Positions 1-64,000 of a stretch of 64,000 nt of DNA are shown here, piece after piece. The stretch's first letter is position 1, and each line of letters opens with the position of its first letter. Origin of the DNA: Ryuthela nishihirai (lineage: Eukaryota; Arthropoda; Arachnida; Araneae; Heptathelidae); the NCBI GenBank assembly GCA_038380435.1, contig JAWZYU010000011.1, positions 76,629,501 to 76,693,500 on the forward strand, given 5' to 3'. The position numbers were made by a program, and so were the translations under genes. The notes under the pieces were generated by a model that saw nothing but the letters and a program-made list of their open reading frames with translations, searched no databases and was not told where the DNA came from.

Positions 1-145
1 ATCCACTATTTGCCACTCAAAGTTATTTTGTTTGCGACCTTGTTAGAATTGGTGTGCACTGGCTGGATGCAGCTCAGGACAGACATGCTTCGAGAACTAA
101 ATTGCACGGTCTGGTTGGACTTCCGTAGCTCATGGCTGCTTGAAA

Positions 146-214
<69 letters not shown>

Positions 215-216
215 GC
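1..216 (+). mobile_element. LINE-A (RTE-like) 3' end with (GAT)n tail
   Basis: This is the last ~150 bp of the LINE whose fullest copy lies on the reverse strand at 17,944-21,440. It keeps the C-terminal coding stretch (LVRIGVQW-type residues), the end of the frame, and the 3' segment that reads GGTTGGAC then TCATGGCTGCTTG before a trinucleotide tail. Short microsatellite tails instead of poly(A) are typical of RTE-clade LINEs, and the same junction occurs at 13,247 and 17,944. The window edge hides the 5' side. It is a non-coding relic. Confidence 0.8.
148..208 (+). repeat. (GAT)n microsatellite, ~20 units
   Basis: An uninterrupted run of about twenty GAT units forms the LINE-A tail. It gives poly-Asp on the forward strand and poly-His on the reverse strand, which are translation artefacts. 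Confidence 0.95.
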
Positions 217-1561
217 TAAGAATTGAGGAGAAAGTTATTTTGAGCCTCATGGGATACGAACCCATGACCTCTTGGTTACGTAAAAGGTTGTTGTGAAATG
301 TACAGTTGTGAAATGAGATTTGCACTGCGACCGACACTTCAGCAGTAGAACATTTTACATGTCATCAGGAGGTCATGGGATCGTATTCCACCCTCTTCAA
401 GACAACAGTTCTTCTATACTTAAAATTGATCAAGACAAATCAACTTCTCAGGTACGTCTTACAGCTAAGATTCTCAAAAGCTATTTTTGATAATATAATA
501 CTGCACTGCGGAGCTCGACTGGTGCTTTGAAACTTGATTCGGGGAATGCCACATTCAGTAATATTACTCATTCAAGATTTTTGAAAGGGTCAGAAAAATG
601 GCAGAACAATACAAGAACTCTCAAGCGATGGTGAAATGCTTATTCGGCTGGTTTACCCTTAATGTCCAATGCAACAAGTTCAAAAAGTGACTGTTCGGAA
701 AAGTATACTCATACTCTTGATAGCACATAAACTCGGTCTTCATTCAGAGTAGCAGATCGGACGAAGTGTAAGTAGCTGTTGTGCGAGCAATGAAATTTCA
801 GTTAACAAGCATGGTTTCATAAATCTTAGATGCACCGAAAGAATGGCAGAGTCAGTCCAGCACCGAAAAAATGGCAACTGGGGAATGATATGTCACATTC
901 AGAAGCGAGATTTAACGAAATACATGCAATCGGTTATAGAAACACTGACCAAACTCTTTCAAGAAATTTAATATGGCTTCGTTCTGATGTCATGGAGAAA
1001 AACAGATCACATTCGAGCTGATTAGCACAATAGAGCAATTCCAAGTGAAAAATAAACGAAAATATCTTGTCAATTTCCACTCCGATCAAGAGACGCTTCT
1101 TGAAGTACTTTTCATATGGACAAGATACCTGAACAAAAATTGGATACTATTAGCAGAATCTCAATGCATCCAAAATAACTTCATGATGTGGCAGGGACGG
1201 TTGCTTGGGGTTTTATGGCGTATCAGCAACAACGGATGTTATGTGCCTGACAGGGACTACCCTACAGTTAGTTATAATTACAGATGATCGTGTTAATGTT
1301 CATGGAAAAGCTTATATTGGCTTTCATTGAATAAAGTTGCATAATACATCAAACAACTTATTCTTATTCTATATCTTTATCCCAATGCATAGGTTTTCGT
1401 GTTTCCTTTATCCCTTGTTTTTATCTGGTGCAAAGTTTTCATCCGTCCCTCATTCCGTTTTTCAGAGAGTCGGGACTTCTTTTTCTTGCAGTTTTCACTC
1501 GAGTTCCTGCCATTCTATTTCCCACATAAATTCTATAGTCGTTTTTTCATCGACCAATTCA
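217..1561. other. No gene seen; old tRNA-like remnants
   Basis: AT-rich DNA with only short open frames (63 and 80 codons) that show no recognisable motif. Around 245-275 and 355-395 there are box-B-like phrases (GATACGAACCC; GGGATCGTATTCC) beside CATGACCTC or GGTCATG words, which look like badly decayed tRNA-derived SINE pieces. I see nothing that supports a gene. Confidence 0.4.
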
Positions 1562-2037
1562 CTTTGTAATAGTATTATTTCTGTTAGAGCAATATATATA
1601 TATATATATAGGGGGGGGGGGTGCAGAAGTAGGTATACAATTTAAATAATAGATAAATATAATAATAATAATAGGTAAATAGTTTAAATAATATTTTATT
1701 CAATAACAAAACAATTAAGTACAATCTTTTATATGGCTCAAATTGGCGGCCCTCACTATTTACATAATATACAATAATAGAACAGAAACTGTATACCTAC
1801 TTCTGCACCCCTCTGTACATTGGTTTTCGTGTTTCCTTTCTCCCTTGTTTCGTGTTTCCTTTTCCTTTCTCTCTTGTTTCCTTTCTCTCTTCTTTCTTTT
1901 CTTTTCTCCCTTGTTTCGTGTTTCCTTTTCCTTTCTCCCTTGTTTCCTTTCTCTCTTCTTTCTTTTCCTTTCTCCCTTGTTTCGTGTTTCCTTCGTAACA
2001 ATATTATTACTCTAACAGAAATAATACTGTTACGAAG
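1562..2037. repeat. Foldback region enclosing a C/T-rich minisatellite
   Basis: Two sets of inverted repeats nest here. The stretch ending in TATTATTTCTGTTAGAG (1,562-1,590) is mirrored at about 2,008-2,035, and GGGTGCAGAAGTAGGTATAC (near 1,619) is mirrored at about 1,790-1,810. Between them lie a (TA)n run followed by ten or more G (about 1,592-1,620) and a pyrimidine-only tract (1,833-1,990) built of roughly 65-70-bp units containing CTCCCTTGTTTCGTG. Open frames here encode only Phe/Leu/Ser-rich low-complexity sequence. The arrangement could be a small foldback transposon; I see no transposase. Confidence 0.6.
1991..2037. repeat. 18-bp stem hairpin
   Basis: CTTCGTAACAATATTATT (1,991-2,008) pairs with 2,020-2,037 with a single mismatch, leaving an 11-nt loop. 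It closes the right side of the foldback region. Confidence 0.8.
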
Positions 2038-4178
2038 TTCAGTAATACTTATTTGACAATACTGTGTAGTGAGATCGAATTAACCAATATGATAATAAAT
2101 GAACAAATTTAACAGATATAACAATTATTTTTTAAGGAATACGTAAAACTTGAAAATAATTTCCTTAATAAGCAAATGAACTAACTATACTCACGGCTAA
2201 TTATTAACTGATTATCTTTCACTAGCAAATGCCAACAGAAATGAGCGTTAGAACTTTCTGTTACATGACAGTCTAAACCAATAAGTTTTAAATATCGAAA
2301 TATCTTAATTGAAGCTTAGCACTTCATGAAATATTTAATAACAAGGTTATACAAGTCAGTTTTTAAAAAATAACTTTTTTATATTATTTCCAAGCATACA
2401 AAATACCATTTTCTTTGGTATAGCACAACTTTATGAATTACCTTTATCGTCTGCCTCCTAATCTACCGTTACACAAACTGTGAAGTATGTATGAATGGTT
2501 TGACCTAACACTCTTTACGCTTTAAAAGAGCAATGTGTTTACTGGAACCATATAAAGGATAATAAATAATAAATATCCATGATGTAAAATAATAAATGGA
2601 TACTTGTAAAATTCTCTTCCATAAGGAAACACACGTCTGCTATTGGCGAGAACAATCAAATCAACTCAACTGACACTTCTAACTGTGTCACTTCAATTAT
2701 ATAGATATAGCAAGAGTGACGTATTCTTCACAGCAAGAAAAGCACCTCGTAATACAACACACACGTTCTCATGGGCAATTGTCGAAAGTTAGCACGTGGT
2801 TCCAATATTACCCCTTTCTCTGCAAACAGAAAGCATTATTACGTTACCTTTTACATTCAAACTGATTCTTATCTCTTTTTTGTATACGATATCATCTGAA
2901 CGTGAAACACACCAAGACACTTCAACGATTAAATATCTTGTCAATTCATCAAGCACCAACACCAACAGATATGGGCTGAACCTATAAGCCGATGAAAGAT
3001 CGCTTTCGAATGGAATTCATTTGTTTTTCTACACTAACACTTGTTTCAGAAGTGTCACGCATGCCCTCCAATTACCTGAATCATTTTCCTTTTCAAACTC
3101 CATCACAGGGGCAACATGCCATCTAGGAATCCACCACATCATCTTCTCTCTCCTATAGAAAATGAATATCATATCAAAATAATTTAATTAGCGTGGCCTT
3201 TCCTCCAGAAAATAAGATAACATAGTCGACATGTCAGCTCCCTTTAAATTCTCTCTGAAGACTCTACTGACTCCATCTAATTATCTCCAGCTAAATCTAA
3301 TCAAACACTCTCCAGGAAAATAAATATCATCTCTAAGTCTCTTCTGATTTCTCCACATTTCTCCATCAGTGATCTCGTGCAAAAATTGCATCGATTGTTG
3401 ATCTTCCTGGCATGAATCCAAAGTGATTCTCCCCAACCTCTGCATCCTCCTTAAGACTTTTGTTTATCGCCTTCTCCTAGAACATCATCGCGTGGATCAT
3501 TAACTTAATAACTCTGTAATTCACACCCTCTTCTATATAATAACAGTGATAATGTTCATTTCGTCACGTTCAACACGAATGTAGTAAATACTGTTTAATA
3601 AACATAAATACTATGAAATGGTTACACGTGCGTGAAAGAAAATGACGATCATTATAATCGAGTTTAAATGCGTGCTCTCAAACTAACTCAAACTAGAATT
3701 TAAAAAAAAAGAATATGATAATGAGCAAATAATAAATTTCACATATTTGCATCATTTTTATAAGTTACAATGTACAATATGAGGCAAAAGTTTGAAGATG
3801 GAGCAAATAGCTCGAAAACAAGAAGCAATGCAAAAACACCGGAAGTGGGGAACGTATAAGAAATGAACCGGAAGAAATCTAATAATGCTAACTAAAACAA
3901 CCTTTAAGTAATTTTCACGTCAATTTTTCCGTTACCATTGTACGTACGACACAGAGAAAAACAAAATATTAATTAAAAAATAACATAATAATGTAGTATA
4001 TTTCACACCCTGTACACAGATCGGTCAAAATAAATGATACTCTCAATGCTAAGTCAATGAAGAGAGTCATATTCGCCGCCCCGTAACCATGAAATTAAAT
4101 GCTATATAAAATAGTATCAAGAGAGCTAAATGAAGGATCTCAATGGGATTTTTTCAAATACCAAATTTCATTGATTTC
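2038..4178. other. No gene seen
   Basis: About 2.1 kb of AT-rich DNA. Both strands are dense in stop codons and the longest frame is about 63 codons. No repeat family recognised elsewhere in the window appears here. It is probably anciently decayed intergenic DNA. Confidence 0.5.
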
Positions 4179-4189
4179 CTTTAAAATTA

Positions 4190-4627
4190 GAGGCGGGGGT
4201 GGCTCTCGGTAGCGCGCCAGGCTCGTAATCTGTAGTTCCCAGGTTCAAGCTGGGTCAGCGTTGTGATTTATCTCTGCAAAATTCCCCGCCCTGCCCACGG
4301 TCAGTAGGGAACACCGACGTGTATTCCGATGAAAAGGCCGCCGTCCGTCAGATGAGGCCGTGGCACCGTAGCACCGTGTGTCGTGGCACCGTGTGCACGG
4401 TGTATTTTAGTTAAGCCGTGGCACCGTGTGCGGGAGAGCCATACCCTGTGCGCGTTAAAAAACACGATGGATGGACTTGACGGGAGGCTACCATCTGTCT
4501 CCCAACAGCTGTTCCAGTGGGTCCCTTCCCCCAACCTTCTCTGAGCCTTCGGGGTCCTTGTGTCCTGGCCATTTAGCCTATGGTGTGCAAAAAAGTGCCA
4601 CTCAGAGGTAAAACAACCCAACCCAAT
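4190..4627 (+). mobile_element. SINE-1 (tRNA-derived), full length
   Basis: The head resembles a tRNA gene: an A-box-like GTAGCGCGCCAGG, an anticodon-loop-like CTCGTAATC, and a B-box-like CCAGGTTC region that lacks part of the usual GAGTCCC. The loop and flanking words look closest to elongator tRNA-Met with CGT at the anticodon position. A conserved body follows (CCGTCCGTC, GTTAAGCCGTGG, CCAACAGCTGTTCC, CCTTCGGGGTCCTTG) and the element ends in ACAACCCAACCC. An exact 11-bp target duplication, CTTTAAAATTA, flanks it (4,179-4,189 and 4,628-4,638), proving retroposition. This copy has a short internal duplication around CGTGGCACCGTGTG. Open frames on its reverse strand are not genes. Confidence 0.93.
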
Positions 4628-4773
4628 CTTTAAAATTAAAAGAGTTATGGGGAGATAAAAATTGTTAAATGTTGCCAGGAAAACGTAAAGAGCTTTCTCT
4701 GTGATATTTTAATGCATTGCTAGTAACTCACTTAGATACGAAAATCTAATTTTGTATCAGCGAAATGGTGTTG

Positions 4774-5158
4774 GGTTGGGTTGTTTTACCTCTGAGCGGC
4801 ACTTTTTTGCACACCATGGGCTAAATGGCCAGGTCACATGGACCCCGAAGGCTCAGAGAAGGTTGGGGGAGGGGACCCACTGGAACAGCTGTTGGGAGAC
4901 AGATGGTAGCCTCACGTCAAGGCCATCCAGCGTGTTCTTTAACGTGCACAGGGTATGGCTCTCCCACACACGGGGCCACGGCTTAACGTCCCATCCGACG
5001 GACGGCGGCCTTTCCAAGCCCAACGGTGTCCCCTACTGACCGTGGGCAGGGCGGGGAATTTTGCGGAGATAAATCTCAACGCTGACCCAGCTGGGACTCG
5101 AACCTGGGAACTACAGATTACGAGCCTGGCGCGCTACCAACTGAACCACCCCGCCCCT
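4774..5158 (-). mobile_element. SINE-1, full length, opposite orientation
   Basis: The same family as the copy at 4,190, with the AACCC tail on the left and the tRNA-like head at the right end (GCGCTACC, CTGAACCACCCCGCC). A 13-bp target duplication, CGAAATGGTGTTG, flanks it (4,761-4,773 and 5,159-5,171). It lies 146 bp from the previous copy, tail to tail. Confidence 0.93.
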
Positions 5159-5654
5159 CGAAATGGTGTTGCTTTTCATCAAACTATCGTGTTAGATATG
5201 AAAACAGTGTAAAGTTATAACTTTAAAGTATTTTGTACTGTAAGGTCTCATCATTTAATGATGAGAAACAAATTTCTTTTAGCTCTCTTCATTTTCACAA
5301 GATTGCCAACCATGCAATGCTGCTTTGAATATTGCGATTTCAATAAATCTTTCGATTCTGAGGAAAAACGACAAAATTTAGTCTTGGAAGTGGGGAATAA
5401 ATAGGGATCGAATGGAGGAAATCACAATAATGATAATTTGAACAATTCCAACATGTTTTTCAAGGTTATTCATTGGGCAACTCATTCATTCTCGCCCAGG
5501 TCCATTAGATCATGAAGTTTATGCATATAATTATATAACATATAAATACTAAAATAACAAATTAAGTAACAATATCTGCTTAAAGTGAAATGCGGCCTAC
5601 CACATATTAACTTATTTTGCACCCGTATGAGTTTATTTTGAGATCCTTGAGTCA

Positions 5655-5890
5655 GTCTAAGGGGTCATCAACCATCTTTGAGCAGTATCTTGTGCAGGGA
5701 GAGACTGCTTTAGTTTGGTCATGTTGCCTTCCTGAATAAGTTATCGATTAGAGTTATGAACAGTGTGCCTAAAGATCACAGAAGAAAGGAACGTTGAATG
5801 GGTACAGTGTCAAACAAGACCATGTTAGACTTAGCCAGCAGTGGCCAAATGAAACAGAATTAGCTCAGGGAAAAAGGATGCCTCTACATG
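5655..5890 (+). mobile_element. LINE-A 3'-region fragment
   Basis: Diverged match to the C-terminal coding end of LINE-A, including TTTGGTCATGTTGCC, AACAGTGTGCCTAAAG and AATGTCAAACAAGACC-like words. It lacks the 3' tail and contains frameshifts. The 0.5 kb to its left (5,172-5,650) has no recognised feature. Confidence 0.65.
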
Positions 5891-6265
5891 ACTCTAGACA
5901 GACCCTAAAGAACACGACGGAGCATCGCAGTTTCGCGACTGTTTTTGCTTTAATGATTTAATTTAATGAATAAGACTGAATTGTGCCAAATATGATAAAA
6001 CGAAAAACGTACAGCATTATATACACTGCTCAACATTGAAGTGCCCCAACCAGAAGGACATGTCGTACAAACATGCAAATGGAAGGGTGGGTGTGTGCAG
6101 TTGAGATATGCAAATGATGATAATCCAGAGCCAATCACGTGTGTGGCTCAAGAGAAAAAAGTTTCAAGAAGGAACAGGGATGGTATTGTGTTTATGCAGG
6201 TGGAAGTCGTGCGAACGATTGAGATTAGGTGGTTCCGCTTGGAAATTGTTCAGGGAAGGCCAAAA

Positions 6266-7294
6266 ATGCTTGGTACACGCCGTCGGCAGGTTTATCGCAA
6301 CTAGGATGCTTTTGAGAGAGGAAGAATTATAGGTCTGTATGAAGCTGGATGGACTATACGTCATGTCGCTGCCCATGTTCATCGGGATGCACGAACTGTT
6401 GGATGCTGTTGGCAGCAGTGGCGAAATGAAGGCTCTAGCATGCGTCGCAGAGGGAGTGGTGCCGTCCGACACAGACGTCAGCATGGCTTGATAGGCGCAT
6501 TGTTCAACATGCTTGTTCGTCACCACAGAACACTGCAGGCGATATTCGACGGGCTGTGTCAGCAGCCATGACCGTCCCAATAACGACCCAAACGCTAAAC
6601 CGAAGGTTGCATGAGGCGCACCTGCACTCTAGGCAACCAACTACCAATGACTGCAAACCATCGCAGCGCTCGACTGACTTGGTGCCGAAGTCGTGCGAAC
6701 TGGGGTCACGAATGGAACACTGTTGTGTTTAGTGATGAATCCCATTTCTATCTGGGTGCTGACGATCCACGGTTCCGTGTGTGTCAACAACCTGGCGAGA
6801 GGATGGATCCAAATTTTGTTCACGACCGGCACACTGCACACCAACCAGGCATAATTGAATGGGGTACTATTGGATATGACAGCAGGTCACCTGTTGTCTG
6901 CATCACGGGAACATTGACAACTGCACGATATGTTAGTATGATTCTGCAGCCCGTTTTTTTACCGTTCCTGGGAGGCATGCAGCAGCCCATTTTCCAGCAT
7001 GACAATGCTCGTGTACACGCTGCTAGGGTCTTCAGACAATGTTTGCAACATGTTCAAATATTGCCATGGCCAGCACGATCTCCAGATTTATTTCCAATAA
7101 GAAATCTGTGGGACCACATTGGAAGATGTGTGCAATCCTCTCACTGACTGGTGAGGAATCTCGATGAATTATGGGAGCAAGGCAACGCTGCTTGGTGTGT
7201 AATTCCTCAGGACCATATCCGTCGACTGTAATACTCTATGCCATGTCGTATTGCTGCCTGTATTGCCTTTCACAGACGTGCAACCACCTACTGA
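6266..7294 (+). pseudogene. Tc1-like transposase, inactivated
   Basis: A decayed DD34E-type transposase, the enzyme that cuts and pastes Tc1 elements. The N-terminal helix-turn-helix zone is readable from about 6,305 (ERGRIIGLYEAGWTIRHVA). The catalytic part is open from 6,611: VFSDESHF carries the first Asp, FQHDNARVH the second, and WPARSPDLFPIRNLWD the third position. There the expected Glu of PIENLW is Arg, and only 32 residues separate it from the second Asp, so the active site is lost. A stop follows QVYRN near 6,304, there is a frame break near 6,490-6,610, and the C-terminal 50 residues continue in another frame after 7,147. The right end runs straight into LINE-A with no matching inverted repeat seen. 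Confidence 0.85.
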
Positions 7295-8126
7295 GGCAGT
7301 CACATTGTGCTGCATTATCTCCTAGGTCCCCTCCTCCCTTGTTCTGTGATTTTTAGGGCACACTTTCATAATCCTATTCGCCAATATCCAGCTTTGCTTA
7401 TGGGCAACATGGCCAAACCAGTAAAATCTGTCTCTTTGCTCACAATATGATGTCCAAAAGAGGTTGCCGACTCATTTTTACCTTACCATCAGGACCGGAT
7501 CAGGGGGGGGGGGGGGCAATGCCCCTCTCCTCCCATTTTGAAAATGTTTGTAACATAATGTAGGCCAAAAATTATTTGTGCATATTTCTTGCAATTTTCA
7601 AGACATTTAAAAACCTCTAAAACGAAGAGGAAAATGTTATTCTGGAATGGAATTTCGGTCTCTTCAACTTTTGATAATGATCTTACAATACCTTGAACTT
7701 TGATCGGCTTTCCTATATGATCCGATAATCCTAACTGAAGTAATTATTTGTCGTTAATATATACTCGATCATATTCCTATACAATCTATCAAGTAAAATC
7801 CATGTGCATTTATGAATGTCCCAGTGCTTGTAGTACATGTTAGCTATTCTGAAATCATTAAGTTTACTTACCTGTAAGGAGTCGTTCCCCATTGTCATTG
7901 CACCTACCATCATAAAAATGACCTATCACCTGTTCGCAAAGATCAGAGTCAGTACCAACTTTAGCATTAAAGTCACCAAGTAGAAAAAAAATATCGTTTT
8001 TCTTAACAGAATTCAAAATTCCTAAAGTTGTCTGTTAAACCTATCTTTGGCATAACAATAGGTAACATTCAAGTCTTTAATCGTAGTTTTAAATTTAGCT
8101 GTAAGGGCTGTATTTTAAATTTAGCT

Positions 8127-8683
8127 GTATTTCGTGGGGAGGTAGGGAAGACGTCAGGAAACCGATTTCACATAGGAAAGTATGTCCGCAAACGTCATCA
8201 ACATGAACAAAATGGACAAGTAAAGTGAACACAAGGAAACAGTACAGTTAAGTGGTAACGAATGTGACTTTTATTCCAACAAGGTAAAGTACAGGTTCAC
8301 AGTAGGTTGCGATGAATGCGATGATTGCGATGATGATTCGCGCAGATTGCGATGCACACGTGCAAACATTTGATGCTGCGGTATTCTTCTGTTGGGGTAT
8401 CGGTCTTCGTAAACTTGCCTAGCTCGGCAGCCGCTTTCGCCAGCTGCCCCATATGCGAGATGCATATCCGCTAGCTCTTGATGCGTAAAACGATTCATCT
8501 TATCACTAGTAAGTCAGCTCGTACACTGATGACAGCGGGAGTGGTCGGGCGAGCTGTACACTGGTGGCGAGCTCTACATACGCATGCGTACATTTGCGGA
8601 CATACTTTCCTATGTGAAATCGGTTTACTGACGTATTCCCTACCTCCCCACGAAATTTGAACGATAAGTTTTGAATCACCCTG
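8127..8683 (-). mobile_element. Internally deleted mariner-family element
   Basis: The two ends form an inverted repeat of about 60 bp: GGGGAGGTAGGGAAGACGTC and the following ~40 bases at 8,136 mirror 8,585-8,655, including TTTCACATAGGAAAGTATGT. The right end finishes GAATCACCCTG followed by TA, like the complete mariner at 58,166. Inside, on the reverse strand at 8,271-8,498, is a 75-codon frame starting MNRFTHQELADMHLAYGAAG. This is related to the N-terminus of that mariner's transposase (MAGYTNHEMADMHFVYGAAN), but everything after the first helix-turn-helix is gone. The outermost ~30 bp of the left repeat seems lost or replaced by a short duplication of LINE sequence (TTTTAAATTTAGCTGTA). 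Confidence 0.8.
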
Positions 8684-9499
8684 TATATAAGTCATATCCT
8701 TACACCTTGGAGATGCTTTTCGTCCTCCTTCTCCGAAAAAAAATTTAAAATTATTTTCAATTATCTGGCCTTTACCTATCCATCTGGTCTCTTGCAAAGC
8801 CATAATATCAAGGTATAACGTTGAAATTCCTGTATGAGGAAGTCGAGAGAATAATTTCTATGCAACGTCCTCAAGTTTCACCTACCTGCAGAGAGAAAAT
8901 GACTAGTTGGATTTTTGAAGAAACTATGTTTATTGAGAGAGGTAGAACGATTAATACGAAACATCCTCCTAATCGCAGGCATGGGCAAAGACCCGTTCCT
9001 CCACCGCCAGAGGCTAAAGCATCCGTGCTGACAGGGACTTCAGCACCATCTTTTCAAGTGGACGTTTTCAAGCACCATAATCTAGATAGAAACTGACCTG
9101 CTTGAGACTTATTACTCTAGGGTAGGTTGGCGATACCCATGGAGGTAAGGGTTCAGATACCTTAGATGGCCGCTGATCAGGTTATCCACCAGCTGATATA
9201 AAGTATCCTGTGCATCTGTATCAACTTAGATCAACTTACACTGGCTTTTCTTAGTATCTACTTAGTATCAGCTTAGACTGGCAAGTCATAGGCAAACAGA
9301 AAACAGCGGCAGACTTGTCCTCAGCAGCTTATCAGTCCAGCAAGTCCAAGAACCATAATCAAGCTCAAAGCCACAAGCCCCAGGACCTTGTGAAGTTGGC
9401 CACTCTTCAGCAAGGCAGAATAAAAAAAATAATGTGGCCATAGATAAATAGATCAGATGGCCACGTTTATGTGGCTCTTTCCATCTGTTCCCTTTCAGA

Positions 9500-10824
9500 C
9501 CCCCCGAGGGTGACCACCTTGTCGAGGTGGGGGAGCCTACGGTGCCTCTGAGAAGTTGGGTTCGGATCGCTGGTTCTCCCGGGTCCACGAGATCTTGTAG
9601 CCTCTGATGGAGGGGGCCTGTTGAGGGCCCGTGGACTGGTTCTAGGGTGGGGGGGGGCTGGTCCAGTGGGCTTATTGACTTGTCCCCTGAGAAGCTCCGG
9701 GTTGCAGCCACGGTTGAGGGGCCGTACTTGAGGGTCTGCAGACTGGGCTTGGAGAACCCGGTCCAGTGGGCTCATCGATGCGGTCTCATTGATATCGTGG
9801 GTCGGAAGACTATTCACCGGGGGGCTTCGGCCCACTCACAATGGAGAGGACGAAGTTGGTGGCTCGCGACTGGGAATGGGATCCCCAGTTGACGGGCTTA
9901 CTGATGGAAAAGCCAAACTAAGAGTCCCCAGTAACTCGTTTGGCTGCCACGGTTAGGATTATTGAATGACATGGTGGAGGATCTGAAGGTGCCTCTGTGA
10001 AACTGGGTGCCGTCTCGTCGGTGTTTATGGCGTGCATTGCAGCCTGATGGAGGGGCTGGCTGGGAGTCTGCCGACTGGGACTGAAGTCCCGTGTCGAGTG
10101 AACTTATCGACCAGCCCCTGCGAAGTCCTAGGTCGTCTTGGTGCCCCGATGGAGAGGCTTTTCTGAGGGCTTACTGACTGGATGGATCCCCAGTCGAGTG
10201 GGCTCCTATATCGTCCCTGCGACGTCTATGGTGTCATGGAGTAGGGATGGAGTGGCCTTGTGAGGGCCTGCAGACTAGGATTGGTGTCCCCGGTCATGTG
10301 GGTTCATCATCTCGGTCGCAGCGAAGTCCAGGATCGAGGTATTGCTGGGGAGGCCGTCGGTTGGTGTCCCGGCGGAGAGGACGAAGTCGAAGGACATGCC
10401 GAACGGGAGCGCGGCCCTATGTGACTTGTCGATGGGAGAGCCTGAGGACTCCATCATGATAGCTTCCCCATGCAAAAAAGTTAGGATTACCAATTGAAGT
10501 TCGGCATCTAAATTGAAAAATTACCATCTTATCTGTATTGGCAAATTGATGTCTAAATCCAGTGAGTTATTTGGCTCTATTAGGCAACGATCAAAATTCG
10601 AAAAGCCCACTCACTGCACCTCAATGATTATCTCAACAGACTTGTTTCTAAAAGTAAGGTCTCTCTCTTCCACAGGTCTTCTCCCGCACGATGGCAAGAT
10701 CTATGAAGGCAAGATCTATAGAATGTTCTCTAGCTAGTGGATTGTGATTTCGTGGCAACTCCCTGAAGATGTAGTGCTGTCTCAGTATAGCGGAACACCG
10801 GGATTGCCACACGTTATTAAGTTG
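9500..10824 (+). mobile_element. Element X, copy A (GC-rich, monomer-rich)
   Basis: GC-rich insert inside the LINE-A leader. It opens with a hairpin-forming motif (GTGACCACCTTGTCGAGGTGG) shared with copies at 10,837 and 42,642. It then holds several imperfect units of about 100-150 bp, each with words like GGAGGGGCC, GAGGGTCTGCAGACTGG, CCCCGGTC and GTGGGCTTATCGAC. It ends in GATGTAGTGCTG...GGAACACCGGGATTGCC. The 12-bp TTCCCTTTCAGA stands at both edges (9,488-9,499 and 10,825-10,836), as expected for a TSD. The tandem units resemble 5'-UTR promoter monomers of some non-LTR retrotransposons. Open frames of 122-141 codons on its reverse strand have no recognisable domain and I do not call them genes. 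Confidence 0.65.
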
Positions 10825-10836
10825 TTCCCTTTCAGA

Positions 10837-11558
10837 CCCCTCCCACCGATAGGGGACCACCTTGACGTGGTGGGGGGGCTGAATGGTGCCTCTGTGAAGT
10901 AGGGTCACGTCCCGTTGTTTCCTCATTTGAACGATGGGATGTGGCCTCTGGTGGAAGAGCTTGTGAGGGTCCCCAGACTGGCCGGTCCAGTGGGCTTATT
11001 CACTTGCTCAGGGAAGCTTTAGGTTCACAGCCCCTCCATCGGGGCTGTGGCTGAGAGTACTGCGGACCGGGCTTGGAGGGACCCGGTCCAGTGGGTTCAT
11101 CGGTGCAGCCTCAGTGAAGTTGGGGTACAGACTGCTTCTGGGGGGCAGCTGGTGCGTGGCACTATGGAGAGGACGAAGTTGAAGATTCGCGACCTGGCAG
11201 CATTACACCAGGTCGACGGGCTTATCGATGGAAAAGCCAGACTTAAAGTCTCCACTCCGAGAGCCGAGTCAACTTGGTTCTATATACCATTTTTGTGGTT
11301 AACCGGGGAACAGATTAAATTTAGGTTTTGACCGGTGGATGAACCTTCCTTCTATAGGATTGTTCGCCTATAGGTATCAAAATATAATTTTATAGGATTG
11401 TTCGCCTATAGGTATTAAAAGGTAGCCGTGGATGAACTGTGTCCTTGTGGCACTGTCTTGCCCCGGCGTAGGTAGTGGTGTTTCTGGCATTCTCCCTCTA
11501 GATGTAGTGCAGCCATATGTTGCGGAGCATCTGGGACTTGCCTTTATGTAATGTAAAG
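10837..11558 (+). mobile_element. Element X, copy B
   Basis: Starts with CCGATAGGGGACCACC and the hairpin motif, and continues with one or two monomer units. It has the shared block GGGGAACAGATTAAATTTAG (also at 42,973), then two 38-bp repeats containing TATAGGATTGTTCGCC (11,353 and 11,391), and ends in GATGTAGTGCAG...GGGACTTGCC. TTCTCTTTCAGA, one base different from the left TSD, closes it at 11,559-11,570. No coding capacity is seen. Confidence 0.65.
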
Positions 11559-11650
11559 TTCTCTTTCAGAAGAGAATATCTGTTTTGAAAGGTACTGACG
11601 GCCTGCAAAACGAGAAATCGGGGTCTGACATTAGGTGCTAGGCCTGGACA

Positions 11651-13236
11651 GTTCTGTGTATCATCACGGAAGATTGTATACAGCTCTCCTTCTTTCCTGG
11701 TTGCAGACTGAAGTACTAAAATATTTTAATGGGAAAAAATATTTTAAATACTTCTAAACGTCATTATTAAAATGTGGAATATAAACTAAGTTATTTAATA
11801 TATAAGGTATAGGTTGTTTTTTATACTGGCTGAGAAAAATGTTCATTGATTTTAGCACCAAACAGAAGGTTGTCAGTAAGAACAGAACAAATTTTGCATT
11901 ATAATTGTGCGAGTACTAATAAAAGATGAACCGATGAGCATCTTTCGCTCGAGAGATCTGTAGTAGGTATGCGCACCAGTCGCGTGTGCCTGCTACAGCT
12001 GATAATCTAACAGTTGCACAAAAGAAAGCCGATATTTACTTCTTGTGCAGTACACCTAAGATATAGAGGATGCAGATGAAAATATAGTTGTAAACTTGCA
12101 TAATGCAGCCGTGTCACAATAAGTAGTGAAAACATCTGTCATTGCTACTAACAAGTTTAGCCGACAATACATATCTTAAAATAGTGTAAAGTGTTAATCA
12201 TAATGCCTTTAATTTCATTTTTAATGTTTATCTTTCAATGACTACAGAGTGGGGATTGTTTTGAAATGCATCTTGCTTAAAAATGCTATAGGTATATAAT
12301 CTGGTAATCTAAGAGAAGGAAATCATGGAGGTCATAGGTTATTCTAAATAACTCAGTTTTTCTCAGCCATTATCACAAATATATGGGATGATTAATTGCT
12401 GGTCACATCTCATGTGTTGAACTTTTAGCCACATGCGATCCAAAAACTAAGGTTCTAAAGAACTTTGTGCTTTAACATCTTGCTGCAATCAATCAGTTCA
12501 ATCAGTAATGCATAATATCTCATCTATCACAGACATCTGAAACGACATTTTCACTGCTCACAGAATGGTTTCTGTAATGCATCTATAATGCAGCAAAACA
12601 AAAGAATGAGTTCTGTTAGCTTTGGATCATCCTGTGAATTAACCAAAGAATACAAAACTAATAAGAGAGGGATAAGTATTGAATTCCGTTCCCCCACTAT
12701 AACTGTTATCATCTTGAATAATGAATCGCATTTAATCTGCAAATACGATACGAATAGAGAGAAAAAAAGCTGATTGTCCCCAAGCGTTCTATTTATTACA
12801 ATAGGGAGAGCAATTGCGACATCGTCATTTGCATAGCAACTCAGCTCCTTTACAATAAATATTTTTCTAAACTTTTTGTGCACAAGGGTCGGTTGTTTTT
12901 CTTTGCACGCACATGACAAATTGCTGAACAATTTCTAGATGAAAGCTGAGATTTTCTCTGTCTGCCGATGCTCTACGGTGGAACATAAAGGAGGCGCCAC
13001 TGTGCTAAGAAGGGACTGGCTAACAGGGGCAAAAGAGGGGTCACTCTGCCAGTACTACAATTGAAGCTTAACATTTCGGCCATGCATCTTCATGGTAGAG
13101 TGATTTTGATTCTTTTTCTTCTGCTTAATACACTTTCGTTTACACTTTTCATTATTACTATTTCAAAATACCTAAAGCATCTTTAATTGTTATTAAAAGT
13201 GACATATGATTTAATCATTTTACCCTCTTATTTAGT
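11651..13236. other. No supported gene; one orphan 126-codon frame
   Basis: AT-rich DNA without a recognised repeat. A reverse-strand frame at 12,551-12,931 (126 codons, with two short hydrophobic stretches) is the longest. It has no motif I know, sits in stop-rich surroundings, and is overlapped by a 61-codon frame on the other strand. It could be a chance frame or an exon remnant. Confidence 0.35.
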
Positions 13237-13246
13237 ATATTATTTA

Positions 13247-13311
13247 TCATCATCATCATCATCCTCAAGCAGCCGAGGGCTACGGAGGTCCAACCAGATT
13301 GCGCAGTATCT
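13247..13311 (-). mobile_element. LINE-A 3' terminus of a twin-primed insertion
   Basis: Starts with an (ATC)n tail and continues CTCAAGCAGCCGAGGGCTAC, GAGGTCCAACCAGATTGCGC. This is the last ~60 bp of LINE-A in reverse orientation. It begins exactly at the LINE position where the forward-strand piece at 13,312-16,483 stops. Together they make one insertion with an inverted 5' part, flanked by the 10-bp duplication ATATTATTTA (13,237-13,246 and 16,484-16,493). Confidence 0.85.
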
Positions 13312-15026
13312 TATAATTTAAATTTAAGAAGTGTTGCGCTAACTTTAAAAGAGTTAACTCTGAAAGACCCAGTTATAGCTAAAGCTTACCATGATAGGTT
13401 ATTTAGTCATTATGACAGTCATGGTTTGCTTACTACTGAAGTTGAGGAAGAATGGACCATTTTAAACAGGCTTTCTTGGAAACTGACAGTACTCTTTTAG
13501 GGAAAAAGGAGCAGAGGAGACAGAATTACTTGAGTGATAAGGCATTTGAGCTTATTTCAGAAAGAAAGAACTGAAGGAATATACTTAATCAATACCCTAC
13601 TTGTCCTAATAGAAAGGATTACAGAGAGCTTAATAAACGTGAAAAGGATCAGTTAGCAGCTGATAAGAATCTTTGGCTTGATGGCTTGGCTGACAAAGCA
13701 GAGTAAGTAGTTAGACAACACAACACCAGAGAGCTGTACCAGATAGTTAATGTTTTTGTGGTAGAAAACGGACAGGTATACAGGGATTGAAAAATAAACA
13801 AGGTAAGGTTATAGAAGATGAGGATTCTGTTATGGTTAGGTGGGCTGAGCATTTCAGTGATGTTCTAAACAATGTGGTTAGTTCTACTCCTATTGTTTGT
13901 AATGATGATAGATGCGTTATTGGCTGTAATGTTGGCCCTATAACACAGTCTAAAGTTATTTTGGCTTTCTAAACTTAAATTGCATAAAACCCGGGGGGTA
14001 GATGAAATTACTATGGAAATGCTTAGAGTTGGGAATGTTTCGGTTACTGAAATTTTGAATATATTTTATGATAAAAGCATTTTCCAAAAGATTTTACCAG
14101 AGTTTTTAATATCCCTATCTTTAAAAAAGGGTGATTGCAGTTCTTTTGATAACTATAGGGGTATAAGCCTACTCTCTGTTCCAGGTAACGTTTCGTTTCA
14201 TGATTGTGTTTAATAGAATTAAGAATCTGGTTGACGGACAATTGCGTGATGAGCAATGTGGATTCAGAGTGGTAGGGAATGTGTAGATCAATTTTTTTCA
14301 CTTAGGCTTTTTCGAGAAATGTTTAGAATTTCAGAAACCTTTGGTAGCTTTGTTGATTTCAAAAACGCTTTTGACTCAGTTGATAGTCGTAATTTGTGGT
14401 TGATTGTGAGATCATATGGTATACCAGACAAATTATTTAACCTAATGAAAGCTCTCTATAAAACACTGAGTGGTGTGAAAGAATTGATAAGGCTTGTAGC
14501 AATTGGTTTAGCATTGCTTCTGGTGTTTCGACAAGGATGTATTTTGTTTCCTTTTCTCTGTAGTTTTTTATTGATTATATTATGCGAAATTCACTGCAAG
14601 GGAAAGATTTTGACCTTAAATAGTCTGGAGATCTGAAAATTTATCGTTTAGATTATGCTGATGATTTAGGCCTTTTGGCTAATGATGTTGATGAGATGAA
14701 CTCTTTCATTCGAGCTGTTGATGAGACTGGTAATAGAGTAGGTTTGGTGATAAAGAGAGAAATCTAAAGTGATGAAAATTAGTCATGCAGATGGTGCTTC
14801 AGTTGTTTTGAATGGCTGCACTCTTGAGCAAGTGTCTCAGTTTAATTATCTTGGCAGCTATGTAACAGATAGTGGTGAGATGTGCGGCATGAGTGATGAC
14901 GAGCAGAGATTGCTGCTGGGGCTTTTAAGAATTTATGGAGAGAGTGGGGAAATAGGCAAGTTCACCTAAAGACTAAAATTAGCTGTATAACAGCTTGGCT
15001 CTTTCTATAGTTAGTTATGAGAATGA

Positions 15027-16118
15027 TTGGTTGGTTGTTTTGGGTTTAATGGCGCATTAGCAACTCAGGCTATAATGCGCCAAACTAATGTCTAAATAAA
15101 AGCTAAAAGTCATCACACCCACAACCAAAGTTAAAAATGTACTACATGTATATAGAAAAAACAATGTAAAACAATAAAAGGAAACATAGTTAACAAGAAA
15201 CAAAGGTATAAATGTATAATAAATATAAAAAGCACCCAGGTGTAAGTGACCTGGGTTATACATTCGAATAAAACTATAGACGAGTAAAATATCCAGTATA
15301 TTTTAAAAATTGGAAAACAGCGTTAAAACAACAATGGTCAGATAAAAGATGTCCGAGTGTAAGGGGCTCGGACGTAAAATCATGAAAGTTAAAATAGAGT
15401 TGACGTTCAAAGTTAAAAGCAGGACAGGAAAGTAAAATATGTTTGATCGTTAAAACGGTGTCACAAAACTCGCACTTAGGTACTGCGTCCGCCTTAAGGA
15501 GAAAAGAGTGTGTTAAAAACGAGTGACCTAAGCGGAGCCGAGCAAGGACAACTTCCTCCTTACGATTCCTGCGAAAACAAGACTGCCACGGTTTGACAAT
15601 GGGCTTGATCTCGAAGAGCTTGTTAGCAACCTGTTCAGACCAAGATCTCTGCCACTGTGCCCGGAGCTCGATGGTGAAACGCTGCCGGAAATCCACATAT
15701 GGAACCGGCAACGGAGAGTCGGACAGGGGCGTGGCTGACCTGGCAGCAGAATCTGCCAAATCATTGCCCCTGATCCCGACATGACCGGGCACCCAACAGA
15801 AGAGAATGGTGGTGGTGGCTGCCAGACGATGGAGCTGCTGGCGGATCTTGGAGAGAACAGGGTGAGGCCGATGCCTCACTGAGATCAAAGCCTGTAGCGA
15901 GCTAAGCGAGTCGGTGTAAAGCACACACCGACGATGATGCTTAGCTGCTATATGGTCCAAGGCAATGCTGATAGCATGCAACTCAGCAGTGAAGATGGAA
16001 CACTGCAGTGGGATCTGGTCTGCAATGATTACATCACAGCAGACCATGGCTGATCCCACTGAAGTGCCGGACTTCGAGCCATCTGTGAAGACAGGCAAGA
16101 AGTCCGGGTGCGCAGCAC
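15027..16118 (-). mobile_element. LINE-B (RNase H-type, I/Jockey-like), 5'-truncated
   Basis: Inserted into LINE-A with an exact 12-bp target duplication, TTATGAGAATGA (15,015-15,026 and 16,119-16,130). The insertion contains only the RNase H domain, the Cys/His tail and a ~245-bp 3' UTR. Its 3' end carries a hairpin (TGGCGCATTA ... TAATGCGCCA) and finishes in AAACAACCAACCAA instead of poly(A). The 5' truncation falls directly before the RNase H domain. Confidence 0.9.
15274..16118 (-). CDS. LINE-B ORF2 C-terminus: RNase H plus zinc knuckle (partial, open)
   Basis: About 281 codons without a stop. Numbered from the upstream Met at 16,272, the first ~51 residues are antisense LINE-A and not part of the protein. 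RNase H hydrolyses the RNA of the RNA-DNA hybrid during retrotransposition. All catalytic residues are visible: Asp64 in FTDGS, Glu97 in FTAELHAI, Asp121 in LYTDSLSSL, and His164/Asp174 in GHVGIRGNDLADSAA. A C-terminal Cys-Cys-His-Cys motif follows (CEFCDTVLTIKHILLSC), typical of I, R1 and Jockey groups. There is no endonuclease or RT, so it is not autonomous. The lack of decay suggests a recent insertion. Confidence 0.88.
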
Positions 16119-16493
16119 TTATGAGAATGAAGCTTGAACGCTTTGTAAACAAGATAACAGGAAACTTGATGCTTTTATGCAGTACTTTGGGCATTAGGTG
16201 CTTCAACTTTGTAAGTAGTGATGAGGTCAGGCAAGGGAGTCGGCAACATCCTTTTAGCAGCATATTGTGCAAAGACAGACTTCGTTGGATTGGCCATGTT
16301 GCCTTTATGCATAATTATAGATTAGCAAATAGGGCTATGAACAGTGTGCCTAAAGGCCTCAGAAAGAGGGGAAGACCTAGGAGCGGTGGGCAGACAATGT
16401 CAAAGAGGACCTTGTTAGAATTGGTGTGCAATGGCCAGATGCAGCAGATCTAGCTCGGGACAGATATGCTTGAAGAACTAAAAATATTATTTA

Positions 16494-17412
16494 ATAAAGA
16501 TGAAATGTTAGTGTGATGCAACGATAAAAAGCGTTAGCGAAAGTTATTACTATCACCAATTTATCCCCCTTTTTTTAGGTAACCTTTTCGCTTTTTCTTA
16601 AATTTCGCAATGATTATTAACATCAAGGAGTAATAAAATAAGGAGTCGCAAATATAAAATATATGGTGCACGAGCTGTTGTTTCATTTCATTTTTAATAC
16701 TATGGTGAAAATATTCTTTAAATATTTGCGATATTCTTTACAAAAAATGCATCAAATTTGGTTAATTTAACGTATTTAACTTTTACCTTATGAAGCCTCT
16801 CGATTTCTGTGCTCTATCAAGAAGGGAGATACATTTTGACCCAACTCTGCCATTTGTTTTTCTATTTCGCAGAATTTTTGCAAAAATTTCTCAATGGTTT
16901 GAATTTTTATAGAATAAGAAGGTTTAAGCAAAAAGTTTTCAAACTGTTAGTCGAGAGGAATTTGAAATAAGATCGAAAAGCTTGTCTAAACATGAATGCG
17001 GTAAATTCGACTATATAGGACCTACGTATATTGTAGGGAAATGGCAAGGGATCACTTTCATTTATCTACGATTCTAGGTTGTCGTAGTATCACAAAGTTG
17101 GAGGAACTATGCTTAATAGATTAAGTTAATAGAATAAGAAAGGTAATGTTGTTTTTGATCAGGCGATTTACCAAAGATTTCACAAGGAGTCATCGTCGTT
17201 GTTCTAGCAGAGATTACTTCGCAATTTCTTGGTACTATGTTTTTCCACAAGTTCAACGCTGACAACTGAAACTAGTCACAACCGAAATTAAAATCTTAAG
17301 TAAATATAAATATAATTATTTTGAAAGAAAACATAAATAAATTAGAAAATTAAAAAAAAACTGTTTTCCTACATGGACCCTAAAATGTAAAAAATAAATC
17401 TAAAGCATATCG
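16494..17412. other. No gene seen
   Basis: AT-rich, stop-rich sequence with no repeat or motif recognised. Confidence 0.5.
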
Positions 17413-17940
17413 ATGGTGCAATCGGTCACTGAGTTCGCATTCACTTCAAAGGAAGATAAGGCGCCGGGAGTCTTCCTCAGAAGGTAAATCGTCACTCTAT
17501 TGAGGCGGGGGTGGTTCAGTCGGTAGCGCGCCAGGCTCGTAATCTGTAGTTCCCAGGTTCGAGTCCCAGCTGGGTCAGCGTTGAGATTTATCTCCGCAAA
17601 ATTTCCCCGCCCTGCCCACGGTCAGTAGGGGACACCGATGGGCTTGAAACAGGCCGCCGTCCGTCGGATGGGACGTTAAGCCGTGGCCCAGTGTGCGGGA
17701 GAGCCATACCCTGTGCACGTTAAAGAACACGCTGGATGGCCTTGACGGGAGGCTACCATCTGTCTCCCAACAGCTGTTCCAGTGGGTCCCCTCCCCCAAC
17801 TTTCTCTGAGCCTTCGGGGTCCTTGTGGCCTGGCCATTTAGCCCATGGTGTGCAAAAAAGTGCCGCCCAGAGGAAAAACAACCCAACGTCACTCTATCTC
17901 CTTTTGAAGTGAATACGAACTCAGTAACTAACTGAACCAT
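17413..17940. mobile_element. Small MITE-like inverted repeat hosting a SINE
   Basis: The left end (17,413-17,460, with ACTGAGTTCGCATTCACTTC) is mirrored by the right end (17,892-17,940) over about 47 bp with few mismatches. Without the SINE at 17,501-17,886 the element would be only ~130 bp, nearly all palindrome. No coding sequence is present. The superfamily is unknown. Confidence 0.7.
17501..17886 (+). mobile_element. SINE-1, full length (best-preserved copy)
   Basis: The cleanest copy of the family. The head has GGTTCAGTCGGTAGCGCG as A box and GGTTCGAGTCCCAG as B box, the internal pol III promoter of a tRNA gene. The conserved body and the AAAACAACCCAA tail follow. An 11-bp duplication, CGTCACTCTAT, flanks it (17,490-17,500 and 17,887-17,897). 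A 122-codon reverse-strand frame crosses it only because few stops occur in the SINE body. Confidence 0.95.
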
Positions 17941-17943
17941 CAA

Positions 17944-20900
17944 TCATCATCATCATCATCATCATCATCCTCAAGCAGCCATGGGCTACGGAGGTCCAAC
18001 CAGACAGTGCAATTTAGTTCTCCAAGCAAGTCTATCCTGAGCTACATCTACTGCATCTGGCCACTGCACACCAATTCTAACAAGGTCCTGTTTGACATTG
18101 TCTGCCCACCGCATCCTAGGTCTCCCCTTCTTTCTGAGGCCTTTAGGCACACTGTTCATAACCCTATTCGCCAATCTATAATTATTCATACGGGCAACAT
18201 GGCCAAACCAACGGAGTCTCTCTGCACAATATGCTGCTTAAAGGAGGTTGCAAACTCCTTTGCCTAACCTCATCATTAGTTACAAAGTTGAACCACCTAA
18301 TGCCCAAGATACTGCATAAGCATCTAGTTTCCCGTTATCTTGTTTACAAAGTGTCCAAGTTTCACTACCATAACTAACCCTAGAAAGAACCAAACTATTA
18401 TACAGTCTAATTTTAGTCTTTAGGTGTATACGCCTATTTCTCCACACTCTCCCTAGATTCTTAAACGTCCCGGCAGCAATCCCTATTCGTCTGTTAATCT
18501 CATGCCGCACATTACCATTATCTGTTACATAGCTCCCAAGATAATTAAACTGTGACACCTGCTCAAGACCGCAACCATTCAGATTAACTGAATCACAGCC
18601 TACCTGACCAATTTTCATCACTTTAGTTTTCTCTCTGTTTATAACCAAACCTACTCTACTACCAGTCTCATCAACAGCTCGAATGAAAGAGTTCATCTCA
18701 TCAACATCATTTGCCAAAAGGGCTAAATCATCAGCATAATCTAAATCAGAAATTTTCGTATCTCCAGCCCATTAAATCCAAAATCTTTCCCTTGAAATGA
18801 ATTTCGCATAACATAATCAATAACCAAGCTAAAGAGAAAAGGAGGCAAAATGCACTCTTGTCGAACACCAGAAGTAATACTAAACCAATTATCTACAAGC
18901 CTTACCAACTCTCACACACGACTCAGTGTTATTATAGAGAGCTTTCATAATGTTAACTAACTTGTCTGGTGTACCATATGATTTCACAATCAACCACTAA
19001 TTATGACGATCAACAGAGTCGAAAGCCTTTTTGAAATCAACAAAGCTAGCAACCAAAGGTTTCTGAAACTCTAAACATTTCTCAAGAATCTGCCTAAGTG
19101 AAAATATCTGATCCACACATCCCCTACCACTTCTGAATCCACATTGCTCATCACGCAATTGACTGTCAACCAGATTCTTAATTCTATTAAGCACAATCAT
19201 GGAAAGAACTTTACCTGGAACAGAGAGTAGGCTGATACCCCTATAGTTATCACAAGAACTGCGATCACCTTTTTTGAAAAAATGGGATAACAATAGCTCT
19301 GGTAAAATCCTTAGGTACCATGCCTTTATCATAAAAGATATTCAGAATTTCAGTCATCCAAGTGGTAACCGAAACATTCCCAGCTCTAAGCATTTCCGTA
19401 GTAATTTCATCTACCCCTGGGGATTTATGAAGTTTAAGTTTAGAAACAGCCAAAATAACTTCAGATTGTGTTATAGGGCCAACATTAAAGCCACCAATGC
19501 ATCTATCGTCATTTCAAACAATGGGAGTAGAACCAACCACATTGTTTAGAACATCACTGAAATGCTCGGCCCACCTAGCCATGACAGAATCCTCCCCTTC
19601 TATAACCTTACCTTGTTTATCCTTCAATCCTTGTATGCCTGTCCGTTTTCTACCACACAAAACATTAACTATCTGGTACAGCTCTCTGCTGTTTTGCTAA
19701 CTGCTTCCTCGGCTTTGCCAGCCAAACCATCAAGCCAAAGATTCTTATCAGCAGCTAACTGATCTTTTACACGTTTATTAAGTTCTCTGTAATGCTTTCT
19801 ATTAGGACTAGTAGGGTATTGATTAAAGACATTCCTGCAGTTCTTTCTTTCCGAAATAAGCTGAAGTGCCTTATCACTCAGATAATTCTGTCTCTTCTGC
19901 TCCTTGTTTCCTAAAAGAGTACTGTTAGTGTCCAAAAAAGCCTGTTTAAAATGATCCCATTCTTCCTCAACTTCAGTAGTAAGCAAACCATGACTGTCAT
20001 AATGACTAAGTAACCTATCATGGTAAGCTTTGGCTATAACTGGATCTTTCACAGCTTCAGTATTAAAAGTAAATTTTTTAACCCTAGCACAACACTTTTT
20101 AAGTTTAAATTGCAACACACTTTTAACAAGGTAATGGTCAGATCCAATTTCAGCTCCCCTATATGCCCTGGTATTCCTACCAGAACTAGCCCATTTGCTG
20201 TTAATTAATATGTAATCAATCATATTCTTATGCAGCCCATCAGGTGAAACCCATGTGTACTTATGTATGTCGCGGTGTTTGTAATAAGTGTTAGTTATTC
20301 TGAATCCATTGAGTTTACTTACCTGTAGGAGACGTTGCCCATTGCCATTGCAGCTACCAATACCAAAAGGGCCTATTACTCCTCCCCAAAGGTCAGAGTC
20401 AGTACCAACTTTGGCATTGAAGTCACCAAGAACAAGGGAAATATCTCCTTTCTTGACAGAATTCAAAATATCCTGAAGTTGTTCCTAAAACCTATCCTTC
20501 TCATCCTCATCCTCATCGGCATCCTCAGTGGGGGCATAACAGCAGATAATATTCAAGTCTTTAACGCTTGTCTGAAATTTTGCTGTAAGAAACCTTTCAT
20601 TAATGCACTCATATCCTAGAAGAGCATCGCTAGCGTGTCTGCTGAGAAGCAGACCCACGCCTTGGTGATGCTTATTGTCGTCCCTCCCTGAAAAGAGAAA
20701 TTTAAGATTATTTTTAAGAATCTGACCTTAATCCGTCCGTCTGGTCTCTTGCAAGCTGAGAATATCTAAATTATAATGATGGAATTCTTTTGTGAGGACA
20801 TCAAAAGAAAAAGCTCTGTGCAGAGTCCTCACATTCCAACTACATATGGAGAGAAAATGGTTAGTGGGATGTTTAAAGAAACTATGTTTATTGAGAGAGG

Positions 20901-21440
20901 GAATGCCGAAAATATCAACCAGCCCCCTAATCGCAGACATGGGCAAAGACCCGTTCCCCCACCACCAAAGGCTGAAGCCATCTACACTGGAAGACTTCCT
21001 CCAATGTAGAATTTGACGATGCCAATAGAAGCAAAGAGTTCAGGTGCCTGCGATGACCACTGCTCAGGATTATCCACCAGCTGATAAAACATATCTTGTG
21101 AATCTATTCATTTGGGGCTGTCAACCCACCAACAGAAAACACAGCGGAAGATTTTCCCTCCACAGAAGCCCACCAGTGTAGCAAAATCAGGATCCATAAT
21201 CAAGCTCAGAGTCATATATCTGTCCAGTCCAGTAGGTTTATATGGTCAGCACCAGGACCCTGTGTGATTGACCACTCCGCAGCAGGATAGAAATAAAAGA
21301 AAAGTAGCCATAGTTGTACAGATCAGTAGGCCACACAAATCTGGCAGCCCTCCCCTTCCGTTCCCTTCCACAAGAGAGTATCTCTTTTGAAAGTTACTAA
21401 CGGTCCGCACCACGAGAAGGCGGGGTCGGACATTAGGTGT
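17944..21440 (-). mobile_element. LINE-A, near full-length copy
   Basis: The reference copy for this family in the window. The (ATC)n tail is at the left end (17,944-17,970), followed by 3' sequence, RT, endonuclease, and a leader up to about 21,440 that shares its outer part with 9,000-9,499 and 11,571-11,650. The apurinic-type endonuclease plus RT layout and a microsatellite tail fit the RTE clade. I could not find a convincing target duplication, so the 5' boundary is approximate. Confidence 0.85.
17989..20946 (-). pseudogene. LINE-A endonuclease-reverse transcriptase, inactivated
   Basis: One long frame, now broken into at least five pieces. In protein order: the endonuclease start at 20,946-20,728 (ICSWNVRTL, DILSLQETRRTD); the endonuclease remainder and linker at 20,466-19,669 (LVLGDFNAKVG, GSDHYLVKS); the RT fingers and palm at 19,453-18,997 (KSPGVDEITTEML, YRGISLLSVPGKV, CGFRSGRGCVDQ, FVDFKKAFDSVD); the YADD active-site region near 18,740 (DYADDLALLAND); the thumb at 18,717-18,280 (FNYLGSYVTDNG, SYGSETWTL); and the C-terminus at 18,189-17,986 (GRPRMRWADNVKQDL, DRLAWRTKL). 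The enzyme would nick target DNA and copy its own RNA there. Motifs are well kept, so decay is recent to moderate. Confidence 0.9.
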
Positions 21441-21649
21441 AGCTAGGTTTATTTTCTACTTTTTAGGGCCCATGTAGGTGTTTTTTTAATTTTTTAAATT
21501 TATTTATATCTTTTTGACACTAAAAACACCTACCTTCCAAATTATCAGTTGATATATGACTGTTGATATATGACTGTATGACAGTTGATACATCGACCAC
21601 ATTTTCCTCCTTTTTTGGAGTCATGTTGTAGGAGCCCATGACATTGGAG

Positions 21650-22250
21650 ACGCCACGAGCTTTAATTTGAGATATGAGTCATTAAAGTTCCCCCCTTCAC
21701 CTTTTATCAGCGGGGATCAGCGGGGGATAATAATGGAGGTAAAATTCGAAATAGTTGACGACGGTCATTATAAGAGCTTTCATTTGACACTTTACTCGTA
21801 ACTGTAGGTTCCGTTCAGGAGATATATAGTAGAATGGCCTTCACATTTCCCGTTTTTTAGGGGGAAAGAAAGGGGGTCAATTTTTTTTTACAGCATATGA
21901 CATTCCCTGCGTCACAAGCTTTCATTTGAAGCATAGCTTGTTACTTTCTGCACTCGCGTTCAGGAAATATAGGGGAACAATAGTTTTCATATTTTCCCCC
22001 TTTTTAGGTGGGTAGAAAGCATAGGGTGAATCTTTATAGCCTATGACTTTCGCCACGCCAGAAGGTTTCATTTGACGTATAGCTTGTCACTTTTCGAACT
22101 CGAGTTCTGAATATATAGGGAACAATAATATTCAAAATTTTTCCTTTTTTAGGGGGAAAGAAGATATGAGGGGTGTTTTTTACACCTATGATACTCCTCG
22201 CTTTACAAGTTTTCATTTCACATATAAATCAATACGTTTCTCCGTCTCTT
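21650..22250 (+). repeat. Degenerate ~145-bp tandem repeats
   Basis: The phrase AAGCTTTCATTTGA or a close variant recurs at about 21,659, 21,776, 21,918, 22,063 and 22,209, giving spacings of 117, 142, 145 and 146 bp. Each unit also has a cassette like GTTCAGGAAATATAGGGGAACAAT followed by TTTTAGGGGGAAAGAA. The units are too diverged to be a young satellite. No open frame runs through them. Confidence 0.7.
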
Positions 22251-23167
22251 TCGAAAGCTATGGCGGAACAACTGATTTGGCAACAGACAAACCGACAATC
22301 TGACAAATATCAAACGAAAAGTAATAGGAAAATTGGTAAAAAATAATAATTATACCCTACTTTACGCAGCATCTAATTTGTAAAAAAAAAATCCCAGTTT
22401 AAAAATACCTGAAAATTTCAAGAAAAAAATTCTAAATCAAAATCCACTGGTAATGTAAAGGTTAATGTACTTTTGAAAAGTCCGATTTCTTTTAAAAGAA
22501 CCTCTTTAAAGAGAGACAATTGGTGTTGTAAGCGATCGGGCTCCGTCTTTGCCAACCAACACTGAATGAAGGATATCGAAACACGTGGAAAAAAAAGTCA
22601 GTTAACACCCACAAGTTATGTCAACGGAAATCGTCATTCGTGTCACTCTCCACTAACACAAGCGCGATTCCTAACTTCCTTTTCGCAAAATGTGCGATTC
22701 TTAACTTCCTTCCCCCATCCTGCAATCCTCCTATGTGCGATTCCTAACTTTCTACCCCATCCTGCCCCCGGTCAGTAGGGCACACCGATGGGCTTCGAGT
22801 AATTCAGCACTGCAATGAGATTCCTTACTTAAAAAGGAAAATAAACCTATTCTGTTTGCCCGACTTCGCCGTTTTCTTGATTAGTAAAATTAAATCGATT
22901 TTGATTAAACTTCATAAGAGACTCCTTGCGCCAACTCCCTCACCCTGAAAAGCAAATGTTGTGGAGGTGGAATCAGAACGCAGCGTAAGTAGCGTCTGCA
23001 TTAACACCCTGGACAAATGTCCCTGCAGCTGTGAAACACACTCATTCATAGCATTCGAAACGCCGAGAAATATACAATTTTTATTTAGTATAAAAAAAAA
23101 GCATTGAAAGCCATTTTTATTAGTAAATGAAGTTTTAGAAATGTTCATGTAGTGTATATGAAAGTAC
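22251..23167. other. No gene; three short GCGATTCCTAACTTCC repeats
   Basis: Mostly AT-rich. Between 22,660 and 22,755 the word GTGCGATTCCTAACTT occurs three times in slightly different forms. At 22,757-22,797 there is a 40-bp scrap of SINE-1 (CGGTCAGTAGGGCACACCGA). No gene seen. Confidence 0.5.
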
Positions 23168-23179
23168 GGAAGTAGGTGT

Positions 23180-23448
23180 TGGGTTGGGTTCTTTTACCTC
23201 TGAGCGGCACTTTTTTGCACACCATGGGCTAAATGGCCAGGTCACATAGACCCCGAAGGCTCAGAGAAGGTTGGGGGAGGGGACCCACTGGAACTGCTGT
23301 TGGAGAAGCCATCCAGCGTGTTCTTTAACGTGCACAGGGTATGGTTCTCCAGCACATGGAGCCACGGCTTAACGTCCCATCCGACGGACGGCGTCCTTTC
23401 CAAGCCCATCGGTGTCCCCTACTGACCGTGGCCAGACGGAGAATTTTG
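23180..23448 (-). mobile_element. SINE-1, 5'-truncated with internal deletion
   Basis: Contains the tail and conserved body but not the tRNA-like head, and lacks about 25 bp in the CAACAGCTGTTGG region. Flanked by an exact 12-bp duplication, GGAAGTAGGTGT (23,168-23,179 and 23,449-23,460), so the truncation happened at insertion. The next 150 bp (to ~23,600) holds several GGGCCCC words reminiscent of hAT-type MITEs, with no confirmed termini. Confidence 0.88.
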
Positions 23449-23825
23449 GGAAGTAGGTGTGAACCCAGAACAGGAGAAAGGGAATTGCGAGATGTGCCCC
23501 TCGCATTGGGCCCCAAACTTTGACGGGCCCCGTGAATTTTATTATGATCATTATTTGCGTATTGTTGTCGAAGTCAAAAACAATAATAGGGCCCCAAAAC
23601 AGAACCCTTTGCATAAGAATTTCTCTATATCTCTATTTTCTCTTCTTATAAGTAACGATAAAAAAATATGTAATATTAAGATATTAAAATACTATAAAAT
23701 TAATTTTGCATACTTTTAGTTAAAGAAATTTCCTATTTAAAGAAAAATACTTCAATGTAAATTGGGTTTCGTTGCGAATATATTAGATTTAAATATAAAG
23801 GCATCAGAAAAAAATTAGAATGCAA

Positions 23826-23925
23826 AGGATGGACAATGTCAAACAAGACCTTATTAGAACTGACGTACAGTGACCAAGTACAACAGCTCTAGCTCAGAAT
23901 GACATGTATTAAGAACTAAATTTCA
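23826..23925 (+). mobile_element. LINE-A 3'-end fragment
   Basis: Short diverged match to the C-terminal coding end (GACAATGTCAAACAAGACC, TAGCTCAGA, AAGAACTAAATTTCACA). No tail or duplication seen. Confidence 0.55.
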
Positions 23926-24373
23926 CAAGTGGTATATCCGGTTCGACTCCCCATAGCTGATAGCTTCTTGAAACTATGCGTCGGAATTTTATTATATTTC
24001 GCTGTGTTTGCTATAACATCACAATAATTTGCTTTTTGAAGAATCCATTTAGACAACAAAGGAACTCGGTTAATCACTTTTTTAGCTCTTAATGGCTCTC
24101 CAACACGGTTTCCATCGAGAGTTCTCCCCCTCCCCCTCTTGGAAAGATTTCTCAATGATTCCCTCCAAGATTCCAATGATTCCCCCCCCCCCCATTCCTC
24201 AATGGTTAAGACACAACCTCTTGCACTGCTGAATCCTTGAGAATCGTTGCATCTGTCATTACCAAGATTTGATCTCGGGAGGAGGGGTGGGGAGAAAGAG
24301 ACCATAACCATCTCTCCCCTCTGAATAAGGTTAATAAAGGAAAAGGAGGGGGGGAAGTGGCAAACATACATAT

Positions 24374-24553
24374 TTAGTAAGAATATTTTTTTAAAAGATC
24401 ACTGGAATGGAGGAGGGATCTATCAGTCACCTGGCAGCTGGAAATGGATCCTTTACCCCCCATACAAAACTGAGCCCTTGGGGTCCTTGTAAAATGGCTG
24501 TTTAGCCCGTTTTGTGCACAGAAGTGCCCATCAGAATTAAAACAACCCAACTT
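24374..24553 (+). mobile_element. SINE-1 fragment, diverged
   Basis: 3' half only: GAGCCCTTGGGGTCCTTG, TGGCTGTTTAGCCC, GTGCACAGAAGTGCCC and an AAAACAACCCAAC tail. The head and much of the body are missing. Confidence 0.7.
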
Positions 24554-27500
24554 TGCCTCTTTCGTATGCATGATATGACTCTGCATTAAATTGAAAATTT
24601 TTCAGCCGTTGGTTGAAAATTTAGAATTTTATGCGAGACATTCTGAAATTTAAATAACAATTTTGAGCAATTTCTTAGACCTTTTTTCTGCATTTCTTAA
24701 CATAAAAAATCCCAAAAAATATTTTAAAGTAAGAAATTCGTAAAAAAGTCTGCTTAGTTTCATGAATTCAAAGATTATGATTTAAGCAACTATGTAACTG
24801 TTTATATTATCATTCAAGACATAATTTAAACGTTACGTTACTCTTCCACATACTAATTAATTCGACGAATGAAACGATATCGCTGCCTTTTTTTAACTCC
24901 TTTAATTGGATTTGTTAATCAGGCGTATTTCTTGGTGTAGAATTACGTTAGAAATCGTATCCTCTTCTGATAATTCCCAGAAATTGAAATTTTTGCTTCC
25001 AAAGAGAGATTGCAACACTGATGAGTGAGAATTTCTGAGCAACGAAACTCCATCTGAATTGGATGTGTTTGCAAATCATAAAGAAATTCACTTGAAGGGA
25101 AGCAAATACATTTCACAAGTATCTAATTCCAGTTCACGTTGCTAATTCTCTAGTAAATTAATACGAAACACGTTGTATGCCAGGTTCGATGTCGGTTGTT
25201 TTTTTTCTATTCAAAAACAATTATGATAGTTTAAAAACAAACACCTATTTAGAAAAAAATCTGCAAATCAAGTCAAGAAATTCAGATTCTTCTGGCATTA
25301 AGCATCGTGTAGTATGATGTTTTGACAAAGGTACGCTTGAATCTCCGAAAGCCAATGGGACATTATTGAATCTCATTTAGAATGAAATTTTAGTTGCCCA
25401 AGAGAACCATCCTAAAAACTTCACGGCGATATCGAGTGCCTAATAGCAAACCGATCGACAACAGAACAAGTGATCGAAATATTCGTACGGGATGACTCGT
25501 ACCTAAGGACGCCTGATCACATGCAAAGGAAAGAGCGCCAACCTCTCAGTGGCTGCGAAGTTTTCTCGTGGCTGTCAACTGTCCATTACGCGGGATCAAG
25601 TGCTTTGCTAGGAAAGCCCTTTTATTGCTCAGCGACACCGCACATATCCGCGGGAACTGTGTTCAGCAAGCATTCTGTTATCTGAGTCTGGAGAGAGCCA
25701 AGTCTGCCGTGGCCACGCTGACGAATGGCGGCCCCACACAATCCACATAAACCTTATCTGGCAGTGCTCTGAAAAGGAAACTATCGACTGTAACGGCAAG
25801 CAAGTGGTATCATCCGGTTCGTAGCTGCAACCACCGCCGACAACGCTTGCTTCTTCTCTCGCCCATATGTTACAAGAGGAAAGGGGAATGCAGCAACTGA
25901 TGAAGAATGTCCAAGATGAATTAAACTCTTCAACTAATCTACCTTTGACCTTTAAAACGACAGCAGACTTTCCTCCTAGAACAACTGTTTTTTTTCCACG
26001 AAATTTCTTTCAGAATGTTCAACTTTATCTGCATTATTTCCTTTCCGATAACAGGACTAAGAGAAAATTGGCAACTTGGTTGGCTACCTGCTATCTCTGT
26101 ACTTTTTTTTCAATTGAAGCTTAAAATTTAGCATAATGTTATTAATGGTATACACGAACAATAACCAACTTTCCCGTTTCGATTTTGCAAATATTTACAA
26201 ATTCCGAAATGCATTTTTAAGCATCGCAGAAATTTTTCCTGTCAACTTTACTTCTCATTTGGCTTCAGCTATTCACTTACCTCAAGTTTAGATAAATCCT
26301 TTTTGCAAATGATATTTATCTCATAAAGTGTTCTGTATCCCTTTTACAATACCTTTCCTTCATTCAAAGAACTTCTGCTAATCAGTTTAAACAAAAGACG
26401 GAGATAACCTAGAAGCTCCATTAGTTTACTCATAGAACGCACAAAACTTACACACGAACATGCCCACCGGTTTAATGGTCAAGCACGCTATCTACTAGAC
26501 TAGTTAAGACTTATTATTTTGAACACTAGCAGCCCGATGCGCTTCTCAGCTTCCCAGATCTGCTGTTGGTTTTCCTAACATCCTTAAGAGATATCATTAT
26601 AAGTAACACCCACGGATGTTGAGGATATTTTGCAGCATGCTTAATAAAAAGGGTAAAGGAAAACCGGAAACTCGGTTGGCTCCTTTCTCTCGCGTTCCTA
26701 AAGAAGAAAGGAAGGAAAACTTCCAGAAAAACGAAAATTAAGGAGCATTGAATAGAAAACCATATCAAACACAGAAAAAAAGAATCATAACTGTGGATTT
26801 CTTTAGATTAACAGGGAAACACAAATAAAATTAAATTACGACATAAATTCCTTCAAATGTTAATTATGTTCTATTAGATGCTTAAAACTGTTTTTACCAG
26901 TTTTTTTTATTCTATGACTCATCATATTAAACTTTTTTTAAACAATCTTATCCAACTTCAAGTATAAAACATAAATTACTAATTAATCATGCCCTTATGC
27001 AAAACAGTATATCTAAATGAGCTTCCAATGTTACATTTGAAACTTAGTTTTGTATCAGTGTCCTACTGCTATCGCTTCAGATTTTCAGAACTCTAATTAA
27101 TCCTCAGATGATATATACCTAAATAAGAGAGTGAGTGATATAGTACCTGCCTATGTATATATATATGGAGTACAGTAGTTTTATTTCCGTTCATAAACAT
27201 TATTTTCGTATCTGCTTTGCCTATGATGAAAACGAAAAGTTGGCTTCAGTTTTTGACAAACTAATGCAAAACAGAAGACTCAAGCTGATAATGGAACTAG
27301 AATTATTTTCAAACTCTGCAATTCTTTGTTCAGATGTTTTTCTTCTTTTTCTTTTTTCGTTTACTTCCAATAAAGTCTGATAAATCTGCTGCACAGCAGT
27401 CCGATCTTTTTTTCCCCGTTTCCCCCTCGTCCCACCGAAGGGCGGGCGGCGAGACACGGAAGCACGACTCCGACCATTAGTCATAAGATGTGGGCCGCAA

Positions 27501-27950
27501 GGAAAGGATTTCATTAATAACCCAACAGCGAAGCCATTGTCTGATACAAACGAAAAAACTCCGCTCGCTGCTGACCGAAAAGGAAAACTTTTCGCTCAAA
27601 TTTTAAAGTTTTAGTTCAGCATTATTTTTATGCACGTGAAGCACTAATTGGAATATATGCCAAAACTCTAGAACGACAGCATTTGTACGAATCCCTCAAT
27701 CTATTAATCAGCGCCTGGAAGAGACGTTTTCCAAAATGTAACCTATTCCGTTTCCTTTCTGTGGTACAACTTAGGTGACAGTTGTTGGACACAAAATATA
27801 CCATGTATGACATCCCTTAAAAACATGAAATACAATGATATATACACACACATAATCTTCAAGTAGACATAAGATATCGAAGTCCAACCATTTCAATATA
27901 TTTCTCCCAGTACACCGATCCTGATCATCAGGAACTATATGTTCAACAGG
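24554..27950. other. No gene recognised; two slightly GC-richer patches
   Basis: Long AT-rich stretch. Patches at about 25,440-25,870 and 27,380-27,530 have more balanced base composition and open frames of 60-97 codons, with no recognisable domain, splice pattern or repeat. A (TA)n run lies at 27,155. Decayed exons or regulatory DNA are possible but unsupported. Confidence 0.35.
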
Positions 27951-27954
27951 ATTT

Positions 27955-28335
27955 AACGTTTTTACCTTGAACGGCGCATTTTTCCCCCACAAAAGTTAAA
28001 TGGCCATGTGACAAAGACCTTAAAGCTCTAAAAAGGTTATGAAAGGAGATCTACGGACAGGTATTAGAAGAAGATAGATGGACCCCTAGAGTGTCCTATA
28101 AAGTGCACAATGCAAGGCTCTCCTGCACACGGCGCCACAGCTTAATATCCTATTGACAGACGGCGGCCTTTAAAAACCCATCGATGTCTCCTTGCTCAGA
28201 GAGGGCAAGAATCGATATTTTAACCAAGCACATTTAATGGAGATAAATCTCAGAGCGGGCACAATTGGAACTCGAACCTGGGAACTACAGATTACGAGAC
28301 TGGGAAGCTAATGGCTGAACCAATCCCTGCCTCTA
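27955..28335 (-). mobile_element. SINE-1, old diverged copy
   Basis: Recognisable along its full length on the reverse strand: CACAAAAGTTAAATGGCCA, CTCCTGCACACGGCGCC, GACAGACGGCGGCC, then the head GGAACTCGAACCTGGGAACT and CTGAACCAATCCCTGCC. Many substitutions and small indels. A scrap of LINE-A (AAGACCCTGTTTGACATT) follows at 28,385. Confidence 0.8.
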
Positions 28336-28419
28336 GGATTTAGGACTGTTCTGCATTTTGCCATTGCAGGCTAGCTACAATAAGACCCTGTTTGACATTT
28401 GCTGCCATTTTCATTTTAG

Positions 28420-29110
28420 AAAAATGAGAATAAAATTTTTATTGTGGTCCTTTTCCTTAAAACTTTAAGATACAGTTCATAACTATTCAGTAATCTGTGT
28501 TAAATTTCAAATGATCACGTTAAAAGTCACGTTAAAAGCGTTTATTTTTTTTAGTGTCATGATTTCTTCGTTCCGTTTTTTTTTTCATTATCTGCTTAAA
28601 GGTATCAAACTAATTACACACTACTATGTGTCAAAATGCAAGCGTGATCACAAAAAAACATTTCTCGTAAATCTTTGCAGCTATGTACTTCAAATTTTAA
28701 GTGATAATCTTTTGACCATCAATAAATACATTGATGAGAATAAATACAATTGAAATAGAGTTTGACTAAATCCGAAAAAGAATTTAAAGCAAAAAAAAAC
28801 CCTTCAAAACAAATGTCGAATATAATGCCTGAAGTGAACTAGAAAACATAGGTTATCAGTTATTTTATAACAGGGTCCGACAACCATTTCCATGGTGCTT
28901 ACTTTTTTTATTATTACTTGGACTTTTTTTGCTTTTAGCAACGGTGTACTAATCCCCAAATGTTTTTTTATTTCACGTGTCTTTTTTACTACACATTCCA
29001 GGTAAAATTGGTTTCCAGCTCCCTGTCACTATAATAATGTAGGACTCACAATGTTGATTCACATTGCCAATCTTAGCATTTAAGAAACGCGTTAGGAGTA
29101 TTGCCAATTG
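28420..29110. other. No gene seen
   Basis: AT-rich DNA with poly(T) runs. The 80-codon frame at 28,511 has no recognisable feature. Confidence 0.4.
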
Positions 29111-29118
29111 ATTGAAAA

Positions 29119-30540
29119 TTGTTCTTTGAAACTTGTAGGGATTTGCAGTTGTTTTCCCTGCCCCACATTAATTACGGTGGTCTGCTACTACGCAATACTT
29201 TTGCTACCCAGCTGAATAGTTTCGCTACTCAGCAGGGGTCCACACTGCAGTTTTCCGTCTCTGTCTTGGACCCTGACCAAACACCAAATGTTTCTGTCAT
29301 CGCTGAGACTGACGACATGCCTATCTGTCTCCATCCTAAGAGAGACTTCATTTGTCACCTTTCCACGCTCTCCACTCTCCACTTTAACCAAGATTTGCTC
29401 AGGAAGCTGCAAAACAGATCTCACTCTGCCATCTTGATGTCTGCCACAAACTCATTCCATCGAGTTCTTCCTCTAGCTCTACCGTGGATATTCTATCTTT
29501 ACGGATCTTCCTCCTGGAGAAATGGCAAGCTTTAAATCAATACTTCCTTCTCTTCTTTAGGGTGAAGGGGAGAATCCGAACTCTACGACCCTATGACAAG
29601 TGTATCGAGGTCTGCGTAGATGGATCTGTTGCCACTATTAAAAAATTCTTTTCTCTGCGTTCGTCATCCTTGACACACACGTCACCAGAGGTTTCTGACT
29701 TGCTCACTTCTCCTCTACAAATGTGGAACTCCGCGTCATCCTGAAAGCTCTGAATTTAATCAAAAGCTTCGGCAGTCATAACTTTGTCATCCTTTGTAAC
29801 TCTATGTCGATCTTACAAGTGATCCAGAAGAGGGACTCTAGGATGTACAATCCCTTCTTCATACAGATCATTACTGTTGATGGTACACTAAACTCACATT
29901 TGTCACTGTGGCGATCCACTTACAGTGGATCCATCTCCATGTGGGAATACCTGCAATGAACCAGCTTACTTGGCTGCCAAAGAAGCTTTCCATTCTCAGA
30001 GGTATGTCCCTAATTCTTCTCCTCTTTCAGAGACTGCAAGATCTTTGTATCACACAACTCATGAAACAGTACAGTTTATTTAGAAGGCAAATAAATTTCA
30101 CTCTCCTCTTTTAGGTTCCTTGTTGCCCCAACTCTCCCTCCTGTAAACTTTAGAAGACTCCCAAGAGGTAAGGAAACCCATCTCAATGGTCTCCGATTTC
30201 GAATCGTTTACATAAATAATTCCACTCTTCACATTCTTGGTAAAGTCTGCAATACGGTACTGCATGGAACATACGTGAAACTGCCTCTCATATAAAATAC
30301 ACTGTTGATAGAGCAGTTTTCTTTCAGAAACTTAACTCCATTAGAATCTCCGATAACTCCATCATTTCCCTGTTGGGAACGCATGAGAACAGAGAGATTT
30401 AGCAAACGCTGCAATGTCTCATTATAAAGTACATTAAGAACCTTCACTCTTCTGAAAAAATTAATTGCCTTACTCTCCCTCTTTTTTACTGTATTAATAT
30501 ACTTTTCTATTTTTCAGGCCTTCGTGGAAAAGTCTAGAAG
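29119..30540 (+). pseudogene. Decayed LINE with RNase H domain (third LINE family)
   Basis: Several short frames in succession give a retrotransposon C-terminal half. 29,119-29,535 looks like RT thumb or connection sequence. 29,723-29,959 carries a clear RNase H core (ELRVILKALNLIKSF, then FVILCNSMSILQVIQKRDSR), in which the usual catalytic Asp of C-D-S is Asn. 30,160-30,530 contains degraded C-terminal sequence. Frame changes occur every 200-400 bp. It is inactive and older than LINE-B. Confidence 0.7.
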
Positions 30541-30845
30541 TATTTTTTACTGTATTAACCTATCTCCTTTTTTGGTTTGTATAGAGAGGCACAAAAGGAA
30601 GCTGATATCACTATGATCTAATATTGAAAAGAGTCGAAGGCTGGAACTGTGTTCTTCTGTCCCCCTCTCCCGACTCTCGAAGACATTTCAGATATTTTCC
30701 ATATAACTATTTGAGGTCTGACTGAATTATGCTGATTCCAGGATAGGAGTGATGCGCATTCTTCGAAATATTTTGGTTCAAACCTTGCTCTATGCGTCCT
30801 GGTATTATCATCCGTTATTTTTGTCATTTCGCCATCAGCGTTTCA

Positions 30846-31000
30846 TTGGGTTATTTTATTTCTGAGCAGCGCTATCTGGTGCATAATGATCTAAATGACC
30901 AGATCGCAAAATCGAGAACAGTTCAGAGAAATTTGTGAAAGGGATCCGCTGAGTTGAGAGAGAGATAGACACCTTCTCCATCAGAGATACATAGGATCAA
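30846..31000 (-). mobile_element. SINE-1 fragment, very diverged
   Basis: Faint match to the 3' half on the reverse strand: GGGTTATTTTATTTCTGAGC, CTAAATGACCAGATC, GTTCAGAGAAA, GGATCCGCTGAG. No duplication found. The preceding 300 bp (30,541-30,845) and following 400 bp show no feature. Confidence 0.5.
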
Positions 31001-31417
31001 GGATCGCATCTCTTTAGGGACAGCTTTTACAGCCTTTTGTTGGAAACGTGGAATTCGAAATATCCATCTGAGATAAATTTATCCCCCTCACTAAACCCCC
31101 TTCCTCCATCATGTACTGTTCTTTATTTAATGTTGGATTGGACGAAGCGGGCCATCATTTCGTTGCATATGAGGAACTCAAGTCCGTCTATAGTGGGAAT
31201 TGAGGCTCATCCTCCGATGTTTCCATGCGTTCTCAGTAGGATTTAAGATAGCTGATGTGTCGTCAATTCAAATGGACCTTTCGCGCAAACTAGAACTTTC
31301 CTTCCATAGAGTCCACTTTGGTGAAGTTTATGTAAATGGCAAGGAGATTTTCTTTTTTGCTGCTGTTGTGATTTCAGATCGTAGCTCTATACAATATGAG
31401 AACGTGGTCCGTCTAGA

Positions 31418-31605
31418 GGAGGGGTCGGCAATCATTCTCATGGCGAGTGCCAAGTTTTTTGTCGTACTTTTGGCAGCTGCGTGCCACTTCTCGGATTTTT
31501 TTTATTGCATTATGAATTGAACGCCCTTTTTTTACGCATTCCTCATGCCAGCTGAAATAGCTTTGATAGGTTGTCATAGGTTGCTCTCCCCTAGTTTAGC
31601 CATTA
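31418..31605. mobile_element. Possible hAT-type MITE
   Basis: The left side reads GAGGGGTCGGCAATC, then GCGAGTGCCAAG and GCGTGCCACTTCTCGG, wording typical of hAT-derived MITEs. The right side GGTTGCTCTCCCCTAG is only an approximate complement. No clear 8-bp duplication. Confidence 0.4.
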
Positions 31606-32715
31606 AGCCTGGGCAACAGTTGTCTTGAAAGGTCGTACATTGCGGAAGACAGACTTCGTCTTCGGACAACAACCGCAAGGTTTGAAATCGATTCCCAGGT
31701 CAAATAATCACATCGAAAACACTTCGAAGAGTTTTACTGTCTCATCCAAAGATAATTTCCCTGACTTTAATCTGCGGATGACTCGCCGTCTTCCAATTTA
31801 TTTAATATTTTTAAAAAGTAAGGTTTTATTTTCACATATTCACAACACAGAAAAATACTGTATATAAAACAGAAATTGATAAATTGTGTTATCAAACATT
31901 TTTCACATTTCATAACAAAAAATGTATTGCATACATCCAGTACACCATAGAAAACCTTGAATTCATGTAAAACGATGTAAACTGTCATAATTGTTATTAG
32001 TACAATCAAATAAAATCGAATGTAAAATAAGTATTATAATTTTGCAATAAAACGTTATAAAACACTATTGATGTTGTTTCATATTAAATAAAGTATAACT
32101 TATGATAACCAAACACAGAATGAAATTTCTCATTTTTCCATTTACAATGATAGTGAAAATAAGTATAAGCCTCCATTAGAGTGAAACACTCGTGTTTGTA
32201 TGAAATTATGCACTCAATAAAGAAATAAATTAATTTGACAGCAAATATAAATACATCAAAAAGACTTGCAAGTATACAAGATAACAGTTTACCATTGAAG
32301 GGGGAAAAAACCTTTGTACATTATCAATAAATTTATCTTGCAAATATAAGAATATTAAAACAAAATAACCCCGCTTAACTATCCTAAAACAAAGCATGTA
32401 CATTCTCCAGATTAAGTAGCCACTTCCTGCTTTTTCCAATGAATTCTCTTTCATTATTAATTAAGGTCAGTGGGTAAAGTATGGAAAATTTTATTAGATA
32501 AGGAAATAAAATGTCTCTGCACTTGTGCTTTATGCGCTAAGGGTATCAACCAATATACCTTGTGAAAAACGCGTTAGCTTTGGAAATGTTCAAAATTAAA
32601 ATCGATTCCAATGAGTTTTAATGTATTATAATATTTGAAAAGCGTATGATTTCCTAATTTGTAAAATATTTTCTTTATTTTAAACGTTTATTAGACTATC
32701 ATATTTTCTCATTTG
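31606..32715. other. No gene seen
   Basis: AT-rich, stop-dense DNA; the longest frame is about 80 codons. No repeat recognised. Confidence 0.45.
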
Positions 32716-32727
32716 TAATATGCATCT

Positions 32728-32942
32728 TGCCGTCCCATGGCCTAGTGGTTAGCGCGCTTGGCTACTGATCTAAGGGACCTGGGTTCTGAGCCCCGGGTAA
32801 GGCATGGATGTCCGTGTTGCCTTTCTGCTGCGATCCTGCCATCCTCTCAGATCTTTTACTGTGGCATATAAACTGACAGGCTCTTTCCTGTCAGACATCT
32901 GTGACAAGCAGCTGCTTGAGGGGGTATTTATTTATTTTTTTT
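32728..32942 (+). mobile_element. SINE-2 (tRNA-derived), full length
   Basis: A second SINE family. The tRNA-like head has an A box in ATGGCCTAGTGGTTAGCGCG and a B-box-like GGGTTCTGAGCCCC. The body contains CTCAGATCTTTTACTGTGGC, ACTGACAGGCTC and AGCAGCTGCTTGAGGGGG, and the tail is (TATT)n/T-rich. A 12-bp target duplication, TAATATGCATCT, flanks it (32,716-32,727 and 32,943-32,954). Confidence 0.92.
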
Positions 32943-32954
32943 TAATATGCATCT

Positions 32955-33985
32955 AACAGTTTGATTTTGACAGTATTTGACAGCTTGGATTGCGGTCCAA
33001 CACGAACCTAGGCAGATGATATTTGCAATGCAGGTTAAAATTTTGGCTATTGCAGATATATCTCATTGGTGCCGATATCACAACTAATCGCATATCACGC
33101 CCCTGCACATTTCATGGGATAGTCTGATTTGTAGATAGATCCAATATTGTTGAATTACACCATTAATCTCTTAGATCAAGGATTAAACTCAAATCATATA
33201 AGGGCCAAATCAGTTACTTTGAAATATGTCTAGGTTTCAGACAATTTTCCCTCTATACTCAAGATGCATATATTATGCCATAATACTACCAAGGATGTCC
33301 GAAAACGAGACAAAGGGAAACATTATCAAAAATACATGTAAAAAATTTAAGAATCTAACCGAAGAAGAATTTTTAATTAATCTGTAAAAAAATTATCTCT
33401 TAAAAGGAATAAAGGTTTTTTTCCTCCCCCTGGCGGTAAGGGGGTCAACTGATTGTTGTCACTGGAAACTTCGTAACCTTCACATTACATCACCAAATTT
33501 TCAAATTTCTAGCATAAATACATCGTTTGCAATATTCGCTTAAATTTTTTAATTTTAAACTTTTTCCGCGTTAGAGGGCGCAATTAGAGCTTTTGGGAAA
33601 TTCTGAAAGTGCGAATTGTAATATTCCAACAATACCTATCCAACACAAAGAGATTTTTGAATTTATTTCTAAAAATAAAAAAAAAATCGTATCTACAGAT
33701 GACAAAGTGAACACATTATCTCGTTGTTGTTGCTTTTCGAAAACGAGTTAAAAAAAATCAAGAGTTACATTTCGTTAAGGAAAACATTTTTTGGTACACT
33801 TAACATTATTCAACTCCCCCCCCCCCCGCTCCTATGCAGATCCCCATAATAAGGTATTTATCATAGAAGCTGTCAGATCGACCAGGTAAATGGAATTCTC
33901 GCTCGTGATCAGTGCCACAAAGCTATGACAATGTTCACGCGAAGAGGTCGATGCCTTGGAAAACAAGATATCTGTTGAGAAAGAA
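32955..33985. other. No gene seen
   Basis: AT-rich DNA with a C-homopolymer at about 33,817-33,828. No gene or repeat family recognised. Confidence 0.45.
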
Positions 33986-33997
33986 TCTGGCAGCAGT

Positions 33998-34388
33998 TGG
34001 GTTGTTGGGTTGCTTTACCTCTGAGCGGCACTGTTTTGCACACCATGGGCTAAATGGCCAGGTCACATGGACCCCGAAGGCTCAGAGAAGGTTGGGGGAG
34101 GGGACCCACTGGAACAGCTGTTGGGAGTCAGATGGTAACCTCCCGTCAAGGCCATCCAGCGTGTTCTTTAACGTGCACAGGATATGGCTCTCCGGTACAC
34201 GGGTCCAGGGTTTAACGTCCCATCCAACGGAGGGTGGTCCTTCCAAGACCATTGGTGTCCCCTACTGACCGTGGGCAGGAAGGGGGAATTTTGCGGAGAT
34301 AAATCTCAACGCTGACCCAGCTGGGACTCGAACCTGGGAACTACAGATTACGAGCCTGGCGCGCTACCGACTGCGCCACCCCCGCCCC
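33998..34388 (-). mobile_element. SINE-1, full length
   Basis: Well-preserved copy with its head at the right end (GACTCGAACCTGGGAACTAC, GCGCTACCGACTGCGCC). It is flanked by a 12-bp duplication with one mismatch, TCTGGCAGCAGT (33,986-33,997) and TCTGGCATCAGT (34,389-34,400). Confidence 0.93.
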
Positions 34389-34534
34389 TCTGGCATCAGT
34401 ATTTCCTCATCAAATAGTTTGATGATTTCGTTAGAACAGTATTTTTGAATCTCTTTTGATCGTGGCACGGTGTCTTATGCGCAGTTTTTGTAGAGGGGGG
34501 AGCAAATTTTCCACGGCCATATTAAAGTTCAAAG

Positions 34535-34819
34535 CAGGCGTGTCCAACCCGCGGTCCTGGACAATTAGTAAAGCGGCCCACAAAACCGTAAAGTTTACTT
34601 GTTTACGACATAAACTTTCAACATGATTATGGGATTTTCAACGAGTGTTTGATATCCCACTAGTTTTATGTTGCCCTTTTTTTATAATAGAAAACATAAG
34701 AAAATAAATGAAGTTGTATTATTCATATACATTAATTATATTTATATATTATGTGCGGCCCAAAACAGTTCATCTTCACTCAATGTGGCCCAGGGAAGTC
34801 AAAAGGTTGGACACGCCTG
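34535..34819. mobile_element. hAT-type MITE, 285 bp
   Basis: Terminal inverted repeats CAGGCGTGTCCAACC and GGTTGGACACGCCTG are exact. The flanking 8 bp are GTTCAAAG (34,527-34,534) and GTTTAAAG (34,820-34,827), matching the 8-bp duplication of hAT transposons with one change. The interior has GCGGCCC and TGTGGCCC near the ends, a common pattern in hAT-derived MITEs. It has no coding sequence and would depend on a transposase encoded elsewhere. Confidence 0.9.
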
Positions 34820-34827
34820 GTTTAAAG

Positions 34828-37140
34828 TATCGCCAAGTGTGCCGCTGAACATAATTTTAAAAACATCGTTCGAATGTAACAGAAGCTGTTGAAACATCAT
34901 CTTCACCTTCTGTTCCTTTCGAAGGAAATTTAGCAAACATTTGAAAGGATAAAAAGACCGAGACCTTCTTTCATTTCGGGGAGGGGGGGAAGAAGGTTTT
35001 CGAATAATATTTGCAACCTACAGTTTCTGCTACTTTTATTGACGAAATTCGCCGGACGTACGAAGTCCACAAATTACTAAACTCTGTTTCAACCGAATTC
35101 TTAGTCGTCTTCCCCTATGAAATACCAAATAAACTTTGCCGTCTTTTCTCTCCATGTATTACGCGAGGGTCTTCACTTATTCTACCCTTTACAGTTCATT
35201 TCAAAAGCAGCTGATTATAACTGAATCATCGTAACAAAAAATAGTGGTACCCGGACGAACAAGGGCGAAATGGTAATTTACCCAAATTCTACAATAATTT
35301 ACAATAATTCTACATTTCACTTCCGCGATATGCTTCAATTTGCCGCGAATAATTTCGCCTTCGTATTATTATTATATCGTATCTTTCAAAGCTGATTCCC
35401 ATTTGCGAGTGGAAAATCAAAAGCAATATGTTTGTAATGTTAGACCGAAATTAGACAAATCAGAATATGAATTTATCGATATTGATTTATTATATAACTA
35501 TAAATATTGTTATATAATTATAATATTTATGTACTTTGTTTAAACTCAGCAATTTATTCCTCGTGAAGAATTCTTGAATCTTTTTGCAGATAAATTGCCA
35601 AGGTAAATTGATCACATTTTTCTAACTGTTCATTTCGTTGCCTTTGCTCCTCTGGAATACGGATTATCGGAATTATTCTTTCATTGTAAATATGGACCTT
35701 TTAGAGACAGGAATTTCTTTCATAAATTCCACTTGTAGTTCCCTTTATAGGCATTTTCACGCAACATATCAATATTCGATTTTGACGCAGATCACTAAGC
35801 AGCTATCCTTAACTATGCCCAAAATAAACTATGGCTGCCATGTTGTCTTCAATTGGTGGTTTTAGTTTCATATTCCCTGTTCAAATTTGCATATCTGTTT
35901 TTAGTATTAAGTGCTAATGAAGTTGAAATGTATCATCTAGCTACCAAATAAAAGAGATTAAATTTATTTTTTCTCATATTGCTTTGTTGAAACTAACATA
36001 TCAGAAAAATCTACACATTATTTTCCATGCGGACAACTACACTTATAAGTAGTAATGAGGTCTTGAGCCAATTGGCAAAGAACTGTTTGTTTACATCAGG
36101 TCTTAGGTGAAACGGAGTTTTTATGCTTCCATTTGCTTCTGCCAGCAATCCACTTTGCTAAAAACATGCTGCAATATCAAGCGACGTAATATGCTGTGCA
36201 GAACGTTTTAGAAACTAGAAAGCTTCAGTTCTATTGACAGACCATTGCCTCATTTTTTATTAATATGTCTCAAGAGAGAGAAAAAGTAAGCTGCAATTCC
36301 AATGAGACTTTTAATATCGTAATACATCATTATCCGTAAAGTTTGTTAACTAAATTATTGCAAATACTTTCCTTTAGGGAGTCAGTTTCTCAGCATTCTC
36401 TGACGCTACGTCATTGTTAGCTACCATTGTTGTATCTACTTCATTACCAATTGATTAAGAACATAGTTCAGGCGTTCAGAAAAACTGCCAATAGTTTTTA
36501 ACTGTTTCCAGTTGTTAGTGGAAGCCACAACTGACCCCAAACCTCACGGGAAAACAGGTGAAGAATCTTTCAAACGACCGATTTCTGGTTATTATGCACT
36601 TCGTCAATGTCAGGTCGGTTTTTTACGCATTAAATGTCCCATATGCCAAAAAAAATTCATTGCGTGGACTTTATAGAATATTCAGCATATTGTTACGACA
36701 GATGAACGAACAATAATGAAACCGTGATGTGATGTATCATTTTGATGTTCACGTTTACTTCAGCGTGAGAATTAAGTCACTAACCACTTCGAACAAATTT
36801 AACTTAGAAATAAAAAATAAGAGAGTTGTAATTAGTAAGAATTTGTGTGAAGGAAAACGTAGTTTGTCTTTGTCTGTGCACCGCAGTATAAAGAACAAAT
36901 GTTTTTATTTGTTGTGTGCGCGGGAGGTTAAATATGTTTTTAGTGTGGATCTTGTTAGTGAACGAGTAAGAAAAAGGAAGAAATTCATCGTCTTGTGCGT
37001 AGTAATCAACGTCTGAAAAAGAATTGGTTCTGAGAAACCAGTATACCAGTTTCGGAGTACTCGATGACTAAAACCTTAGAAAGAAGTTATTTGATGTATA
37101 GTTATTTAGTTGTTTAGGAATACTATATATTTTCAAATAC
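34828..37140. other. No gene seen
   Basis: 2.3 kb of AT-rich DNA. The 95-codon frame at 36,729-37,016 is lysine/serine-rich and has no recognised motif. Confidence 0.4.
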
Positions 37141-37144
37141 ACTA

Positions 37145-37990
37145 AATCTGTTATAAAAGGTGTGGAGTGGCAGGCAATGACAATGTGGACAAAATAGCTA
37201 AGGATGCTATTAGTTTACAAATATCTACAACTTTATCTTCATTTCTCATGTCTTAAAAGGAAAAACAAAGGAAAAGAAGTTCAAGAACTAAATACATATT
37301 TCAAATTTCATGTTCCAATTATAGTAACTTCAGATATTATCTTGATGAAAATACTTCATTTTTTAAGCAATTTAATTTCAGTAGACAAGATATTAGTAAA
37401 ATCATCAGGCTGTGTGTAGGTACTGCTGCACTTAATAACTACCTTTTTAAAATCAAGAGGAGCCAGTCCGATTTGTGTAACTTCTGTCAAATTAAAGAGA
37501 CTGTTTCCCATGTGTTGCTAAATTGTCAAAAGTATGATGAAGTCAGAAAAAACGTTTTTGAAGCACTTCGTTACAAATGCAATCTAACTGAATACACTAC
37601 AAAATATTTTGAATCCCGATAATTCTTCCAAATTAGTTATCTTCCAACTATTAATTGGTTTTCTTCAGGAATCAATGCTATATAAAGGGTATAAGTATAA
37701 ATTTGGACTTTGATTTAGTCTTTTATGTCTAAAGGATATAAATATCTGATTCAGTCAAAGAACATTTTCTAACTTTCTGTCATACGTATATATATATAAA
37801 TTTTCTTCCTTGGTATATTTTTGTCATATATGCAATTTTTTTTTTACATTGTGTATTTTTCTAAGTGTTTTTGTAATGTTATTATTGCATTAACATTTTC
37901 TAAGTGTATATTTTTTTTAATTGATTTGGGGTAGAAGTGTTCAACATAACACCCCAGAGGCGTGTAATGTTAAATAATAAATAAATTGGT
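37145..37990 (+). pseudogene. LINE tail: RNase H end, Cys/His motif and 3' UTR
   Basis: Starts in the last RNase H motif (GVAGNDNVDKIAKDAIS, near 37,165 in a broken frame). It continues with sequence ending in the Cys-Cys-His-Cys tail at about 37,470-37,540 (LCNFCQIKETVSHVLLNC) and reaches a 3' UTR with AACATAACACCCCAGAGGCG and an AATAAATAAA end at about 37,985. Frames are disrupted. It is related in layout to LINE-B but not close in sequence. Confidence 0.75.
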
Positions 37991-38477
37991 AAGGTTATTC
38001 TCAGTAGATTGCAGGTTTGTTCACAAACATGATTGTGCCACTTATTAAATGATGTAAAAAGCCTTATTTTATTCTTTGAGTGTATATAATAGGAATTATA
38101 GAGGAAACAACTCTTTGTAGAAATAGTATAAGGTGCTAAATTCTTTTGAAGGTTTATTATCATACTTAGTTCTTCTGATATAGATTTATGCTAGCTGAAT
38201 TCAATTTATATAAATTTTTTTATCCATACTTTTGTAATAAACTACATTATTTAAGAATTATAATTGTTAAATATTATTTTTGAATTCACGCTTAGTTTCC
38301 ATCCGTTTAATTCATGGCAATATTTTCTGTGAAAGCAGCCTAGAAATGGGAGTTGTATGGACCAAACAGGGATTTTTTAAATGTCAACAAAACTCGACAG
38401 TATCAAAAAAAAAGCAATCTCATTCAAGTTTACATATTGAAAGTTATTTTCTGTACACTGCATTTAATAGTCAGTTC

Positions 38478-38835
38478 AATTGGGTTGTTTTACCTATGAA
38501 CGAACTTTTTATGCACGCATTGGGCTAAATGGCCAAGTCACAAAGACCCCAATGGTTCAGAGACGGTTGGGCAAAGGAATCAATGAGACGACTGTTAGAA
38601 GACAGATAAAAGCCTCCTTTCAAAGTCATCCAGAGTGTTCTTTAACGTGTGCAGGATGTGGCGCTCCAGTACATGGGTGCGTGGCTTAATGTCCCATCCG
38701 ACGGCTGCCCTCGAAGCCCATCGGTGTACCTTTTCTCACTGACGGCAGAGTTAGCAAAAACAAATCTCATCGCTAACAGAGTTGGCACTCGAACCTGGGA
38801 ACATCAGATCACAGTCGGTAACACGCAGCTGTTTC
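38478..38835 (-). mobile_element. SINE-1, diverged copy
   Basis: Full-length but degraded: AATTGGGTTGTTTTACC at the tail side, GGGCTAAATGGCCAAGTC, TCATCCAGAGTGTTCTTTAA, then the head GGCACTCGAACCTGGGAAC. The frames of 69-82 codons across it are not genes. Confidence 0.82.
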
Positions 38836-38884
38836 CTTCTGTTAAGGGTTCTGACGGTTCTGCAATCTTGTGAGGGTCTTTCAG

Positions 38885-39560
38885 GTGTCATGATTTGGAT
38901 GCATTCATTCCGTTAGAAAGCAAGATTATAGCCAATCGCTATTTGATTGTCCTGAGTGATCATCTACACTCAATGGTACAGCATTTCTTTCATGAAGAGA
39001 GAGCTCTCTTTCAGGATGACAATGCTTCTATCCACACCCAGTAGTTTTTGGAACATGATACTGAACGTTTTCATATACCGTGGTCACGGCAGTCACCAAA
39101 CATCAACCCACTGGAAAATTTATGGAACTTCTGGAACAACGTCTCAAGCAGCGTTTTCCACTTCCATTGAACAAACCCGAATGGACCACATTTCTTGTGG
39201 ACGAATGATTACGTATTCACTCAATGGTACAGCATTTCTTTCATGAAGAGAGAGCTCTCTTTCAGGATGACAATGCTTCTATCCACACCCAGTAGTTTTT
39301 GGAACATGATACTGAACGTTTTCATATACCGTGGTCACGGCAGTCACCAAACATCAACCCACTGGAAAATTTATGGAACTTCTGGAACAACGTCTCAAGC
39401 AGCGTTTTCCACTTCCATTGAACAAACCCGAATGGACCACATTTCTTGTGGACGAATGATTACGTATTCCTCCTGCTGACTTTCCTATATTGCTACGCTC
39501 TATGCCATAACGTATATAGGCTGTACTGGACTCAGGTGGCGGTCCAACACCGCATCAGTG
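38885..39560 (+). pseudogene. Tc1-like transposase fragment with internal duplication
   Basis: C-terminal part of a DD34E transposase. Readable protein: LESKIIANRYLIVLSDHL, FQDDNASIHTQ (second Asp), then a stop, FLEHDTERFHIPW and SPNINPLENLWNFW (third catalytic residue, Glu, still present). The segment holding both catalytic motifs is repeated in tandem (see 38,967-39,468). The end reads into ATGCCATAACG and GGTGGCGGTCCAACACCGC. No inverted repeats found. Confidence 0.8.
38967..39468 (+). repeat. Exact 251-bp tandem duplication
   Basis: 38,967-39,217 and 39,218-39,468 appear identical by eye. 251 is not a multiple of three, so the duplication itself shifts the frame. Confidence 0.9.
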
Positions 39561-40382
39561 ATTTTACGTTGATTTTAGGCTTGTTTATCTTCCTTACCCA
39601 ACATAGCTTATCCATTATAGTGAAAAGTCGAATTATAGAGAATAGATATATACCCTTTATTGAATGTCTGATTAGAGAGAATAGATGTAATTATCGACTA
39701 CGTTGAGTTATTAACAACTTCCTTTTACGGAGTGTCTGATTGCAGAAACTTCCAAGAAGTGTTGGTTTTGTTCTCTAACAGAAAATATATTATAATTTGG
39801 TTTAATAATTTAAAATTATTTCTGATTATTTCCACCGAATTGTCGTATCGAAAATGTATGGGATATGGTCAAATAGAGGTTGCATCAAGACCAGCACATC
39901 CTGGTAATTGTAGATGGGCATGGGTACATAGTGCTTGGGCTGCTATTCCACAATCCAACATCAAACATTTGTTTGTCTCCATGCCTCGCCGTTCACAGAA
40001 AGGAGTGGACACGGTCATTTTTAAACAACTCGGTATTTAACTCTCCAATTATCTCCATATTGTAATCATTTATTACTAAAATAAAACTCCATTCAACTCC
40101 CAAATATGAACGTGTTCTGATTGGTCCTTCTTTGTGCTGATTATTTTTATTGCAGATATGAATGATCATAAGGATATGGATATACATAAGAATATTTTTG
40201 GAGTAATATATAAAAAATATGAAACAATTAAGCGGTTCTTTTGTACATATTGTACCCGTTCTTATCCCTCTAATGCAGTCCGCTTGCAAATTCCGCACTT
40301 CAAATTTGAAACCAAATTTAGACCAAAAGTCGCCGACTCCTGGTCTAAAATACATAATTAATAAATATAAAAAAAATATTTT
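39561..40382. other. No gene recognised
   Basis: AT-rich. A 133-codon reverse frame (39,993-40,394) and a 102-codon forward frame (39,732-40,040) occur, but both lack motifs and the first runs into SINE-2. Confidence 0.35.
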
Positions 40383-40583
40383 TTTTATAAACACCCCCTC
40401 AAGCAGCTGCTTGACACAGAGGTCCGACAGGAGCCTGTCAGTTTATATGCCACAGTAGGAGATCTGAGAGGATGGCAGGACCTCAGCAGAAAAACGACAC
40501 ACACATCCATGCCTAATTCCAGGGCTCGAACCCAGGTCCCTTAGATCAGTAGCCAAGCGTGCTAACCACTCGGCCACGGGACG
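40383..40583 (-). mobile_element. SINE-2, second copy
   Basis: Reverse-strand match to the copy at 32,728: CCCCCTCAAGCAGCTGCTTG on the tail side, GGAGCCTGTCAGTTTATATG, and the head with GCTCGAACCCAGGTCCCTTA and GCTAACCACTCGGCCACGGG. The B box is better preserved here (GGTTCGAGCCC on the coding strand). No clear target duplication. Confidence 0.88.
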
Positions 40584-41070
40584 TTAATACTTAATGAAAA
40601 TTACTAAATTTAACATTTTTTCGAGTATTTATCAAATCTAAGAATGATTGAGTGATAATAATTATACAAATCAAATACCATAAGTTAAACTTTTTGTTAT
40701 ATCAAGAATGTACTTATCCTATTTTAGAGAGAGTTTCAATTACATATATATAGGAGGACTCTCTTAATCATACTAACAAAGAGTTTAAGAAACGTATTAT
40801 ACAAATTATACTATTTGAAGTCAATTGTAACTAAAACTTAGTTGGATTTTGCCTTGTTTTACCCTGCAATTTAGTGTAATACATACGAGGGGAGATGTAA
40901 TGATGAATTCAGATATATACTACATACACCTGCCACTGAATTACAAATCTTTATCCAGATGTACGTAAACGTCACTTGCGCAGCGTAAATGCAAAATACG
41001 TGGTCACGTGTATCACCACAGAATCTAGGCAACTATTTAAGACTGCTGCTCGTCAGTAGTGTTGATCACA

Positions 41071-42159
41071 ATGGGAAAAACAAAGGATATTTTGGGGTTC
41101 GATAAACGGCTTATTGTGGGTGCCCGTCTGGCTGCTGGAGCGACGATTTTAAAAACAGCAGAGCTCACTAGTTTCTCAAAAGGTGAGATATCTCGAGTTT
41201 TTAATCAGTGGAAAAATAACCCATATTACTTGTCTAAGAAGCTCAATGACAATCTGTCAGGAACGAGATCGCCGTCGTCTGAGAAGGCTTGTACGGAGAA
41301 ACAGGACTTCCTGTGTGCAGTAATTGACCAAAGCATTCGGTGAAGGCTGTTCCTGACCCATATCTTACACAACTATGCACAGGGAATTGAAGAGGATCGG
41401 TATTAGCAGTTGCATGCCTAAACGGAAACCAGTGATTTCTGCGAAGAACCAGAAAGTTAGTCTACAGTGGTGTCAGGAACACCGTGACTGGACACTGGAA
41501 GACTGGTAAAAGGTCATGTGGACACTGGAAGACTGGTAAAAGGTCATGTCTTCACCGACGAGTCGCGGTAAACCTTGTTCTGTACCGACGGTAGACAGAG
41601 AGTTTGGCGGGAGCCCCTAAAGCAATGGACTCAGCTTGCCTTGTAAACACAACTCAAAGTTCTGGAGGTGGTATCATGGTGTGGGGCACGTTCCATTTGT
41701 ACGGAACAGGTCCCCTGATATCGCTGGAAGGTCGGGTATCCTCCAAGGATTATCTGAACATTGTTGCCGATCAAGTCCATCCTCCAATATTGACTCCTTA
41801 TCCTACAAGTGGCAGCTGTTTCACGGACAATGCTACTGTCAAATGCTACTGTCCTTCGCTCAAGATGTGTTCAGCAGTGGTTCAGCGAGCATGAGAGCGA
41901 CTTCCGCCATCTTCCCTGGCCACCACAAAGCCCGGATCTGAACCCCATTGAGAATGTATAGGACATGTTAGAAAAACAGATCCGGGAGCAAATCCCCAAA
42001 ATCCCCAAATCCCCTCTGTCAAATCTGAGTTAGTTAAAGGACTGTCTGGTGAACACCTGGTATGCTGGAGATGTAAAGGCACTCCAGCGCTTTGTGGAAT
42101 CTATACCAAACTACATACGTGCTGTAATTCGGGCAATAGGAGATCCAACTCGGTATTGA
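41071..42159 (+). pseudogene. Tc1-like transposase (second subfamily), inactivated
   Basis: Opens with an intact N-terminal DNA-binding frame to 41,343 (MGKTKDILGFDKRLIVGAR, then a helix-turn-helix with SKGEISRVFNQW). Several stops follow. The catalytic part is readable as HVFTDESR (first Asp, ~41,550), SGGGIMVWGTFHLYG and EGRVSSKDYLNIVADQVHP (41,660-41,790), a degraded second-Asp block (CFTDNATVKC), and WPPQSPDLNPIENV (~41,925, Glu present) followed by a stop. A 30-bp unit, starting GACACTGGAAGACTGG, is duplicated at 41,491-41,550, adding ten codons in frame. The frame ends in GDPTRY and a stop. Confidence 0.85.
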
Positions 42160-42165
42160 ATAAAG

Positions 42166-42265
42166 GTTTCTATTAAGTGGCTGGTGTTTAACGGTATTGT
42201 GTAAAGTTTCTATTAAGTGGCTGGTGTTTAACGGTATTGTGTAAAGTTTCTATTCAGTGGCCGTT
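42166..42265 (+). repeat. 40-bp tandem repeat, 2.5 units
   Basis: The unit starting GTTTCTATTAAGTGGCTGGT stands at 42,166 and 42,206, with a partial third from 42,246. It lies just after the Tc1 relic and may be derived from its 3' end. Confidence 0.9.
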
Positions 42266-42521
42266 ATTAACTTGTAGCTGGTGTGTGTATAAAAGATATA
42301 AATGTTTTTTGGTTTGCGGTAAACACAGCGGCAAGGAATCGTTATATAAACATTACCAGGAAAGTGATGATGTCACCTTTTTGAACAGTTGCCTAAACTG
42401 CCTAATTAAAAACAACTTTATCTTTTCTAATATTTTTTTTTTTTTTTTTTTACTTTACAATATTAGTAGCATCGTAGTAGTGTCATCCCATTATACGGAA
42501 CCCCCATTTGCACAGTGCTTT

Positions 42522-42569
42522 CCCCCTATAACGTCACCGGCCACGCCCCCTATGACGTCACCGGCCACG
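42522..42569 (+). promoter_or_regulatory. Doubled CRE-like and CCACGCCC sites in the terminal repeat
   Basis: A 24-bp unit occurs twice in tandem. Each contains (A/G)ACGTCA followed by CCGGCCACG; the second has a full palindromic TGACGTCA at 42,553-42,560, the consensus for CREB/ATF factors. The right end keeps one TGACGTCA at 54,611-54,618. A role in transcription or end recognition is inference. Confidence 0.5.
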
Positions 42570-42641
42570 CCAACTTCCGGCCATGCCCCTTTATTAATAA
42601 TTAATAATTTTTCACCTTATTAAACACCCCCCTTCATCCCC

Positions 42642-43182
42642 CCCCGATAGGGGACCACCTTGTCGTGGTGGGGGGGCCTAGGGCCCAGCAACCCGGCTGA
42701 AGGCTGTGCCGACCGGGTTGGGCGCCGGTTGGACATGGCCAAGGCCAACCGAGGTTGAAGACGCTGCTGGCCGGCTTGATTGCCGGTCGGGTGGTGACGG
42801 CGTCGGAGACCTCACTTTCAGGGACCTTGGGTGGTCAGTTCGACGGCTCGGTCGAAAGGTTCCTCCTGCCTAGTAGGCACGAGCCATCCAAAAAGTCTGG
42901 GTCCTACTAAGAGTCTCCACCCCGGGTGCCGATCGAGCTTGGATCTTTATATCCTTGCACATTTGCAAACCGGGGAATAGATTAAATTTAGGTTTCTTCC
43001 GGTGGTTAGCTTTCCTTCTATAGGACTGCTGCCATGTGAGGCCGGGGTTGAGGTGTGCCTATAGGGCGTATTCCTTGCCCCCGGCTCTAGATAGTCATGG
43101 CTTTTCTTTAACTAGGTAGTGCTGTCAGGCGGAACCGGGAATTGCCGTGGTTGCACAAGATCGCAACATAGAGATCAATCAA
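42642..43182 (+). mobile_element. Element X, copy C (541 bp)
   Basis: Inserted only in the left arm and flanked by a 15-bp duplication, CCCCCCTTCATCCCC (42,627-42,641 and 43,183-43,197). The start forms hairpins: CCCC-GAT-AGGGG, then CCACC/GGTGG. Next is an 8-bp stem, CAACCCGG (42,689-42,696) with CCGGGTTG (42,713-42,720). It shares the GGGGAATAGATTAAATTTAG block and the AGTGCTGTCAGGCGGAACCG end with copies at 9,500 and 10,837. It has no open frame, and with both ends and a duplication it behaves as a short non-autonomous retroelement. Confidence 0.8.
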
Positions 43183-44142
43183 CCCCCCTTCATCCCCTTT
43201 CCCCCATCAGTGGCGCCATCTGGTGACAATGAGAAGTATTATTTCCCAAAAAAACCCTATTTTTATTCTAATTCTTCGATTTTTGATTTCCCCCTATTAA
43301 AAATTCCTCCCCCCTTATTAAAAAAAAACCCTGGCGCCATCTGCTGACAGTGAGAAGTACTATTTTCGGAAAAGCCCCTATTTTAACTCTAATTTCTCGT
43401 TTTCGGACCCCCCCCCCCCCCGGTAGTCCCAGCTATATTTTAAGCCCTCCCTCCTCGTGCAGACCCCCTGGTTGACCTATATTAAGCCCTCCCTCCTTCC
43501 CGCAGATCGGCTGATGCAAGTCTCAGAATAATTGCATTGGGTAGCAACGATTGGTTGTTGCAGGTCTCAGAATAATTGCACAGAAAAGGATGATACAAGT
43601 CTCAATTGTAAAAACACGTCCTCACATAAAATCAAAGTTGTATTCTTATTAAACCTCCCTCCCCTTAAAAATTTAACCGACTGCGTCCAATGTGCATTTT
43701 AGTACATTGCATGTATTTAAAAACTAACTAGGTATTCATCTGAAATTTTACAAGTTCACTCAACACTTTTTGAATGGGAATGCCTAATGCAGGTCACAAT
43801 TGCAACTTTCGTTAACAAAAAATCAACACTCAAAGTTGTATTCTTATTAATTAAACACCCATCAAAACCTCACATCCCTTCTATTAAAAGTTACCTCTAT
43901 TAAAAATTGTTTGCTATTCATTTTAGCAAGACTGTTAAACGATTCCCTTATAATTAAAATTCACCGCTATTAAACTCCTTCGGTATTCATTTTTCCAAGT
44001 AAACTAATCAATTCCATAGTAATTAAACACTCATCAAAATTCCCTCCCTTTATTAAAAACCACTCCACGGTCGAAATAAAACGTTGTAAACCAGTTTTTT
44101 CTCTAGATACCTTTCACCGGAAAAAAAAAATCCTTCCCCCCC

Positions 44143-44199
44143 GCAGTGAGATTTGATCCGCTATCTTGGACTCGATAGCCGGACGCACTCGACTATGGC
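44143..44199 (-). other. tRNA-like remnant in the arm (mirrored at 53,501-53,558)
   Basis: On the reverse strand: TAGTCGAGTGCG (A-box-like), a GCTATC/GATAGC stem with an 8-nt loop, then GGATCAAATCTC (B-box-like). The T arm does not pair well and the right-arm copy has lost part of the anticodon-like stem. It is not a working tRNA gene; it may be a relic of a tRNA or SINE. Confidence 0.35.
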
Positions 44200-47100
44200 T
44201 TGTACTTGATGTGGCTTAGATGCGCGTAGAATGGGTCAGACATTTCAGATATTAACCTAGTACGTTTTTTACAACCTTCGTATTCTTTATAACTAGTTTT
44301 TTCTACGTATTTCTTATAATGAACCCGATAGTCCTTTCACATTAATATACGTATTTTAAGTCCGTTTCAGTAATACTTATTTCTTTTAGCCCTAGCGACT
44401 AATGGTTGTCGCATTTTTACTAGAAGAAGACCTAAATCACAGTAACACCCCCGCAGAAAAAAAAAGGCTATTGGGTAAAAAGTTAGTAAAATCGGACTAT
44501 ACTCGTCATGATGAAAAATATTGAGGGGTAATAGGGCCGACCTAAAAGACTCCGTGTTCGGATCCTCACCCCGGACAACATTACACTGACGGGTGGTTAA
44601 GTCCTGTCAAATTATTCCAAACGGGGAATCACATTGATGAATGAATCTTGGATTACTGCTGCTTTCATATCAGGAGCGCTGCCTTACATCGTGAAAACCC
44701 ACTCACACCCTTGATCAGTGTTTAAGCACTCGAAATTTTTACAAGTCCAGAGTGGGTTCTCCGTATTCCCAATTTCCTTTACTAAGTCACTTCAAAAACA
44801 TCGTGATTGCAAAAGTATGACTAATAAAACTAACTGTTTTATTTCACCATGTTTTGAAAATACTTATTACTGTTGTATCTTGGGAGAGTACGGGATGGAG
44901 AGAGTAACACTGTTCGAAGAAAAATCAGGTGAAACAGTTTTTAAAAAATCGTCTCCTCCATCGTTTACCGGTGAACATATGTCTCATCACGCTGGTGAAA
45001 TCAGGTGAAAAAATATTTTTTTTTGTACGAGGTAGAATGATATAGAAAGTAAGAATGTTAAAAGTACATTCCATAAAAAACTTTAGTTCCATCACGATTG
45101 CACGTTAATGGAGTAGGGAGGCATTAGTTTAATACTTCAGCTATAAAAAAAATAATACAATGTCTCACGCGAGCGCACCCCTCTCAACTTGTCTACGCTA
45201 ATCCGCTAAAATTTTATTTGCAACGGGACTGATAGTCAAAATTTAGCAGAATACTTCTTCGAATCCGCTATACGCTCTGGCCATCGCCTAGTGCTTCTAC
45301 CGTCGTTTCGACACTCACTCCCATGTGATCTAAACGACGGACACAACCAGTTCGTGAAGTACAAAGGTCGCGGGGCAGCAGTGGAATGCATGACCAGTCA
45401 CTCCCGTTGAATGCTACACTATCAGAACTCCATGTGGCTATCGCGTTTCTTCAAGCCCGTTTTAATCAACACTTATTTCTTTTAACTCGGTGACTATTGG
45501 TTGCCACATTTTTACGAGAAGAAGGACAGCCTCACAGTGGCAGTCCCGCCGAAAATAAAAAAAAATAATAATAAAAGGAAAAATTTGATTTTATTCCTCG
45601 TGATGAAAAATATTGAAGGTAATAGGGTCGACCTAAAAGATCCGTGTTCGGATCCTCACCCCGAATGGTTTTTAACAAAAGTCCTACGATATTAAAAACT
45701 ATCCCGTTACACGATGTTGTTTAAAAATACTTATTACGGCTGTATTCTCAGTACATGACGCAGACTCTTTCCTAGGAAGTAACGCTACTCGATGCAGCCC
45801 CAGTTACATGCTTTTACAGGGTAAAGACGGTGCAGTAGAATGTTAAAAGTAGAATTCAAACGTTTCCGTAAAAAAATTTTAGTTTCAACTTAAAGGAGTA
45901 TGGTTCGACTCAGAAAGAACAGGATTTGACCTCGTACATTAGAAAAGGGAACAAATCCATCCCCTGTGTCCTTTGCTAGGTGGTAGTATTAGTATCCTTA
46001 TACAAGCTCACTTCAAATTTTCATATGACATTCTGGGGTTAAGTTTCAACCTTTATTTTTTCCAACTGCAATAATGCACAGTTTCTGTGGAACGCGAGCG
46101 ACTTCGACGCAAAGGACGATCCACACTAACGATACGACCGTGCACTAGAAAACCGTGAATGGGTTTATATGAAACGTAATGTACAGAGCTTGACAACAGT
46201 AATATAGACAGGGATCCTCGCTCACTATACTATCATAATCCTCGAGAAATTATCAAATATGAATAGACAGCTGTAAAGTTCCGACCACACAATCTTCCGA
46301 GTTAATGCTGCTCTCGATGCTGTCAGGATCACAAGGGATGTTTTACACATTCAACGACTTTTTTCTGACATTCGTTAATCAAAGTGTCTATCTACACATC
46401 AGACTTGTCATTACATCGACAAACTACCTATCTACCCATAGGCTGAGTAAGCGTTTAGAATGAAAAATTGAGTTTGCTTCACTACACAGATTCGTAAAAC
46501 GCTCATTAATTATTTTGTGAGAGAAAGCATACATAAAGTTCAAAAACTAATACATCTTCCCTTTCTAATAAACCATATCATCAAAGTAGATAAATTGCAA
46601 GCATCATCGGATCTGATTCCGTATATCTGCTTACGACGAAAATCTCACAATAGCTTATCCAATATTTTACCCACGATACAGTATGTGACTAGGTCGTTTA
46701 ACTAAATTACGTGCATAAACGAAAATGTAAAGGGATACCTGTAAATTCGCGAACATTTCACTGGATAGGTGAATATTTTCACAATTCTTTTCAAGGCAGA
46801 ATAACTGTGACGAGAGAGAAAGTATAAAAATGCAGTGGGATGGCTGTAAAAACAACAGATTACAGCGCAAATACTGTAAGATAGAAAAAACGACTATTAA
46901 CAAGTGCCATCTAAGGAGTGATCGATAAAAGTCACACCGTAGCGGAAGGAGTAATACAGAAAAAATCGTAAAATATTAAGCCCCTCCCCACGCTAGTAAA
47001 TCACGGTCCATTGCGTACACACGGATGAATATCACAAAATACTTTGCATATAGTAAACATCCGTAAAGAACCACCGAAATTTGGAAATTTAAAATCTGAA

Positions 47101-47945
47101 AACTCACTGTTTATAGTATTTCCATGAAAAGTCGAGCCCCAGAATCGAGACCTAGCTCTGTCAGCAGTTATTCGAATGTGCTATCTCTTTTCAGCCCTCT
47201 CACCACGTTTGAATAAGTGCATGTGAAGGTGGCTAGCTGCAAACACAAGCTTTTCGACAAAAGATCAGGTGTTTCACTACAATCTAACACGGAGATGTCT
47301 GTTTAGTTATTTTTCCTCCTATTTTCTACACTAGTGTGGAAGTCTTAGAACAAGCGGTACTATGTGAAAGTGGTTCGGGCAAGCACACGTTTTTTGATAA
47401 TGTCATGTATCCTGTTTGGAAAGAACACTGTCTATAGAGCATTACTCCTGTAATTCCGTACTAATTTCGATTCTGAGGGACGAAGGTTGATATTTTTTTT
47501 TCAGAATTATGTAACCAGCCATAGTGTTCGGATATTTGATTCATAGTAAGACATGAACGTTGTTTACACACCATCGACATCCTCTTACCCCTTCTACGGG
47601 TTCGTATGAGAGGTAACTGTTACGACAATTAGCGGGGTGAATTCGAATTTATTTTTAAGAGCAAAGACGCATTAATTTCCGACTAGCTAGCTAGCTAGAG
47701 AACGATATATTAACCTGCTAAGTTTGATTTTAACGATCAGATAGTGTATATATCATCACTTTTTTTTTTTAGTTCATACTAATGTTCCAACTTTCAAATG
47801 AAATATTGTCTCGTTATAAGCGATTACATACAAAGAGATACACACTCTATACTTTAAATCTATAGAGACAACGATCACTATCTATGGAACACATCTGTGA
47901 AATATCACCACATTTTTGTTTTTAATGTACGGTTGAATCGTTCTA

Positions 47946-48149
47946 CTATGCTAGCTTTGGTTTCCCATCCCTTTCTTTTACACCCACCCGATATAAAACA
48001 TTCGACCCGACATAGCTTGCTAGCTGTGCGGGGTCTTGATACAGAGAACGTTCATTACACCAGACAATATTAACACTTCTAAGGTTAAACTTAAAATTCC
48101 TGTAACTATACAAAGAAATCACATCGACAAAAATATCAGAGACATTCAT
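47946..48149 (-). CDS. Small ORF, left-arm copy (67 codons)
   Basis: Mirror image of the ORF at 49,551-49,754 with an identical predicted protein. No function recognised. Expression here would need the left-arm partial gene's transcription. Confidence 0.4.
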   Translation of the reverse strand: MNVSDIFVDVISLYSYRNFKFNLRSVNIVWCNERSLYQDPAQLASYVGSNVLYRVGVKERDGKPKLA

Positions 48150-48204
48150 ATTTATTAACAAATTATCACTTGTTTTTACAAAATAACTAAGGTCACATTA
48201 ATAT

Positions 48205-48459
48205 TTAGTTAGTACATATCAGTTCACCGTGCACCTCTCTTAGTAATGTTGAAAAGTTCAATTTAGACATAAATGTGATATTAGCAGGACAGTTTAGTTC
48301 AATACATGATTCTTCCACAAAACGTTCGGCAATATCGGTTAAATTAACGTTTCTTACCACTTCTGTGAAATAATCGTAAGCTGATTCAGCGTTTATGGTA
48401 CTGGCATGTATAGACGTGCTTTCGAAATATACATGCCAGTAAATATTTGTAGACGTCAT
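48205..48459 (-). pseudogene. Mirrored 3' end of the PC4-like gene
   Basis: From 48,399 leftward this repeats the last ~63 codons of the central gene (from INxESAYDYF to the end ELICTN). It differs at only two residues: Ala for Thr near the start, and Ser for Pro in LNFSTLLRE. The first ~21 codons come from unique centre sequence and are unrelated. It lacks the PC4-like part and the Cys/His motif, so it is a by-product of the inverted duplication. Confidence 0.85.
48400..48440. repeat. 13-bp perfect hairpin at the inner junction
   Basis: ACTGGCATGTATA (48,400-48,412) pairs exactly with TATACATGCCAGT (48,428-48,440) around a 15-nt loop. It abuts the inner edge of the left arm. Confidence 0.9.
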
Positions 48460-48538
48460 TATGTTTACTAAGAGATGACAAATCTAGCAGATCTCGAGCA
48501 ATGGAAGGCTGTTACAGGGACACGTCACAGGTTTAAGG

Positions 48539-48565
48539 TATAAGTATTACCCTTCGACGGTCAGT
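48539..48565 (+). promoter_or_regulatory. Predicted core promoter of the PC4-like gene
   Basis: TATAAG at 48,539-48,544 stands 24 nt before the A of TCAGT at 48,561-48,565, the arthropod initiator consensus. Transcription from there would give a 33-nt leader before the ATG at 48,596. CACGTCAC at 48,521-48,528 lies upstream. Sequence-based prediction only. Confidence 0.55.
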
Positions 48566-48595
48566 AAGGCATTATTTTTCCAGTATCGACTTGCT

Positions 48596-49495
48596 ATGGC
48601 TTGTGTTAAACGTTCCCTGACCGGTGGTGATCTTCCTGCGAAGCGACTTGCTGTTAGAGATGCTGGTCACAATATGTTTCAACTCGGCTCTGATCTGTTT
48701 GCGGGTGTTTGTGAATACCGGACATATCCTAAAGTGCACATACGTGTGTTCGAGAGTGATAACTCATTAAAACTGTATCCTACAAAGGATGGTGTGATGC
48801 TGTCTGAAGAACAGTGGTATGGCCTGGTTTCGTATGCGTCTACAATCGTCGAATCATTCGAAGATGTCGAATACTGCGAGTATGAACTGGACGCTATGGT
48901 TTGTTCGTCGTGCTCAAAGGTGGACATGGGGTGGTCATTAAAAAAAGCATTCCCCATGATGGAGGACGTGTTTTCGTCATCGGTTCGTCTCAGCGTCGAA
49001 CAGTGGCAGCGGTTAGTAGATTTATGTGATCCAATCACTTACAGTTTGATGGCTCTGAAGTTTGAAAACGGTAAATTTTGGAATATCATGCGGAAGGCCA
49101 AATTAGCTGCAAATCTTCCACGAAGAGCCCCATCTAACTATCACCCCCATGAACAAGACAGTAGTGATTCCGTAAAGCTTATGGACTGTTTAAAGCAGAC
49201 TTTGAAAACAGTTCTCCGAAAAGAACTTTTTACGCTGCTACGTAAGAACTGCTACGGGTGTGAAGTGGATCATCCTAGTCAACTTCGTCATTCGTGCCTC
49301 ACCATAAACACTGAATCAGCTTACGATTATTTCACAGAAGTGGTAAGAAACGTTAATTTAACCGATATTGCCGAACGTTTTGTGGAAGAATCATGTATTG
49401 AACTAAACTGTCCTGCTAATATCACATTTATGTCTAAATTGAACTTTCCAACATTACTAAGAGAGGTGCACGGTGAACTGATATGTACTAACTAA
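48596..49495 (+). CDS. PC4-like DNA-binding protein with Cys/His motif, 299 aa
   Basis: An intact, intronless frame and the only convincing gene of the palindrome. Residues ~40-88 resemble the transcription coactivator p15/PC4 fold, which binds single-stranded DNA: KVHIRVF (46-52), a short turn, then GVMLSEEQWYGLV (66-78), matching the family's G-x-S/T-L-x-x-x-x-W pattern. A weaker second copy lies at ~108-145 (VRLSVEQWQRLVDL). Residues 219-235 form a Cys/His cluster (CYGCEVDHPSQLRHSCL; C219, C222, H226, H232, C234) that could bind zinc. The C-terminal ~60 residues are acidic-helical in character and unassigned. TATAAG and TCAGT lie upstream, the ATG has a G at +4, and an AATAAA follows the stop. 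Codons up to ~236 are in unique DNA and the rest in the right arm. The PC4 call is by eye; a role in element replication or transcription is inference. Confidence 0.8.
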   Translation: MACVKRSLTGGDLPAKRLAVRDAGHNMFQLGSDLFAGVCEYRTYPKVHIRVFESDNSLKLYPTKDGVMLSEEQWYGLVSYASTIVESFEDVEYCEYELDAMVCSSCSKVDMGWSLKKAFPMMEDVFSSSVRLSVEQWQRLVDLCDPITYSLMALKFENGKFWNIMRKAKLAANLPRRAPSNYHPHEQDSSDSVKLMDCLKQTLKTVLRKELFTLLRKNCYGCEVDHPSQLRHSCLTINTESAYDYFTEVVRNVNLTDIAERFVEESCIELNCPANITFMSKLNFPTLLREVHGELICTN

Positions 49496-49543
49496 ATATT
49501 AATGTGACCTTAGTTATTTTGTAAAAACAAGTGATAATTTGTT

Positions 49544-49549
49544 AATAAA
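49544..49549 (+). terminator. Poly(A) signal AATAAA
   Basis: Lies 48 nt after the stop codon of the PC4-like gene and just before the ATG of the next small ORF. The same hexamer is mirrored in the left arm. Confidence 0.55.
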
Positions 49550-49550
49550 T

Positions 49551-49754
49551 ATGAATGTCTCTGATATTTTTGTCGATGTGATTTCTTTGTATAGTTACAG
49601 GAATTTTAAGTTTAACCTTAGAAGTGTTAATATTGTCTGGTGTAATGAACGTTCTCTGTATCAAGACCCCGCACAGCTAGCAAGCTATGTCGGGTCGAAT
49701 GTTTTATATCGGGTGGGTGTAAAAGAAAGGGATGGGAAACCAAAGCTAGCATAG
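49551..49754 (+). CDS. Small ORF downstream of the PC4-like gene, 67 codons
   Basis: Starts MNVSDIFVDVISLYSYRN 55 nt after the PC4-like stop and ends GVKERDGKPKLA. The protein is identical in the left-arm copy while the flanking DNA shows changes. I do not recognise it. It could be a second gene, a 3' exon, or chance. Confidence 0.4.
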   Translation: MNVSDIFVDVISLYSYRNFKFNLRSVNIVWCNERSLYQDPAQLASYVGSNVLYRVGVKERDGKPKLA

Positions 49755-52700
49755 TAGAACGATTCAACCGTACGTTAAAAACAAAAATGTGGTGATATTT
49801 CACAGATGTGTTCCATGGATAGTGATCGTTGTCTCTACAGATTTAAAGTATAGAGTGTGTATCTCTTTGTATGTAATCGCTTATAACGAGACAATATTTC
49901 ATTTAAAAGTTGGAATATTAGTATGAACTAAAAAAAAAGTGAAACAAAAGAAAGAAACACTATCTGATCGTTAAAATCAAACTTTAGCAGGTTAATATAT
50001 CGTTCTCTAGCTAGCTGGCTAGTCGGAAATTAATGTCTCTTTGCTTTTAAAAATAAATGCGACTTCACCCCGCTAATTGTCGTAACAGTTACCTCTCATA
50101 CGAACCCGTAGAACGGGTAAGAGGATGTCGATGGTGTGTAAACAACGTTCATGTCTTACTATGAATCAAATATCCGAACACTATGGCTGGTTACATAATT
50201 CTGAAAAAAAAAATATCAACCTTCGTCCCTCAGAATCGAAATTAGTACGGAATTACAGGAGTAATGCTCCATAGACAGTGTTCTTTCCAAACAGGATACA
50301 TGACATTATCAAAAAACGTGTGCTTGCCCGAACCACTTTCACATAGTACCGCTTGTTCTAAGACTTCCACACTAGTGTAGAAATAGGAGGAAAAATAACT
50401 AAACAGACATCTCCGTGTTAGATTGTAGTGAAACACCCGATCTTTTGTCGAAAAGCTTGTGTTTGCAGCTAGCCACCTTCACATGCACTTATTCAAACGT
50501 GGTGAAAGGGCTGAAAAGAGATAGCACATTGGAATAATTGCCGACACAGCTAGGTCTCGATTCTGGGGCCCGACTTTTCATGGAAATTCTATAAACTGTG
50601 AGTTTTCAGATTTTAAATTTCCAAACTTCGGTGGTCCTTTACGGATGTTTACTATATGCAAAGTATTTTTTGGTATTCATCCATGTGTACGCAATGGACC
50701 GTGATTTACTAGCGTGGGGAGGGGCTTAATATTTTACGATTTTTTCTGTATTACTCCTTCCGCTACGGTGTGACTTTTATCGATCACTCCTTAGATGGCA
50801 CTTGTTAATAGTCGTTTTTTCTATCTTACAGTATTTGCGCTGTAATCTGTTGTTTTTACAGCCATCCCACTGCATTTTTATACTTTCTCTCTTGTGACAG
50901 TTATTCTGCCTTCAAAGGAATTGTGAAAATATTCACTATCCAGTGAAATATTCGCAAATTTACAGGTATCCCTTTACATTTTCGTTTATGCACGTAATTT
51001 AGTTAAACGACCTAGTCACATCCTATGTCGTGGGTAAAATATTGGATAAGCTATTGTGAGATTTTCGTCGTAAGCAGATATACGGAATCAGATCCGATGA
51101 TGCTTGCAATTTATCTACTTTGATGATATGGTTTATTAGAAAGGGAAGATGTATTAGTTTTTGAACTTTATGTATGCTTTCTCTCACAAAATAATTAATG
51201 AGCGTTTTACGAATCTGTGTAGTGAAGCAAACTCAATTTTTCATTCTAAACGCTTACTCAGCCTATGGGTAGATAGGTAGTTTGTCGATGTAATGACAAG
51301 TCTGATGTGTAGATAGACACTTTGATTAACGAATGTCAGAAAAAAGTCGTTGAATGTGTAAAACATCCCTTGTGATCCTGACAGCATCGAGAGCAGCATT
51401 AACTCGGAAGATTGTGTGGTCGGAACTTTACAGCGGTCTATTCATATTTGATAATTTCTTGAGGATTATGATAGTATAGTGAGCGAGGATCCCTGTCTAT
51501 ATTACTGTTGTCAAGCTCTGTACATTAAGTTTCACATAGATCCATTCACGGTTTTCTACTGCACGGTTGTATCGTTAGTGTGGATCGTCCTTTGTGTCGA
51601 AGTCGCTCGCGTTCCACAGAAACTGTGCATTATTGCGGTTGGAAAAAATAAAGGTTGAAACTTAACCCCAGAATGTCATATGAAAATTTGAAGTGAGCTT
51701 ATATAAGGATACTAATACTACCACCGAACAAAGGACACCGGGGATGGATTTGTTCCCTTTTCAAATGTACGAGGTCAAATCCTGTTCTTCCTGAGTCGAA
51801 CCATACTCCTTTAAGTTGAAACTAAAATTTTTTTACGGAAACATATGAATTCTACTTTTAACATTCTACCGCACCGTCTTTACCCTGTAAAAGCATGTAA
51901 CTGGGGCTGCATCGAGTAGCGTTACTTCCTAGGAAAGAGTCTGCGTCATGTACTGAGGATACAGCCGTAATAAGTATTTTTAAACAACATCGTGTAACGG
52001 GATAGTTTTTAATATCGTAGGACTTTTGTTAAAAACCATCCGGGGCGAGAATCCGAACACGGATCTTTTAGGTCGACCCTATTACCTCCAATAATTTTCA
52101 TCACGAGGATTAAAAGCAAATTTTTCCTTTTATTATTTTTTTTTTTTTATTTTCGGCGGGACTGCCACTGTGAGGCTGTCCTTCTTCTAGTAAAAGTGTG
52201 ACAACCAATAGTCACCGAGTTAAAAGAAATAAGTGTTGATTAAAACGGGCTTGAAGAAACGCGATAGCCACATGGAGTTCTGATAGTGTAGCATTCAACG
52301 GGAGTGACTGGTCATGCATTCCACCGCTGCCCCCGCGACCTTTGTACGTCACCAACTGGTTGTGTCCGTCATTTAGATCACATGGGAGTGAGTGTCGAAA
52401 CGAGGGTAGAAGCACTAGGGGATGGCCATAGCATATAGCGGATTCGAAGAAGTATTCTGCTAAATTTTGACTATCAGTCCCATTGCAAATAAAATTTAAG
52501 CGTTTTAGCGTAGAAAATTTGAGAGTGGTGCGCTCGCGTGAGACATTGTATTTTTTTTTATAGCTGAAGTATTAAACTAATGCCTCCCCACTCCATTAAC
52601 GTGCAATCGTGATGGAACTAAAGTTTTTTACGCAATGTACTTTTAACATTCTTACTTTCTATATCATTCTACCTCGTACAAAAAAAAAATATTTTTTCAC

Positions 52701-54761
52701 CCGATTTCACCAGCGTGATTAGACATATGTTCACCGGTATACGACGATGGAGACGATTTTATAAAAACTGTTTCACCTGATTTTTCTTAGTGTTACTCTC
52801 CCGTACCGAAGATACAACAGTAATAAGTATTTTTATAACATGGTGAAATGAAACAGTTAGCTTTATTAGTAATACTTTTGCAATCACGATGTTTTTGAAG
52901 TGACTTAGTAAAGGAAATTGGGAATACGGAGAACCCACTCTGGACTTGTAAAAATTTCGAGTGCTTAAACACTGATCAAGGGTGTGAGTGGGTTTTCACG
53001 ATGTAAGGCAGCGCTCCTGATATGAAAGCAGCAGTGATCCAGGATTCATTCGTCAATAAAAACCTTGTGATTCTCCGTTTGGAATAATTTCATAGGTCTT
53101 AACCACCCGTCAGTGTAACGTTGTCCGGGGTGAGGATCCGAACACGGAGTCTTTTAGGTCGGCCCTATTACCCCTCAATATTTTCATCATGACGAGTATA
53201 ATCCGATTTTATTAATTTTTTACCCAACAGCATTTTTTATTTTCTGCTGGGGTGTCACTGTGATGTAGGTCTTCTTCTAGTAAAAATGTGACAACCATTA
53301 GTCGCTAGGGCTAAAAGAAATAAGTGTTACTGAAACGGACTTAAAATACGTATATTAATGTGAAAGGACTATCGGGTTCATTATAAGAAATAAGTAGAAA
53401 AAGCTAGTTATAAAGAATGCGAAGATTGTAAAAAACGTACTAGGTTAATATCCGAAATGTCTGACCCGTTCGACTCGCATCTAAGCCACATCAAGTACAA
53501 GCCATAGTCGAGCGCGTCCGGCTATAGAGTCCAAGATTTCGGATCAAATCTCACTGCGGGGGGGGAAGGATTTTTTTTTTTCCGGTGAAAGGTATCTAGA
53601 GAAAAAACTGGTTTACAACGTTTTATTTCGACAGTGGAGTGGTTTTTAATAAAGGTGAGGGAATTTTGATGAGTGTTTAATTACTATGGAATTGATTAGT
53701 TTACTTGGAAAAATGAATATCGAAGGAGTTTAATAGCGGTGAATTTTAATTATAAAGGAATCGTTTAACAGTCTTGCTAAAATGAATAGCAAACAATTTT
53801 TAATAGAGGTAACTTTTAATAGAAGGGATGTGAGGTTTTGATGGGTGTTTAATTAATAAGAATACAACTTTGAGTGTTGATTTTCTGTTAACGAAAGTTG
53901 CAATTGTGACCTGCATTAGGCATTCCCATTCAAAAAGTGTTGAGTGAACTTGTAAAATTTCAGATGAATACCTAGGGAGTTTTTAAATACATGCAATGTA
54001 CTAAAATGCACATTGGACGCAGTCGGTTAAATTTTTAAGGGGTGGGAGGTTTAATAGGAATACAGCTTTGATTTTATGTGAGGAGGTGTTTTTACAATTG
54101 AGACTTGTATCATCCTTTTCTGTGCAATTATTCTGAGACCTGCAACAACCAATCGTTGCTACCCAATGCAATTATTCTGAGACTTGCATCAGCCGATCTG
54201 CGGGAAGGAGGGAGGGCTTAATATAGGTCAACCAGGGGGTCTGCACGAGGAGGGAGGGCTGAAAATATAGCTGGGACAACCGGGGGGGGGGTCCGAAAAC
54301 GAGAAATTAGAGTTAAAATAAGGGGCTTTTCCGAAAATAGTATTTCTCACTGTCAACAGATGGCGCCAGGTTTTTTTTTTATAAGGGGGAGGAAATTTTA
54401 AAAGGGGGGGAATCAAAAATCGAAGAATTAGAATATAAATAGGGGTTTTTGGGAAAATAGTACTTTTCATTGTCACCAGATGGCGCCACTGAGGAGAAAG
54501 GGGATGAAAGGGGGTGTTTAATAAGGGGGAAGAAATTATTAATTATTAATAAAGGGGCTTGGCACGTTAAGGCATGATTATGTCATGTTACATCGTAGGG
54601 GCGTGGTCGGTGACGTCATAGGGGAAAGCACTGTGCAAGGGGGTTTAAAATATAAAGCACTGTGCATCCGTATAATGGGATGACACTACTCATTGACTAG
54701 TCTTGTCAAAATTTAGTAAAAAAAAGTATGTTGGTCTTGCATAGCTGCCAAATTGGTTAAT

Positions 54762-54960
54762 TACTAACAGGCAAACACAGATAAAGCACCTGTAGGATGA
54801 AGAATCTCACGTGTAGAGGAAAAATTGTCTTCTCTGGGTGGGATTACTAATCTTACGAACTCCTAATGACATGTAAGGTACTCTGATCTTCTCTATTTAG
54901 TGCTTTAAACTTTTTTACCAAAGGATCAGTCATTAGAAGTTGCCTCGACTGCAACTGAAG
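54762..54960 (-). mobile_element. SINE-3-like relic (copy 1)
   Basis: Shares ATTACTAACAGGCAAACA, AAAGCACCTGTAGGATGAAG, the CTCCTAATGACAT zone and TACTCTGATCTTCT with the copy at 55,415. The B-box-like region is degraded. Confidence 0.5.
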
Positions 54961-55414
54961 ATTTTGGTCGATATTTCACTTCCCAGGTGTATGCACTAGA
55001 CCAGTGCCTCTGAAATTGTATGATGTGTCGGACCGCCAATTTTTGCATTTGGTCGACTAGCAGAAAATAATGCTTTTGAGATCCATTGTCCGCCCATGCT
55101 CCTGGAGTTTCAGGCTACATGTGGCCTCAAGAGATAAGGCAGGTCTATGCCAATATATTTCTTCACCTCGCACGACATGATGATACCTGGAGTGTTGTAA
55201 CGTACGAACTGTGGCGCTATGGCATATCAATGTTATACTTCTGAAAATATATTTTTCCTTCCTGACAGCTCGCTGCTGACTGGCACAGATCCGCGGACCA
55301 CTACTTTCAGAAGCATTAAACTAGACCATATTGACACCTCAAATGTTTCTCACAATCCCGATGTGGTATTTCATTTTAAGCCAATCACACTTTATCCAGC
55401 TTAGGGATATGATT
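54961..55414. other. No gene seen
   Basis: Short frames only; no recognised repeat. Confidence 0.4.
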
Positions 55415-55620
55415 ACTAACAGACGAACAAAGTTAAGCACCTGTAAGATAAAGATTTGTTGGGATTTGAACCGACGGCCTCCTAATGATATACCAGTGCT
55501 CTGATTTCTAATGATTGATCCCTTGGTTAAAAGTGTAAAGTCATCAGTAGAGGAGATCTTGATCAGCGAAATGTAGCTCATCGGAAAATCGGCTTAGATG
55601 TCGTCAGATCCCACCCGACT
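55415..55620 (-). mobile_element. SINE-3-like relic (copy 2)
   Basis: ATTACTAACAGACGAACAAA and AAGCACCTGTAAGATAAAG match copy 1. The reverse strand has a tRNA-like B box (GGTTCAAATCCCAAC) preceded by CCGTCG and AGAGCACTGG, consistent with a tRNA-derived head. The two copies lie ~450 bp apart in the same orientation. Confidence 0.55.
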
Positions 55621-55719
55621 CAAGATAATGTTTCCTCTATAGTTGAGATTATTCATCGTTATTTCTGATTAAGACTTATTTTATAATGAAAAAAGTCTTA
55701 ATGAATAATAATATAAAGA

Positions 55720-56385
55720 TAACTCCTTCTTCTAACCTCATCATTACTTAAAAAGTCGAACCACATAATGCCCAATGCGTACGCATCTAGAATCAAAGGC
55801 ATCAAGTTTCTTGTTATTCTGCTTACAAAGAGTCCATATTTCGCTACCATAACTAACATTAGAAAGAACCAAACTATTTATACAGCCTAATGCTAATCTT
55901 TAGGTGTACACGCCTATTTTTCCACACTCTGCCTAGATTCTTAAAAGTCCCGCGACATTCCATGTTCTTCTATTTATCTCATGCCGCACATTACCAGTAC
56001 ATGTTACATAGATCCCAAGGTAATGAAACTGAGACACTTGCTCAAAAGTGCAGCCATTCAAAGCAACTGAAGCGCTATCTGCCTTACTAATTTTCATCAC
56101 TTTAGTTTTTTTCTCTTAGTTTATCACCAGACCTACTCTATTACCAGTCTCATCAACAGCTCTAATGAAAGAATTCATTGCATCAACATCAGCATAATAT
56201 AAATCAGAAATTTTGAAATCTCTAGACCATTTAAGGCCAAAATTTTTCTCTTTGAAAGAATTTTGCACAACGTAATCAATAATAAAACTAAAGTGAAAAG
56301 GAGACAAAATGCACCCTTGTCTAACTCCACTAGTAATGCTAAACCAACCACTACAAGTCTTACAAACAGATCATTTTTCCATATT
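55720..56385 (-). pseudogene. LINE-A reverse transcriptase fragment
   Basis: Covers the RT YADD-to-thumb portion on the reverse strand: FNYLGS-type sequence near 56,020, EMNSFIRAVDETGNRVGLVIN-type residues at 56,116-56,200, and the region before it to ~56,385. Several frameshifts. Neither end of the LINE is present. Confidence 0.8.
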
Positions 56386-56935
56386 TTTGTTTAGTTTTAC
56401 AATTTTTTTGCTTATTTTTAATTACCATTTTAGATAATAATAGATTCAATTAAGTATTGAAACTGCTTTATTTCGTTTCCTGCAGACAAGCGATGTAGCT
56501 TTGTGGAAGAACAACTGAAAATTTGTTTCGTAGCATTATGACGAAAGAATCAAAATGCAGTTATTTTCAAAATATTCATTGAACTAGCGATGTCGATATC
56601 ACGATGAGATTAGATGAATAATTCAGGCACGTATGGCCAGGGGAATGCACTCCCCCCCAACACACACTCTCCACAGATTCCAAAATGCAGAAAATTTAGA
56701 AGACTAAGTTTGAAAAGGGATATTTTGTGTGTATTAATTTGTTTTCAACCCGTTTATTATTCAATTTCATTTATAAGCTTCATTGACTGTAAGTAAAAAA
56801 TATTGCCCTTACAGTACGTTTTTTAATTCGATCCCATTTATTTTATTTTGCGATCCCACCCCTGCACACCTTCCAAAACATTTTCCGACTACGTTCCTAA
56901 AGTCATTAATGCATATTACGTAGAAGAGATTGTGC
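56386..56935. other. No gene seen
   Basis: AT-rich DNA without recognised repeats. Confidence 0.4.
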
Positions 56936-56939
56936 TAAT

Positions 56940-57115
56940 GCATTTATATATACAGAACTATAGATTGGCGAACAGTTATGAACAATGTTCCTAAAGGCTT
57001 CAGGAAAAAGGAGACTTACAATAATGCAATGGACAATATGAAACAGGAAATTTGGTACAGACCTATTTGAAAAACTAAATGTCAGTCTGATTGTATCTCT
57101 GTAGCCCATGGCTGT
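56940..57115 (+). mobile_element. LINE-A 3'-end fragment
   Basis: CTATAGATTGGCGAACAG, TTCCTAAAGGCTTCAGGAAA, GACAATATGAAACAGG and GTAGCCCATGGCTG follow the LINE-A C-terminal and 3' sequence. The microsatellite tail is absent. The 1 kb that follows (57,116-58,160) holds nothing recognised. Confidence 0.65.
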
Positions 57116-58165
57116 CTGAATATATACGGAATCACGTTGGCTGCGTGTTGCTAGTTGTAATGGCGATTATAAGGTGCAAGTTGGTATCGATTAATTTTGA
57201 TCCTGTTTGCAGATTCTGCATGCTTCATTTTCGAAAATATTTTCTTTCACAAATATAAAACGGCTGATATTACAATCGCAATCTAAGTTTGTTATTTTTG
57301 AAAACCTTCCACACGAAAGGCATCGGTGCCTCTATCACGTAAACATTTCATCAGACTCTGTTTCAAATAAGCTCCATTTGGGTGCCTTCAACTGAGGGAT
57401 CTGCTGCTGATGAAATGGTAAGAATCTTGTTTAGCAGCAATCATTCTGAAAGGGTTTTGATACTAGGAGCGCCCACCAAGTTCACCAGTTGGCTGTTAAG
57501 TGCAATTCTGTAACTCTTCGGAATTCTGCAACTCTTCAATCCATTACCGTCTACTGCACATACGAGTGGGAAACGAATCAAGAGACCGCGTGACATTTCA
57601 TTTTTGAAAAGCATTTACCCTCATTTGGAGGCGTTTGGGGTTATGCTACTTGCTGGTTAACCAGTACAGTGGCAGTACGAAACACAACTGATTGTCCAGT
57701 TAAATATGCACGAGACACAATATAATAAAATCACCAAATATATGAGATATTTAACCATTTTTTAATAATTAGTCAACAGCTAAGAAACATATTTTGGGGG
57801 ATTTTTTTTCAAAATAACAATCTCGTAGTATGACGAAATGTTAATTTATATCTTTGTGAGCTAATAGTATCTAAAGTTTAAGCCATCTTTGTTTCAAGAG
57901 AACAATTTTGTATTCGAACTTAAGACGCACTTTCATATAGAAAAATTGATTGAGTAGAAAACTGAAAATGATTTATAGTTATTGCGAAATAAACACATAA
58001 ACAGTAAACAGAGGTGAAATAGAGCCAATGACTTTGCATCGCTACGTTTATTAATTGTATTCTATTGTATTTCCTACAGGTAATTGTACTTATATATACC
58101 TGAAGGGAAAACATTTGGCACAGATAAAATTTAGGGTTTTTACATTAATTGATACTAGATATATA

Positions 58166-59607
58166 CAGGGTGAATCTGAAAAAGTGGGCAAAACTTTACG
58201 GGGTGGTAGAACGCAGCTATACGAGCAATATTCGTCATAGAAAGTATGGGCGGAACGCAAACGGCGAGCCGCTAGGTGGCGTTGGAAATGGTATAAAAGG
58301 GTCGGTCCTCGCACCCAACGGCATTTCTACCGTGGATTGCCGAGAGGATGGCTGGTTATACTAACCACGAAATGGCGGATATGCACTTTGTGTACGGTGC
58401 AGCGAACGGGAATGCAAGTGAGGCACAGAGATGTTACCGCGACCGGTTTCCGATGAGATGCACTCCAGATCGGAAAACCTTCGAGCGTTTGCAATGGCGG
58501 CTGTGTGAAACGGGATCCTTCGCCGCGGCCAAGCAAGACGCAGAGCGTGAAAGGAGTGTCAGGACGCTGCAACTTGCAGAGGATATTCTGCGTAGGGTGG
58601 AAGAGCGACCGGGATGTAGCACGCGAACAGTTTCCCATTCAGTACACGTGTCCCAAATGTCGGTTTGCCGTGTGCTACAGGAGGAAGGAATGCACCCATA
58701 TCGTACGCAGAAGGTACAGGCGTTGTCACCGGCGGACTATCAGCCACGTGTCGATTTCGCACGTTAGTACCTTTTGGTGCACATGTTCTGTTTACGGACG
58801 AGTGCACTTTCACCCGTGAGGGCGTTTTGAATACCCACAATTCACACATGTGGGCATCTACGAACCCGCATGCCACACGTCCTCATTTGTTCCAGCAGCG
58901 GTTCTCCGTAAATGTTTGGGCAGGGATCCTCCATGACCATTTGGTTGGCCCATACCTCCTGCCACACCGTCTGGACGTCAAATCGTATAACACATTCCTA
59001 CGAGAGGTGTTGCCGGAGCTCTGCGTCCGATTCCAACCCCCAGCAGGTCGAGAATGTGGTTCCAGCACGACGGTGCGCCTGCACACTTCAGCTTAGATGT
59101 GCGGAACACTTTACATGCAGCGTTCCCAGGGCGATGGATTGGTCGAGGTGGTCCCATAGCTTGGCCACCAAGATCGCCGGATCTCTCGTGTTTGGACTTT
59201 TTCCTGTGGGGCCATATGAAAAGCCTAATCTACGAGTGCCCCATTGAAACCGATGTGGATCTAGTCACCAGGATCGCCGTTGTTGCCGGCGATATTCGGG
59301 AAATGCCTGTGTCTTCGCAAGTGTGTGTCGGTCCCTATCCCGGAGGTGTGAAGCCTGCATTACAGCTGGCCGAAGCTCTTTTGAGCAATTTCTTTGAGCA
59401 TGTACCTCAATTACATTCCTGTTAATAAAATGTTTTCTGAAGTATCTCCTCTCCTTCTTGTGTTCATTCTTTAAATGTGACAGTGGAAAACTACCTTTTA
59501 ACTACTCACCGCTTGCGTTCCGACCATACATTCTATGAAGAATATTGCTCGTATAGCTGCGTTCTACCACCCCATAATGTTTTTCCCACTTTTTCAGATT
59601 CGCCCTG
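58166..59607 (+). mobile_element. Mariner element, DD41D type, complete with ends
   Basis: 1,442 bp. It starts CAGGGTGAATCTGAAAAAGT and ends in the near-complement (ACTTTTTCAGATTCGCCCTG), with about 100 bp of terminal inverted repeat at each side and TA on both flanks (58,164-58,165 and 59,608-59,609), the target choice of Tc1/mariner elements. A transposase pseudogene fills the interior, and AATAAA at 59,424 follows its stop. The ends look intact, so it could be moved by an active transposase of the same family. Confidence 0.93.
58348..59424 (+). pseudogene. Mariner (DD41D) transposase, frameshifted
   Basis: Three frames in order. 58,348-58,767 is the paired helix-turn-helix region (MAGYTNHEMADMHFVYGAAN start, then a second domain ending in SPADYQPRVDFAR and a stop). 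58,770-59,050 carries the first catalytic Asp in HVLFTDECTFTREG and GVLNTHNSHMWAS. 59,054-59,424 carries the second Asp in WFQHDGAPAHFS and the third in SPDLSCLDFFLWG. Exactly 41 residues separate the second and third Asp, which defines the DD41D group. About 15-20 residues seem missing at the first break, near 58,768. The second break, near 59,045, looks like a small indel. The catalytic triad survives but no continuous protein can be made. Confidence 0.9.
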
Positions 59608-59609
59608 TA

Positions 59610-59884
59610 TATCACCCTTATTAATGTAATTATTTAAATTAGGTGTTAACAAAAAGAAATGAAATAAATATGAAACATAATTTTAAACACTAAATTCTTG
59701 GACGAATTGAATTTTTTTTTCTATCCCACTCTTCCCTGAAACCAAGATTCTGCAGGGCCTGGGCAGCACCCGTTAGGTCCGTTTCATAATTTACTTCTGC
59801 CTATTGTATTTGTTATAAAAATCCGCAGTTTCATACTTTCTAGTTCCCAAATGTTGCAGGAGCAAATAAAATAAGTTGGGTATA
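59610..59884. other. No gene seen
   Basis: Short AT-rich spacer without recognised features. Confidence 0.4.
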
Positions 59885-59938
59885 AGTTGGGTAGTGTACG
59901 TTATGTCCAAATATGGAGATAACGTACACTACCCAACT
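59885..59938. repeat. 54-nt near-perfect hairpin
   Basis: AGTTGGGTAGTGTACGTTAT (59,885-59,904) pairs with 59,919-59,938 at all 20 positions. The 14-nt loop itself contains TCCA/TGGA, so the stem can extend to 24 pairs with one G-G mismatch. A partial copy of the word AAGTTGGGTA lies just upstream (59,872). Confidence 0.92.
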
Positions 59939-60360
59939 GAATGAAGAGATAAAATGAACAGAATGTTTGTCTTTGCAGCCGAGGAGAACAGAGCAGATAG
60001 ATTTCCCTAATGAAGAACTTCACCGTAGCACAAAGACCAGCAGTCACGCCTCTCCAAAGATGCTGCTCGTATTTAATCACGCACAGCAGACATATCGATG
60101 GATTTGAATTGTTTCAACCATCATATTGTAAGTGGTGTAGCTGGAATTGCAACTTGGGATATTATGGACGGACTATGAGACTAGGTTAAAGTTTTATCAT
60201 TGATCATGGGGTCAAGATAATCACATATTATCTCTGAGAATTGTCGAAGTGTCGTGACCCCCTTTTTGATATTTGTGGGTGTACAACTTTTCCGGCCGTG
60301 ATGCGTATCTTTTTTCCTCTAACCAAGGCAAAAGCCTGAATCAACAACCTCATGGATAGG

Positions 60361-60503
60361 CAATTAAAATAAATAGCACTGAACTTACAATTAAAATGAA
60401 TAGCACTGAGCTTATTGTATCATTTAACAACATAATATTTATTTACACATTTCAAGCTTATTGTATCATTTAACAACCTAATATTTCTTTGCACATTTCA
60501 GTT
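60361..60503 (+). repeat. Two short tandem duplications
   Basis: CAATTAAAAT(A/G)AATAGCACTGA repeats with a 27-bp period (60,361 and 60,388). AGCTTATTGTATCATTTAAC repeats with a 46-bp period (60,409 and 60,455). Confidence 0.85.
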
Positions 60504-60689
60504 CATTAAACAATTGAGGCGTGCTGAGCGAGCTACCTGCTCGTAATCTGAGCGGTTCATAACAGTTAACAAGGTCCCTATGTGGGGCCGTAAAGATTCT
60601 CGTTCACATAAACACTTTGGTGGAAAAATGTCCGTAGCTTAGATTTAGGTCTGGACCCCCTTACCTTATCAGAAGATATCGCTAGGGAT

Positions 60690-61110
60690 AAGCATTGCCG
60701 GCTGTAGGTAAGCTGAAGCACTCGGTTGCACTTCCCGTTGTCCTTGTCTCGGAGCTCAGCTCGCGGGAGGGACTTGTCGCGGACCTCCGCACAACTCGGA
60801 CGACAGAAGAAGAAGAACACTCTCCTCTCTGGCCACTGCACGGCTCGGACCAGAGGACAAGCGTCAGTTCCACGAAAAATGTTTTTCCGTCCTTTTCCAC
60901 GAATTCCTCGCGGAGGTCACCTTGTTGACCTGGCGTGGATGACGCTGATTGGTGGAGCTGATCGAGGTGCGGGCAAGCACCCACCCGTTGTCTTCCCCCG
61001 CTTACTGCACTGGAGCGCGTAACCTCAGTTCTGGTGCCGGAGGGGAATCAACGGATTTGTAGAATGTTCGTTACTAGTCCGTCTTTCGGACAGTCATGTC
61101 CACGTTATGA
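60690..61110. other. GC-rich block, function unknown
   Basis: Clearly richer in G+C and CpG than its surroundings, with open frames on both strands (77-100 codons) but no recognised protein motif. TTCTGGTGCCGGAGGGG near 61,029 vaguely recalls a retroviral-type tRNA primer site, but I find no long terminal repeats or gag/pol. It could equally be a CpG-rich promoter or first exon, or part of an unknown repeat. Confidence 0.35.
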
Positions 61111-62827
61111 AATCACGTGGGCATGACAGAAGTATTTACTGCGTAGTCTCTCATAGTCTCAACAGTAGTTTAACTCTCGCTACACCATTGATTTTGGAGT
61201 ACAATGTGTTAAGCAACCTTATTATAAGAACTCAAGTTAAGATCAGGGAATCGGAGAAATTAGGCATCGAAAATTAGGAACTAGATCGGAAGGAAGTCAG
61301 AGGTCTTCCAAACTTTGCAAACCTCTTGTCTTCTTCCTACTGCTTCTTTTCAAAGTCAAACAAGTTCCTAAACATATACAGATCGCATATATAGTGTCTC
61401 CCCCTGCATCGCTTTCACACTCCATTTCGTACTCGTTCCTTAACAAAAACAGAACACAAAAGTAGCGAAAGACATCTTCATGTTGGAAAACATCGATCCT
61501 TCAAAATATCACCCAACAGACGACAGTACAATACTATGATCCTTGCATCACATAATACGTCATACCAACCCCATACGTCAGGGAAGCACACCAAAGTTAC
61601 GCACGTCCTATTTGTTTAGCCAATTTCCTAATGTAGCAACCAGCTCCTTCGGTGAGCATAGGGTGCTGCATTAGACGATTGCAAATCCAACTTTCGTATT
61701 TTCGTGTTTAAATTATTGCGCTAGACACATCCCACTCGCCCATTCATGAATACTTGCCTCTATAACTTTACTAATCCATCATCGTGCATACGCAAGGCTA
61801 GGCAGAGGTTTATCTTATGAATTATTCAAACATTAAGGGAACGATGAATTGCAAAGTTATGATATTGAAGACGAATGACACCGATTTAAGGACGCATTAC
61901 ATAAAGTTAAATGATACTTCTGAGAGGGAATAGAGAAAAAATCGGACTTATCCCAGTGATCGAAATGCGGAGAGAATATTTTCGCGACAAGAAAATGGGA
62001 ACCGACAAGGAAAAGTGTCGACTCCTATAAAAGTTCCGTAATTTTATAAACAAGCACAAGAAATCCAGAATTTTATGTAAGAAAAATGCTTCAATGAAAG
62101 AACTGATAAATGAAAAATTTTCCCAAAAAATATAATCACAGGAAATTCCATCAGTCTCTTGCCACCATCCACACAGATCAAAATGCTGAAGTCACATCTC
62201 TGAAGCATTGGATTCAAACTTTTTCTTTTCACATATTTCAAATGAAATGGAAATCTGGAGACCCCCCTCACTCTTTCTATTGGCATCTCATCTAAATTCA
62301 TTATCAATCGAAAATATCAGACAACTTGCAATATTTGTTTTATTCGGCATAAATTTTCACGCATCAGGAACCATATTCCCTACTCCATCAACACATGGAA
62401 CCACTGAAGCGGCAGAAAACACCTCTTACATTCCTGGCACCATTTTCGCCTTATCCCATCTGGCAGTCTCCTTGGAGAAGAAACTCCCGAACAGCAGCAT
62501 TCTCTAAAGACCATGAAGAAACTGTCTTCAGTAAGAAGACAACATGGAGGTTGTCACTTTTATCGGGTAACGAATGAAACAACAAACTAATAAGAACTAT
62601 TATTTGATTTTATTTTTTTTTAATCTGTGGTTCTTGTGTATCATTCTGGAACGATTTAAACCAGGCTTGCACAATATATCACCCACCAGAGAATCTTTGT
62701 TGTTGGTATTAAAGGATATAACCAATCGTTTCCCGGATCTTGAAATTTAAATTTATTTAAATATAATTTCAAATAGTTAAAACTGAACATATAAATAAGC
62801 TTCCTTTGGAAATCTTGCTGAGAACTC
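61111..62827. other. No gene recognised
   Basis: AT-rich. Overlapping frames of 61-99 codons at 62,110-62,577 lie in different phases and show no motif. Confidence 0.4.
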
Positions 62828-62840
62828 CTAAATATTCACA

Positions 62841-63027
62841 GGATTAGGTTGGGTTGTTTTACCTCTTAGCTGCACTTATTTTCACGCAGTGGGCTAAATG
62901 ACCAGTTCACAACGACTCCAAGGTTTCAGAGAAAGTTGTAGAAGACCCACAGGACCGCCGTTGGGAAACAGACAATAACCTCCAGTCGAGGCCATCCAGC
63001 GGGTTCTTTGTGCACAGGGATCCACGG
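62841..63027 (-). mobile_element. SINE-1, 5'-truncated, with 13-bp TSD
   Basis: Tail and 3' body only (GGTTGGGTTGTTTTACCTC, GTGGGCTAAATGACCAG, GGCCATCCAGCGGGTTCTTT). Flanked by the exact duplication CTAAATATTCACA (62,828-62,840 and 63,028-63,040). The tRNA head was never inserted. Confidence 0.92.
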
Positions 63028-63236
63028 CTAAATATTCACAACGCAAACCAATAGTTTTGTGTTTTGTTGTTGAAAGCAGCAGTTTTGAAATTTAAAAATT
63101 GATCAACAGTTTTGGAATTACATGAGAGCGTTTCTGTTATCGCTGAACAAAATGCGCACGCTTAACTCCATAATTCCATCTCTTATATTCATTTGGTGAA
63201 AGACATTTATGTTCTTATTCAAATCAGTGTTGAATT

Positions 63237-64000
63237 TCGTCTGATTAGTTTAATTTCACATTTCGTCTGAATTCGTCTGATTAGTTTAATTTCACATTTC
63301 ATCTGAATTCGTCTGATTAGTTTAGTTTCACATTTCGTCTGATTTTGTCTGATTAGTTAACTTTCACATTTCGTCTGAATTCGTCTGATTAGTTTAGTTT
63401 TATGCTTCGTCTGAATTCGCCTGATTAGTTTAGTTTCACATTTCATCTGAATTCGTCTGATTAGTTTAATTTCACATTTCGTCTGAATTCGTCTGATTAG
63501 TTTAGTTTTATATTTCGTCTGAAATCGTCTCATTAGTTTAGTTTCATATTTCGTCTGAATTCGTCCGATTAGTTAAGTTTCACATTTCGTCTGAATTCGT
63601 CTGATTAGTTTAATTTCACATTTCGTCTGATTAGTTTAGTTTCACATTTCGTCTGAATTCGTCTGATTAGTTTAGTTTCACATTTCGTCTGAAATCGTCT
63701 GATTAGTTTAATTTCACTTTTCGTCTGATTTTCTCTGATTAGTTAAGTTTCACATTTCGTCTGAATTCGTCTGATTAGTTTAGTTTTATGTTTCGTCTGA
63801 ATTCTCCTGATCAGTTTAGTTTCACATTTCATCTTAATTCGTCTGATTAGTTAAGTTTCACATTTCGCTGAATTCGTCTGATTAGTTTAATTTCGCATTT
63901 CGTCTGAATTCGTCTGATTAGTTTAGTTTCACATTTCGTCTGAATTCGTCCGATTAGTTAAGTTTCACATTTCGTCTGAATTCGTCTGATTAGTTTAGTT
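63237..64000 (+). repeat. 36-bp satellite array, about 21 units, runs off the window
   Basis: The unit reads GTCTGAATTCGTCTGATTAG followed by TTTAGTTTCACATTTC. Units differ by a few substitutions (AGTTTAA/AGTTAAG, CACATTTC/TATGCTTC), and some lack the 10-bp GTCTGAATTC half, itself a near-duplicate of GTCTGATTAG. Every unit has in-frame stops, so it is not coding. The array continues beyond 64,000. Confidence 0.95.

Follow-up and report, generated by a model that had tools for sequence, protein, structure and literature searches.

A Polinton-derived family of palindromic elements in the genome of the spider Ryuthela nishihirai

The analysed stretch of 64,000 nt from the genome of Ryuthela nishihirai, referred to here as the window, contains a palindrome of two long inverted arms around a short unique centre. 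The features of this locus are the following:

42470..42475, no strand: left flanking hexamer CATCGT, candidate target duplication
42476..42499, plus strand: left terminus, AGTAGT..., 24 nt the same as in the right terminus
42476..48399, plus strand: left arm, non-coding except for the final 64 codons of a lost gene copy
42642..43197, no strand: later insertion of 556 bp present in the left arm only, with CCCCCTTCATCCCC repeated at both flanks
48205..48399, minus strand: remnant of the lost gene copy, last 64 codons, in the left arm
48399..48441, no strand: remnant of the original palindrome core, inverted repeat around a loop
48596..49495, plus strand: PC4/acintoc5-type gene, open frame, 299 aa
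49292..54690, minus strand: right arm, read on the minus strand inward from the terminus; the 3′ end of the gene lies in its innermost part
54667..54690, minus strand: right terminus, reading ...ACTACT on the plus strand
54691..54696, no strand: right flanking hexamer CATTGA, candidate target duplication

The original prediction described inverted arms of 5.9 and 5.4 kb, a 901-bp centre and AG/CT outer ends sharing at least 24 exact bases. Alignment of the arms bears this layout out. The arms extend over 42476–48399 and 49301–54690 and are separated by a 901-bp spacer, and the homology of the right arm continues to 49292 beyond one mismatch. The inner-arm identity in a piecewise alignment is 96.6% (5016 of 5193 ungapped columns), and the arm divergence in the window is 3.4%. 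All of the 24 terminal nucleotides agree between the arms. The outermost ends are more diverged (34 mismatches in 239 positions) than the remainder (167 in 5092); the left-arm segment 42500–42641 matches the right arm at 114 of 140 positions. Separate origins of the two ends were considered in view of this divergence. No conclusion was drawn, because other copies gain or lose short tandem units in this region. The unequal length of the arms is due to a segment that was inserted later into the left one (about 42642–43197) and is related to a repeat at about 9.5–11.4 kb of the window. The divergence of the arms and the confinement of the insertion to one of them show that the palindrome is not an artefact of read folding. 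It is genuine in the assembled sequence.

The homology of the arms ends at AGTAGT on each side of the palindrome. The T-run and the ACT beyond these points, which had been thought to blur the exact limits, lie outside the element. The window contains the terminal 21-mer twice, and no copy of it appeared in 100 shuffles. As noted earlier, the flanking hexamers CATCGT and CATTGA agree at four of six positions; the probability of at least four agreements by chance is 0.038. Ten copies, the window included, were tried for the location of their termini. Both ends were located in six of them and not both in the other four. AGTAGT is present at 11 of the 12 ends of these six copies. Four of the six have an exact 6-bp target duplication, one has a match at five of six positions, and the window has one at four of six. 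According to PMC8097293, AGTAGT/ACTACT is the commonest end motif of vertebrate Mavericks. The proposed Polinton-like ends are thus confirmed, as is the view of the element as a derivative that has kept both termini.

The gene encodes a protein with a PC4 domain (PF02229) at aa 28–78, which scores 31.5 bits in Pfam against a cut-off of 25. Its C-terminal motif, CxGC..DHPSQ..H.CL, also occurs in the accessory protein acintoc5 of the Pimephales minnow (fish) adintovirus and is invariant in all 12 aligned proteins, acintoc5 (P0044) included. The gene is under constraint between clades, with dN/dS values of 0.34–0.37. The stretch of aa 104–124 (approximate limits) in the window protein is unlike the other intact copies and is probably a result of decay. 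A second PC4 repeat was guessed by eye, but Pfam and the structure model gave no support for it. The predicted structure has a mean pLDDT of 59, and fold searches with it yielded nothing that reached E 0.001, hence no fold support for a function. Neither the gene nor its alignments retrieved a confirmed relative from viral contigs: none of the 17 and 11 pattern matches from two of these scans was confirmed by tblastn. The scan of viral contigs with the terminal 23-mer likewise gave no confirmed relative.

Pfam analysis of the window gene and a six-frame scan of the right arm revealed none of the Polinton genes for PolB, integrase, ATPase, protease and capsid in the window copy, and no Pfam family at all in the right arm. 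Since the gene is of the PC4 type and the right arm lacks any such family, the element is not an autonomous Polinton. The same two scans, of the window gene and the right arm, found no transposase domain; full-length members of a Foldback/Galileo-type transposon would carry a P- or MULE-type transposase. Long inverted repeats with internal repetition are described for Galileo (PMC3573991), and the window arms are also long and contain internal repeats. However, the Polinton ends, the 6-bp duplications, the similarity to a PolB-bearing Polinton described below and the PC4/acintoc5 gene make such an assignment extremely improbable.

The search of the host assembly for further copies, suggested in the original prediction, was successful: the window palindrome is one degraded member of a large multicopy family of mobile elements in the 3.11-Gb genome. 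At least 53 arm matches (40 of 2690 candidates scored) and at least 132 gene matches (131 of 3097 first-look candidates scored) were obtained. Among the matches scored, nine pairs of gene matches share a gap of exactly 960 bases. Arms on both sides are present at 15 of the 18 other loci fetched, and the one-sided deletions differ from locus to locus. The arms and differing deletions at these loci, the target duplications, and the arm divergence and one-sided insertion of the window leave folded reads or wrong scaffolding with hardly any credibility as the source of the palindromes. Caution is required for copy L013 alone, whose arms are identical over 2255 bp and whose right arm contains a gap of 200 N.

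Five copies (L011, L013, L014, L016 and L025) are symmetric and contain two outward-facing genes. Since each half of these relatives has the gene, the single gene and the 901-bp centre of the window are regarded as the outcome of a later one-sided deletion. The unique centre is therefore a secondary product, and the claim of a single central gene holds for the window copy and not for its symmetric relatives. What is left of the original core is a perfect 14-bp inverted repeat (48399–48412 and 48428–48441) around a 15-nt loop (48413–48427). An interpretation of this repeat as the scar of a snap-back whose loop measured 901 nt was dropped, because the sister copies show that it is what survives of the innermost part of the original palindrome. 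The same 15-nt loop is found at the axis of L009, L010 and L016.

The copies also bear on a possible origin in the host chromosome, namely an inverted duplication of one integrated Polinton end in break repair, with no transposition. In yeast, fold-back inversions are known to arise through ssDNA hairpins (PMC7467729). For the family this explanation is refuted by the many dispersed copies and by the nine pairs whose gaps all measure exactly 960 bases. The two outer limits of the palindrome are moreover AGTAGT termini, and the duplications are exact in four copies. We consider host fold-back very unlikely.

A longer element was found in the same assembly:

C4, about 85054246–85071353: full Polinton, 17.1 kb, with AGTAGT/ACTACT ends, TCCAGA on both sides and a 185-bp inverted repeat

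It contains PolB and an rve integrase above the Pfam cut-offs and PC4-like frames below the cut-off. Over the outermost part of its PolB side, about 1 kb, there are patches of 73–93% identity to the palindrome arm (best E 1e-28); this similarity was found with one of the two PolB families looked at. At the far end, opposite to PolB, just about 45 bp are common with the arm. The expected PolB- and integrase-bearing relative thus exists, but the sharing of the arm with it is patchy over the outer 1 kb or so of the PolB side. Absence of both other copies and an autonomous relative would have spoken against the original prediction, and both were found. Its proposal that one end of a larger element, together with the terminal gene, gave rise to the arms is at odds with this Polinton, in which the arm resembles the PolB-side end and the PC4-like genes lie toward the other. 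A full Polinton with exactly the gene of the window was not found.

In all ten palindromes tested, the arms of the same palindrome are sisters in the tree, with bootstrap values of just 77 in L009 and 66 in L010. By raw identity, the arms of L010 and L027 are closer to an arm of another copy, and so are those of L014 in a shorter data set. The family has at least three symmetry axes. Sister arms in ten of ten palindromes and several axes imply that the palindromes were made repeatedly, and not by the single inverted duplication originally envisaged. In L009, L010 and L016, the bases next to the loop match the longer-centred copies before the symmetry begins, which is the pattern that self-priming would leave. 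Sister arms could likewise be produced by gene conversion after insertion, in a Polinton-derived family with long inverted repeats that multiplies as a normal double-stranded element. Next to the centre, 399 bp of the window arms differ at just two positions, fewer than elsewhere, as local conversion would leave them, and the identical arms of L013 point in the same direction. Conversion would, however, need to have stopped, since the arms of most copies differ by 1–5%; it left the 556-bp insertion of the window unconverted, and shifts of the axis require new fold-back events anyway. This explanation is rather unlikely, though it deserves consideration.

We propose, with a probability of roughly 65%, that the palindrome is a non-autonomous Polinton/Maverick derivative that is mobilised in trans and remade as a palindrome from one half by self-primed copying. 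The identity as a Polinton-derived family is well supported by the (AGT)2//(ACT)2 ends, the 6-bp duplications, the sequence relation to an autonomous Polinton and a gene of a type associated with Polintons; the replication step we infer. Full Polintons would supply PolB and integrase in trans, and the PC4 protein may serve as the ssDNA-binding protein of strand-displacement replication. A strand started at one terminus would fold back near the centre, prime itself and copy its own half. Such copying would give arms that are identical at birth and provide two ends for the integrase. Once inserted, the palindromes lose sequence on one side of the centre, which in the window copy left one gene and the 901-bp spacer. 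No replication intermediate was seen in the genome data examined. More tentatively, the replicating form could be a linear DNA of half length, protein-primed in the Polinton manner at one end and closed by a hairpin at the other. This DNA would be a satellite of full Polintons with its own PC4 ssDNA-binding protein. Since the integrase requires two ends, chromosomes would receive it solely in the form of a head-to-head dimer.

If the proposed route is true, the birth-identical arms with their moving axes would record Polinton replication intermediates, and protein-primed, self-primed copying would become testable. Each insertion would carry its own clock, as LTRs do, and Polintons could have satellites of their own. 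A constrained PC4-type gene in a window copy that has no polymerase or integrase hints at what a Polinton satellite must bring.

The proposed folding back of a strand started at one terminus recalls the panhandle and fold-back by-products of protein-primed linear DNAs such as adenovirus and the invertron plasmids. Such by-products of adenovirus exist. The family described here differs from such by-products of adenovirus and invertrons as an integrated, multicopy lineage of palindromes. For invertron plasmids, panhandle intermediates have been proposed (PMC1864894). With the Polintons/Mavericks (virus-like transposons, here of the adintovirus type, with protein-primed PolB and rve integrase) the family shares the ends, the duplications and the PC4/acintoc5-type gene. 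It differs from them in the missing core genes of the window copy and in the two outward genes of its symmetric copies. The phrases tried for non-autonomous or defective Polintons/Mavericks do not occur in the open-access literature searched, and its best matches include no paper that combines Polinton with the term PC4; subscription papers lay mostly outside this scope. Intact vertebrate Mavericks have inverted repeats of 46–1447 bp (PMC8097293), compared with about 5.4 kb for the window arms. In the Polinton-like viruses of protists, the inverted repeats measure from hundreds to thousands of bp, and duplications of 4–6 bp occur in some cases (PMC12220804). These are gene-bearing viral genomes, whereas the window element consists almost entirely of its arms.

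The 12.2-kb palindrome at 42476-54690, for which Polinton-like ends and one central gene had been predicted, is supported by the window sequence. It belongs to a non-autonomous, palindromic Polinton lineage, and its Polinton-derived identity is strongly supported. The palindrome has the following parts, with a 901-bp centre between the arms.

42476-48399: left arm
about 42642-43197: later insertion in the left arm
48596-49495 (+): 299-aa frame with a PC4 domain and an acintoc5-like C-terminal motif
49292-54690: right arm

The inner arms agree in 5016 of the 5193 ungapped columns of their alignment. The outermost 24 nt of both arms are identical, and arm homology stops at AGTAGT on the left and the right alike. 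The left arm is longer than the right because of the later insertion, which is flanked by a repeated 14-mer and is related to another repeat within the window. The 3.4% arm divergence and this one-sided insertion argue against a folded read as the origin of the palindrome. An older duplication lies inside the arms (about 76% identity, 1.09 kb apart). The gene-free part of the right arm has a longest stop-to-stop frame of 119 aa, compared with a mean maximum of 103 aa (95th percentile 138) over 200 shuffles. A Pfam scan of 49551-54541 in six X-masked frames detected no family. Short tandem units with TGACGTCA- and CCACGCCC-like words occupy 42522-42571, just inside the terminus. Such units are also present at the ends of other copies, their number differing between ends, and they resemble adenovirus terminal repeats.

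Both element ends were located in six of the ten copies tried; in the short pieces fetched for L011, L013, L014 and L016, at least one end was absent or eroded (L numbers denote fetched loci, C numbers contigs of the same assembly). AGTAGT or its complement is found at 11 of the 12 ends, and the sole deviant, the right end of L019, is one base off. The coordinates give lengths of about 13.0 kb for the C2 copy and about 13.1 kb for the C5 copy.

Hexamers flanking the six copies (left/right)
L009: TCTGTG/TCTGTG
L019: TATCTA/TATCTA
C2 copy: TACGTG/TACGTG
C5 copy: AGCGTG/AGCGTG
L027: TCCACC/TTCACC
Window copy: CATCGT/CATTGA

According to PMC8097293, vertebrate Mavericks most often carry (AGT)2//(ACT)2 ends; their inverted repeats span 46-1447 bp and their duplications are 6 bp long.

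A search for PF03175 gave at least 151 matches in the genome (76 of 4358 candidates scored). Many of the matching frames are open for more than 1200 aa, and several copies tie in score. Polinton-type PolB frames are abundant and form equal-score groups (e.g. C4:85060269, C15:2315502, C14:18851248, C9:8366573). Their large numbers, their length and the equal-score groups suggest a recent expansion. The PolB-side ends were inspected in two PolB families, two stretches each. The Polinton on C4 (about 85054246-85071353) has AGTAGT at one end and ACTACT at the other, is flanked on both sides by TCCAGA and has an inverted repeat of 185 bp (97.8%). Its frames include PolB and an rve integrase above the Pfam cut-offs, and an A32-type ATPase and an adenovirus-type protease below them; no capsid family was found in these frames with Pfam. 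The outer 1 kb or so of this Polinton on its PolB side matches the palindrome arm in patches of 73-93% identity (best E 1e-28) in broadly conserved order, and CCCCCTTTGCACAGTGCTTTCCCC near the end is common to both, but the far end matches the arm across about 45 bp only and the palindrome gene has no tblastn match in this Polinton. In a single BLASTP comparison, the PC4 regions of the two share 30% identity (E 5e-5). Two adjacent PC4-like frames lie beside the integrase of this same Polinton (L044:7852-8998, minus strand), with E values of 2.9e-4 and 0.007, below the Pfam cut-off. The palindrome arm is thus similar to the PolB end, whereas the PC4-like frames are located nearer the opposite end, so the parent of the palindromes is best regarded as a relative of the C4 Polinton and not this Polinton itself. 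The second PolB family also starts with AGTAGT; its two stretches show no end similarity to the arm, and in one of them two segments of about 40 bp match the inner arm. In the full Polinton at L040, the region of about 4.6 kb from terminus to PolB frame (1246-5868) is rich in tandem repeats and contains no 150-aa frame, so long non-coding ends are not peculiar to the palindromes. The palindromes may be mobilised in trans.

The PC4 domain of the window gene scores 31.5 bits against a Pfam cut-off of 25, and solved PC4 chains match with E values from 0.0043 to 0.056. The predicted protein may bind ssDNA. The C-terminal CxGC..DHPSQ..H.CL is unchanged across all 12 aligned proteins. The species-named proteins among the 69 relatives listed are mostly from cypriniform fish, and one relative, from a Pimephales minnow adintovirus, is named acintoc5. 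Another, P0052, is a chromodomain fusion, a feature reminiscent of Polinton integrase tails. The dN/dS ratio was determined for six open frames: the window, both of L013 (identical to each other) and one each of L014, L016 and L022. Between clades, the window excluded, it is 0.34-0.37, with a synonymous excess in two pairs (Fisher p 8e-5 and 5e-5); the within-clade ratio is 0.59-0.78, with few underlying changes. The window gene gives 0.44-0.87 against the others. It is probably decaying, because about 20 of its residues read differently from other copies and it is one residue shorter.

The 3.11-Gb assembly, in which the window lies on C11, contains many other palindrome copies, found both with the arm and with the gene. 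With 40 of 2690 candidates scored, the inner arm matched at least 53 times, at 32 places; with 131 of 3097 scored, the gene matched at least 132 times among the best-scoring candidates. Residues 1-299 are covered by 129 of the 132 gene matches listed, 125 lack an internal stop, and 29 head-to-head pairs occur among them. Nine listed pairs with nearly equal scores, on C2, C5, C8, C13, C19, C24 and C32, are separated by exactly 960 bases, which points to a recently spread subfamily. Centres were fetched for 18 of the 31 non-window places of the inner-arm search. Arm pieces are two-sided in 15 of these (exceptions: L021, L024, L026); the second side of L023 is a distant outer arm piece (66% identity). 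The right arm of the L016/L017 copy (C28, about 2301639-2311156) holds an insert of about 9.5 kb.

State of the gene in the palindromes
L011, L013, L014, L016, L025: 860 bp or more of the gene region on each side, reading outward
L012, L027: one gene copy complete, much of the second retained
L009, L010, L018, L019, L020, L022, L023, window: one gene copy wholly or mostly lost
L015: only the tails of both gene copies

The single central gene of the original prediction is present in the window copy, but the centre was originally symmetric, the gene lying in both halves of the first five loci. Because other loci keep the gene on both sides or have lost one copy, the unique centre of the window copy is the remainder of a symmetric centre after a one-sided deletion. 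A 14-bp repeat around a 15-nt loop, which also occurs in L009, L010 and L016, marks the old axis.

Separate inheritance of left and right arms would be expected to produce two arm clades. In the inner-arm tree, the arms of one palindrome are sisters in all ten palindromes tested, the window included, with bootstrap values of 77 for L009, 66 for L010 and 95-100 for the remaining eight; for the window, support was read from the split separating it from all others. A tree of shorter arm pieces recovered the same pairs, though less strongly supported. By raw identity, the arms of L010 and L027 are closer to another copy's arm, as are those of L014 in the shorter data. The main rival explanation is gene conversion after insertion, which would keep the arms alike. 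We propose that the palindrome is instead remade through a fold-back step, in which a strand initiated at one terminus would fold back and then copy its own half. The symmetry axis varies by group: the 15-nt loop (L009, L010, L016), to which the window, its own axis deleted, was assigned by loop motif; L011 with L012; L013 with L014; and perhaps L025. In L009, L010 and L016, the bases adjacent to the loop, preceding the start of symmetry, are TATGCAT, where the window reads TATACAT. TATGCAT also occurs in longer-centred copies (e.g. L011, L013, L014, L021, L022). Such bases beside the loop would be expected to remain after self-priming at an imperfect short repeat.

Other repeats were observed in the window.

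4187-5162: imperfect inverted repeat (about 74%), parts of which are found again at several window places
38967-39469: 251-bp unit in two identical tandem copies
41400-42170: beside the left end of the palindrome, decayed Tc1-like transposase (DDE_3 and Tc3-type HTH matches; a Tc1-like frame nearby also matches DUF4817, which is suggestive of an arthropod host), then a 40-nt tandem repeat
63231-64000: 36-bp tandem satellite, continuing beyond the window end
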